The notes under the pieces were generated by a model. That model saw only the letters and a program-made list of their open reading frames with translations, did no database searches and was not told the DNA's origin. The position numbers and the translations under genes were made by a program. From NCBI GenBank assembly GCA_030684555.1, contig JAUXVN010000095.1, positions 1 through 43,575 on the forward strand: a stretch of DNA of 43,575 nt, read 5' to 3'. Below, piece after piece: positions 1-43,575 of this stretch (within the stretch, counting starts at the first letter, position 1; every line of letters starts with the position of its first letter). The DNA comes from Ignavibacteria bacterium (GTDB lineage: Bacteria > Bacteroidota > Ignavibacteria > Ignavibacteriales > Ignavibacteriaceae).

Positions 1-51
1 CCAAGGTGATTGAAGTCCTAATGCCATTTTAAATAATTCTACTGAGTTCAA
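1..51 (-). CDS. Partial N-terminus of probable ISL3-family transposase
   Basis: Only the first 17 codons are inside the window. On the minus strand a TTG at 49-51 opens a frame running off the left edge, with the segment ELFKMALGLQSPW. A stop precedes it two codons upstream, so the N-terminus is real if the frame is coding; an internal ATG at 25-27 is the alternative start. The pattern F-x-x-ALGL-x-x-PW close to the N-terminus is how ISL3-family transposases usually begin, which is recalled family knowledge and was not searched. It lies in the same orientation as the sensor kinase upstream, just where a LytTR regulator would be expected. Too little is visible to be certain. Confidence 0.4.
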   Translation of the reverse strand, partial: MNSVELFKMALGLQSPW

Positions 52-79
52 TTTTTTTTATTCCAGTTATTTTTATTGG

Positions 80-101
80 TTAATTTTGGCCCCAAAATTA
101 A
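80..101. repeat. Perfect inverted repeat, 10-bp arms around CC
   Basis: TTAATTTTGG is followed after two bases by its exact reverse complement CCAAAATTAA. It sits in the 60-bp gap between the kinase stop and the putative transposase start. It could be an operator, part of an IS end, or a short hairpin. No T-tract follows on either strand, so it is not a standard terminator. Confidence 0.5.
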
Positions 102-111
102 TCCCATTTTC

Positions 112-1200
112 CTATTTACCCACTATAAACAACATAGACCCTTCATTTTTTGTTCCTCCGATTGGAATAATAATTTCAGTTAAAACAAAACCATTGTCGT
201 TTTTAATTATAAATGATCCGCTTTCTCCGTAGAGAAGATTTAATCGTTGCCGGGTGTTGCTAATGCCGTATCCTTTTGAGTGTAGAATATCGGCTTCTTT
301 TACAGTGCCGCTATTCCTAATTGAAATAATTAGCTGATTGTTCGATACGCTTGCTTCCAAACTAATTTTTCCACCTTCAGGGATTTTTGAGACTCCATGT
401 TTGATTCCATTTTCAACAAGAGTTTGAACCATCATCGGAGGTATTTCAATATTTTTTGCTTCAGGGGCAACATAAACATTGAAATTTAATCGTTCTTCAA
501 AACGGACCTGTTCCAAACTTAAATAATCAATAACTGTTTTAATTTCATCTTCAAGCGGAACTGTTTCGGTTCTTTCTATTCTTAATGAATAGCGGAAAAT
601 ATTTGACAACTGTGTAATGCTGTTTTTTGCACGTTCAGGATTTTCTTCAATTAATGCACGAATACTATTTAGTGCATTGAACATAAAATGGGGATTCAAT
701 TGCGATTTTAGTGTCTTCAATTCAAAATCTTTTACGGCAGCTTCCCAGATAAGCCGTTCAATTTCGGAAGTTTTGTAATTTTCAAAATAATGGATGGCAA
801 AATAAATAAACGACCAAAGGAGCAGAATTACCGTGAAATTGAACATGTTTATTGCAAAAACGACAAACCGAAAATTTTCCCATTTATAAATATTGGTTGT
901 GTATAAAATAATAAATGAGATTGTTACAATTACCAAAGCAATAAAAATGTTGCTGAATATTACTTTTGGAATTAATTGCTTGAGTGATTGACTTATCCAT
1001 TTTTTGTTTACGATTATCAATCTAAATACATGCGTAAACCCGATTCCCATTACTCCGATATAAAGGAATAAAAGAAGTCTTCGCCAATCATATCCTTCGT
1101 ATGAAATGGAAACCAGAATGTTGAAAAAAATATAAGCTCCCCATCCAAGGAATTGTGATAACCAGTATATTTTTTTTCTATTGTTAATGAAGTCGTTCAT
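112..1200 (-). CDS. LytS/YehU-type sensor histidine kinase
   Basis: A membrane-bound sensor kinase of the LytS/YpdA/YehU class, which normally phosphorylates a LytTR response regulator. The 362-residue protein has about four hydrophobic segments in the first 140 residues (roughly 12-32, 41-64, 80-101, 113-138). A His_kinase domain follows, with the phosphoacceptor in LNPHFMFNALNSI (His171). The ATPase domain has the N-box LVENGIKHG (261-269) and a glycine-rich GYGISNTRQRL segment (310-320). No periplasmic sensor domain is evident, so the signal is probably sensed in the membrane. The C-terminal tail after IIIPIGG (about 14 residues) is longer than usual. The expected regulator is not immediately downstream, where a transposase-like start is seen instead. 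Confidence 0.88.
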   Translation of the reverse strand: MNDFINNRKKIYWLSQFLGWGAYIFFNILVSISYEGYDWRRLLLFLYIGVMGIGFTHVFRLIIVNKKWISQSLKQLIPKVIFSNIFIALVIVTISFIILYTTNIYKWENFRFVVFAINMFNFTVILLLWSFIYFAIHYFENYKTSEIERLIWEAAVKDFELKTLKSQLNPHFMFNALNSIRALIEENPERAKNSITQLSNIFRYSLRIERTETVPLEDEIKTVIDYLSLEQVRFEERLNFNVYVAPEAKNIEIPPMMVQTLVENGIKHGVSKIPEGGKISLEASVSNNQLIISIRNSGTVKEADILHSKGYGISNTRQRLNLLYGESGSFIIKNDNGFVLTEIIIPIGGTKNEGSMLFIVGK

Positions 1201-1608
1201 TGCGTCCCGAATTTTTAAAGTACTATTAACTTACAGAATTTAAACTCCTTCTTCAAACAAACACTTTTAAGAAGAAGTTGTAAATCAACGCACCAAAGTT
1301 ATCCCTCTTACAAGTCCATTTGCTTTTGAAATTTATGAATGGTTTTATTCAAGGATGAACGGAGAAATACTGATTTTGTTTTAAAGAATTATGATGAATG
1401 GTTATTCATACTTTAATCTTTTATATGATTGAAGGAAAATTTTTACTGTTTGACTAATTATTTTCGTTCTACAAAGAGAAAATCCCATCATCAATAAATT
1501 GATTTTAGCCGATTATTAAGTTAATTTTTGACATTAGTTCTAACAAAGAACATTCTATAAACATGGAAAATTAATTTAATTGAATATTTTGCGAAGTATG
1601 GATATATA
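1201..1608. other. Divergent intergenic region, 408 bp
   Basis: This AT-rich gap separates the kinase (leftward) from the glycan locus (rightward) and must hold both promoters. No coding frame was convincing. TTGACA at 1528-1533 and TATAAA at 1556-1561 are 22 bp apart, too far for a standard sigma-70 promoter. A small CTTCTTC/GAAGAAG inverted repeat near 1245-1285 lies upstream of the kinase start. No RNA gene was recognised. Confidence 0.5.
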
Positions 1609-2637
1609 ATGGAAGAAACCCCAAATCAGGAAGTTAAGAAAAAGCCTTATTACAGAAGACCGCGTTACAGAAAAAGACCAACGGATGCGCCTGAACAGAT
1701 TAAAAGACTTCCTAAAAAAATTTCAATTGTTATTCCTCTTTTTAATGAAGAGGAATCATTACAGCCGCTTGCAACGGAAATAAAAAAAGTATGTGAAAAC
1801 TCCAGCATTGAGTTTGATGTTATTTTTGTTGATGACGGGAGTACTGATAAATCACTTAAAGTACTAAAAGATTTAAATAGAATGGACCGAAGATTCAAGT
1901 ATATAAGTTTTCAAAAGAATTATGGTAAATCTGCAGCGTTACAGGTTGGATTCAAACATGTAACCGGAGAAGTGGTAATTACAATGGATGCCGATCTTCA
2001 GGACGATCCCTCCGAAATCCCGAACTTACTCAATAAATTAGATGAAGGCTTTGATCTTGTTTCCGGCTGGAAGAAAAAGCGATATGATCCTTTTATCAAA
2101 AGAATTTCCTCCAAATTTTTTAATTATATCACCGGACTTATGAGCCGTATCAAAATTCATGATTTTAACTGCGGACTAAAGGCATACAGACGTGCTGTTA
2201 TTGATAATATAAAAGTTTACGGAGAGCTTCATCGTTATATGCCGGTGTTGGCTTATTGGCAAGGTTATTCAGTTGCAGAAATTCCTGTTCAACATCATCC
2301 GCGCAGGTACGGTAAAACAAAATTCGGAATCTCCCGCTTCTTCAAGGGATTCATTGATCTTGTAACTGTTATTTTTGTTACCCGTTACATAAAACGCCCG
2401 ATGCATTTATTTGGATTTTTAGGAGCGCTCGCTTTTCTTGTCGGACTTATTGTTAACGGTTATTTGAGTTACGAATGGATAATGGGGCAACCTTTGAATA
2501 ACAGACCAATGTTGTTGTTGGGCATTCTTTTGGTGATTGTGGGAGTTCAGTTTTTCTCGGTTGGATTATTGGGCGAACTTATGGTTCATAATTCACAAGA
2601 TGAATCAGAATACACAATAAAAGAATCAAGAAAGTAA
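1609..2637 (+). CDS. Family 2 glycosyltransferase, DPM/GtrB-like, membrane-anchored
   Basis: It probably transfers a sugar from a nucleotide donor to a polyprenyl phosphate, as ArnC, GtrB and dolichol-phosphate mannose synthases do. The GT-A domain has VIPLFNEEES (41-50), DDGSTD (75-80) and the metal-binding MDADLQDD (126-133). RYGKTKFG (233-240) is the conserved acceptor-side segment. Two membrane helices follow at about 265-285 and 300-322, giving a cytoplasmic enzyme anchored by a hairpin. The N-terminus has about 35 extra residues that are strongly basic and tyrosine-rich, unusual for the family. It is the first gene of the rightward glycan locus. The ATG at 1609 has only a weak ribosome site, so a later start is possible. 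Confidence 0.85.
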   Translation: MEETPNQEVKKKPYYRRPRYRKRPTDAPEQIKRLPKKISIVIPLFNEEESLQPLATEIKKVCENSSIEFDVIFVDDGSTDKSLKVLKDLNRMDRRFKYISFQKNYGKSAALQVGFKHVTGEVVITMDADLQDDPSEIPNLLNKLDEGFDLVSGWKKKRYDPFIKRISSKFFNYITGLMSRIKIHDFNCGLKAYRRAVIDNIKVYGELHRYMPVLAYWQGYSVAEIPVQHHPRRYGKTKFGISRFFKGFIDLVTVIFVTRYIKRPMHLFGFLGALAFLVGLIVNGYLSYEWIMGQPLNNRPMLLLGILLVIVGVQFFSVGLLGELMVHNSQDESEYTIKESRK

Positions 2638-2707
2638 CCCTTTCAAAAGAAGATGAATGTTTTCTTCATCGTTTATTTAATAACTCTTTTCGGAAATAAG
2701 ACATTTC

Positions 2708-3520
2708 ATGCATTACGATCCAATTAAAGATGTTTTTGCCGCAACAATTAGGAAATTTCCATCGTTGCGGGTTCTTTTTTATAAGTCATTAGATTTAATG
2801 TTTCTCCGTTCTTGGTTTGTGCGTCGTGAATTAAAGCGACTCCGTAAGTTTTTCGGCACCAAGAAAATTAATATTTATGATGCCGGTACCGGTTACGGGC
2901 AGTATACTTATTTCATGTCGCAGCATATGTTGCCAAATGAAATTTACGCTGTTGATGTGAAAGATAAATGGATAAAAGATTCAACTCAATTCTTCAAATC
3001 ATACGGATTTAACAGCGTCTCATTCGGAATTGAAGATTTAACTCAAATTATTCATAAAGAAAAATTCGATTTGATTGTTTGTGTTGATGTAATGGAACAC
3101 ATTGAAGATGATGTAAAAGTTTTTCAAAATTACTTCAACGCACTAAAGCCCGGTGGATTTTTATTAATAAATACACCTTCAATTTTCGGCGGAAGTGATG
3201 TTCATGACGAAGGAGAAGAAAGTTTTATCGGCGAACATGCACGGGACGGTTACTCTAAAGAAGATTTTGTTTCGAAGTTAGAACCGATTGGATTTAAAGT
3301 CCATAATTCTCTTTATTCATACGGTTTCTGGGGCGATCTTTCATGGAGACTCGGAATAAAATACCCGATGTTGATGCTCAACTTATCAAAATTGTTTTTT
3401 ATAGTTCTCCCATTTTATTATCTAATAACCCTTCCGTTTACTTTGTTAATGATGAGAATGGATTTTAAAGCAGATAATGATATCGGCGCAGGAATAATCT
3501 TTATAGCAAGAAAAGATTAA
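2708..3520 (+). CDS. Class I SAM-dependent methyltransferase with hydrophobic tail
   Basis: A predicted methyltransferase, 270 residues. Motif I is YDAGTGYGQ (57-65), the acidic ribose-binding residue is in AVDV (81-84), and DVMEHIEDD (127-135) followed by LKPGGFLLINTP gives the post-motif pattern of the Methyltransf_11/23 type. Residues of about 215-250 are hydrophobic, suggesting association with the membrane and a lipid-linked or glycan substrate. It lies 70 bp after the GT2 gene and 40 bp before the YfhO-like gene, on the same strand, so it is probably co-transcribed. The substrate cannot be told from sequence. Confidence 0.8.
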   Translation: MHYDPIKDVFAATIRKFPSLRVLFYKSLDLMFLRSWFVRRELKRLRKFFGTKKINIYDAGTGYGQYTYFMSQHMLPNEIYAVDVKDKWIKDSTQFFKSYGFNSVSFGIEDLTQIIHKEKFDLIVCVDVMEHIEDDVKVFQNYFNALKPGGFLLINTPSIFGGSDVHDEGEESFIGEHARDGYSKEDFVSKLEPIGFKVHNSLYSYGFWGDLSWRLGIKYPMLMLNLSKLFFIVLPFYYLITLPFTLLMMRMDFKADNDIGAGIIFIARKD

Positions 3521-3560
3521 TTTATTCAATTCCTAAATTGAAATTTTTAATGGAGATTTA

Positions 3561-6149
3561 ATGGCAAAGGCTTTGAAAACCAAAACTTCAAAACAAAGCA
3601 GTAACGGCTTTTTAGCTCAATTCAAATTAGAAAATATACTTCCCGAGAAGTACCATGTTCTTGCGGTACTTTTAGTATTGGTAATATTATTTCTCGCATT
3701 TTTAAGTCCGATGTATTTTGGCGGAAAAACTTTTCAATCCGGGGATATTCTTGCTTCTAAAGCGGCTCAACCTTATATCGAAAAAGAACGTGACGGATTT
3801 ACATTATGGAACCCTCACATCTTTTGCGGAATGCCGGCATACTCATTAGGGACCGGTTATACATGGTTTAATTTGATATATGTCGTTTTCACTGCGGCGA
3901 GAAGTCTATTCACTTCTTTCTTTGAAGTTGAATATGCGATGTGGTCATTCTACCTTATTATTCTTGCTTTCACCTCCTTCTTCCTTATGAAATACTTAAC
4001 CAAAAATACGTTGGTAAGTCTATTTACAGCTATAGCTACGTCATTCAGTACGGGATTGATTGTGTTTCTCTTTATCGGGCATGTTACAAAGCTGACATCA
4101 ATTTGTATGTATCCGCTATTATTCCTTCTACTCTTCCGCTTACAAGAAAAATTTAAATTGATAGATTTTCTGCTTTTGATTATAACCATGCAGTTGTTAA
4201 TACAAGGTTTTCACGTTCAGATAATTTTTTATACAATGTTTGCTGTTGGTATTTACTATCTCTATTTCTTCTCAAGAGCAATCGCAATAAAGGATTTGCT
4301 GCTTAGAAATAATTTAATAAAATCTGCAGTTACATTTGCTGGAGCTTCAATTATAGCTTTATTAATTCAATCGGATAATCTCACTCAGATTTATGAATAT
4401 ACACAATACTCAACCCGGGGCGGTAAAAGTGTAGTTGAAGAATCGACCGGAAAGGCGGAGCAATCTTCATCTGAATATTATGAGTATCATACTAATTGGT
4501 CTTTTTCTCCGGGAGAAGTTTTAACGTTTATAATTCCTTCTTATTATGGATTCGGCAATTCGGTATATAACGGACCACTTACTCAAGGAAAAGAGGTTGA
4601 AGTAAATACTTACTTTGGTCAAATGCCTTTTGTTGATGTTGCGATGTACATGGGAGTATTGGTTTTCTTTCTTGCACTCTTTGCAATAGTTACTTGTTGG
4701 AAAAATCCGGTAGTTAGATTTTTAACAATACTAAGTTCTATTGCACTACTAATATCTTTCGGAAAAACTTTTCCGGTTTTATTTGATTTACTTTTTTACA
4801 ATCTCCCATATTTTGATAAATTCAGAGTTCCGTCAATGATTTTGGTTCTTGTACAGTTGAGTTTACCTCTGCTTGCCGGTTATGGAATTATGAAAATCAT
4901 TTCCCTAAAAGGTGAACGAAATAACAAAGCGATTAGTTTAATTAAATATTTAGCATTTGCTTTTACGACACTTTTTGTTTTAACCTTACTTTTTAATAAC
5001 GCATTTTCTGATTCATTTACCAGTAAAGTTCAAAACTCTAATAGATTTAAAAATTTAGAACAAAGTTTTTATTCTTCAATATATCTTTTTGGGAATGAAC
5101 AAATTTCGAAATCTGAATTGGATTCAGCTTTACTGAAACATATTTCGGGGATGTTAATTTCAGATATGCTAATAGCATTTTCAATAACTGCATTGACATT
5201 CTGGTTAGCTTACGGATATATAAAAAACAAATTAAGCCGTGATGTTCTTGTACTTTCAATAATTGTTTTGGCATTAATTGATCTTTGGCGAATTGATTCC
5301 AGAGGGGCAAAATATAGTGATAATCCTGATGTTGACGGCTTATTCAATACACCTGATTATGTAAATGCAATTAGGGGACAAAAAGATTCCGAACCATTCA
5401 GAATATTGAACATGAAACAAGATGGCTCACTCGGTTCGTTTAATCAGAATTCAAATTTTAACGCTTACTTTTTGCTTGAAGATTTTTACGGTTACTCGGG
5501 TATCAAACCAAGAGCTTATCAGGATATTATTGACGTTGTTGGTCCCGTTAATCCTACACTCTGGAATTTAGCAAATGTAAAATATATTATTACAGATAAA
5601 CCAATAATGATGGCAGGTTTAACACAAGTTGCCAGTAGTGAAAAAAGCAGTGTTTATAAAAATGAAGCCGTCTTGCCCAGGGTTTATTTTGTTAATAGAG
5701 TAGAAATGAAAAAGGGAATTGATATTCTTAATTCTATAAAAAACAATGAATTTAATCCTGCGGAAATAGCTTATACCGAAGAAGCTGTTCAAGTTGATCA
5801 ACCCGATTCCACTGCTTCTGTAAGAATAACTAAATATGCAGATGAAAAAATTGTTGTTAATGTAAATGCATCCGGAAATAATTTTGTTGTCTTCACAAAT
5901 ACATACGTTCCAACAGGCTGGAAAGCAACCATTGACGGAAACGATTTAAAAGTTTTTAGAGCAAACCATAATTTTATGGGAGTAGTTGTTCCCAAGGGGG
6001 AACATATTCTTGAGTTTACGTATGCTCCTACAAGCTTTTTCATCAGTAGATGGATCGCATTTATTTTGAGCTCTTTAGTTGTTGCGGGATTGATAATAGT
6101 GCTTCTAATGCAAAAATTATCATCCCGAAAACAAAAAATAAGTAATTAA
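3561..6149 (+). CDS. YfhO-like large polytopic membrane protein
   Basis: The 862-residue protein has about a dozen hydrophobic helices, starting near 33-52, and a last helix near 835-855 followed by a basic end. A soluble, presumably extracytoplasmic segment lies at about 595-830, containing RVYFVNRVE and a beta-rich region ending VVPKGEHILEFTY. This arrangement matches the YfhO family (PF09586), whose members resemble GT-C transferases using lipid-linked sugars; Bacillus YfhO is implicated in glycosylating lipoteichoic acid. An equivalent role in decorating glycan or protein outside the cytoplasm is inferred. The ATG at 3561 follows a GGAG-like site at 3552-3555 with close spacing. It is flanked by a methyltransferase and a flippase. 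Confidence 0.75.
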   Translation: MAKALKTKTSKQSSNGFLAQFKLENILPEKYHVLAVLLVLVILFLAFLSPMYFGGKTFQSGDILASKAAQPYIEKERDGFTLWNPHIFCGMPAYSLGTGYTWFNLIYVVFTAARSLFTSFFEVEYAMWSFYLIILAFTSFFLMKYLTKNTLVSLFTAIATSFSTGLIVFLFIGHVTKLTSICMYPLLFLLLFRLQEKFKLIDFLLLIITMQLLIQGFHVQIIFYTMFAVGIYYLYFFSRAIAIKDLLLRNNLIKSAVTFAGASIIALLIQSDNLTQIYEYTQYSTRGGKSVVEESTGKAEQSSSEYYEYHTNWSFSPGEVLTFIIPSYYGFGNSVYNGPLTQGKEVEVNTYFGQMPFVDVAMYMGVLVFFLALFAIVTCWKNPVVRFLTILSSIALLISFGKTFPVLFDLLFYNLPYFDKFRVPSMILVLVQLSLPLLAGYGIMKIISLKGERNNKAISLIKYLAFAFTTLFVLTLLFNNAFSDSFTSKVQNSNRFKNLEQSFYSSIYLFGNEQISKSELDSALLKHISGMLISDMLIAFSITALTFWLAYGYIKNKLSRDVLVLSIIVLALIDLWRIDSRGAKYSDNPDVDGLFNTPDYVNAIRGQKDSEPFRILNMKQDGSLGSFNQNSNFNAYFLLEDFYGYSGIKPRAYQDIIDVVGPVNPTLWNLANVKYIITDKPIMMAGLTQVASSEKSSVYKNEAVLPRVYFVNRVEMKKGIDILNSIKNNEFNPAEIAYTEEAVQVDQPDSTASVRITKYADEKIVVNVNASGNNFVVFTNTYVPTGWKATIDGNDLKVFRANHNFMGVVVPKGEHILEFTYAPTSFFISRWIAFILSSLVVAGLIIVLLMQKLSSRKQKISN

Positions 6150-6162
6150 TTTCGGAACGAAT

Positions 6163-7500
6163 TTGTCTTCCAGCACAAAAATTAATTTTCGTTCGGAAGC
6201 CTTCTCTAAGTATTTTAAAAATACTGGATGGCTTCTTGGAGAAAAAGTTATACGAATTCTTTTCGGATTTACCGTTAACATTCTTCTCGTCCGTTATTTG
6301 GGGGCGGAAGAGTTTGGTGTTTTTAGTTACGCATTAAGTTATGTCGGGATATTCGCCGCACTTGCTACTCTGGGACTCGATTCTATTATAACACGCGAAA
6401 TAGTTAACCACCCTGAAGATAAACAAAAAATACTCGGCTCGGTTTTTTTATTGCGACTTTCAGGTGCGGTGATTGCATTTATACTCATTTGTATAACTTT
6501 ATTTATTACGGGAGAGACTTCACTAAATGCCTTCTTCATATTAGTACTTTCTGCCGGAATGTTCTTTCAATCATTCTATGTAATTGAGTTTTTCTTTCAT
6601 GCTCAAGTGAAAGGAAAGCTGGTTGCAATAGTTCAATCTATTTCACTTATAACCGCATCATTATTGAAGATTCTATTCATATATCTGCAGGCTCCCTTAA
6701 TTTATTTTGTGATTTTTCAAGTTGTTGAGATTCTGTTAATAGCTATCGGATTAGTAATTGTATTTCAAAAATCAGATGAGAATATTTTTGTATGGAAGTT
6801 TAATAAATCGATTGCCAAAAGATTATTAATTGATGCATGGCCTCTTACAATTGCAGGTGTTGTGATTGGAATATATATGAAAATCGATCAGATAATGATT
6901 GAGAAAATGTTAAACAGCAAAGAACTTGGTTATTATGCTTCTGCAGTTAGGTTGTGCGAGGTTTGGTATTTTATTCCGATGGTAATTAGCACATCACTTT
7001 TTCCTGCGATATTAAATGCGAAAAAAATTGATACAAATCTTTACAACAGCCGCTTACAAAAACTTTATGATCTTATGGCATTTATTTCTATTGCAATTGC
7101 AGTTCCTGTTACTTTCCTTTCTCCCTGGATTATGACTACACTCTACGGAAATGAATTCTTGTTAGGTGCGACTGTTTTAACAATTTATATTTGGGCAGGA
7201 GTTCCGACTTTTCTTGGTGTTGCGAGCAGTCAATTTCTGATAAGTGAAAATCTAACAAAAATATCTTTTTATAGAACACTCGCCGGAATGATTGCTAATG
7301 TTGCTTTAAACTTTTTGCTAATACCAAAATATGGAATAAATGGGGCGGCAAGCGCTACTTTGGTTTCTTATAGTATTGCAACATTTTCAATTGGAATGAC
7401 AAAACAAACATATAACCAACTTGGAATGATGTTGAGGTCTATTTTCTTTTTCTCATTAATCAAATCGGTGGGTATTAATGTCCGTAAAATCTTCAGATAA
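6163..7500 (+). CDS. Wzx-like polysaccharide flippase (MOP superfamily)
   Basis: A membrane transporter expected to flip undecaprenyl-linked oligosaccharide to the periplasmic face. The 445-residue protein is hydrophobic throughout, with about 12-14 helices and the family's typical opening (NTGWLLGEKVIRILFG at 20-35, then LVRYLGAEEFGVFSYA). The C-terminal half carries the helix pairs and NFLLIPKYGINGAA pattern seen in Wzx/RfbX proteins (PF01943/PF13440). The start is a TTG at 6163; no ATG lies before the conserved first helix, so the non-ATG start is likely. It begins 13 bp after the YfhO-like gene, and its last 23 bp overlap the next gene, pointing to one operon. Confidence 0.85.
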   Translation: MSSSTKINFRSEAFSKYFKNTGWLLGEKVIRILFGFTVNILLVRYLGAEEFGVFSYALSYVGIFAALATLGLDSIITREIVNHPEDKQKILGSVFLLRLSGAVIAFILICITLFITGETSLNAFFILVLSAGMFFQSFYVIEFFFHAQVKGKLVAIVQSISLITASLLKILFIYLQAPLIYFVIFQVVEILLIAIGLVIVFQKSDENIFVWKFNKSIAKRLLIDAWPLTIAGVVIGIYMKIDQIMIEKMLNSKELGYYASAVRLCEVWYFIPMVISTSLFPAILNAKKIDTNLYNSRLQKLYDLMAFISIAIAVPVTFLSPWIMTTLYGNEFLLGATVLTIYIWAGVPTFLGVASSQFLISENLTKISFYRTLAGMIANVALNFLLIPKYGINGAASATLVSYSIATFSIGMTKQTYNQLGMMLRSIFFFSLIKSVGINVRKIFR

Positions 7501-8143
7501 ATTAAAAACAATTTTTGAACTTTTGCTAAACCCAAAAGAAATAAACGCATTAATATCTCAAAAGTATAGCGGATACTTGGTTGATATAGGCTGGTTCAAT
7601 AGTTATAAAACTAAGCAATCAATAAATGCCCTTTCGAAACCAATTCCATGGACTACCTATCCTTTTATTGATTTTATTGTCGAAAGATTAAATAAAGAAA
7701 TTACACTATTTGAATATGGTTCCGGAAATTCAACCCTTTTTTGGGCGGAAAGGGTTAAAGAAGTTAACTCAGTGGAACACAGTTCCGAGTGGTTTAAATT
7801 AATTAGTGATAAAACCGCGCATTTGAAAAATGTGGAAATTAAGTATACTGATGCGGCAAAAGATTCATACTCCGATGCGATTAAGTTATTTTCAAAAAAG
7901 TATGACTTTATAATGGTTGACGCTATCGATAGAATTGATTGTATGAAGGCATCTTTAGATTATCTTACGAAAATCGGTGTGGTGATTCTTGATGATTCCG
8001 AGCGTGAAGAATATAGAGAGGGGATAGAGTTTATTGTTAATAATGGTTTTCGTAGAATTGATTTTTGGGGGATTGCCCCAACGATTTTATTCAAGAAATG
8101 CACTACAATTTTTTATCGAAATAATAATTGTTTAGGAATCTGA
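7478..8143 (+). CDS. Predicted SAM-dependent methyltransferase (glycan locus)
   Basis: A 221-residue predicted class I methyltransferase. The SAM-binding loop is LFEYGSGNSTLFWAER (77-92). It is followed by VNSVEHSSEWF, with the acidic ribose contact, and by YDFIMVDAIDR and VVILDDSER, which resemble the catalytic-side strands of the Methyltransf_24 group. The N-terminal 60 residues have no recognised domain. Its start overlaps the end of the flippase gene by 23 bp; GGTGGG at 7467-7472 is a plausible ribosome site for the ATG at 7478. Only 3 bp separate it from the next methyltransferase gene. Substrate unknown; methylation of a sugar in the exported glycan is inferred from context. Confidence 0.72.
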   Translation: MSVKSSDKLKTIFELLLNPKEINALISQKYSGYLVDIGWFNSYKTKQSINALSKPIPWTTYPFIDFIVERLNKEITLFEYGSGNSTLFWAERVKEVNSVEHSSEWFKLISDKTAHLKNVEIKYTDAAKDSYSDAIKLFSKKYDFIMVDAIDRIDCMKASLDYLTKIGVVILDDSEREEYREGIEFIVNNGFRRIDFWGIAPTILFKKCTTIFYRNNNCLGI

Positions 8144-8146
8144 TAA

Positions 8147-8782
8147 ATGAGCATGTATAAAAAATTCAAACAAATAGTCTACAATTTATTTTTTGTCCCT
8201 ATAATTAGAATAAACAATCTGAGACAGTGGAAAAAATATCTAAAAACTACAGCTTCAGTTAATCTAATTGTAGGAGCAGGCGGAACCGAATTTCCTGGGT
8301 GGTTTGCAACAGATATTTGGACACTAAATCTTGTTAATGAAAAAGATTTTGCAAAATATTTCACGAACAAAAAAATTAATAAAATACTCGCCGAACACGT
8401 ACTTGAACATCTTTCAAACGACGATCTTATAAAGATGTTGAATAATTTTTATAAGTATAGCGATCAAAATATCAATATAAGAATTGCTGTTCCAGATGGA
8501 TTTCATTCGGATAAAAACTATATAGAAAGAGTTAAACCCGGTGGATATGGCGAGGGGGCATTTGATCATAAAAATTTATTTACTTACAAATCACTAATAG
8601 AACTATTCGCAACAGTTGGATTCAAATCACAACTGATTGAATATTGGGATGAATCAGGGCGATTTCATACAGTATACTCGAATGATGACAACGGTTATAT
8701 CTCTCGCTCATTAATAAATGACGAGCGCAATGCTGATGGTAAACCGAACTATACTTCATTGATTATTGATTTTTATAAATAA
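8147..8782 (+). CDS. Predicted SAM-dependent methyltransferase, COG4627-like
   Basis: A 211-residue protein with the unusual SAM-binding start NLIVGAGGTEFPGWFATD (39-56) and the diagnostic AEHVLEHLSNDD segment (83-94). These features are typical of short COG4627-type methyltransferases in surface polysaccharide loci. The IRIAVPDGFH segment follows. The N-terminal 30 residues are basic and hydrophobic and could sit at the membrane. The gene is 3 bp after the preceding methyltransferase and ends in front of an AT-rich hairpin, so it is probably the last gene of the first block of the glycan operon. A second ATG two codons in (8153) could also be used. Confidence 0.72.
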   Translation: MSMYKKFKQIVYNLFFVPIIRINNLRQWKKYLKTTASVNLIVGAGGTEFPGWFATDIWTLNLVNEKDFAKYFTNKKINKILAEHVLEHLSNDDLIKMLNNFYKYSDQNINIRIAVPDGFHSDKNYIERVKPGGYGEGAFDHKNLFTYKSLIELFATVGFKSQLIEYWDESGRFHTVYSNDDNGYISRSLINDERNADGKPNYTSLIIDFYK

Positions 8783-8865
8783 ACGAATTTTGTTTAATAC
8801 GTTCAACTGTTTTCAATATTCTTAAATTACACGGGAAATTTAGGATGAAAAACCAGTTATTCACC

Positions 8866-8891
8866 AAAAATCAAAATTTATTTTGATTTTT
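8866..8891 (+). terminator. AT-rich hairpin, probable terminator
   Basis: An 11-bp perfect stem (AAAAATCAAAA / TTTTGATTTTT) with a TTTA loop, 84 bp after the methyltransferase stop and before the lipoprotein gene. The T-run is part of the stem rather than after it, so termination may be partial. Confidence 0.5.
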
Positions 8892-8941
8892 AACAGTAAT
8901 TTAGTTACAATTAATTGTTAAATTATCAAATAGGTGGTGAT

Positions 8942-10267
8942 ATGAAGTCTAAAGTAATTTTATCAATAATCTTTTCCATGTTATTCTTTTCTTCATGTTC
9001 AAGAGATTCTAACATAAACTCTCCAGACGATGCAAATAAGATGGGGGGATTGTTATTAAAAATTGACAAAGAAAATGCCCCATCAAACGTAACAACTGTT
9101 ATAGCTAAACTTACCAGATTAAATTTCCAAACAATTACTTCTTCCATGAACATTCAATCAGATTCTTCTGCTTCGATTCAATTAAATAATATTGCGATTG
9201 GGACATGGAATCTTTTAGTTGAGGCGGTAGATCAACAAAATGTAGTTGTTTATCGTGGCGAGACACAAGTGACTGTTTATGAAAATGCTGTTTCAAATGT
9301 TTCTTTAGTGCTTAATCCAGTCGCATCCGGAGTTGGAACAATTTCAATTTATGTTACGTGGGGAAATGGTGGAACTACTCCTCCCTCAACATGGAATGAT
9401 TATTTGAATAATCCGATTTTAAGTCCGGTTACTCCTTTAGAATCATATGGCGTGGCTCAATCTTATGTCACCATTATAAACAATTCCTATAAAATGTATT
9501 ATACCGGAGTTTTAGCTGCAGCAAGAAAAAATATTCTTATGGCTGAATCGCCTAATGGAATAAACTGGACCAGAAACAATACTTCCGCGATTATCGAACC
9601 GGGACCATCAACTTCATGGGATGGGTTGGCAGTTCATGCAGGACCAATTATTAACATTGATGGACAATACAAAATGTATTACACCGGTTTTGCGAATGCC
9701 TACGGTCAATGGGGAATTGGAATAGCGATCTCTAATGATGGATTGACTTGGACAAAACAAGTTGAGCCTGTTCTTTTAGGAAATCCTAACGGATGGGACT
9801 ATCAAATAGCTGCATGGTCTATTCAAAAAATTGGGAGTTTGTATTATCTCTATTACGGAGGTAAGGCTGCAAATAGTTATAATTCGGTAATGAAAATTGG
9901 AATTGCTACTTCGAGTGATGGTATAAGTTGGAATAGACTCAACTCTAATCCGGTTTTATCACCAACATATTCGTGGGAAATGGCAGGCATTTATCAACCT
10001 TCTGTTATAAAGGATGGAGATTTGTATAGAATGGTTTATGGAGTGTCTGCTTCAACCGGTTTTGGAATGGCTGTTTCAAATGATGGCATCAATTGGGAAA
10101 AAGTCGGTAATACCCAAATTTTTACAACGCAAAACACAACTAATGTTTGGGCTACTGACATTGCGTATCCTTGTTTAGTAAAAGTTGATAATGAATACCG
10201 AATATATTATTCCGGAACCAGGACTAATATTTATAAAATAGGATTAACAAGAAAACCGATTAATTAA
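8942..10267 (+). CDS. Lipoprotein with N-terminal beta domain and beta-propeller
   Basis: A 441-residue exported lipoprotein. The signal peptide ends in the lipobox FSSC (Cys19). A beta-rich domain covers about 30-135, beginning GGLLLKIDKENAPSNV. Then come about five repeats of roughly 55-60 residues with the pattern Y-x-M/L-YY-x-G ... IGIA-S-DG-x-x-W. This is the five-bladed propeller look of GH43/GH32/GH130-like proteins (levanase superfamily); catalytic residues could not be assigned. The start at 8942 is chosen because AGGTGGTG (8932-8939) sits just upstream; an ATG 27 bp earlier has no such site. It is paralogous to the gene at 11285. Glycan binding or trimming at the cell surface is inferred. 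Confidence 0.75.
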   Translation: MKSKVILSIIFSMLFFSSCSRDSNINSPDDANKMGGLLLKIDKENAPSNVTTVIAKLTRLNFQTITSSMNIQSDSSASIQLNNIAIGTWNLLVEAVDQQNVVVYRGETQVTVYENAVSNVSLVLNPVASGVGTISIYVTWGNGGTTPPSTWNDYLNNPILSPVTPLESYGVAQSYVTIINNSYKMYYTGVLAAARKNILMAESPNGINWTRNNTSAIIEPGPSTSWDGLAVHAGPIINIDGQYKMYYTGFANAYGQWGIGIAISNDGLTWTKQVEPVLLGNPNGWDYQIAAWSIQKIGSLYYLYYGGKAANSYNSVMKIGIATSSDGISWNRLNSNPVLSPTYSWEMAGIYQPSVIKDGDLYRMVYGVSASTGFGMAVSNDGINWEKVGNTQIFTTQNTTNVWATDIAYPCLVKVDNEYRIYYSGTRTNIYKIGLTRKPIN

Positions 10268-10277
10268 AATATTTTTC

Positions 10278-10306
10278 AAACCCCAAGCAACAACTTGGGG
10301 TTTTTT
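10278..10306 (+). terminator. Rho-independent terminator
   Basis: AAACCCCAAG and CTTGGGGTTT form a perfect 10-bp GC-containing stem around a 6-base loop, followed by further T residues, 10 bp after the lipoprotein stop. It ends the first propeller-lipoprotein unit inside the glycan locus. Confidence 0.9.
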
Positions 10307-10362
10307 GTCTTAATTTTTTTGAATTAAATACATTCAAATGATTTTCAAGATTAAATTCTTTT

Positions 10363-11274
10363 ATGACTTCATACGCACCCATTGCCCTTTTTGTTTATAA
10401 CCGTTTAGTGCATACTAAAAAAACTATTGATGCGCTTAAACAAAATGCTTTAGCAGATAAATCGGATCTGATAATTTTCTCTGATGGTGCTCGTTATGAA
10501 AGAGAGAAACAAAAAGTAAATGATTTAAGAAATTATCTTGATACTGTCTCAGGATTTAACTCGATCAAAATTGTTAAAAGAGAAAAGAACTTTGGATTAG
10601 CAAATTCTATTATTGATGGAGTTACAACTGTAATTAATGAGTATAAAAAAATTATAGTTCTGGAAGATGACCTTGTCACTTCACCTTATTTTTTACAATA
10701 TATGAATTCCGCTTTAACTCTTTATCATGATAATCCAAAAGTTGCAAGCATTCACGGTTATGTTTATCCGGTTGAGGAAAATCTTCCGGAAAATTTCTTT
10801 TTGCGAAGTGCTGATTGTTGGGGTTGGGGAACGTGGGAAAGAGCGTGGAATCTCTTTAATCCTAATCCAAACGAGCTGCTTGCTGAATTAAAAAAGCAAA
10901 ATCTTTTATATCAATTTGATATAAACGGTTCTACACATAATGTGAAGATGCTAAAAAATCAAGCATCGGGAAAAGTTGATTCATGGGCTATCAGATGGCA
11001 TGCTTCAATCTTTTTGAAAAATATGTTTACACTTTATCCCGGGAAGTCGTTAGTGCAAAATATCGGGACAGATGGCGAAGGAACACACACAAATTCAACT
11101 AATGTTTATGAAGTTATTCTTTCTGAAAAAAATATTGAGATAAAAGATATTCCCGTTGAAGAAAATGAACTTGCACTAAAAGCATTTGAGAAGTTTTTTA
11201 TCTCGATTAAACCAAACTTCATTTCGAGATTCGTTAAGAAATTAATTTACGACAAAAATGTCAACAACATCTAA
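10363..11274 (+). CDS. GT-A fold glycosyltransferase (GT2/GNT-I-like)
   Basis: A 303-residue cytoplasmic glycosyltransferase. The N-terminus PIALFVYNRLVHTKKTI (6-22) and LIIFSDGAR (36-44) form the nucleotide-binding half. IIVLEDDLVTSPYF (97-110) carries the metal-binding acidic triad in the EDD form used by GNT-I-like enzymes. DCWGWGTWERAWNLF (151-165) is a highly conserved acceptor-side block in bacterial O-antigen and capsule members. No membrane helix is evident. It stands alone between the two paralogous propeller lipoproteins: a terminator lies upstream, and the next gene starts 10 bp after its stop. Donor and acceptor sugars cannot be predicted. Confidence 0.8.
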   Translation: MTSYAPIALFVYNRLVHTKKTIDALKQNALADKSDLIIFSDGARYEREKQKVNDLRNYLDTVSGFNSIKIVKREKNFGLANSIIDGVTTVINEYKKIIVLEDDLVTSPYFLQYMNSALTLYHDNPKVASIHGYVYPVEENLPENFFLRSADCWGWGTWERAWNLFNPNPNELLAELKKQNLLYQFDINGSTHNVKMLKNQASGKVDSWAIRWHASIFLKNMFTLYPGKSLVQNIGTDGEGTHTNSTNVYEVILSEKNIEIKDIPVEENELALKAFEKFFISIKPNFISRFVKKLIYDKNVNNI

Positions 11275-11284
11275 AGGTGAAATA

Positions 11285-12598
11285 ATGAAAAAAATCTTTT
11301 TTGTTCTAACCGTATCTCTGATTGTTTTTATGACCGGATGCTCAAGACAAGAGCCTAATTCTCCAAACCCTGACGGCGGCAGCGGAGGAGGCGTTATGCT
11401 AAAAATTGACCGCGAAAATGCACCTTCAAATGTAAATGTTGTAACTGCAGTCCTAAAAAAGGGAGCCGATTCATTAGTAGGCAATTTAGATTTAACATCA
11501 TCAACATCAGCCGATATTACATTCCAATCAGTTCCTATTGGAACATGGCACTTAAAAGTTGATGCAAAAGATATTAATAATGTTGTGGTCTATTCGGGAC
11601 AAACTTCTGTATTAGTTCAAGAGAATTCAACAACTCAGGTTAATTTAACCCTAGTCCCATCTGCAACCGGTGTGGGGAGCATTAATTTGACTGTTACTTG
11701 GGGAAACCAACCAACAGAGTGGACGGATCACTATGCAAACCCAATAATCAGTGGAAATAATTCAAGTTTTGAAACTGGTGGGGTAAGAATGCCAAGGGTT
11801 CTTTTGGATGACGGTGTTTACAAAATGTGGTTTGTGAGTCTTGGAAGTAGTGGTGCTTCTTCTATAAGTTATGCTACATCAAGCAATGGAATGCTTTGGA
11901 ATAGATATTCCAATAATCCGGTACTACTACCTGGAATAGGAAGTAATGGATGGGATTCCCATTCAATTACACCAGGGGCGATTATAAGAGACGATTCAGG
12001 ATACAAATTGTATTATTCCGGAACGATTTCTAATTCGGATCCAACTCATATTGGAATGGCAACTTCTACAGATGGAATTAATTGGGTTAAGACACCGATG
12101 CCTATATTATATGCTGGTACATCATGGGATTATCTAATGTCTTGTGGAGATGTGATAAAAATTGGTTCCGTTTATTACATGTATTACTCAGGCAAATCCC
12201 AAAGCAATGTTGTTAAAATTGGATTAGCAACTTCAACCGATGGAATTAACTGGGTAAAGCATGAGGGCAACCCGATACTCCAACCTTCTCAAGCATGGGA
12301 AAGTACTGGCATTTATAGTCCATCTGTTGTAAAGATTGGTGAAGTATATAAACTCTTTTATGCAAATGTAACAAACACGAACATTAAAGGATTTGGTGTC
12401 GCAACATCTGCTAACGGTATTAACTGGGTAAAAGAAACTTCTAATCCATTTTTCACACAATCAAACACACACAATAATTGGGTGGACTATATTCAAGATC
12501 CATCCGCTCGATTGATTAATGAAAAGGTTTGGATTTATTACTCGGGATTCAATCCGGTTGGATATGTAAATAGTATTGCTGTACTAAAACATAACTAA
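11285..12598 (+). CDS. Lipoprotein with N-terminal beta domain and beta-propeller (paralogue)
   Basis: A 437-residue paralogue of the protein at 8942, with the same plan: signal peptide with lipobox MTGC (Cys19), a linker rich in Gly/Ser/Pro, a beta domain opening VMLKIDRENAPSNV, and about five propeller repeats of the YKLYYSG ... IGMATSTDGINW type. The ATG at 11285 is preferred over one 27 bp upstream because AAAGGTGA (11273-11280) sits correctly before it and the longer form would overlap the previous gene. Ten bp separate it from the glycosyltransferase, so the two may be co-transcribed. A strong terminator follows. Its role is unknown; a surface carbohydrate-active or carbohydrate-binding role is inferred from fold and neighbours. 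Confidence 0.75.
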   Translation: MKKIFFVLTVSLIVFMTGCSRQEPNSPNPDGGSGGGVMLKIDRENAPSNVNVVTAVLKKGADSLVGNLDLTSSTSADITFQSVPIGTWHLKVDAKDINNVVVYSGQTSVLVQENSTTQVNLTLVPSATGVGSINLTVTWGNQPTEWTDHYANPIISGNNSSFETGGVRMPRVLLDDGVYKMWFVSLGSSGASSISYATSSNGMLWNRYSNNPVLLPGIGSNGWDSHSITPGAIIRDDSGYKLYYSGTISNSDPTHIGMATSTDGINWVKTPMPILYAGTSWDYLMSCGDVIKIGSVYYMYYSGKSQSNVVKIGLATSTDGINWVKHEGNPILQPSQAWESTGIYSPSVVKIGEVYKLFYANVTNTNIKGFGVATSANGINWVKETSNPFFTQSNTHNNWVDYIQDPSARLINEKVWIYYSGFNPVGYVNSIAVLKHN

Positions 12599-12616
12599 AC
12601 CAAATTCTTTATAAAT

Positions 12617-12650
12617 AAAAACCTATAACAAAATGTTATAGGTTTTTTTA
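12617..12650 (+). terminator. Rho-independent terminator
   Basis: AAACCTATAACA (12619-12630) and TGTTATAGGTTT (12634-12645) are perfect complements around an AAA loop, then a T-run. It ends transcription after the second propeller lipoprotein. Confidence 0.88.
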
Positions 12651-12729
12651 TTTTATCTTTTCGTCATCATTAAGTAATTATATAAAGATAAAAATCAGTA
12701 TTTTCCATATTGAAAATAAAAATTGATAT

Positions 12730-13398
12730 ATGGTAAATAACATTAATTCACCCTTTTCTAACGATAATCGTAATTACGATTACACCGGGTTAGAGATTGA
12801 AGAACGCAAGGAATATCAACGCATTGCAGAATTGGTTAACCCATCATCAAATATCATTGATTTGGGATGCGGTAATGGATCTCTTATGCAAAAGCTTCAA
12901 AGCGAACTTAACTGCAATGTGACAGGAGTTGAAATATCTGAAACGGGTGTAAACATTTGTAAAGCAAAAAAACTAAATGTTTTCCAAGGAAGTATTGATA
13001 GTCGTCTACAATTTGACGACAATTCGTTTGATTTTGCAATTTGTAATGTAACTATACAGATGGTTATGTACCCTGAGGTGCTGTTATCAGAAATGAAAAG
13101 AATTGCAAAGTTCAGTATAATTTCGTTCCCCAACTTTGCCTACTTTAAAAATCGAATTGATTTAATTATGCACGGAAGAATGCCTCGCCCAATGTTATTC
13201 AATTACAACTGGTATAATACTGGGCATATACATCAACTATCAATGTTAGATTTTGAATCTATAGTTGAAAAAGTGGGGGGATTGAAAATCATTAAAACTG
13301 ATTTAGAAAAAACAAATACATTTAGTAAAGATATCTTATTAAAGGCATTTCCTAATCTATTCCAAATTCTACCGATTTATGTCCTGGAGAAAACTTGA
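12730..13398 (+). CDS. MetW-like SAM-dependent methyltransferase
   Basis: A 222-residue member of the MetW family (PF07021). The SAM-binding motif is IIDLGCGNGSL (42-52). The family-specific block SFPNFAYFKNRIDLIMHGRMP, followed by NYNWYNTGHIHQLSMLDF, is clearly present near residues 135-175. Classical MetW works with the homoserine acetyltransferase MetX in methionine synthesis. No metX is nearby, and the gene sits directly before an FkbM-type methyltransferase with a TGATG overlap, so a glycan-modifying role is more likely here (inference). It starts a new transcription unit after the terminator at 12617-12650. Confidence 0.85.
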   Translation: MVNNINSPFSNDNRNYDYTGLEIEERKEYQRIAELVNPSSNIIDLGCGNGSLMQKLQSELNCNVTGVEISETGVNICKAKKLNVFQGSIDSRLQFDDNSFDFAICNVTIQMVMYPEVLLSEMKRIAKFSIISFPNFAYFKNRIDLIMHGRMPRPMLFNYNWYNTGHIHQLSMLDFESIVEKVGGLKIIKTDLEKTNTFSKDILLKAFPNLFQILPIYVLEKT

Positions 13399-14354
13399 TG
13401 AATCTACTTAAAAAAATATTTGATCAAGAAGAGTTTAAAATTAAACCACCGGTTTTAATTGATATCGGAGCTTCCGGTCATATACATTATTCGTGGAAGA
13501 AAATAGCACCCTACTCAATTTGTGTAGCGTTTGATGCAGATAATCGTGAGTTTAAAGTAGATGACTCAACATCGAAAGGGTTTAAAAAACTTTATACATT
13601 CAATGCACTCGTATCAGATGTGAACGAAGTAAAAACAAACTTTTTTCTAACCAGATCTCCATATTGTTCAAGTGCACTAAAACCGGATCAAGAAAAATTG
13701 AACAAATGGGCCTTCGCAGAAAAATTTATTGTTGATTCGTCAATACAGTTAAACTCAACGACAATTAATAACGCATTAAAACAGATTGGAATAGATTATA
13801 TTGATTGGTTTAAGACTGATTCGCAGGGTATGGATTTACGTCTATTCAGAAGTTTGGGTAATGAGAATATAAAGAATATTCTTGGTGTTGAAATGGAACC
13901 GGGAATAATTGATTCGTACATAGGAGAAGATAAACTTCCTACAATATTGAATTTTATGAGCGGAAATGGTTTTTGGCTTGCAGATATTATTGTCAAGGGT
14001 TCACAAAGGATTTCGAATAAAACCATGAGTAATATTTCAGCCTCCTCGTTTTATCGAAAAGTAATTTCATTTTCACATAAAAAAAGCCCCGGTTGGACAG
14101 AGTTGTTGTTTTTCAATGAAATTATGCCCTCGTTTACAAAGAGAGAATTTATGTTAGCGTGGGTGTTTGCCATAATTCAAAAGCAGTATGGTTTTGCTTA
14201 TGAAATTGTTGAGGAAGCAAAAACGAAATATCCAGATTCGATCTTTAGTGAAATGATGAAAAAGACAAAATATCTGCTCATGTTCAATTTATTTAATCTT
14301 AACTTATTAAAAACCGTTAAAGAGAAAATATCAAAAATGTTAAGTCTTGACTAA
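13398..14354 (+). CDS. FkbM-family methyltransferase
   Basis: A 318-residue protein resembling FkbM-type methyltransferases (PF05050), which usually O-methylate sugars or polyketides. VLIDIGASG (19-27) is the SAM-binding loop and VAFDADNREF carries the ribose-binding acid. IDYIDWFKTDSQGMDLRLFRSLG near 130-150 corresponds to the family's conserved D-x-x-K-x-D-x-(E/Q)-G-x-(E/D) signature, with Gln in place of the usual Glu. A C-terminal region of about 100 residues beyond the core has no recognised domain. The ATG at 13398 shares bases with the preceding TGA; a TTG one codon earlier is an alternative. It is tightly coupled to the MetW-like gene, and the next gene starts 3 bp after its stop. Confidence 0.78.
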   Translation: MNLLKKIFDQEEFKIKPPVLIDIGASGHIHYSWKKIAPYSICVAFDADNREFKVDDSTSKGFKKLYTFNALVSDVNEVKTNFFLTRSPYCSSALKPDQEKLNKWAFAEKFIVDSSIQLNSTTINNALKQIGIDYIDWFKTDSQGMDLRLFRSLGNENIKNILGVEMEPGIIDSYIGEDKLPTILNFMSGNGFWLADIIVKGSQRISNKTMSNISASSFYRKVISFSHKKSPGWTELLFFNEIMPSFTKREFMLAWVFAIIQKQYGFAYEIVEEAKTKYPDSIFSEMMKKTKYLLMFNLFNLNLLKTVKEKISKMLSLD

Positions 14355-14357
14355 TCT

Positions 14358-15344
14358 ATGTATAACTTCTGCACCCTGTTTGATACACATTATTTCTCAA
14401 GAGGACTTGCTCTTTATTATTCATTAGAGGAGCATTGTTCGGATTTTCATCTCTACATTTTTGCGTTCAATGATAAGGCTTATAACACATTATTAAAACT
14501 AAACCTTTCTAAAGCGACAATTATCTCGCTTAAAGAGTTTGAAGATGAAGAATTATTGAAAGTTAAACCATCTCGAAATATTGCCGAATATTGTTGGACT
14601 TCCACTTCATCAACAATTCTTTATGTTCTTGAGAAATTTAGAGTTGAAAGCTGTACCTATTTGGATGCCGATTTATATTTTTATTCTTCACCCAAACCTT
14701 TATTTGATGAACTTGGTGAGAATTCGATTTTTCTTACAGAGCATAGATATTCTCCTCAATACAACAAAGAAGTTAAAAGCGGAAAGTATTGTGTTCAGTT
14801 TGTAACTTTTAAAAATGATGAACGTGGTTTGAAAGCATTAAAATGGTGGCGTGAAAGATGTCTTGAATGGTGCTATGCCCGTTATGAAGATGGAAAATTC
14901 GGCGATCAGCTTTATCTTGATGATTGGACGGAAAGATTCGACGGTGTACATGTGATGAAACATCCTGGCGGTGGATTGGCTGCATGGAATGTTCAACAAT
15001 ACTCGTTTATTAAAGTCCGAAATACAATAGTCGGAACAGAGTTAGCTACAGGAAAAAAGTTTGATGTTATTTTTTATCATTTCCATTACTTGAAGTTTTT
15101 TACGAATGGCAGAATTGAACTTGGGAGAAGAGTCTTATCCGATAACGCAAAAAATATATTCTACAAACTATATATAAAAAAACTTGATGAGATAAAGAAT
15201 AAAATTAACAAGATTGATAATTCATTTGATCCGCATGGAACTTCTGAAGAACCAATTAATTGGAAAACACCGCTCCTTTTTGTATATAGAAAACTTACTA
15301 ATGGATATAATTTGTATAACAAAACTGAATTTATGAAAGACTAA
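14358..15344 (+). CDS. GT-A glycosyltransferase (GT8/GT77-like)
   Basis: A 328-residue predicted nucleotide-sugar transferase. It begins FCTLFDTHYFSRGLALYYSL (4-23), the donor-binding start seen in GT8-like enzymes. TYLDADLYFYS (100-110) carries the D-x-D metal site. KFGDQLYLDDW and the HPGGGLAAWN block match the later conserved acceptor-site segments of hypothetical bacterial members of this group. No signal or membrane helix is evident, so it should act in the cytoplasm on a lipid-linked intermediate. Its stop is directly followed by the ATG of fdtA with no gap, so it may use the sugar made by FdtA/FdtB; that link is inference. Confidence 0.72.
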   Translation: MYNFCTLFDTHYFSRGLALYYSLEEHCSDFHLYIFAFNDKAYNTLLKLNLSKATIISLKEFEDEELLKVKPSRNIAEYCWTSTSSTILYVLEKFRVESCTYLDADLYFYSSPKPLFDELGENSIFLTEHRYSPQYNKEVKSGKYCVQFVTFKNDERGLKALKWWRERCLEWCYARYEDGKFGDQLYLDDWTERFDGVHVMKHPGGGLAAWNVQQYSFIKVRNTIVGTELATGKKFDVIFYHFHYLKFFTNGRIELGRRVLSDNAKNIFYKLYIKKLDEIKNKINKIDNSFDPHGTSEEPINWKTPLLFVYRKLTNGYNLYNKTEFMKD

Positions 15345-15713
15345 ATGGCTCACATTATAAATCTAACAACCCACTCCGATAAACGCGGAAATTTAACTGT
15401 AATTGAAAAAGAAATTCCTTTTGTTATAAACAGAATATTTTACATCTACGGAGTTGACGATTCTGTTCGGGGTGGACATCGTCATAAAACTACTATTCAA
15501 GCTGCAATATGTATTCATGGAAACTGCATTGTATCCAGCAATAACAGTAGTAAAGTGATTGAAGATTATCTCCTTGATCATCCGAGTAAATGTTTAATAC
15601 TTAATCCGGAAGATTATCATACGATGCACCACTTTTCTTCAGATGCTGTTTTGCTTGTGTTGGCTTCTACCCCATTTGATGCTTCCGATTATATTTACGA
15701 GGATCATAAATGA
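15345..15713 (+). CDS. fdtA: FdtA/QdtA-type dTDP-4-oxo-6-deoxyhexose 3,4-ketoisomerase
   Basis: A single cupin domain of 122 residues (WxcM-like, PF05523). The enzyme class moves the keto group of dTDP-4-oxo-6-deoxy-glucose from C4 to C3, ahead of transamination. [19 protein letters not shown] (41-59) holds the two histidines (45 and 47) known to be essential in Fdt[14 protein letters not shown] near 85-97 is the second cupin strand. Length is close to the family norm of about 130-140. It overlaps the aminotransferase gene by 4 bp (ATGA) and abuts the glycosyltransferase. Sequence alone does not separate FdtA (galacto product) from QdtA (gluco product), so the symbol is provisional. Confidence 0.82.
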
Positions 15714-16795
15714 TTGAATACGAAAATCTTGGACTTCTAAATAAATCTTTTTTTGAAGAATATGAAAAATCTTTCTCGAACACACTTAAAAGCGGTTGGT
15801 ATATACTCGGTAAAAATGTTCTAACTTTCGAAAAAGAATTTGCTGAATATCACTCAACAAAACATTGTATTGGAGTAGCATCCGGTTTAGATGCATTAAT
15901 ACTAGCTCTAAAAGCATTTAACTTTGAACCCGGAAGCGAAGTAATTGTTCCGTCAAATACTTATATCGCAACAATACTTTCCATTCTTCACAGCGGATTA
16001 AAACCTGTTTTAGTTGAACCAGACATTAATACCTACAACATTGATCCCAAATTAATCGAAGAGAAAATCACCTCTAAAACAAAAGCTTTGATGATAGTCC
16101 ATCTTTACGGTAAAAGTTGCGAGATGGAACCTATTATTAATTTGGTAGAAAAATATTCACTTAAACTCATTGAAGACTGCGCACAATCTCACGGTGCGAC
16201 ATACAAAGGAAAACTTACCGGAACATTTGGAGATTTCGGTGCATTTAGTTTTTATCCAACTAAAAATCTTGGGGCGCTTGGTGATGCCGGAGCGGTTTTA
16301 ACCAATAACGATGAGCTTTCGCTGGCAATTAAGCGTTTGCGTAATTATGGTTCTGATATAAAATATTACAATGAACTTGTTGGTTACAATTCACGATTAG
16401 ACGAAATACAAGCAGGTTTTTTATCGATAAAATTGAAATCGCTTAACACCATTAATGAACACAAAAGAAAATTAGCCCAAATATATTTTGACAATCTTAA
16501 AAGTGATTTCATCCTTCCACAAGAACATTCAGATTACTACGATGTCTTTCACATATTTGCAATTCGCCATGAGCAGCGTGATAAGCTGAAAGATTATTTG
16601 ATGAAGCAAGGAATTAAAACTGAAATTCATTACCCCGTTCCTCCACACAAACAAAAGGCTATGATTGGGATTTTAGATAATGAAAGTTATGCAATCTCAG
16701 AGGAAATACACTCAACGGAATTAAGTCTTCCGATTTCATATTTCCATGCAGAGGAAGAAATTTATCAAGTAGTCGAAGTGATGAATAAGTTTTAG
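15710..16795 (+). CDS. fdtB: FdtB/QdtB-type sugar aminotransferase (DegT/DnrJ/EryC1/StrS)
   Basis: A PLP-dependent transaminase of 361 residues that should convert the 3-keto sugar made by FdtA to dTDP-3-amino-3,6-dideoxyhexose. The PLP lysine is Lys185 in [27 protein letters not shown] (153-163) carries the Asp that contacts the pyridine nitrogen (Asp156). [17 protein letters not shown] (80-96) and the [14 protein letters not shown] block are typical of the fold-type I VioA/FdtB group. It overlaps fdtA by 4 bp. Neither the acetyltransferase (FdtC/QdtC) nor rmlA/rmlB lies in this window, so the amino sugar may stay free or be modified by an enzyme encoded elsewhere. Its stop abuts the stop of the convergent next gene. 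Confidence 0.88.
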
Positions 16796-17563
16796 CTAAT
16801 CTTTAATTATAAACTCATACGATTTGTGTTCCGACTCTTCTCCGAAATTATTATATGAGACTTCAATAAATTTTACTTCATTTTGTTGTGAGACTGTTAT
16901 TATGGTTGAGCAGCGTGTTCCATATGTTTCGCTATGAATAAATATTGGCGATAAAACTTTTTCCCATTCTTTCCCAATTCCTGTATCGGGTAATTGCTCT
17001 TCCGGCGCTTCAATTCTATCTTGAAGCAATGTGATTAAATCATTCTCACTAATAATACTTTTAGAAATTATAGACTCAAACATTTGTTTGCTCCTGGTAT
17101 TTTTAAACCATGGAGTATCCAGGAAATGATTACTCAAACCATAAATTCCTGGAGTTAAAACCGCGGATTCGTTATTCTGATTTGAGTAATAGGTAAGTGA
17201 ATCAACGTTACCAAATAAAAGATTAAATCCATTATAATTATAACCTGTAGTCTGAAGCTTATTGATAAAGGCGAAAGCATTTATTTCTGAGGTTAAGTAC
17301 GATAGAACCAAATCTCCTCTTGAAGGAGCTTCTTGTTTCAAATTACGAAGGTCACGAAAATTAGTAATTGCACAAAACTTTCCGTGCTTAGTGATTCCAA
17401 GCCAAGTTCCACCGGCAGATAAATCCTTTCCGGCGAGTAGTGTGGGAAACTTTTCCCAATATTGAGCCGGTTGAGTCGGACGATTATAAAACTCGTCCCG
17501 GTTTGCTGCAACAATTAATTTATAATCGGGATGTACATTATGAGCTATTAAAATAAGGCACAT
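16796..17563 (-). CDS. NRDE-family (TANGO2-like) protein
   Basis: A 255-residue member of the NRDE/TANGO2 family (PF05742). The mature N-terminus would be MCLILIAHN, with Cys2 in the position of an N-terminal nucleophile. The signature NRDEF is at 21-25, followed by the conserved LSAGGTWLGITKHGKFCAITNFRD block near 49-72 and a FGNVDSLTYYSN segment. Biochemical function in bacteria is not established; eukaryotic TANGO2 has been linked to heme and lipid handling. It is a single gene, convergent with fdtB with no gap between the two stops, and divergent from the gene at 17606. Confidence 0.88.
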   Translation of the reverse strand: MCLILIAHNVHPDYKLIVAANRDEFYNRPTQPAQYWEKFPTLLAGKDLSAGGTWLGITKHGKFCAITNFRDLRNLKQEAPSRGDLVLSYLTSEINAFAFINKLQTTGYNYNGFNLLFGNVDSLTYYSNQNNESAVLTPGIYGLSNHFLDTPWFKNTRSKQMFESIISKSIISENDLITLLQDRIEAPEEQLPDTGIGKEWEKVLSPIFIHSETYGTRCSTIITVSQQNEVKFIEVSYNNFGEESEHKSYEFIIKD

Positions 17564-17569
17564 TCTTGT

Positions 17570-17577
17570 TATCTTTG
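17570..17577 (+). promoter_or_regulatory. Possible Bacteroidota-type -7 box
   Basis: TATCTTTG matches TAnnTTTG exactly and lies 28 bp before the ATG at 17606. No good TTTG is found 18-20 bp upstream, so this is only a candidate. Confidence 0.3.
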
Positions 17578-17605
17578 AATTATTTTAAAACAGATTTTAT
17601 CAGTT

Positions 17606-18127
17606 ATGAATAAATTATTTAATTACTCTCTTTTCTACAGATTAATTTACAAGTTCGGGAACATTCCGGTTACTTTAATTTTATTGTTATATGTTCCGCC
17701 GTTAATTATTACCTTCAAATGGGAATACAAATATATAGTTTCCACATTATTTCTAACTGCAATTATAATTTTTGTTAATCGATATTTTTACAATATTGCA
17801 AAAACCGTCCCATATAAAATTGAAACTGATGATGAAAAAATAAGGGCAACCGATTTCTTGTTCAGTAAAAAATCTGTTGTGATTAGATATGATGAAATTG
17901 ATAAACTCTCAGGAGGTATTTTTAATGGAAAGACCCGCGGAATAATGAGAGTTGAAAATTTAAAAGAAAATGAGTCGATTGCTTTCTTCCATAGTCTTAA
18001 TAACGCCAGAGTATTGGAAACACTGGTTCTAAGCAAGGTTCATATTGATTTATATGATTCAGTTATTAATAAATTTGCCGCCAACAAAGAAGCCCTCAAG
18101 AAAAGAATTGAGAAGAATAAAAAATAA
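17606..18127 (+). CDS. Hypothetical membrane protein with two N-terminal helices
   Basis: A 173-residue protein not assigned to a named family. Two membrane helices at about 17-36 and 43-62 are followed by a cytoplasmic domain. That domain alternates short strands (KIETDDEKIRA, VVIRYDEIDKLSGGIF, GIMRVENLKENESIAFF) and ends in a highly basic helix (FAANKEALKKRIEKNKK). This resembles bacterial PH-like (bPH/DUF304-type) membrane proteins, but the match is not firm. It has its own probable promoter near 17570 and is followed immediately by a bidirectional terminator. Confidence 0.7.
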   Translation: MNKLFNYSLFYRLIYKFGNIPVTLILLLYVPPLIITFKWEYKYIVSTLFLTAIIIFVNRYFYNIAKTVPYKIETDDEKIRATDFLFSKKSVVIRYDEIDKLSGGIFNGKTRGIMRVENLKENESIAFFHSLNNARVLETLVLSKVHIDLYDSVINKFAANKEALKKRIEKNKK

Positions 18128-18154
18128 AAAAGCCGTCAAGCAAGACGGCTTTTT
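18127..18154. terminator. Bidirectional rho-independent terminator
   Basis: AAAAAGCCGTC (18127-18137) and GACGGCTTTTT (18144-18154) form an 11-bp perfect stem with a 6-base loop; A- and T-runs on both sides serve both strands. It lies between the convergent gene at 17606 and the HU gene. Confidence 0.92.
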
Positions 18155-18176
18155 AGAAGAAAATTTAAACAAGAGA

Positions 18177-18476
18177 TTATTTTTTAGCAGGACCAAAAAC
18201 AGCATCTTTTGCTTGTTTAGCAATACGGAATTTCAACACTTTGCGTGCTGGAATAATAATCTCGGCACCTGTCTGTGGATTTCTGCCTTTTCTTTTCTTG
18301 CGAGCAGAAACAACTAACTTTCCTAATCCGGGAATCACAAAACTTTTTTTAGCTTCTTTATAAGATAGAGCAATAAACTCTTCCATAAATTGACCGGCTA
18401 ATTTTTTAGTTGTTCCGGTTTTTTTTGAAAGGTGATCAAGAATTTGAGCTTTGGTTAATGATTTAGCTACTGCCAT
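18177..18476 (-). CDS. HU-family DNA-binding protein
   Basis: A nucleoid-associated architectural protein of 99 residues. LTKAQILDHLSKKTG (7-21) forms the dimerising helix-turn. SFVIPGLGKLVV (45-56) and the beta-arm RNPQTGAEIIIPARKVLKFRIAK (65-87) carry the conserved RNP-x-T and the Pro that intercalates in DNA. The N-terminal extension (MAVAKS) and lysine-rich end are slightly longer than the 90-residue standard. AGAGGT just upstream is a good ribosome site. A clear Bacteroidota-style promoter candidate lies at 18515-18545. It is monocistronic, with the terminator at 18127-18154 downstream. Confidence 0.95.
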   Translation of the reverse strand: MAVAKSLTKAQILDHLSKKTGTTKKLAGQFMEEFIALSYKEAKKSFVIPGLGKLVVSARKKRKGRNPQTGAEIIIPARKVLKFRIAKQAKDAVFGPAKK

Positions 18477-18514
18477 GATAATACCTCTTTTAATTATTAT
18501 TTGTTTGACGGTAT

Positions 18515-18545
18515 GAAAAATAATTATTTTAAATTATAAAACAAA
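18515..18545 (-). promoter_or_regulatory. Bacteroidota-type promoter of HU gene
   Basis: Read on the minus strand: TTTG (18542-18545), a 19-bp spacer, then TATTTTTC (18515-18522), which matches TAnnTTTG except for the last base. Spacing and position, about 40 bp before the HU start, fit the primary sigma-factor consensus described for Bacteroidota. Confidence 0.55.
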
Positions 18546-18605
18546 TAGGTTTCAGCCATTATTATCAATATTATAAAAATTATCATGCTTTGCCACCATT
18601 GATAA

Positions 18606-19871
18606 TTAAGGGCGAACCGACTGACTCATTATCCCGGCCAAAGTTGAAGCAATATATTTTCTATCAAAAGTTTTTATAACGTCATAATTTGTTTTGAACT
18701 GAGAAGTAAATCGGAAGAAGTCCTCAGCGCTATCAGAATAATTAAAAAGTTTTCCTGCATTTGTGGTTCTGAGGATTTCATCAATCTCTTTATTGTCATC
18801 TCCAAAAGCAATTATTGGGTTGCCCGTTCTTAAATACTCAAAGAGCTTTCCCGGCAAGTGTCTTTTTTCCGTAGCACAAACAAGAAGGTAATCTGCATTA
18901 AGCATCTCTTGTGGGACTTGTGAATAGGGGATGAAACCGCAATACTCAACACATGCGTCAAGTCCAGCTCTACTTATGCTTTGTTTGATAAGACTGCTGA
19001 CAGTTCCGATAAATTTCAACTTCAATTTATTCCCGTTATCTATTTCTTTTTTAATTTGATTCCAGAAAGGAATGATATTTTGATAATCAAAAATATTTCC
19101 TGCATGAAGAATTGTCTTTGTTCCGTCTGTCCTATTTTTTGTTAATGAAAAAAAATCATCTTCATTATATCCCCAATAAAGGACTTCAGATTTCTCCTTC
19201 ACAAAACTATATTTCTTCTGATAATCTTCTAACATCGATTGAGTTACAAAAATAGTTTTTGTAGACTGCTTTATAACTTTTTTCTCAAGCAAATTATCTA
19301 AGGCGAGAGTAAGTTTATTCCTTTTGAAATTCTTGTAGTAAATTATATCAACCCATGGATCAATGAAGACGGGAAAAAATGGAACCCCAAATTCTTTGCT
19401 CAATTTCATTCCAATTAAATGAGTTGAATGTGGTGGTCCGATAGAAATAATTGCATCAAACTTTTCACGATTAAGTAATTTCTTTCCTTCATTTATTGCA
19501 TACGGATACCATCCGATTCGTGCATCGGGGACAAACAAATTCATGCGAATCCATATTGACAAACGATGCTTTAGTCCTTTATTTTCAAGTGATATTGTCT
19601 CTGAAGCAATCAAAGGGCTATTTTTATCTTTACCAAGAAATGTTCTATATAAATCAAATGGTTCTAAGACTTTGGTTTTTACTACTTGTAAAGATGGATC
19701 AATCTCTGCAAGAAGACTTTCATCTTTAGTTGAAAATGAATCTTCGTTAATTGTAATTACAGAAGGTTTCCAGCCGGAGTCCGGCAAATACTTTATCATT
19801 TTAAGAGGCCAATGAAGGGAGGCTTTCCCTGATGGGGGCCAATAGTATGTAATGAATAGAACTCTTTTCAT
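18606..19871 (-). CDS. Family 4 glycosyltransferase (GT-B)
   Basis: A 421-residue GT-B fold transferase. The acceptor half opens VLFITYYWPPSGKASLH (4-20) and holds IISIGPPHSTHLIG (141-154), the pattern of the Glyco_transf_4 domain. The donor half begins near 250 with TILHAGNIFDYQNI (253-266) and has HLPGKLFEYLRTGNPIIAFGD (338-358), where the glutamate of the E-x7-E nucleotide-binding region lies. Such enzymes build cell-surface glycans. The gene follows a methyltransferase by 5 bp on the same strand, forming a two-gene operon apart from the main glycan locus. Substrates are unknown. Confidence 0.85.
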   Translation of the reverse strand: MKRVLFITYYWPPSGKASLHWPLKMIKYLPDSGWKPSVITINEDSFSTKDESLLAEIDPSLQVVKTKVLEPFDLYRTFLGKDKNSPLIASETISLENKGLKHRLSIWIRMNLFVPDARIGWYPYAINEGKKLLNREKFDAIISIGPPHSTHLIGMKLSKEFGVPFFPVFIDPWVDIIYYKNFKRNKLTLALDNLLEKKVIKQSTKTIFVTQSMLEDYQKKYSFVKEKSEVLYWGYNEDDFFSLTKNRTDGTKTILHAGNIFDYQNIIPFWNQIKKEIDNGNKLKLKFIGTVSSLIKQSISRAGLDACVEYCGFIPYSQVPQEMLNADYLLVCATEKRHLPGKLFEYLRTGNPIIAFGDDNKEIDEILRTTNAGKLFNYSDSAEDFFRFTSQFKTNYDVIKTFDRKYIASTLAGIMSQSVRP

Positions 19872-19876
19872 AAATC

Positions 19877-20470
19877 TTATTTTACCCCGATCATTCTAAT
19901 AACCATAGCTTCTCCTTTGTGCAATTCCCCCTCATTTAAAATTACTTTTTCTTTTGTTAGAAGTTCATAGTTCAACAAATTAAAATCGGTAACAATATCT
20001 TCAAGTGAATAAAGTAGTTCGGAGGATTTAGGTCCCCCGGATGAATAGTTTAATTGTTCTTTTGAATAAGATTCAAGAATAACTTTACCTCCGGGTTTGA
20101 GGGTGTTAATTACTCTTGCATGAATTGATTCTCTCAAGTCTTCCTCAAGATGAAGAAATATAAGTCCAACAGCATCATACATATTAAAGTGAAGAATAAT
20201 ATTTACTAAGTCTTCAACTTTATAATCAATCAAACAGTTATTTGCTCGAGCAAGTTTTAGAGCTTTTATTTTAGCCGATTCGCTCCAATCGTAAGCGTCA
20301 ACCGTCCAGCCGTTCTTAGCGGCATAAACACCATTTCGCCCTTCACCTTCGCCTAAAAGAAGGAGCCTTCCAGGTTTGATTTTAGAAATAGACGCTTTGA
20401 AAAATTCATTTGGCTCTGTACCATAAACATACTCTTCGCTATTAAAGCGGTCGTTCCATTGCTGCTTCAT
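19877..20470 (-). CDS. TehB/TPMT-like SAM-dependent methyltransferase
   Basis: A 197-residue class I methyltransferase. The N-terminus has WNDRFNSEEYVYGTEPNEFF (5-24), the lid sequence common to TehB-like and thiopurine-methyltransferase-like proteins. LLLLGEGEGRNGVYAAKNG (36-54) is the SAM-binding motif, YDWSESAKIKALKLA follows, and LKPGGKVILESY is the late strand motif. Relatives act on small molecules such as tellurite or thiols, but the substrate here is open. It is upstream of, and nearly touching, the GT4 gene. AAGG about 9 bp before the ATG is a usable ribosome site. Confidence 0.82.
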   Translation of the reverse strand: MKQQWNDRFNSEEYVYGTEPNEFFKASISKIKPGRLLLLGEGEGRNGVYAAKNGWTVDAYDWSESAKIKALKLARANNCLIDYKVEDLVNIILHFNMYDAVGLIFLHLEEDLRESIHARVINTLKPGGKVILESYSKEQLNYSSGGPKSSELLYSLEDIVTDFNLLNYELLTKEKVILNEGELHKGEAMVIRMIGVK

Positions 20471-20519
20471 TAAAAGACCTTGATTTAAATATGTTGTAAA
20501 ATTATGAAGAAAAGAGTAG

Positions 20520-20558
20520 ATACCGAAACATCTTATTAAGTCTAAAATGTTTCGGTAT
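20520..20558 (-). terminator. Hairpin after the pilin-like operon
   Basis: ATACCGAAACAT (20520-20531) and ATGTTTCGGTAT (20547-20558) are perfect 12-bp complements with a 15-base loop, just after the stop of the last pilin-like gene. No strong T-run follows on the minus strand, so it may act as terminator or RNA-stabilising stem. Confidence 0.55.
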
Positions 20559-20572
20559 TAAAAATTAGTAAG

Positions 20573-21583
20573 TTATTCCCACCAATTGACAACTTCAAAT
20601 CTGGATGATTTAATATTGTTTTGTGAGGTTTGTATTGCTTGACTGCTGTAGTAAAATCCGGAGTTTCCCGTAGCTTGTAAGTTAACAGAATTTCCAACAA
20701 AAATTGCCGCACCGTATACACCACTATTTCCGACAACCCTGGTAGTAATTGTTGACTCTCCGTATGCAATAATTAATCCTCTGAATGTGAAATTACCACT
20801 GAGAGATAAATCTCCGTTCACCACCATTATCCCGTAACCTTCTGCACTTCCAGAGAAACTTACATCACCATTTACATAAGTAATTTTGGGATCTGCGGAA
20901 GTTCCATATGAGCCTGAAGAATAATTACCTGAAGGGAGAGTATAATCTGCCGCAAAAATATAGTTTTCTGTAATTGAGAGCCAATCCGTTCCGCTTCCAG
21001 GAGCTGTACTTACGCTCGGAGTGCCTCCCGCACCAAGTATGGCTTTTGATATTTTATTTTTTAATTCATTAACAACATAAGCACTGTCAGCGGGAGTATT
21101 AACCGTAATCCCGGGAATTGCAGCCCCGGGTCCGGGAGTTCCGTCAATATTATGATCGTTGCCATTAATTTCAATACTGCCATTCATATCTATGTTAAGG
21201 GCGTCAGCCGATATTTGAATACTGCTTTGAATTTCGGGAATGGAGACCTGGCTTCTTCTTGTAGATGCGAGAGAAATGTGAGATTTATTTCCAAATCTTC
21301 CGATGGCTTTAATTTGCAATAGTGTATCAACACCATAAATGAAAACGTCTGCATTTCCACTCATGATTGAGACATTTATAAAAGTTCCTTTGAGGGATTT
21401 ATCACGTCTCATTTTTTCAAGGTAAACCTCTATTGCCGAATTAGCAATCAAGCGGGCATTCATCTGGTCATGAAGTTCAATTGTACTTCTTAAACCTTCG
21501 GTGGCGTTGTTATTAATTCCTCTTACGAGTACCATAATAGTCAACGACATCCCAAGTACTGCTATTATTAATCCTTTTCCCAT
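20573..21583 (-). CDS. PilX-like pilus-associated protein
   Basis: The 336-residue protein starts MGKGLIIAVLGMSLTIMVLVRGI, a pilin-like hydrophobic helix, followed by an amphipathic stretch ending ANSAIEVYLEKMRRD (47-61). That is the arrangement of PilX/GspK N-termini, though a classical cleavage site with Glu at +5 is not seen. The rest is beta-rich and Gly/Ser/Asn-rich. About 140-180 contains IDMNGSIEINGNDHNIDGTPGPG, and 230-300 alternates YVNGDVSFSGSAEGYGIMVVNGDLSLSG, a parallel-beta style like the domain found after PilX N-termini. It is the last gene of a three-gene operon, starting one base after the stop of the PilW-like gene. It is probably an exported filament component. Confidence 0.65.
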   Translation of the reverse strand: MGKGLIIAVLGMSLTIMVLVRGINNNATEGLRSTIELHDQMNARLIANSAIEVYLEKMRRDKSLKGTFINVSIMSGNADVFIYGVDTLLQIKAIGRFGNKSHISLASTRRSQVSIPEIQSSIQISADALNIDMNGSIEINGNDHNIDGTPGPGAAIPGITVNTPADSAYVVNELKNKISKAILGAGGTPSVSTAPGSGTDWLSITENYIFAADYTLPSGNYSSGSYGTSADPKITYVNGDVSFSGSAEGYGIMVVNGDLSLSGNFTFRGLIIAYGESTITTRVVGNSGVYGAAIFVGNSVNLQATGNSGFYYSSQAIQTSQNNIKSSRFEVVNWWE

Positions 21584-21584
21584 T

Positions 21585-22133
21585 TTATATATTCCTCGGA
21601 TAAATTTTCATTTGCCAATATGTAAACGGATACCTTCCGTCTATCAAGTAAGGGGCCTCAACCCAAATTTCTACTTCGATAAATCTTATTTCTGAAAGAG
21701 TACCAGTTTCGATTCCATTGATGTTTTTATATTTGAAAACAATATCAACTAATCCAAGTGATGGATTTGGAAGTGAATCACCATTAACAATTCTGCTCAA
21801 TATTTTGTCACGCGGATTGGGAGTAGAAAGAACTTGTAGAGAATCTCCTAATGAATATGTTACTCTATCCATCACACCGTTTGAATCAATATCGCCCAAA
21901 AATGTGAGCCGATTTCTTCCGGCTTCTAATAGTGCTGTGCCTGTGTAACGGTAGCCAAGTTTTCGAAGATCGCTGCTTAAAACATCAGCAAAAGTTTTCG
22001 CATTTTGAACAAGCTGCATTTCTGTATCGGAAGAAAGTCTTTTTTCTGATGATGCTAAATTTAAGTTGAGCATCATAAACATTATTATTCCGCCGATAAG
22101 AGTAGCGCCTAATATGTCAAGTAGTGTGTTCAT
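21585..22133 (-). CDS. PilW/GspJ-like minor pilin-like protein
   Basis: A 182-residue protein with a hydrophobic N-terminal helix (MNTLLDILGATLIGGIIMFMML) followed by a charged amphipathic helix with KTFADVLSSDLRKLGYRYTG (47-66). In PilW/GspJ proteins the same position carries the A-x-x-x-x-DLR-x-AGY-type segment, which supports the assignment. The C-terminal part is a beta-rich globular domain (RLTFLGDIDSNGVMDRVTYSLGD, then LSEIRFIEVEIWVEAP). The usual (K/R)G-FTLIE prepilin site is absent. Middle gene of the operon; 5 bp from the upstream PilV-like gene. Confidence 0.62.
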   Translation of the reverse strand: MNTLLDILGATLIGGIIMFMMLNLNLASSEKRLSSDTEMQLVQNAKTFADVLSSDLRKLGYRYTGTALLEAGRNRLTFLGDIDSNGVMDRVTYSLGDSLQVLSTPNPRDKILSRIVNGDSLPNPSLGLVDIVFKYKNINGIETGTLSEIRFIEVEIWVEAPYLIDGRYPFTYWQMKIYPRNI

Positions 22134-22138
22134 AATAT

Positions 22139-22621
22139 TTATTTAAGTGTAAATATAAATTCTAATTTAACAGGTAACCTCATAAAGGGACTTGAAACTG
22201 TAACTGAAACCTTCTTATAAAAAGTACTTGATGAACTGACGGTATTCAGTGCATTTTCCGAAACATAATTAACATCACAACTTATATAATAATCCTCAGC
22301 ATGTGGAGCACTAATTAATTTGGTAAATTCTTTATAGTCATCAATATCATTATAAATTCCAGTTGGGTCGGTATTTTCCCTTCCAAGGTAAATAACGGGA
22401 GTAAGTGAATTAGGATTAGAAACCGGAAATTGAACCGTCTTCTCATCAAAGGCTTTAAGTTTTATTTCTTCCAGCATATCATCAGCAATAGAAAAGGCTG
22501 TTAAATATACTTTGTTCTCCAATTCGACAGTGGAGTTTTCCAATATTGCCTTGTTGAAGAAAAGAGACGTCATTGATAAAATCATCAATGCACCAATTGT
22601 TAAAAAAGATTGAATTCCCAT
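22139..22621 (-). CDS. PilV/GspI-like minor pilin-like protein
   Basis: A 160-residue protein with an N-terminal hydrophobic helix (MGIQSFLTIGALMILSMTSLFF), then an amphipathic helix with YLTAFSIADDMLEEIKLKAFDE (39-60). The latter resembles the A-x-x-x-A-x-x-x-(L/M)-x-x-(I/L)-K region of PilV-like pilins. A beta domain with a Ser-rich loop (VSSSSTF) ends the protein. No (K/R)G-FTLIE motif and no +5 Glu are seen. It is the first gene of the trio, with a good ribosome site (AAGAGGAA) 8 bases before the ATG. Gene order PilV-PilW-PilX is the usual order of minor-pilin operons. Confidence 0.6.
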   Translation of the reverse strand: MGIQSFLTIGALMILSMTSLFFNKAILENSTVELENKVYLTAFSIADDMLEEIKLKAFDEKTVQFPVSNPNSLTPVIYLGRENTDPTGIYNDIDDYKEFTKLISAPHAEDYYISCDVNYVSENALNTVSSSSTFYKKVSVTVSSPFMRLPVKLEFIFTLK

Positions 22622-22757
22622 TTTTTATTTCCTCTTGTACAATGCAATTAAACGCAATTGTCGTACCACAAAAAAATCACTGTTTTTGTTGAATTGAGGG
22701 GTTAATTTTATTTGTGTTTGACAAAGTTGACGTCATAATTGTCGGATGACCGATTAA

Positions 22758-23417
22758 TTACTTCTTTAACTTATCCTTAAATATCTTCTTAAACTTCTCT
22801 AGCTTCGGTGTAATTACAAAAGAGCAATAACCTTGATTTGGATTATTGGCGTAGTAATCTTGATGATATTTTTCAGCAGCGAAAAACTCGGTGAGCGGGG
22901 ATATTTCGGTAACAATTGGATTTTTCCAAATTCCTTCTTTGTTAAGTTTTTCTTTATAGTATTTTGATTTTTCTTTCTGTTCTTCGTCTTGATAAAAGAT
23001 AACAGATCGATATTGAGTCCCAACATCCGCTCCTTGACGGTTTAGAGTTGTGGGATCATGGGTTTGCCAAAAAATTTCAAGAAGTTCTTCAAAACTGACA
23101 ATCGAAGAATCATATGTTATCTGAACAACTTCAGCATGTCCCGTTGTGCCGCTGCAGACTTGCTCATAAGTCGGATTATAAACTTTTCCCCCGACGTAGC
23201 CCGAGACAACATCGGTTACACCTTTAACATTTTCAAAAATTGCTTCTGTACACCAGAAACATCCTGAACCAAAAGTTGCTTTTTTAATATTCTTATCATC
23301 TAAACTCATTGTGCTTCCCGATATATTTTTATTATTCGAATTATTACATGCCGCTAAATTTATACTTAAGAGTATAAAAAGAAAAGCTAACGTTTTTGTT
23401 GTCCTAATCTTTTTCAT
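22758..23417 (-). CDS. msrA: Peptide-methionine (S)-S-oxide reductase, lipoprotein form
   Basis: MsrA reduces methionine-S-sulfoxide in oxidised proteins. The 219-residue protein begins with a lipoprotein signal peptide (lipobox LAAC, Cys24), so it acts in the cell envelope rather than the cytoplasm. The catalytic motif GCFWCTE has the nucleophile Cys53 and a second Cys56. VVSGYVGG, HAEVVQITYD, FWQTHDPTTLNRQGADVGTQYRS and EKYHQDYY are the standard conserved blocks. A Cys near the C-terminus (GYCSFVI) could be the resolving cysteine. It is 3 bp downstream of the metallophosphatase gene and is the last of a three-gene leftward operon with the hybrid sensor kinase. Confidence 0.95.
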   Translation of the reverse strand: MKKIRTTKTLAFLFILLSINLAACNNSNNKNISGSTMSLDDKNIKKATFGSGCFWCTEAIFENVKGVTDVVSGYVGGKVYNPTYEQVCSGTTGHAEVVQITYDSSIVSFEELLEIFWQTHDPTTLNRQGADVGTQYRSVIFYQDEEQKEKSKYYKEKLNKEGIWKNPIVTEISPLTEFFAAEKYHQDYYANNPNQGYCSFVITPKLEKFKKIFKDKLKK

Positions 23418-23420
23418 TTT

Positions 23421-25142
23421 TTATTCAAAAACCAACAACCCAAAATGTTCCGGTTCGTATGGGGGATAAATAGCCATTTTTGACCAGTCGCTCTGGTTTG
23501 GCTCTGCTTGTTGACGATGTCTTCTAACATTGAAACCCCAATTGATTCCTCTTTCAGGTTTTTTTGTTTCTAATTCACTAAAGGGAATTATAAACTCTGC
23601 ACTCCAATAATTATCTGCAATAAATATTTTCACCTCAAAATAAAAAGTGAAACGTCCCTTTGGTGAGCTTGATAATACTGTTCCGGCTGGATTAACCATC
23701 AACCGGTAAAAAGTTTTCATGTCCCGATTTGTATCAAAATAAAGTTCGAAATCATCATCACCAAAAACAAGAGGGATTTCTCCATAAGCATAAGCGGAGA
23801 GATTTTTAGGGTTCGGTTCCTCCCCCTTTATTCCGATATAAAGATTAACATCATCATAAAATATAGAAATTGTTGTTTGTTCATGCGCTGGATTCTTTTG
23901 ATAATCAATAAACAATTTATCTACACTTATAGTTTCGTTCCAGATACTTTCTTTGACATTCCCATCAAAAGTAAACGAAGATTTTTTTTCTTTAACTGAA
24001 CAAACCGGCGGGACAAATAAACCAACGTATGAAATTGAACTTGTTTCAACCCCTCGCAAAGTTTTGTATGGTGATTCTATTTTTAGTCTTGGCAAATCAG
24101 TGTTGATTAAATCACCCTTCGGGATAACAACTTCAAAATCCAACTCGATTTTTTCTTTTGGATAAAGAGAAAGATTTTTTCCCCATGAATCAAAACTCCA
24201 ATTGTAATTTTTTACTTCCCACGATAGAGTGTAATCTCTTTTTTCATTTGAACGATTTTCCAATGGGATAGAGACTTTTGTTTTTTGAATTACATCCGAT
24301 GGTTTGGGAATCGTGACGCTTTTATTTTCATCAAAAAATAATTCTGCTCTGCTGCGCTCATTATTATCAACAAAGTTTTTCGGAAAAATTTCTCCGTTTG
24401 TAATAACCGCATATGATACATCTTTAATTGAAACATTAATCTGCAAAAAGTGATGTGAGTAACCGATGTGCGGATTATATATGCTCATATTGCCTGATGA
24501 GTTCAAACAAAAATATTCTATACCATCAATTTTTCTATAATCGTAATAATGATAATGCCCTGTGAATACAGCCCGAACATTATATTGTTTCAGCAAGTTG
24601 TGAACATAGCTCCAATCATAACTTTTATTTAGATGAAGGGGAGAATGAATTGATACAAAAACATTTTGCGAGTTTTTTGATTTATCAAGATCCTCTTTTA
24701 ACCAATTGAGTTGAACGATTGAAACTGAATCAAAATTTTGATGAAGGTAAGCATTTAAGATAATGAAGTGAGAATTAGCATAGTCAAAAGAATAATAAAG
24801 TTTATCATTTCCCCAAGCTTCAAGATATGCAGGTTGAATTTCTTTTGTTGTTACATCGTGATTCCCGGGAGTTGGATAAAACGGCGAGGTCAGCGGTGTT
24901 ATTTGTTTTTGGAATCTCTTCCATTGCCGGCGGGCAACATTTATGTCGTAAGTGTAACCATGAATCATATCCCCAACATGTAATACCAATGCGGGTTTTA
25001 AGAGTTCTGTTTGATTAACAATGCTTTCAAATACTTCGGGATTTTGAAACTGTGAATCTCCCCAAACAACAAATTTAAAATCCTGTGCATCAGCTCTAAT
25101 TATTATTAGTAATATAAATATTAACCGAAAAAACATTTTCAT
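23421..25142 (-). CDS. Exported metallophosphatase with C-terminal CBM9-like domain
   Basis: A 573-residue exported protein with a signal peptide (about 1-19, cleavage near ADA-Q). The N-terminal half is a calcineurin-like phosphoesterase with all metal motifs in order: GDSQ (Asp29), HVGDMIHG (Asp58), GNHD (Asn94, His95), SIHSPLH (His166) and FTGHYHYY (His196, His198). Then comes a beta-rich linker domain of about 290-370. The C-terminus, about 380-573, has FTFDGNVKESIWNET ... ISIFYDDVNLYIGIKG ... FELYFDTNRD, the pattern of CBM9-like carbohydrate-binding domains (PF06452). The combination suggests hydrolysis of a phosphate ester on or near an extracellular glycan. It lies between the hybrid kinase and msrA. 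Confidence 0.8.
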   Translation of the reverse strand: MKMFFRLIFILLIIIRADAQDFKFVVWGDSQFQNPEVFESIVNQTELLKPALVLHVGDMIHGYTYDINVARRQWKRFQKQITPLTSPFYPTPGNHDVTTKEIQPAYLEAWGNDKLYYSFDYANSHFIILNAYLHQNFDSVSIVQLNWLKEDLDKSKNSQNVFVSIHSPLHLNKSYDWSYVHNLLKQYNVRAVFTGHYHYYDYRKIDGIEYFCLNSSGNMSIYNPHIGYSHHFLQINVSIKDVSYAVITNGEIFPKNFVDNNERSRAELFFDENKSVTIPKPSDVIQKTKVSIPLENRSNEKRDYTLSWEVKNYNWSFDSWGKNLSLYPKEKIELDFEVVIPKGDLINTDLPRLKIESPYKTLRGVETSSISYVGLFVPPVCSVKEKKSSFTFDGNVKESIWNETISVDKLFIDYQKNPAHEQTTISIFYDDVNLYIGIKGEEPNPKNLSAYAYGEIPLVFGDDDFELYFDTNRDMKTFYRLMVNPAGTVLSSSPKGRFTFYFEVKIFIADNYWSAEFIIPFSELETKKPERGINWGFNVRRHRQQAEPNQSDWSKMAIYPPYEPEHFGLLVFE

Positions 25143-25175
25143 AATGGAAAAACTTTTGAAGTGAAGTAAAGAAGG

Positions 25176-27848
25176 TTAATTATTTTTTAACTGGTTATAA
25201 ATTGTTTTAATCAAGAATTTTCTATCAATAGGTTTAGAGAGATAATCATTAAAACCGGCTTCAGTAATTTTGTCTTTATCTGATTTTAAAGCAAAAGCAG
25301 TCTGTGCAATAAACGGAATGTTTCTATAATGATTCCAGCGTCTTAAAATTTCTGCTCTTAGTTTTAAGCCGTCCCAGTTACCGGGAAGCCCGATATCCAT
25401 AAGTATCAATTGAAAATGATTATTTTCCTCTTCCTTTTCCTGAATCTTCCTTAGAGCATCCTCACCATTTTCAGCCATTGTTAAACGTGAGATCTTGGTC
25501 AAAGTTATCTCAAGCATTTTACGGCTGCTTTCGTCATCTTCAATAACTAAAATTTTTGGTTGCCGATGGCTCAAAAACATAAGCTCGGAGGAGCTGGCAA
25601 AGAAAATAGTATCTTGAACAGTAATTTCACTTTTGGCAATTTCGGCGGCAGGCAAAGTGATAACCGTTTTAGTTCCGTCTGAAGCTGAGGAAGTAATTTC
25701 AAACTCCCCATTCATAAAGCTGATTAGCCTTTTAGAAATTGCTAAACGAAAAAGAGTTGGCTCCGGAGCATCATCAAGAGAAAAACTTTTTTCAGTATCG
25801 CCAGCAATAACCGCTTCAAGTTTTTCATTGGTTAATATTTCTCCTGAATCTTTAATCACAATTTGCACTTTTGGTTTGCCTTTTACATGCATTGCCTGAA
25901 TTGTGATTGTGTTATTTTCAGAGCGCTCAATTGCATTCCCGACAAGATTATTTAACGCTTCGAACAGTCGGTTCTCGTCAGCATAAATTGGACTTTTAAT
26001 AATGCCGGAAGAAATAATTTTCACTTTCTTTTTATGAGCGGTAAGATTTAACAGGCTGACCACTTCATCAATTAATGGGACAAGATGGATTTCTTTTACC
26101 TGTAGAATATTTGAAGTCGTATCAATTTTTTTTGAATCAAACTCTTGATCTAATAAATTTAACAACCGTTTTCCACCACTATAAATTTTATCTGCATATA
26201 TATAATTGGTTCGCTCTTTCTGGTCCTTTAATTCTTCGCGTAAAATATCGGCAAAGCCAAGAATTCCGTTTAGAGATGTCCGGATATCATGATTCATATA
26301 AGCAGCAAGAGCTGTTCTTTTAGATGATTCGTTCTGTACAATATCATTCTCAGAGTTGTTTTCATTCTTATTAAGAGACCAATTTCCGGTCTGCAACTCC
26401 TTTACAACTGCTAATATTGAAGGGATTCCTTTATATGCAAAAACATCAAATGTAACCTCTGCATAAATTATATTAATCTGGTTGCGGTGCATGAAGCGTA
26501 TTTCAAACAACCCGGGGACAAAACTTTCTATCTCATCATTTTTACTGAAATAATTTCGAATAAACAGTTCATCTTCTTCATGCAGAAATTCAATAAAAGG
26601 TTTTTCCTTAACAAGATTTTCATCGTACCCGGTCATTCTTGAGAAAGCGTTATTTGAATATTTAATAAAACCATCTTGCAAAATTGCTATGCCGTCACTC
26701 AAGTTTAAGAAAATTGGTAAAGAACGTTCATCAAAGTGAACTAACGATATTTCCTTTTTTATAAAACGATGGACAGCGGTTACACCAACGGGAATTCCTT
26801 TAGAGTTTTTTAAGAGTGAAAAAGAAAAATTAATCGGTTCAATTTTACCGTTTGAGGAAACGGCAACCAATTCGCCAACCCATTTTCCCGTCTTTTGAAG
26901 TTCATTTTTTACATCGTCTAAAGTAGTTTCCAAAGAGAGTATTTTAAATATTTGATTTAACGGTTTTCCTTTGCAGCTTCTTAGTTTTATGCCGGCGGCA
27001 ATTTCAGCTTCAGCATTTAAATATGTTATTCTAAAAGAAAGGTCTATCGCAATTACAGGTGTGTCAACAAAATCGGCTATTACGGCTTTTTGTATCAGGT
27101 TGGTTTCAACGAGTTTACGTTCTGTTATATCGCGCAAAATTACCGCTGTTTTTGTATCATCTAAATAAACAAATCTGAACTCCACAATTTTTTGAGAATT
27201 TTCAAATTGGAATGAGAGTTCAATCTGCTCTGTTCGTTTCTCCTTTATTGCATTATTTCTCAATGATTCAAATTTTGAGGCGAGCTGTAACGGAAAAACT
27301 TCCTCCGGTTTCTTCGTCAACAATTCATTTGGTTTGATGGGCAATAGATTTTCAACACCGGAAAAGTAGTCAATAAAAGTGCCGGTACTGTCTTGAATAA
27401 GAATTAAATCGGGAAATGAATTTAGAGTAGCGCTTAATCTTTTAAATAAGGAAGATTCTTTTCTCATTGATTGGACAAGAAAATCCGGTTCCTCTTTCTG
27501 AGATTTTTCAGATGTTCCCTGTATTAAGGAGGTAAGTTTTTTTAATCCCGAAAAAAGAAATGTCTCCTCGTTCTTAAAAAACTGTTTTTCATCTTCTTCG
27601 TCATTATAAAAAAGAATGGGAAGGGTTGGATAACTTTTTTTAACCAGCGCCAAACTAGTTAAAAAATCATAACCTGTTAATTTGAAATTTATAAGGATTA
27701 AATCAGGCGTTAAGCTTTCAATGCTCAGAATAATTTCATCTTGATCTCCAATACTAAACAGTTCGACATCGCTGATTTGCTTGGCTAATTCTTTTCTAAG
27801 CGCATCAAGAAAAGTTCGGTTCTCGTTTATTATTAAAATTCTTTTCAT
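25176..27848 (-). CDS. Hybrid sensor kinase with pseudo-receiver, PAS domains and C-terminal receiver
   Basis: An 890-residue cytoplasmic protein without membrane helices. Domains in order: a receiver-like domain (1-110); three PAS-like domains (about 140-245, 255-365, 375-485); HisKA with phosphoacceptor His520 (MNHDIRTSLNGILGFADIL); an HATPase-like domain (about 585-735); and a C-terminal receiver (765-890). The last receiver looks active: acidic pair Asp771/Asp772, phosphoacceptor Asp818, Thr850 and Lys872. The first receiver does not: INEN replaces the acidic pair and Asn54 (LILINFKLTG) replaces the Asp. The ATPase has an N-box (Asn634, Asn638), but its G1 segment is DSGEIL without G-x-G, and G2 is not recognisable. 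It is the first gene of an operon with the metallophosphatase and msrA. Confidence 0.85.
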   Translation of the reverse strand: MKRILIINENRTFLDALRKELAKQISDVELFSIGDQDEIILSIESLTPDLILINFKLTGYDFLTSLALVKKSYPTLPILFYNDEEDEKQFFKNEETFLFSGLKKLTSLIQGTSEKSQKEEPDFLVQSMRKESSLFKRLSATLNSFPDLILIQDSTGTFIDYFSGVENLLPIKPNELLTKKPEEVFPLQLASKFESLRNNAIKEKRTEQIELSFQFENSQKIVEFRFVYLDDTKTAVILRDITERKLVETNLIQKAVIADFVDTPVIAIDLSFRITYLNAEAEIAAGIKLRSCKGKPLNQIFKILSLETTLDDVKNELQKTGKWVGELVAVSSNGKIEPINFSFSLLKNSKGIPVGVTAVHRFIKKEISLVHFDERSLPIFLNLSDGIAILQDGFIKYSNNAFSRMTGYDENLVKEKPFIEFLHEEDELFIRNYFSKNDEIESFVPGLFEIRFMHRNQINIIYAEVTFDVFAYKGIPSILAVVKELQTGNWSLNKNENNSENDIVQNESSKRTALAAYMNHDIRTSLNGILGFADILREELKDQKERTNYIYADKIYSGGKRLLNLLDQEFDSKKIDTTSNILQVKEIHLVPLIDEVVSLLNLTAHKKKVKIISSGIIKSPIYADENRLFEALNNLVGNAIERSENNTITIQAMHVKGKPKVQIVIKDSGEILTNEKLEAVIAGDTEKSFSLDDAPEPTLFRLAISKRLISFMNGEFEITSSASDGTKTVITLPAAEIAKSEITVQDTIFFASSSELMFLSHRQPKILVIEDDESSRKMLEITLTKISRLTMAENGEDALRKIQEKEEENNHFQLILMDIGLPGNWDGLKLRAEILRRWNHYRNIPFIAQTAFALKSDKDKITEAGFNDYLSKPIDRKFLIKTIYNQLKNN

Positions 27849-28194
27849 TCGTAAACTTTTAAAGCACTGATTTATGAAACCGTTCGATGGTAAAACATTT
27901 CTTTGTTCAGATATTGGTTATAATAGTTGACTGTAATAATAGTTATTTTTAAAATTAAAAGAAAAACTTAATCAGTATAAAAAAAATAGTGAAAATTGCT
28001 TAATTGAAGATTTTTTCCCTTCGTTTGTTTGTCACTCAATGGAGGTATAGAAACGTTATCTCTTCGCAAAGAAATTCAAAGTTCCAATCTTAATTTTTGT
28101 CCTTCAACATTCAATAAAACCTCACAAATAATTATCGTATATTTGCGAATAAATTTTAATAATATTCAGCAACTATATATTTTATTCTGATTCG
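27849..28194. other. Divergent intergenic region, 346 bp
   Basis: This AT-rich gap separates the leftward hybrid kinase from queE. It contains the queE promoter candidate (28116-28145). No coding frame, RNA gene or preQ1-riboswitch-like pseudoknot was seen. Confidence 0.5.
28116..28145 (+). promoter_or_regulatory. Bacteroidota-type promoter of queE-queD-truA
   Basis: TTTG (28116-28119), an 18-bp spacer and TATATTTG (28138-28145), which fits TAnnTTTG exactly. It ends 49 bp before the queE ATG. Confidence 0.5.
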
Positions 28195-28833
28195 ATGTTA
28201 AAGGTAAATGAAATCTACTATTCTGTTCAGGGGGAAAGTTCAAAAGCCGGGCTTCCTTGTATTTTTATCCGATTAACCTATTGTAACCTGCGCTGCACAT
28301 ACTGCGATACTGAATATGCTTTTTATGAAGGAAAAGATTATTCAATTGAAGAAATAATTTCAGAGATAAAAAAGTATAATTGCAATCTTGTAGAAGTTAC
28401 CGGTGGTGAGCCTCTTGTTCAAACTGAATCTGTTCAACTTATGAAACAGCTGTGTGATGATGGTTACGAAGTAATGATTGAAACCGGAGGAAGTTTGCCG
28501 ATTGAACAGATCGATAAACGTGTTTCTGTAATTATGGATTTAAAGTGCCCCTCAAGCAAAATGATGAAGAAAAACCGTTACGAAAATATCAAACATTTAA
28601 AAACTATTGATGAAGTGAAATTTGTAATTGGTTCGCAGGAAGATTATGAATGGAGTAAAAATATTATTAAGGAATATGAACTGAATAAAAAATGTCAACT
28701 TCTTTTCTCGGTTGTTTTTAATTCGTTAGAACCGGTTACGCTTGTTAACTGGATTTTAGAAGATGATTTACCGGTTCGGTTTCAATTACAAATGCACAAA
28801 ATAATTTGGGATCCAACAAAAAAAGGTGTTTAA
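28195..28833 (+). CDS. queE: 7-carboxy-7-deazaguanine synthase (radical SAM)
   Basis: QueE converts 6-carboxy-tetrahydropterin to 7-carboxy-7-deazaguanine in the preQ0/queuosine pathway. The 212-residue protein starts VNEIYYSVQGES (4-15) and has the radical SAM cluster CNLRCTYC with Cys30, Cys34 and Cys37, the family spacing. LVEVTGGEPLVQ near 76-87 is the glycine-rich SAM-binding segment. VIMDLKCPSS near 112-121 is a further conserved block. Length matches the shorter QueE form. No clear ribosome site precedes the ATG, which is common in this group. Its stop overlaps the queD start by one base (TAATG), so the two steps are coupled. Confidence 0.95.
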   Translation: MLKVNEIYYSVQGESSKAGLPCIFIRLTYCNLRCTYCDTEYAFYEGKDYSIEEIISEIKKYNCNLVEVTGGEPLVQTESVQLMKQLCDDGYEVMIETGGSLPIEQIDKRVSVIMDLKCPSSKMMKKNRYENIKHLKTIDEVKFVIGSQEDYEWSKNIIKEYELNKKCQLLFSVVFNSLEPVTLVNWILEDDLPVRFQLQMHKIIWDPTKKGV

Positions 28834-29249
28834 TGAAAATAGCTAAAGAATTCCGCTGGGAAATGGGGCACAGACTTCCATTCCACAAAGGGAAATGCGT
28901 AAACTTACATGGTCACTCATACAAAATGCTTGTTGAAGTTGAGGGTGATTTAGATGAAAACGGAATGGTGATTGATTATTATGATCTTAAGGCGATTATA
29001 AATCCGGTGGTCGAAGATTTAGACCATGCTTATCTCGTTTGGAAAGGCGATACCGAGCTTATTTCAATGCTTGATCAACTTAAATCAAAAAAAGTTGTAA
29101 TTGATACTCATTCAACTGCAGAAAATATGTGTCTCTATTTTCTTGATAAAATAAGAGGAGCAAAACTTCCCGAAAATGTAAAAAGTATTAAAGTACGTAT
29201 TTATGAAACGATAGACGATTATGCAGAAGAAACAATCATTCTCAAATAG
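28833..29249 (+). CDS. queD: 6-carboxy-5,6,7,8-tetrahydropterin synthase
   Basis: QueD makes 6-carboxy-tetrahydropterin from dihydroneopterin triphosphate, the step before QueE. The 138-residue protein has FRWEMGHRLP (7-16) with zinc ligand His13, and KCVNLHGHSY (21-30) with catalytic Cys22 and zinc ligands His26 and His28. MVIDYYDLK and DLDHAYL (with His65) follow, then THSTAENM and VRIYET near the end, with the substrate-binding glutamate. The ATG at 28833 is preferred to one 27 bp upstream because AAAAGGTG (28821-28828) lies just before it. It overlaps truA by 29 bp. Confidence 0.95.
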   Translation: MKIAKEFRWEMGHRLPFHKGKCVNLHGHSYKMLVEVEGDLDENGMVIDYYDLKAIINPVVEDLDHAYLVWKGDTELISMLDQLKSKKVVIDTHSTAENMCLYFLDKIRGAKLPENVKSIKVRIYETIDDYAEETIILK

Positions 29250-30171
29250 TAAACCGAAGAAGCATTTTAATTCCAATTTTAAAGGAAAAAAAAGTGCCCC
29301 TTCTGAATTAACAAAAAAGATTATTAAAGCATACGATCGTCACGAAAAATTTTCCGGACAAACGAGAGTAAGCTCTAACCGTTATAAATTATATATAGAG
29401 TATGATGGAACAAGATTTAGCGGATGGCAGCAGCAGCAAAACAGTAAAACCGTTCAAGGGGCTTTAATTAAGGCGGCAACCGAAGTGTTTAAGGATGAAA
29501 AGATTGAAATTTATGGTTCGGGAAGAACTGATGCGGGGGTTCATGCAATTTGTCAGGTTGCCCACCTTGCTGTAAACACTATGCTTGCCCCGGAAATAAT
29601 TCGTTTGAAACTGAATGACCTTCTTCCGCACGATATTAACATTTTGGAAGTTGAGAAAGCTTCACCACAATTTCATGCAAGGCATGATGCTGTTGGAAGA
29701 AGTTATGTTTATGTAATTTCAAAAAGAAGAACGGCTTTCGGTAAGCAGTTTGTCTGGTGGATAAAAGACAGACTCAATATTGAAAAAATGAAAATGGCTG
29801 CAAAACTTTTCGAAGGTAAACAAGATTATATTTCATTTGCCGATAAAGATATGGAAGAAAAATCAACTCTTGTAGTAATTGATGAAGTTGATGTATCAGA
29901 AAAAGATGATTTGATATTAATTCGGATAAGAGGCTCACACTTTTTATGGAAAATGGTTCGAAGAATGGTTGGAGTTTTGGTTGAAATCGGAAGAGAAAAA
30001 TTAAGCGATAAAGATTTATTATTCTTTTTAACCAACTATACAAACGAGCCGGCTGTTTTTACGGCACCGCCGTCCGGTTTATATTTAGAACAAGTCTGGT
30101 ATAAAGAAGAAAACTATTTAAAGGAAATTCAATTACCGATAAATATTGTTAATCGGTTTAAGAGAAGATAA
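29221..30171 (+). CDS. truA: tRNA pseudouridine(38-40) synthase with basic N-terminal extension
   Basis: TruA isomerises uridines 38-40 in the anticodon stem of tRNAs. KLYIEYDGTRFSGWQQQ (56-72) starts the core. The catalytic Asp104 is in GSGRTDAGVHA (99-109), and LNDLLPHDINI, ARHDAVGRSYVYVI and GSHFLWKMVRRMVGVLVEIG are the standard blocks. The first 54 residues are an extra, strongly basic tail (rich in Lys, Asn, Ser) absent from typical TruA. It overlaps the end of queD; no ATG lies between it and the core, so the extension appears genuine. All three genes of this operon serve tRNA modification. Convergent with lpxD, 6 bp apart. Confidence 0.93.
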   Translation: MQKKQSFSNSKPKKHFNSNFKGKKSAPSELTKKIIKAYDRHEKFSGQTRVSSNRYKLYIEYDGTRFSGWQQQQNSKTVQGALIKAATEVFKDEKIEIYGSGRTDAGVHAICQVAHLAVNTMLAPEIIRLKLNDLLPHDINILEVEKASPQFHARHDAVGRSYVYVISKRRTAFGKQFVWWIKDRLNIEKMKMAAKLFEGKQDYISFADKDMEEKSTLVVIDEVDVSEKDDLILIRIRGSHFLWKMVRRMVGVLVEIGREKLSDKDLLFFLTNYTNEPAVFTAPPSGLYLEQVWYKEENYLKEIQLPINIVNRFKRR

Positions 30172-30177
30172 GAAAGA

Positions 30178-31221
30178 TTATTTCTTCTCCGACTTCTCTT
30201 CCAACTCTTTAATTCGCTTTTCAAAATCTTTTATTTGTTTAGCGTAGTTATCGAGATTGCGGACATGCCCTTCAATTCTAAGTGCTTCGCGATGTTCTTT
30301 AGCGGGATAACCGAAATACATTCCCGGTTTAGTTATTGTTTTTGATACTCCGCTTTGTGCGCCTACAATTGTTTTATCAATAATTTCAATATGTCCCGAA
30401 ATTCCCACTTGTCCGGCAAGAATACAATTCTTTCCGATATGTGTGCTTCCGGCAATTCCAACCTGTCCCGATAAAACTGTATTTTCGCCTATAACTACGT
30501 TGTGTGCAATTTGCACAAGGTTGTCTATCTTCACTCCTTTTTTAATAACTGTCGAGCCTATGGCAGCGCGGTCAATAGAAACATTTGAACCAAGCTCAAC
30601 GTCATCTTCTATTACTACATTTCCGATTTGAGGAATTTTAGTGTATTCCCCTTTTTCATTAGGTGAAAAACCAAAACCGTCAGAACCGATTACTGTGCCG
30701 GAATGAATGATTACACGATTACCAATTTTACAGTTTTCGCGTACACTAACATTAGGATAGATTAAGGAATCACTTCCCACTTCAACATTCTCCATTAACA
30801 CAGTATTGTGAAATATTTTTGTGTTATCGCCAATGATACATCCCGCAGAAAGCACAACGTTTTTACCGATTGCACAATTCTTTCCAAGTTTTACTGATGG
30901 GTCGATGAAAGCACTATTATCAATACCGAAAAGAAGATGTTCATAAGTGAAATATTTTAAAATAACAGATAATAAAGCTTTATTCGGATCTTTCACTTCA
31001 AGATAAACAATGTCGTCGCGGGTTTTATTGAAGCCTGGTTTTACAAATATTGCCGAAGCTTTTGTTGCCGGAAAATATTTTTCATAATTGGAGAGATACA
31101 AAAAAGTGATATCACCTTCTTTAGCCTCATCAATTTTTGCAATATTATATATCTCAACCGAAACATCTCCAAAAATTACCGCACCGGTTAAATCGGCAAT
31201 GTCTTGAATTTTAATATTCAT
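30178..31221 (-). CDS. lpxD: UDP-3-O-(3-hydroxyacyl)glucosamine N-acyltransferase
   Basis: LpxD adds the second hydroxyacyl chain in lipid A synthesis, using acyl-ACP, at the cytoplasmic membrane. The 347-residue protein has the uridine-binding N-terminal domain (about 1-100, with KEGDITFL and NYEKY). A left-handed beta helix of hexapeptide repeats follows (about 105-305), and a C-terminal charged helix ([21 protein letters not shown]). The catalytic base is His240 in VQIAHNV, matching His239 of the E. coli enzyme, and [15 protein letters not shown] (171-185) is diagnostic. The start overlaps the stop of the ompH gene by one base. Last gene of the uppS-bamA-ompH-ompH-lpxD operon. Confidence 0.96.
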
Positions 31222-31736
31222 TATCGTTGTTTAAGTTTTTCTAAAACTAAGGCTGTTATATCATATTTGTCTTTTGCATAAAGAAGAAGAACTCCGCCGC
31301 TTCTGTCAAGCACAAAATCAAGGTCTTCACTTATCGCAACCTCTTTAATAACAGTAAATACTTTGTTTTGAACAGGCTTCATAAGTTCATCCTGTTTCTG
31401 AAAAAGTTCGCCGTTTGTTCCGAATTTTTTTTCGCGGAAGTCACCGATTCCCTGCTCAAGTTTTATTAATTCACTTTCAAGTTCCGCACGGTTTTGATCG
31501 GACATAATTAATTTTCTTTTTTCATAATCATCATACTTTGATTTCCATTCATTCTCCATTCTTTTCAAGTCGGATTGCCATTCTTGAATGAAAGCATCGA
31601 GCTGCTGTCTTGCGTCTTGTGCTTCAGAAAGCTGCTCCATTATTGCATCAGAATCAACATAACCAATTTTGGATTGTGCAAAAGATAATGAAGAAAAAAG
31701 GACGGTTATAAGGATAAAATATTTCAACGGTTTCAT
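31221..31736 (-). CDS. OmpH/Skp-family periplasmic chaperone
   Basis: A Skp-like chaperone that holds unfolded outer-membrane proteins in the periplasm. The 171-residue protein has a signal peptide (about 1-20, ending SFAQS), then [18 protein letters not shown], the standard OmpH start. A long charged coiled coil (about 40-120) forms the tentacle helices. It closes with [25 protein letters not shown], the conserved C-terminal body strand. GAGG sits 6 bases before the ATG. It is paralogous to the gene at 31839; the gap between them holds a perfect 11-bp hairpin. Its stop is fused to the lpxD start. Confidence 0.92.
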
Positions 31737-31784
31737 ATAAACCTCAACTATACTAAATTATATTATAAATGTTTACAAATGAAA

Positions 31785-31818
31785 AATCACCTTGCAGTAA
31801 AATAGCGGCAAGGTGATT
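31785..31818 (-). terminator. Intrinsic terminator or attenuator between the ompH paralogues
   Basis: On the minus strand AATCACCTTGC pairs perfectly with GCAAGGTGATT (11 bp, 12-base loop), followed by TTTTTC. It lies 20 bp after the upstream ompH stop and 48 bp before the next ompH start, inside an otherwise continuous gene cluster. Confidence 0.75.
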
Positions 31819-31838
31819 AATCAGAAAGTCAAAAAAAA

Positions 31839-32366
31839 TTATTTACCGCGTTTAAGTTTGTCAAGAACTTTAAAGGTAATATCGTATGAAGCATCTGCAT
31901 AAAGTAATAAAATATCACCGCTTTTATCAAATACAAAAGACATTCCTTCGTCTTTAGCAACCGATTCGATAGCAGCAAAGATTTTTTCCTTAACCGGTTT
32001 TAAGAGTTGTTCTTGTTTAGAGTAAATTTCGCCGGTTCCTTGAGCAAATTTAGAACGTCTGAATTCTTCAATTGATTGCTGCTGTAAAACTAATTTCTGT
32101 TCGATTTCTTTTCTTTTAGGTTCCGGCATATTTGCGGCTTGCTTTTGATAATCGCCGTAAGCTTGTTGTAGAGCCTGCCCCATACTATCAACCTGAGCAT
32201 TCCATTTTCCAATTAATGCATCCAATTCACCTTGAGCTTTAATAGCTTCCGGTACTTGTTTAAGAATAACTTCTGAATCTACATAACCTGTTTTTTGAGT
32301 TGATTGAGCAAAAACTAATGAACCGCCCAACAGCATAAAAGCGAGTATTACTGAAATTTTTTTCAC
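31839..32366 (-). CDS. OmpH/Skp-family periplasmic chaperone (second copy)
   Basis: A 175-residue paralogue of the neighbouring chaperone. The signal peptide ends SLVFAQS and is followed by TGYVDSEVILKQVPEA, then a long helical region rich in Gln/Glu/Lys (about 40-125). The C-terminal strand IESVAKDEGMSFVFDKSGDILLLYA is as in the other copy. Tandem ompH genes next to bamA are common in the FCB group. The start is a GTG at 32364-32366 with AAGGA 7 bases upstream. It follows bamA by 37 bp. The terminator-like hairpin after it means it may be expressed at a higher level than the second ompH and lpxD. Confidence 0.92.
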   Translation of the reverse strand: MKKISVILAFMLLGGSLVFAQSTQKTGYVDSEVILKQVPEAIKAQGELDALIGKWNAQVDSMGQALQQAYGDYQKQAANMPEPKRKEIEQKLVLQQQSIEEFRRSKFAQGTGEIYSKQEQLLKPVKEKIFAAIESVAKDEGMSFVFDKSGDILLLYADASYDITFKVLDKLKRGK

Positions 32367-32403
32367 TATTATTTCCTTACTAATTTATTAAATGAACTAT
32401 TAT

Positions 32404-34905
32404 TTAAAATCCTTTTCCGAACTGGAAGTGAAAAACCCATGACGGGTCTTTACCATCAACGGCTTTTCTATCAAAACCATAACCAAGATCAAAACCGATT
32501 AAGCCGATTGGATTAATCATTATTCTTGCACCAACTCCTGCAGATCTTCTTAGATTAAATGCAGAGGCAGTATTTAAATTTTCAAAAACATTTCCGGCTT
32601 CGGCAAAAGCAAGCAGATATAACGGCATTGGATCAAGAGTTACTGCGAACCTCAATTCCGCAGTATATCGAGCCGAAACTCTTCCACCGATAACATCAGC
32701 ATTAACATTTTTTGGACCAACGCTTCTGTCATCATAACCACGAAGAGGGGTTGTTGCGATTATTAAACCATTTCCTCCCATGTAAAAATATTCAAAAGGT
32801 TGAATTGGTGTGCCATATTTTATTTCTTCTAAATAACCAATGTCCGCCACTGTGTAAAGAGCAAGCTTGCTGCTATTGAATAATCTTTTATACCATTCAG
32901 CCTTGAATGAAATTTTATAGTAATCAACATCTCCCGGTAAAAAAGGACCGCCGGAGATTTCGCCGTCTAAAACTAATGATGAACCTGCTGATGGGAAAAT
33001 CGGATTATCAACATTTCGTCTTGAGATGGTTGCCCCCAACGTAAACTGTTGAGTTTTTCCTTCCCGATAAAAACTTGCACCATTGATAACATTATTATTT
33101 TGATATCTGAACATCCCCTGAATATAAAAATAATCATCGGGCCATTTTAATCGGCGTCCTAATCTTACAGAAGCACCGGATTGTCTTAAATCATAAATAT
33201 ATTGCTGGCGTGTATCAAAGAAATCAAAACCGATTAAAGTCGGAGTATCATATAACCATGGTTCGGTAAAACCGAGTGAAAAAGTTCTATAAATATTTCC
33301 AACACCGAACTGCCAGTTGAAACTTAAAATTTGTCCGCCGCCGAGTGAAAAAGGTTCTGCTATTGAAAAGTTTGTTAATGTAACTCCAACAGCGCCGCTA
33401 AATCCAAAACTTCCGCTATATCCAACTGAAGCATTTAAATAATCGCTTGAGCGTTCTTCTACTTTAAATGCAACACTTACGGTACTATCGTTTTCAAGTT
33501 GATAATCAACCCCTTCAACGTATAGTTTTTCAACATTAAAGTATTGAAGATTTGCAAGTTGCTGAAGACTTCTAATCATGTATGCGCGGTTGAAATAATC
33601 TCCCGGAACTGTGTAAAGTTCACGGCGAATTACTTTGTCTTTTGTTTTATCGTTTCCGCCGATGTCAACTTTACCGACTCTAAATTGATTTTTTTCAACC
33701 AACTGAATGAGAATATCGAGGGAGTCTTCGCCAACTTTTGTTTCGATTGGGTTAAGTCGGAATGTTAAATAACCGTTATCAAGATATAATGAAGAGATAT
33801 CATTTTGTCGCTCGTTTTGTCTGAGGTTTTGATTGAACTTATCATAATCAAAAACTTCACCTTTAACAAAACCGAGGCGTTCAGTCAGAAATTCACTTGT
33901 ATAAATTGTATTACCTTCCCAGGTAATATTCCGAACTTTATACTGCGGACCTTCGTGAACATAAAGATATATGTGCATATCTTTTTTATCATTAAGATAA
34001 ACGATTGAGTCTTTAATTATTTCTGCATCACGGTAACCGCTTTTCTGATAAAATTTTTGGATTAATTTTTTATCTTCATCAAATTTAACTCTGTCAAATT
34101 TAGCACTGTTCCAAAATTTCCACCAGACTTTTTCAGTTGTTTCTTTTAGTTCACTTTTTAAGTCATCATCGTCAAAGGCTTTATTTCCAACGAACTTGAT
34201 TTCTCGTACTTTTACCTGATCATTTTCTTTAATATCGAAGACGAGTAGGATTCTATCTTTAATCTTTTCGATAAGGTTAGTATTGGCTTTTTCTGTTAAA
34301 GAGTATTCATCGGAATATTCTTCTGCGAAATCACTTTTATTTCTCCAGGTAACCGTAACATCGTTTTTAGAAGTATCGGCTTTATAAAAGATAAAATATT
34401 TTGGAGAGATTTCTGCATTAAGTAAACCTTCTTCATCATACATCTTTTGAATAATCACCTTCATCCTTTGGACTTCCTGGGGTTTAAGAATTTGTCCGCG
34501 GATTAAGTTAACTTTCTTTTCGAGGTCAGATGTACTTACATCGTCATTTCCTCTGAAGATAATTTTTTCGACTCTGTTATATTCCTCAACTTTAATAAGA
34601 AGAAATACACCATCACCGATTTGCTTATCAATAACAATCTGCACATCGGAAAAAATATTAAGTGACCAGAGCTGGCGAATTGCATTAATCGTTTGATCAC
34701 CGGGAATTTGAATCTCGTCATCTATTTTTAAACCACAGTTGACGATTATAGTCCGGGCATCTGCCGAGCGATTTCCTTCTACGGAAATCCCTAAAATCTT
34801 ATACGAATTTTTTACTCCCTGTGCAGAAGCAAACGTAGTAAGGAAGAAAATGAGAGTACCAATAAAAAAGAAATTAATTAATTTATTTTGAGCGGGATGA
34901 GACAT
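32404..34905 (-). CDS. bamA: Outer-membrane protein assembly factor BamA
   Basis: BamA inserts beta-barrel proteins in the outer membrane. The 833-residue protein has a signal peptide (about 1-29, ending TFASAQG). Five POTRA domains follow (about 35-430; for example VEEYNRVEKIIFRGND and IKEIKFVGNKAFDDDDLKSELK-type strands). The C-terminal Omp85 barrel (about 480-833) has the surface-loop motif PLRGYDDRSVGP near 725 and ends in the barrel signature FHFQFGKGF. The start is put at 34905: AAAGG lies 7 bases upstream and the signal peptide then begins correctly. Longer forms add an unlikely basic leader overlapping uppS further. Even so it overlaps uppS by 23 bp. Confidence 0.95.
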   Translation of the reverse strand: MSHPAQNKLINFFFIGTLIFFLTTFASAQGVKNSYKILGISVEGNRSADARTIIVNCGLKIDDEIQIPGDQTINAIRQLWSLNIFSDVQIVIDKQIGDGVFLLIKVEEYNRVEKIIFRGNDDVSTSDLEKKVNLIRGQILKPQEVQRMKVIIQKMYDEEGLLNAEISPKYFIFYKADTSKNDVTVTWRNKSDFAEEYSDEYSLTEKANTNLIEKIKDRILLVFDIKENDQVKVREIKFVGNKAFDDDDLKSELKETTEKVWWKFWNSAKFDRVKFDEDKKLIQKFYQKSGYRDAEIIKDSIVYLNDKKDMHIYLYVHEGPQYKVRNITWEGNTIYTSEFLTERLGFVKGEVFDYDKFNQNLRQNERQNDISSLYLDNGYLTFRLNPIETKVGEDSLDILIQLVEKNQFRVGKVDIGGNDKTKDKVIRRELYTVPGDYFNRAYMIRSLQQLANLQYFNVEKLYVEGVDYQLENDSTVSVAFKVEERSSDYLNASVGYSGSFGFSGAVGVTLTNFSIAEPFSLGGGQILSFNWQFGVGNIYRTFSLGFTEPWLYDTPTLIGFDFFDTRQQYIYDLRQSGASVRLGRRLKWPDDYFYIQGMFRYQNNNVINGASFYREGKTQQFTLGATISRRNVDNPIFPSAGSSLVLDGEISGGPFLPGDVDYYKISFKAEWYKRLFNSSKLALYTVADIGYLEEIKYGTPIQPFEYFYMGGNGLIIATTPLRGYDDRSVGPKNVNADVIGGRVSARYTAELRFAVTLDPMPLYLLAFAEAGNVFENLNTASAFNLRRSAGVGARIMINPIGLIGFDLGYGFDRKAVDGKDPSWVFHFQFGKGF

Positions 34906-35695
34906 TCTTGGAGCCTTTATCATTCTTTTGAAGTTGTTCACTAACTTTACCAAATCTTCTTTCTCTTTTCTGAAAATCTTTTATTGCCTCGTAAAGATTT
35001 TTTCGTCTAAACTCAGGCCAATAAACGCTTGATATATATAATTCGGTATAAGCGATTTGCCATAAGAGGAAATTACTTATGCGGAATTCGTTTCCGGTTC
35101 TTATTAATAAATCAGGGTCGGGAAGTTCACCTGTTGTTAAATGTTTGTCGAATAATTCAGAAGTTATTTCATCTAACTCAAGCTTATTCTCTTTAACTTT
35201 TGCGGCAATATTTTTTACTGCTTCCAGAATTTCCCATCTTCCGCTGTAACTTAAAGCCAGCACCAAAGTTAACCCGGAATTATTTTTAGTTTTTTCGACT
35301 GCATCATTGAACTCGGCTTGAACTTCTGCCGGAAGAGAGGCTGTATCGCCAATTGTGGTTAGACGTACGTTATTCTTGTTGAGTTCATTTAATTCTTTTT
35401 TAAGAGTTTTTAGAAGAAGTCTCATTAATGTAGAAACTTCCTCTTTTGGTCTTTTCCAATTTTCAGTTGAAAAAGTATAAAGAGTTAAATATTTTACACC
35501 TATCTGTGCACTCGCCTCAACAATATCACGAACCGAATCAACACCAACTTTATGTCCTGCATAACGAGGGAAGCCTTTACTTCGCGCCCATCTCCCGTTA
35601 CCATCCATTATTATTGCTATATGGCGGGGAATTTCCCCCGATTCTTTCAATAAATTTTGGGATTGTTGATCGTCTTCTATTTTTGCTTTTGTCAA
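34883..35695 (-). CDS. uppS: Undecaprenyl diphosphate synthase
   Basis: UppS (cis-prenyltransferase) makes the C55 lipid carrier used for peptidoglycan, O-antigen and other glycans. The 270-residue protein has PRHIAIIMDGNGRWA (23-37) with catalytic Asp31. GHKVGVDSVRDI follows, then LTLYTFSTENWKRP. Near the end come LPDPDLLIRTGNEFRISNFLLWQ, with the substrate-binding arginine and serine, and YTELYISSVYWPEF. The start is TTG at 35693-35695; no ATG lies before the conserved core. An AAGGA lies about 15 bases upstream. The last 23 bp overlap bamA. It supplies the carrier for the glycan locus to the left (inference). Confidence 0.95.
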   Translation of the reverse strand: MTKAKIEDDQQSQNLLKESGEIPRHIAIIMDGNGRWARSKGFPRYAGHKVGVDSVRDIVEASAQIGVKYLTLYTFSTENWKRPKEEVSTLMRLLLKTLKKELNELNKNNVRLTTIGDTASLPAEVQAEFNDAVEKTKNNSGLTLVLALSYSGRWEILEAVKNIAAKVKENKLELDEITSELFDKHLTTGELPDPDLLIRTGNEFRISNFLLWQIAYTELYISSVYWPEFRRKNLYEAIKDFQKRERRFGKVSEQLQKNDKGSKNVSSRSK

Positions 35696-35877
35696 AGCTC
35701 TATTTTTTCCTTCAAATAATAACCGAATTACCTTTGTGTTATAAACTCATGCAAAGTAGATAGAATTTTCTACAGTACAAAATTTAGAAAAGAAAGTTAA
35801 GCATTCTGACTAAATTAATGAAAGGAAAAAATATATACTACAAAGAGTTAGGGCATTTCTTTAAGACTCTTTTTTAA

Positions 35878-36531
35878 TCAATTACTTTTCTTTTCAAACA
35901 CAAAAAGTAGATGATTGAAGATAAATTCTTGTTTCAACTCAATTGATGAGAGAAGTGATAAACCACCATTTTCAAATAAGTTTATATATTCTTCTTTATT
36001 TAGTTGATGGGGATGAAGAATATCCCCGGGAATTTTCTGAAATATTTCTTTTAAGAAATTATAATTATGAGCGTCAACAGTAACTATCATTTTTCCGCCG
36101 TAGTTCAAAGAGGCGCACAAATTTTGAACTGCAATTTTAATCTGCGAAACATGATTAATTACATTCATGCAAAAAATTAGATCGAATTTTTTTTTTTGAA
36201 TATAAAGCTCTAACGGAGATTCAATAAACTCAACATTCGGATAAAAGTCTTTACTGAAAACCTTTAACTCTTGATAACGATTTAATATTGGATCAACGGC
36301 TGTAACTTGTTGTTCGGTAAAAATCATATAAATACCGGATGGTCCGCAACCCGCATCTAGGATTTTAGTTTTTGGTGATAGGGTTACATAGTCCTCTATT
36401 TTAGAAAACAAATTTGTCCAGTATTCTTTTTTTTTGATAAGATAGTTTTGGGTATCTTTTTTATGAAGATAGTTTTTCCACCAAAAGTATTCGAAAAACT
36501 GTGCGGTCTTCCAACGGATTGATTTATTCAT
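35878..36531 (-). CDS. Class I SAM-dependent methyltransferase
   Basis: A 217-residue predicted methyltransferase of unknown substrate. The SAM loop is KILDAGCGPSGIYMIF (56-71), the acidic residue follows in VTAVDPILNRY, and FDLIFCMNVINHVSQI (about 116-131) resembles the Methyltransf_11/23 groups, with N-H in place of the usual E-H. The N-terminal 45 residues form a charged, aromatic-rich helix region. It starts 8 bp inside the end of the upstream GNAT gene, so the two form an operon. It stands apart from the glycan locus and no partner gene hints at its job. Confidence 0.78.
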   Translation of the reverse strand: MNKSIRWKTAQFFEYFWWKNYLHKKDTQNYLIKKKEYWTNLFSKIEDYVTLSPKTKILDAGCGPSGIYMIFTEQQVTAVDPILNRYQELKVFSKDFYPNVEFIESPLELYIQKKKFDLIFCMNVINHVSQIKIAVQNLCASLNYGGKMIVTVDAHNYNFLKEIFQKIPGDILHPHQLNKEEYINLFENGGLSLLSSIELKQEFIFNHLLFVFEKKSN

Positions 36532-36970
36532 TAAAATTCATTTCCGGTTTTTTGATCATATATTTTTCGGGTTCGTTTAATGAAGTAAAACCAAATTTTT
36601 CATACAAGCTGTGAGCATCCTTAGTTGCAAGCATCCACCGGGCTTTTTGAAGTTTCGGGTGCTCCATAATTGTTTTGATCAGCCATTTGCAAAGACCTTT
36701 GCCCCGCCATTCTTCAAGAATAAAAACATCAGCGAGATAAGCGAAACGCGAGTAATCGGTAATTACACGAGCAAACCCGATCTGATTTTCATCTTCAAAT
36801 AATCCGAAGCAGAGGGAATTATTTATTGATTCTATTATTTGTTCAGCCGGAGTTTCCGATGCCCAATATGAACGATGTAAATAACTCAAAATTAGATCGA
36901 TCTTAAGTTTAGCTTTCTCTGTCGATATTATGAATTTTTTGTTCTCTGAAATTAGTATTTTGTCTTCCAT
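36524..36970 (-). CDS. GNAT-family N-acetyltransferase
   Basis: A 148-residue GCN5-related acetyltransferase. ENQIGFARVITDYSRFAYLADVFILEEWRGKGLCKWLI contains the beta4 strand and the acetyl-CoA binding loop (R/Q-x-x-G-x-G/A, here WRGKGL at 88-93). SLYEKFGFTSL (121-131) is the conserved C-terminal motif, with Tyr123 as possible general acid. Single-domain, cytoplasmic, substrate unknown. A TAnnTTTG-type box lies at 36993-37000 about 25 bp upstream. It overlaps the next methyltransferase gene by 8 bp. Confidence 0.9.
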   Translation of the reverse strand: MEDKILISENKKFIISTEKAKLKIDLILSYLHRSYWASETPAEQIIESINNSLCFGLFEDENQIGFARVITDYSRFAYLADVFILEEWRGKGLCKWLIKTIMEHPKLQKARWMLATKDAHSLYEKFGFTSLNEPEKYMIKKPEMNFNE

Positions 36971-36992
36971 ATGTAATCTTAAATTTAGAATT

Positions 36993-37000
36993 CAAAAATA
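36993..37000 (-). promoter_or_regulatory. Possible Bacteroidota-type -7 box for the GNAT operon
   Basis: On the minus strand TATTTTTG matches TAnnTTTG exactly, 22 bp before the GNAT start. No TTTG is found at the right distance upstream, so the assignment is weak. Confidence 0.3.
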
Positions 37001-37112
37001 AATCTTTTTCAAGGTGAATAATACTTTAAAATTATATTTTAACTGAAATCATTTTTTAGTTACTTTCATTGCCCGATTAATATAATTTTATGAGAGATTA
37101 AACTCAATTTTT

Positions 37113-37529
37113 ATGAATAATAATTTTATCTCTGAAGTTAAAAATAGTATCCCTGCCATAGCTGATTGCAGGGTGGAATTATTAAAGTTTGGAAGAAAAA
37201 ACAAACTCTCAAAAGAGTGCTTGTTCGGACTTGTTCTTGCAGTCGATGAACTGCTTATGAATATCGTTTTATATGGTTATAAGGATGATAGAGAACATAG
37301 TATCTTTTTAGAAATTAAAATTGACGGTGAGAATATTTATGTGCAAATTGTGGATGACGGTATTCCTTTTAATCCGCAAAGTGCACCGTCGCCGGATATA
37401 AATACTCCGGTTGAAACAAGAACGCCGGGAGGACTCGGAATTTTTCTTGCCAAAAATTATGTAAATTCAATTGATTACGTTTTTTCCGAAGGGAAAAACA
37501 GATTAAAGCTGCATAAGTTTGTATGTTAA
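37113..37529 (+). CDS. RsbW-like anti-sigma factor / serine kinase (HATPase)
   Basis: A 138-residue single-domain GHKL ATPase of the RsbW/SpoIIAB class, which binds a sigma factor and phosphorylates an STAS partner. The N-box is LAVDELLMNIVLYGY (48-62), G1 is VDDGIPFNP, and G2 is TPGGLGIFLAKN (about 109-120). No other domain is attached. Its partner is encoded 30 bp downstream. No PP2C phosphatase or sigma gene lies next to the pair, so either the module acts on partners encoded elsewhere or the target is not a sigma factor. TAATTTTA at 37083-37090 could be a weak -7 box. Confidence 0.88.
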   Translation: MNNNFISEVKNSIPAIADCRVELLKFGRKNKLSKECLFGLVLAVDELLMNIVLYGYKDDREHSIFLEIKIDGENIYVQIVDDGIPFNPQSAPSPDINTPVETRTPGGLGIFLAKNYVNSIDYVFSEGKNRLKLHKFVC

Positions 37530-37559
37530 TGTCAGAATCTCTAAAAAAGGAGAATGAAT

Positions 37560-37892
37560 ATGAAAATTATTGTTTCTAAAGAACCCAATTATACTTTATT
37601 TGAACTTAATGGGAACCTCGATTTAATTGCATCTGAAATTTTTGAAAAAAATGTGGAGGCTATCATTTCAGAAGAAGCAGTTAATTTATTAATCGATTTT
37701 ACAAATGTTGACTTTGTTAATAGTGCCGGATTACGCGGACTTTTCATTGCTTCAAATAAATTAAAATTGACAAACGGCAAATTGGTAATTTTTTCGCTTC
37801 AACCTCAGGTCAATGAAATATTTATTATTACAGGTTTCAATCAAGCATTGAATGTATTAGACACTAAAGCTGAAGCGATAGAAAGCATTTAA
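37560..37892 (+). CDS. STAS-domain anti-sigma factor antagonist (RsbV-like)
   Basis: A 110-residue STAS protein expected to be the substrate and antagonist of the RsbW-like kinase encoded just upstream. The phosphorylation site is Ser55 in VDFVNSAGLRGLF, matching the D-x-S-G-L type motif of RsbV/SpoIIAA (here N-S-A-G-L). LFELNGNLDLIAS is the first strand pair, and the C-terminal FNQALNVLDTKAEAI fits the final helix. The start at 37560 is chosen because AAAAGGAG (37545-37552) is 7 bases upstream; an ATG at 37554 would be too close to it. Ends 3 bp before the convergent DinB-like gene. Confidence 0.9.
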   Translation: MKIIVSKEPNYTLFELNGNLDLIASEIFEKNVEAIISEEAVNLLIDFTNVDFVNSAGLRGLFIASNKLKLTNGKLVIFSLQPQVNEIFIITGFNQALNVLDTKAEAIESI

Positions 37893-37895
37893 GAG

Positions 37896-38390
37896 TTATA
37901 CTTGCGGAGTCATTCCGTAGGATTGCCATTCTTCGAAACTTGGTCCGTAAATGCCGGGAACTTTTAATCCCGCTTGTCTCATCAAAACCGTCATCTGTGC
38001 GCGGTGATGAATTTCATGTTTTACAAGTGAAACAAGAACATCTCTCTTAGCCCACTCTTCACCATACATATTTACTTTGTCGTTTAACTCTTCATCTTTC
38101 CAGTTTGCTGATAATGCGGGGGCAACAGATTTAGCCGCTTTTTTGTATTCATCCACAAGTGCTGCGGCTGAAAATTTATTTTCTTCTTCAGAAACAAATG
38201 CTTTTACTCCGGCATGAGATAACATTTCACCAATAGTTTCAACAAGATGCCAGCCGAGTCTTCCCAACGCTCTACCGTTTGGTGTAACTTTTTGATTAAG
38301 TGATTCGTCACTTAACGCTTCGAAAATTTTGATTGTGAAGCCGCTCTCGCGTTCCCAATCTTCAGTAAATGATTTTATTGTGTTGTACAT
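37896..38390 (-). CDS. DinB-like four-helix-bundle protein
   Basis: A 164-residue DinB/YfiT-superfamily protein, predicted metal-binding. The three-histidine pattern is visible: His48 in LGWHLVETI, and His125 and His129 (with His128) in VKHEIHHRAQMTVLMRQ. The C-terminus KVPGIYGPSFEEW is typical of the PF05163-like group. Members act as thiol transferases or metal-dependent hydrolases in bacillithiol or mycothiol chemistry, or have no known function; no further prediction is justified. AAGG lies 9 bases before the ATG. Convergent with the RsbV-like gene. Confidence 0.88.
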   Translation of the reverse strand: MYNTIKSFTEDWERESGFTIKIFEALSDESLNQKVTPNGRALGRLGWHLVETIGEMLSHAGVKAFVSEEENKFSAAALVDEYKKAAKSVAPALSANWKDEELNDKVNMYGEEWAKRDVLVSLVKHEIHHRAQMTVLMRQAGLKVPGIYGPSFEEWQSYGMTPQV

Positions 38391-38482
38391 ATTCGCCTTA
38401 ATAATTTTGTGAATTGATGAACAAAAATTAGAAATATTATTCTAAATAAACCCAATTTATTACGATGTCAAATAACCAAGCG

Positions 38483-39214
38483 CTATTCTATTCTAAAGCC
38501 AAAAACAAACACCGCTCTTTTTTCTGCCGGATTTATTGTAAATGTTCCACGAAAAGGAATGATAAACTCATCACTTATTTTTAATTTTTTTATTGCGGTG
38601 AATCCAATATTATTTATTCCTCTTTTTATCGGTTTCGCAGGGTCTGAAGCATACCAACCCGATTTTTCAGAAAGTAAAGTTCCGATATAAAAAATACAGT
38701 TATATTCATTTATGGGGAATCTGTAACCTATTTCTAAATAAGCAGCATTTTCGGGATCGTTATAAACATCAACGGAGGCAAAAATCCTTAATGGAAATTT
38801 TTGAGGTCCCTCATAAGTGATATTCGTTTCCAATACATGAGCACCGAAACCATTATCTTTATAGTTGAAGAAGTGATAATCGTGATCGCTGGAGGGAAGT
38901 AGTGAGGGATAAAAATCAACAAACATCGGAGAAAAAGTTCCAATGGGAGTTTTAATATGATAGCTTAAATAAGTAACAAATGAAGAACCGGAAGTTACAA
39001 GTGTTTGCGAACCGATTACACTAAGTTCTAAATTCTTCCAGGTAAACGAACCGAATGGTTGTATTACCGGTCGCCCTTGTAAAACCGCACCTCTCCAAAC
39101 ATACGAGGAAAGAAAATCGGCACTGAGTGAAAAGGAGAAATCGTTTTGGGATTGAGAAAAAGCCGGAAAAGAAAAGCAATAAACAGATAATAAAATCAAT
39201 AGTGATTTGCGCAT
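38483..39214 (-). CDS. Outer-membrane beta-barrel, TorF-like putative porin
   Basis: A 243-residue exported protein with a signal peptide of about 20 residues ending FPAFSQS. ADFLSSYVWRGAVLQGRPVIQP, just after the signal, is typical of TorF/Gcw_chp barrels (a strand with the S-x-Y-x-(W/F)-RG motif). The remaining sequence alternates aromatic and polar residues in about ten strands and ends in an aromatic C-terminal strand (VFVFGFRIE). The start at 39214 is preferred because GGGAG (39219-39223) lies 5 bases upstream; an ATG 12 bp earlier lies before this site. It may allow diffusion of small solutes. A terminator separates it from rseP upstream. Confidence 0.7.
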   Translation of the reverse strand: MRKSLLILLSVYCFSFPAFSQSQNDFSFSLSADFLSSYVWRGAVLQGRPVIQPFGSFTWKNLELSVIGSQTLVTSGSSFVTYLSYHIKTPIGTFSPMFVDFYPSLLPSSDHDYHFFNYKDNGFGAHVLETNITYEGPQKFPLRIFASVDVYNDPENAAYLEIGYRFPINEYNCIFYIGTLLSEKSGWYASDPAKPIKRGINNIGFTAIKKLKISDEFIIPFRGTFTINPAEKRAVFVFGFRIE

Positions 39215-39263
39215 CTCAACTCCCATAAAATAATGTTTAAATTTCTAATCGATTTAAAACCAA

Positions 39264-39292
39264 AACGGAGACTCAATTTTTGAATCTCCGTT
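39264..39292 (-). terminator. Rho-independent terminator after rseP
   Basis: On the minus strand AACGGAGA pairs with TCTCCGTT, extended by three pairs after one mismatch, with a 5-base loop, followed by TTGGTTTT. It lies 32 bp downstream of the rseP stop. Confidence 0.65.
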
Positions 39293-39323
39293 ATAATTTA
39301 AATAATCATTTTCAAAATTGCTT

Positions 39324-40682
39324 TTACAAGCCAAGGAAATCGTTATAAATAATAAACGCCATCAGCAGTAACAGTAAAGCTAAACCTGTGTTTTGAATAA
39401 CAATTTTAACTTTAATCGGGATTTCCCTTTTCATTATTCCTTCAATTAAAATTATCACAAGATGACCACCGTCTAAAACAGGGAAAGGGAGAATGTTTAA
39501 TATTGCGAGACTTAAGCTAAGCAGACCAAGAAACATCATAAAACTTGCAAAACCTGAATCGGCTGATTTAGCGGCAAATTGTGCAATCTTGATCGGTCCG
39601 CCGAATGCTTTACCGAATTCAACATCACCTGTAATTACACGTTTCATCATAACAAAAGTTAATTCGGTCATGCGTGATATATCTTTGGTGCCAAGTATAA
39701 ACGATTCAAAAAATCCGTGAGTTACTCTTTCCGTTTCACCCATAAAAGCATAACCGGCTAAAGCAATTCCAATTTTTCCATCTTTGCCGGGAACTACGCT
39801 GAGTGTAACTGTATCTTTATCTCGAAGAAGTGCGATGTTAATTGCTTTTTCTTTTGATTCAGAAATAATTTTTATTGTTTGTGGAATTGTATAAATGTCA
39901 GTTGAATTTATACTCAAAATAATATCGTTTGCTTTTATCCCTGCAGAATCAGCGCGGTTATCTTTCATCACATCGCCTATTACAGGTTTTAAATCCTCTA
40001 CCAATAAGAATAAAACTTGAGATTCATCGGAAGGGACTCGCGACTTCGGAACAAAAACTTCAACTTGTTGATTAAACCGCTCAACTTTTACTTTAAGATC
40101 ACGCCCCATATTATCAATAAACATTTGATTGCGAACATCTTCCCAATAGGTAACTTTTTGTCCGTTTACTTCAACAATTTTATCACCGGATTTAAATCCA
40201 ACTGAATCAGCAAGGCTTTGTTCATCAACCATTCCGAGTACGGTTGATTTGGTAAGACTTTTTCCGTAAAAGAAATTAGAACCCCAGAAAATTAATAGTG
40301 AAAGAATAAGGTTCATCAAAACACCAGCGGTGATAACAAATACTTTTTTTGATGTTGATTTCGATCTGAATTCATAAGGCTGCGGAGCTTTATTTGCAAA
40401 CTCGGTATCCATACTTTCGTCAACCATTCCGGCGATTTTCACATAACCACCAAGCGGAAGCAGGCATAAACGATAATCAGTATTTCCTTCGCCGTCAAAA
40501 TCTTTGGCGAGTTCTCCGAAGGTGAAACCTGTTAACTTGTTGTATCCTAATAAACGAAATCCAAAACCGATTGCAAATGCATCAACTCTCATTCCGCTTA
40601 ACTTAGCAGCGGCAAAATGTCCGAACTCATGAACAAAAACTAAAATTCCGATTGTAATTATAAAATAAATAACTTCTTGCAT
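39324..40682 (-). CDS. rseP: Site-2 protease RseP (M50 family)
   Basis: An inner-membrane intramembrane zinc protease that cleaves anti-sigma factors and remnant signal peptides. The 452-residue protein has HEFGH (His18, Glu19, His22) in the first helix and the third zinc ligand Asp404 in LPFPVLDGGHL near the C-terminus. It has a periplasmic region with two PDZ-like segments (around 140-215 and 225-305). The rest gives about four helices. GYVKIAGMVDES near 84-95 is the membrane-reentrant strand. Size agrees with E. coli RseP (450). It lies 19 bp after dxr on the same strand, so the two are co-transcribed, an arrangement seen in many genomes. Confidence 0.95.
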   Translation of the reverse strand: MQEVIYFIITIGILVFVHEFGHFAAAKLSGMRVDAFAIGFGFRLLGYNKLTGFTFGELAKDFDGEGNTDYRLCLLPLGGYVKIAGMVDESMDTEFANKAPQPYEFRSKSTSKKVFVITAGVLMNLILSLLIFWGSNFFYGKSLTKSTVLGMVDEQSLADSVGFKSGDKIVEVNGQKVTYWEDVRNQMFIDNMGRDLKVKVERFNQQVEVFVPKSRVPSDESQVLFLLVEDLKPVIGDVMKDNRADSAGIKANDIILSINSTDIYTIPQTIKIISESKEKAINIALLRDKDTVTLSVVPGKDGKIGIALAGYAFMGETERVTHGFFESFILGTKDISRMTELTFVMMKRVITGDVEFGKAFGGPIKIAQFAAKSADSGFASFMMFLGLLSLSLAILNILPFPVLDGGHLVIILIEGIMKREIPIKVKIVIQNTGLALLLLLMAFIIYNDFLGL

Positions 40683-40701
40683 AAAAGATTGATTCTCCTT
40701 T

Positions 40702-41844
40702 TTAACTCAACTGCCCGGCAAATAATCGTGTCTCTTTATCACATTCAAAAATTTGATCAATAGCAGGGTGTTTATGATTTTCTATTTTTTCTAAAGACTT
40801 ACTAATAATATAAGGGATTTTTGTAAATCCGATTTTACCATTTAAAAATTTTTCGACAGCAACCTCGTTTGATGCATTTAGAATACACGGAGCGGTTCCA
40901 CCAACTTCCAATACATCATAAGCTAACTTCAAACATTCAAATTTATAAAAATCCGGCTCAAAAAAAGTTAGATTTTTTATAACATGAAATTTTGTTTGTA
41001 CATGATTTGCAGGAAGACGTTCCGGGTAGGTTAGTGCAAATTGAATTGGTAATTTCATATCAGGCATACTTAATTGTGCCTTAATCGAACCGTCAACAAA
41101 TTCCACCATTGAATGAATAATTGATTGAGGATGGATTACAACTTCGAATTTATTTTTTGATAAACCGAATAACCAATAGGCTTCAATAACTTCAAGCCCT
41201 TTATTCATCATAGTGGCGGAGTCAATTGTAATTTTACTCCCCATCTTCCAATTTGGGTGATTAAGAGCATCTTCAATAGTAACAGTTTTAAGCTCATCTT
41301 TTGAACGATGAAGAAAAGGTCCGCCTGATGCAGTTAAAATTATTTTTTCTACTTCCTTCGTTTTTTCACCGATAAGACATTGGAAGATTGCGCTATGTTC
41401 GGAATCAACGGGAATTAATTCTGCATTATGTTCTTTAATTAAGTGAGTTACCATTTCACCGGCAACAACAAGAGTTTCTTTATTGGCGAGCGCTATCCTT
41501 TTCCCTCGTTTAATTGCTTCTAATGTTGGAGCTAAGCCGGCAAAGCCAACCATTGCTCCGACAAAAATGTCATAGTCACAAGTTGCTGCAATCTCTTTTA
41601 ATCCATCTTCTCCCGTTAGAATTTTACATGTATTGCCGATCTGTGAACGAAGCTCGTCAGCTTTTAAGATATCATTTACCGCAACAATTTTTGGTGAGAA
41701 TAAATTTATTTGTTCTTTGAGCAGCTCAATATTCGAATTAACCGATAATGCTTCTATAGAAAATTTATCCGGAAAATTTTTAACTACTTCAAGAGTATTG
41801 ACACCGATTGAACCGGTAGAGCCAAGTAAAACTATTTTTTTCAT
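40702..41844 (-). CDS. dxr: 1-deoxy-D-xylulose 5-phosphate reductoisomerase
   Basis: Dxr catalyses the second step of the MEP isoprenoid pathway, with NADPH and a divalent metal. The 380-residue protein starts with the dinucleotide loop GSTGSIG (8-14). ALANKETLVVAGE (118-130) and PVDSEHSAIFQC (145-156) follow, with metal ligands Asp147 and Glu149. TIDSATMMNKGLEVIEA supplies the third acidic ligand, with HPQSIIHSMVEF close after. The C-terminal domain (about 280-380) is complete. It supplies precursors to UppS, encoded about 5 kb away on the same strand. It forms an operon with rseP. The gene upstream at 41890 is 45 bp away on the same strand. Confidence 0.97.
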   Translation of the reverse strand: MKKIVLLGSTGSIGVNTLEVVKNFPDKFSIEALSVNSNIELLKEQINLFSPKIVAVNDILKADELRSQIGNTCKILTGEDGLKEIAATCDYDIFVGAMVGFAGLAPTLEAIKRGKRIALANKETLVVAGEMVTHLIKEHNAELIPVDSEHSAIFQCLIGEKTKEVEKIILTASGGPFLHRSKDELKTVTIEDALNHPNWKMGSKITIDSATMMNKGLEVIEAYWLFGLSKNKFEVVIHPQSIIHSMVEFVDGSIKAQLSMPDMKLPIQFALTYPERLPANHVQTKFHVIKNLTFFEPDFYKFECLKLAYDVLEVGGTAPCILNASNEVAVEKFLNGKIGFTKIPYIISKSLEKIENHKHPAIDQIFECDKETRLFAGQLS

Positions 41845-41889
41845 TTAAACTTTTTCAAAGACTGTGGTCAAATTTTATGATAACGTTAA

Positions 41890-42393
41890 TTATTGAAAAA
41901 TATGACGGGAAGCGGCTAATAAAATATTTAACAATACTATCACATTAACTATTGTTGCCAGGTTTCCTAATTTCTTAATATTTGTATATGTAAATTCATC
42001 AAGAGACGACTGGCTCTCAAGGTTATCTTGAATTGATAACCTGATTTTTTTTGCTTTCGGAATTAGGAATGCACCAATAATCACAATAATAATTATCATC
42101 AAAAATTGTTTAGTGTAAAGCCAATGGTTTTGCCCCGATGCAAATTGAAAGAAACCATAATCGTCTCTTAGAATTGACATAAATACACCTGTCAATAAAA
42201 TTCCAACCATTCCAACAATGCCGCTGATATTTAAAATTTTTAACCAGGTCGAAATTAATTTACGCTCACCTGATTTCCCCTTATTTTCGGAAATAGATTT
42301 TCTCAAAATTAAATCAGCCGGAAAAGCTCCAAACCAAATCGCCGCTGAAATAATATGAATAGTCCAAAGCAGGGTAAAAAATATCATAAACAA
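41890..42393 (-). CDS. CopD-like four-helix membrane protein
   Basis: A 167-residue inner-membrane protein with four hydrophobic helices at about 3-24, 50-72, 92-112 and 143-162. The first helix has WTIHIISAAIWFGAFPADL and the last ends near ASRHIFQ. The His residues in helices 1 and near the end recall CopD/DUF2269-type membrane proteins, where they may bind heme or copper. The match is general, so function stays open. AAGGA lies 8 bases before the ATG. It is upstream of dxr on the same strand and could be co-transcribed with it. The region behind its start carries the repeats described at 42467-42668. Confidence 0.6.
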   Translation of the reverse strand: MFMIFFTLLWTIHIISAAIWFGAFPADLILRKSISENKGKSGERKLISTWLKILNISGIVGMVGILLTGVFMSILRDDYGFFQFASGQNHWLYTKQFLMIIIIVIIGAFLIPKAKKIRLSIQDNLESQSSLDEFTYTNIKKLGNLATIVNVIVLLNILLAASRHIFQ

Positions 42394-42559
42394 TTCCTTT
42401 CTTTTTGAAAATATAAGAAAATGATAGCAGTTATTTTATGTAAAAAAGCATAACCGGTTAGTAAATGTGGCGGACTTAGAAGTGCGTTACTATCAACCAA
42501 GTACTTATGTTTATTTAGAATTATTAAATCTCAATTTGCCCATGAACCTTCACTGCAAT

Positions 42560-42583
42560 AATGGTGCTCGACAGCGTTGGGAA
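42560..42583 (+). repeat. Degenerate half copy of the hairpin repeat
   Basis: These 24 bases match the right half of the repeat at 42626-42659 at 21 positions (core CTCGACAG, then TTGGGAA). The left arm of the hairpin is missing. Confidence 0.5.
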
Positions 42584-42625
42584 GGAAAGGAACAAATTGT
42601 TTTAGCGTGAAACCAAAATTATATC

Positions 42626-42659
42626 CTCTGTCGAGAAGTGGTTCTCGACAGCCTTGGGA
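42626..42659 (+). repeat. Palindromic interspersed repeat, copy 1
   Basis: A 10-bp perfect stem, CTGTCGAGAA (42628-42637) and TTCTCGACAG (42642-42651), with loop GTGG, followed by CCTTGGGA. The 34-base unit recurs at 43402-43435 with one mismatch, in the same orientation. The look is of a REP/MITE-type element. Confidence 0.8.
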
Positions 42660-42682
42660 AAGTTGCATAAAAACCCTCTTGG

Positions 42683-43183
42683 TTAAAATATATAATTGAA
42701 TGATAAATGTATAAAACTAAAATTATGTCTTTTGTTATAATTTAGAATAAGTTCTGTACCTATACCTAAACCTTTAATTCCTAATTCGGTTAAAGGATAA
42801 ATATAAATCTGAACATTTGACACTAAACTAATAACATTAGATTTGGATGGAGAAAAATCTGAAATATAAATCTCTGTAATACCTGGTCCCAAGAAAGAAG
42901 CAATCATAAAGTATTTATTTGTTACTCTATAACCGACCATAAATGAAGCAAACCCTTTTTTAAAAAAAACATTTTTTTCACTTGAACCACGAGAATAAAG
43001 TCCCAAGCCGCTGAAAGACATATCTTCTATTGCAAAATTAAAACTTTGATGATGTGAGAAGTTACTTTGCGAAATGGGAACTGTGAAGTTTATCCAATAG
43101 TTCCCCCGTGTAGTATCTTGTTGAGAATAAATTAAAGCGTTAAATGTGAAGAATAACAACATTATCGATAGTACCTTTTTCAT
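42683..43183 (-). CDS. Hypothetical exported protein, probable small outer-membrane barrel
   Basis: A 166-residue protein of no recognised family. A signal peptide (about 1-20, ending IYSQQ) is followed by alternating hydrophobic and polar segments (NYWINFTVPISQ, FASFMVGYRVTNKYFMIASFLG, IGTELILNYN, and a final FSFIHLSFNYIF). This is a pattern of about eight beta strands ending in Phe, as in small outer-membrane barrels. It is flanked on both sides by the same palindromic repeat, 23 bp downstream and 218 bp upstream. It has no obvious partner gene. Confidence 0.65.
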   Translation of the reverse strand: MKKVLSIMLLFFTFNALIYSQQDTTRGNYWINFTVPISQSNFSHHQSFNFAIEDMSFSGLGLYSRGSSEKNVFFKKGFASFMVGYRVTNKYFMIASFLGPGITEIYISDFSPSKSNVISLVSNVQIYIYPLTELGIKGLGIGTELILNYNKRHNFSFIHLSFNYIF

Positions 43184-43401
43184 TATTTCTGTCCATTATT
43201 TATGTATAATATTTTCTATGGAGGTCGAGAACTATGTTAATTGCTAATTGAGTTACTTCTCAGTTGAGACTTAATGCCTTCTTCCAAAAGATTCTTTCGT
43301 TTGTAAGGAAACTCCGATTACGTCTCCCCATTTCTATATATCTACTTTTTTCTACTTATTGAGTATTTCAATTACTATCACATTTTACATCTTACTACAT
43401 T

Positions 43402-43435
43402 CTCTGTCGAGAAGTGGTTCTCGACAGCCGTGGGA
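43402..43435 (+). repeat. Palindromic interspersed repeat, copy 2
   Basis: The same unit as at 42626-42659, differing at one base (G for T at 43430). The stem is CTGTCGAGAA (43404-43413) and TTCTCGACAG (43418-43427), with loop GTGG. It lies about 30 bp after the stop of the partial gene at the right edge (minus strand). Confidence 0.8.
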
Positions 43436-43464
43436 CTCATTTAAACTGATTTATTCATTTTACC

Positions 43465-43575
43465 TCACCTCCTTCCAATTATTAGAAGTGCATTCCCGAG
43501 TCCGCCACCATAACTTTTACCTACTGAAACTATTGAATTATCAGTGACAGCTAATCCATATAATCTATTATCGAG
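43465..43575 (-). CDS. 3' end of an unidentified gene (partial)
   Basis: A minus-strand frame enters from the right edge and runs 36 codons to a TGA at 43465-43467. It reads LYGLAVTDNSIVSVG, then a glycine-rich GGGLGNALLII and a final RR. The composition and codon use look like coding sequence, and the pattern resembles the end of a secreted repeat or propeller protein. No family can be named from so little. The upstream part is outside the window. Confidence 0.55.
   Translation of the reverse strand, partial: LDNRLYGLAVTDNSIVSVGKSYGGGLGNALLIIGRR

Follow-up and report, generated by a model that had tools for sequence, protein, structure and literature searches.

Paired propeller lipoproteins, candidate glycan-binding proteins at a variable position in an Ignavibacteria glycan locus

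A lipoprotein pair inside a glycan biosynthesis locus

The window, by which we mean the whole 43,575-nucleotide stretch of Ignavibacteria DNA that was analyzed, contains two lipoprotein genes, P1 and P2, set within a run of glycan biosynthesis genes (Table 1). Both encode a signal peptide and a lipid cysteine, Cys19, and the column of this residue holds cysteine in 34 of 38 homologue rows. A sequence-only reading of this DNA had described two paralogous lipoproteins bracketing one glycosyltransferase amid otherwise biosynthetic glycan genes, and each of these elements is indeed present. The two proteins align over 431 columns with 40% identity (E 1e-98), with 54 of 113 residues identical in the N-domain and 108 of 287 in the propeller, and their blade repeats also match one another out of register (E 4e-15 to 1e-8). 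A search of the same genome with P1 returned no copies beyond these two.

The strong terminator proposed after each gene is likewise borne out by the hairpins in Table 1. The accompanying proposal that the two genes are separate expression units stands in part: a hairpin follows each, but P2 starts only 10 nt after the glycosyltransferase stop, so that these two genes look like one unit, and promoter-like sites are fewer than expected by chance (50 found versus 74.4 in shuffles).

Table 1. Positions of the lipoprotein genes, their domains and the surrounding features in the window
Feature	Position	Strand	Description
Upstream half of glycan locus	1609..8782	+	GT2, methyltransferase, YfhO, Wzx-type flippase, two methyltransferase-like genes (below Pfam cut-off)
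P1 lipoprotein, 441 aa	8942..10267	+	N-domain and five-bladed GH43/GH130-type propeller
P1 N-terminal beta-sandwich domain (residues 30-143)	9029..9370	+	
P1 propeller (residues 149-441)	9386..10264	+	
Intrinsic terminator-like hairpin 3' of P1	10278..10303	+	z -4.4; 0/200 shuffles as stable
GT2-type glycosyltransferase between P1 and P2	10363..11274	+	PF00535, weak match: 24.1 bits, cut-off 23.3
P2 lipoprotein, 437 aa	11285..12598	+	P1 architecture, judged by sequence
P2 N-terminal domain	11372..11710	+	
P2 propeller	11714..12595	+	Borders from alignment with P1
Intrinsic terminator-like hairpin 3' of P2	12617..12647	+	z -5.7; 0/200 shuffles as stable
Downstream half of glycan locus	12730..16795	+	MetW-like methyltransferase, two genes without Pfam match, FdtA, DegT aminotransferase

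The surface export signal of other Bacteroidota is K-(D/E)2 or Q-A-(D/E)2 after the lipid cysteine (PMC5080379). Neither motif follows the cysteine of P1 (CSRDS) or P2 (CSRQE), and a signal from other Bacteroidota may not be the one used in this class. Our lipobox pattern, used in looking for this signal, recognized 54 of the 74 rows; the other 20 are mostly fragments or rows in which a cysteine is visible by eye, and in at least two rows the pattern took an earlier cysteine. The O-glycosylation motif of Bacteroidota, D-(S/T)-(A,L,V,I,M,T), is not enriched in either protein relative to shuffled sequences, occurring 0 times in P1 (1.2 expected) and once in P2 (1.5 expected).

A glycosidase-type propeller and its conserved positions

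The structure model, made for P1 alone, contains five blades with pLDDT mostly above 90, in keeping with the roughly five GH43/GH32/GH130-like repeats counted earlier, and its top structural matches are carbohydrate-active proteins. The best is 5mt2, which we take to be the GH137 domain of BT_0996 (Z 30.5, rmsd 2.9, 282 residues aligned); the GH130 structure 7fip_D aligns over 266 residues with Z 30.2 and an rmsd of 2.2. The modeled fold is that of glycosidases and phosphorylases, contrary to the earlier caveat of a fold unrelated to glycosidases. For the N-domain, a specific fold assignment was rejected: the best matches were C2 or fibronectin-III-type sandwiches, with Z values of at most 8.9 and Foldseek E values of at least 1.4e-3, in the range expected of a common arrangement.

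Pfam places both proteins above the GH130 cut-off (PF04041; 69.8 and 63.3 bits for P1 and P2, cut-off 26) as a sum of partial repeat matches. Partial matches to the repeats also exceed the cut-offs for GH32N (35.5 and 43.8 bits, cut-off 22.1) and, for P1 only, GH43 (41.7 bits, cut-off 32.2). The NCBIfam equivalog for beta-1,2-mannobiose phosphorylase scores 83.9 and 73.3 bits, far under its cut-off of 450, and the other NCBIfam enzyme models among the matches listed are all far below cut-off as well, those 83.9 bits being the best.

The invariant aspartate of GH130 lies in an E/Y-D-P-R motif, and the catalytic Asp/Asp/Glu of GH43 and GH32 sit at the strand-A tops of blades 1-3. At the GH130 position in strand A, with registers set by sequence rather than by structure coordinates, an acid is present in 3, 1, 0, 2, and 1 of the 38 homologues for blades 1-5, respectively, and because of this scarcity P1 and P2 are probably not canonical GH130 enzymes. 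The strand-A tops tested likewise hold no conserved acid in the homologues, with registers again taken from sequence. GH130 is further marked by phosphate-binding basic residues in its phosphorylases and by two Glu in its hydrolases. The letters of the E/Y-D-P-R motif are seen in L032, and the one full GH130-family match elsewhere in the genome of P1 and P2 is ordinary and keeps EDPR. In the GH130 hydrolase BT3780, the invariant Asp142 is reported to have a catalytic role (PMC4599007).

Ten hand-picked positions at the top of the funnel show greater variability (mean entropy 2.67) than the other strand positions do (1.75, p 0.0035), and also exceed the remainder of the propeller (p 0.03). The only strongly conserved residues among them are Tyr409 and Pro410, each kept in 32 of 38 homologues. 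The earlier suggestion was that the proteins bind or trim the glycan made by their neighbors; to judge from these alignments, binding would fit better than trimming, since the GH130 aspartate position is not kept acidic in any blade despite the glycosidase/phosphorylase fold.

Genomic context, variable position, and alternative heads

Linkage of the propeller lipoproteins to glycan genes is strong, not strict. Scored with HMMs that were seeded from the window's genes and built from pooled target and control matches, so that loci of other make-up score zero and near relatives score best, 26 of 38 full-length homologues, which are not independent of one another, have at least two glycan genes within 8 kb, versus none of 20 control regions, which were hand-placed in 11 relatives and share their contigs with a propeller match. 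The full-length set comprises 38 of 46 matches, eight below 200 bits being left uncounted, and includes three members that are fragmentary or have a broken frame (L055 at 1199, L065, and L066) and one frame without a start (L059 at 10216); open frames throughout are longest-frame calls rather than gene predictions. The proposed link to glycan genes is supported, but homologues are not always beside such genes: 10 of 38 have none nearby, which rules out a strict rule, and several adjoin housekeeping or T9SS-cargo genes. The scatter of homologues away from glycan genes that the earlier reading had named as its refutation is thus seen in part. On the tree, the glycan and non-glycan states change 10 times, against a mean of 11.7 in 500 shuffles, 63 of which gave a count as low. 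Here the glycan label was the default for all rows except those in 12 regions taken to be empty, and some rows carry it on one match or none (L039, L040, L179, and L203). Because the state is not clearly clustered, the link may reflect a hotspot.

Within one kind of glycan locus, the propeller gene occurs in about eight arrangements, interrupting packed operons with a terminator of its own. Among genes with a same-strand gene next downstream, 9 of 25 propeller genes have a terminator-like hairpin behind them; the corresponding counts are 1 of 139 for locus genes and 8 of 187 for the remaining frames in these regions. The median gap to the next gene is 110, 4, and 37 nt, respectively. In related genomes the glycan locus is present without the propeller lipoprotein gene, so the glycan does not need the lipoprotein. 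At the locus edge, genome G035 has a methyltransferase-like frame and a T9SS-type cargo protein bearing a different repeat propeller in the place that the lipoprotein occupies in its sister genome G010.

The pair had been proposed to form a system, a notion that finds no support, since the two genes are not a conserved unit. P1 and P2 fall in separate tree groups: P1 joins its same-genus orthologue (support 100/100), and P2 joins a gene from a different genus (99/96). In the same-genus genome, the place of P2 is empty. A recent tandem duplication is likewise unsupported by this tree, whose bootstrap had not settled. A viral origin was also rejected: no viral contig matched the patterns of P1, and the best PHROGs match had an E value of 0.14.

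The N-domain also carries other heads. Of 34 proteins in the class that contain it, 12 bear a GH-type propeller and 22 lack it. Pfam was run on ten heads of the latter kind (8 of those 22 plus 2 from the order), the remainder being judged by eye; above the cut-off, four of the ten are LamG and one is 3-keto-disaccharide-hydrolase-like, and five have no family over it. By the window-seeded HMMs, a window-type glycan gene lies near 6 of 19 other-head loci (a set that excludes L178, which also holds a propeller copy) and 13 show none, as do 4 of 11 propeller-protein regions in the wider class. The 109 neighbors of these 19 loci belong most commonly to Glycos_transf_1 (9) and the methyltransferases (8), both absent from the 25 commonest of the 183 families found among 114 control genes (the last of these 25 with 2 members), the controls coming from the window's own order and the other-head loci from elsewhere in the class. 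The control Pfam pool excludes region L090, which is a single giant frame.

Candidate role and relation to known systems

We tentatively favor, at somewhat short of an even chance, a reading of P1 and P2 as accessory, exchangeable, non-catalytic, lipid-anchored glycan-binding proteins encoded by add-on cassettes in glycan loci. A constant beta-sandwich stem would present a glycosidase-derived, non-catalytic five-bladed propeller on a lipid anchor, possibly exposed at the surface, with carbohydrate most likely held in the central funnel. The ligand would plausibly be the surface glycan made by the host locus, and the proteins may tether or recognize the cell's own coat. The genes behave like add-on cassettes: they lie at many positions in the same kind of locus, often with their own terminator, they are absent from it in relatives, and their stem carries other heads in relatives. 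Weighing against this reading are the homologues without glycan genes nearby, the regions of the wider class without them, the unclustered distribution on the tree, the locus in relatives that do without the gene, the conservation of only Tyr409 and Pro410 among the funnel tops, and the absence of the known export signal.

The propellers might instead be active enzymes that hydrolyze, lyse, or remodel the neighbors' glycan by a catalysis unlike that of GH130, centered for example on Tyr409. This would suit a fold shared with GH130, GH137, and GH43 enzymes, the GH130 Pfam matches on the repeats, and the retention of Tyr409-Pro410; BT3780 is itself reported to be a slow hydrolase lacking a classical acid (PMC4599007). 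The lack of a conserved acid at the strand-A tops of every blade, the low scores of the NCBIfam enzyme models among the matches listed, and the variability of the funnel tops make such activity quite doubtful. That the lipoprotein is the substrate, glycosylated by the locus and anchoring its glycan, we regard as highly improbable: the gene does lie inside the locus next to glycosyltransferases, but the O-glycosylation motif is no more frequent than by chance and the locus occurs without the lipoprotein.

It is also possible, if somewhat unlikely, that the lipoprotein gene is a hitch-hiker, with glycan loci acting as recombination hotspots in which genes for variable surface proteins accumulate; the product would then bind a foreign glycan, another cell, or a phage, or be a variable antigen. 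Its shifting positions, own terminators, and patchy presence agree with this, as do the cargo that stands in place of the lipoprotein at the G035 edge and the 10 homologues outside glycan loci. Harder to reconcile are the frequent sugar-type heads on the stem, with GH-type propellers on 12 of 34 proteins and LamG or 3-keto-disaccharide-hydrolase-like domains in 5 of the 10 other heads scanned, and the glycan genes that recur beside part of the other-head proteins too.

Our favored reading of exchangeable glycan-binding lipoproteins extends to a bolder form that we judge rather unlikely: interchangeable, glycan-matched lectins in which a constant stem receives swap-in heads (GH43/130-type propeller, LamG, 3-keto-disaccharide-hydrolase-like, or a second propeller), carried as self-terminated cassettes in the biosynthetic operon to tether or recognize the cell's own coat, with coat and receptor co-inherited. 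If true, coat polysaccharide and recognizing protein would be inherited as one exchangeable block, providing a means of retaining the coat or of distinguishing self from non-self, and genes of this type that automatic annotation would label glycosyl hydrolases by Pfam score would encode binding proteins. Even on the more modest reading, the glycosyl hydrolase label is corrected, and 38 homologues whose loci are known become available for testing. Among the open-licence papers listed for the system, its parts, and GH137, none was recognized as describing the system.

Several known proteins offer comparisons. GH130 enzymes resemble P1 in having a five-bladed propeller and in the repeat pattern of its blades (Z 27.3-30.2, sequence identity 19-24%), whereas P1 and P2 lack the catalytic aspartate of the EDPR motif and have a lipoprotein stem and a biosynthesis locus. 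BT_0996, whose GH137 domain is the best structural match to P1, has an architecture unlike that of P1. Sus-like surface glycan-binding lipoproteins are lipid-anchored and combine a beta-sandwich part with a sugar-binding part, an arrangement that P1 and P2 would resemble; P1 and P2 differ in lacking the K-(D/E)2 signal and in residing in glycan biosynthesis loci. LamG (Laminin_G_3) lipoproteins of the same class have the N-domain in common with P1 and P2, and some lie in YfhO/Wzx/GT loci, but their head is concanavalin-like where that of P1 and P2 is a propeller.

Architecture and spread of the propeller lipoproteins

The two lipoprotein genes that bracket a glycosyltransferase (GT) in the glycan locus, P1 and P2, encode proteins 40% identical over 431 columns. 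The fold comes from a structure model of P1 only, in which a five-bladed propeller spans residues 149–441 (pLDDT mostly >90) and follows a β-sandwich at residues 30–143 (mean pLDDT 78, modelled alone), hereafter the N-domain. The sequence-only reading of the pair as paralogous, propeller-repeat lipoproteins holds. Both may be exposed on the outer surface; the residues after their lipid cysteine lack the export signal that PMC5080379 describes for other Bacteroidota.

Features of the window
Feature	Position	Strand	Description
P1	8942-10267	+	open frame, signal peptide, lipid Cys19
P2	11285-12598	+	open frame, signal peptide, lipid Cys19
Phosphoesterase	23421-25142		Calcineurin-like, weak CBM9-like match, outside glycan locus

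P1-type matches occur in 41 of 97 genomes, the window's own included. In named genomes (the best 80 of 192 relatives, with record labels taken unchecked), records with the full-length architecture bear the labels Ignavibacteria, Ignavibacteriales, Ignavibacterium, Melioribacter, Chlorobiota, Bacteroidetes or Bacteroidota, with a single Bacteroidales, and propellers lacking the N-domain are scattered over many phyla. The N-domain itself occurs in 43 of the 294 class genomes and in 18 of a sample of 395 from the phylum, four of these 18 lying outside the class and two of those four being weak. One propeller gene is split over several frames (G007:C83:37013-38302) and another, in a Melioribacter record, ends early (L109:1841-3106), suggesting decay or sequencing error. 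By eye, the same blade repeats also appear with a T9SS-type C-terminal sorting tail and no lipoprotein stem (L072:9442-10749, L075:5970-7313).

Linkage to glycan genes

From relatives we fetched stretches of at most 20 kb surrounding 40 homologue places and 20 control places, and searched them with HMMs seeded from the window's glycan genes, finding 84 such genes in 678 kb around homologues versus 4 in 398 kb of controls. Within 8 kb, two or more glycan genes (GT, Wzx, FdtA, DegT) accompany 26 of 38 full-length homologues versus 0 of 20 controls (Fisher 1.3e-7), and at least one does so for 28 of 38 versus 3 of 20 (Fisher 2.4e-5), both values ignoring shared descent. Strict linkage to glycan genes fails for the ten homologues without any, which adjoin dihydrolipoamide dehydrogenase-like, LpxC/LpxA, DnaN-like, thioredoxin and other genes (several named by eye). 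A supported clade of these lipoproteins is encoded in divergent orientation beside genes for LpxC-FabZ and LpxA, which act in lipid A synthesis (L045:9279-10643, L047:1990-3327). Across the wider class, the same HMMs detect one or more glycan genes in 7 of 11 propeller regions and 6 of 19 regions with other heads, the head being the domain after the N-domain.

The locus runs GT2-MT-YfhO-Wzx-MT-MT-GT-MetW-GT-FdtA-DegT, and the propeller gene occurs before or after the middle GT, between YfhO and Wzx, downstream of DegT, upstream of GT2, or elsewhere in the locus and at its edges, giving about eight arrangements by our own count. When only genes with a same-strand gene downstream are counted, 9 of 25 propeller genes have a terminator-like hairpin in the next 120 nt, versus 1 of 139 locus-HMM genes and 8 of 187 of the other frames in these regions, with median downstream gaps of 110, 4 and 37 nt, respectively. 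Strong hairpins with T tails stand 3′ of both P1 and P2. P2 begins 10 nt after the GT stop, which leaves P1 as the only one of the two proposed expression units that could stand apart at either end; we found no promoter evidence for P1 as such a unit.

At E ≤ 1e-20, 37 of the 97 genomes have the GT that lies between P1 and P2; in 13 of them (window included) the same fetched region carries a full-length or contig-cut propeller gene. Twenty further GT regions, picked for having no propeller seen and including short contigs, gave no match to the N-domain and propeller HMMs; YfhO and Wzx accompany the GT in 12 of them. In three of those genomes (G003, G007 and G011) a propeller gene or a broken copy of it stands at another place, G011 being counted with its GT region outside the fetched set. 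The suggested pairing of P1 and P2 as a system is not supported: on the tree P1 groups with G001, of the same genus (100/100), P2 groups with G029 (99/96), and G001 has the P1 orthologue but an 85-nt gap at P2's place.

Gene linkage suggests that the ligand may be the glycan produced by the neighbouring genes. The chief alternative would be that glycan loci act as hotspots collecting variable surface proteins. The sister genomes G010 and G035 are 91% identical in DNA along 9.2 kb of the locus; at its edge G010 carries a propeller gene (L229:1232-2629), and at this place G035 has, by eye, a cargo-type frame with YCF48-like repeats and a T9SS-type tail, together with a methyltransferase-like frame (L228:2211-6561). 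Position in or out of a glycan locus requires 10 changes on the tree, against a shuffled mean of 11.7, with 63 of 500 shuffles as low.

Heads on a shared stem

The N-domain is a modular lipoprotein stem in the class. Of 34 N-domain proteins, from 30 wider-class regions, 12 bear the propeller. A Pfam scan of ten proteins with other heads (eight of them from these regions and two from the order) gave LamG in four, a 3-keto-disaccharide-hydrolase-like domain in one (27.0 bits, cut-off 26.8) and no family over cut-off in five, among which we judged by eye a second kind of propeller. These and unknown heads occur in other families of the class at L178-L207. Glycos_transf_1 (9) and methyltransferases (8) are commonest among 109 neighbours of 19 other-head loci, followed by GT4 (6), T9SS sorting tail (6), epimerase (5), GT2 (5) and YfhO (4); of these, the T9SS tail alone also ranks in the top 25 families for 114 control genes. 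One fetched region (L090; G073:C80:60000-79900) is a single open frame over its whole 19.9 kb, encoding a protein of >6,600 residues.

Enzyme or binder

Partial Pfam matches to the repeats include GH130 (69.8 and 63.3 bits, cut-off 26), GH32N and, in P1, GH43. The invariant GH130 Asp sits in an EDPR motif at a strand-A top, a motif also seen in L032. The ordinary GH130 of the window's own genome retains EDPR; its gene (L032:1420-2364; G000:C134:6547-7395) lies directly 3′ of a longer frame of unknown family. According to PMC4599007, this Asp (Asp142 of BT3780) is the sole candidate acid of GH130. In registers suggested by sequence, the equivalent position is acidic in 3, 1, 0, 2 and 1 of 38 full-length homologues in blades 1–5; in blade 3, 12 of 38 have an acid two residues beyond. 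The acids that homologues do conserve (Asp227, Glu346, Asp266 and others) fall in W-(D/E) and S-x-D-G-x-x-W repeat motifs and appear structural. Because the Asp position is rarely acidic, NCBIfam enzyme models score P1 and P2 far under cut-off and the conserved acids read as structural, membership among active GH130 enzymes is not supported; enzymes with a different catalytic set would still be compatible with these data. Funnel-top positions are more variable than other strand positions, which would fit differing ligands but also plain loss of constraint. Overall, the evidence favours an accessory and exchangeable lipoprotein that binds glycan without catalysis.

In our literature searches, on the system or its parts and on GH137, we recognised no paper that describes it. 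Among known structures, the closest to the P1 model is GH137 BT_0996 (5mt2; Z 30.5, rmsd 2.9, 282 aligned), with GH130 phosphorylases nearly level (7fip_D; Z 30.2, rmsd 2.2, 266 aligned) and tied within 1.
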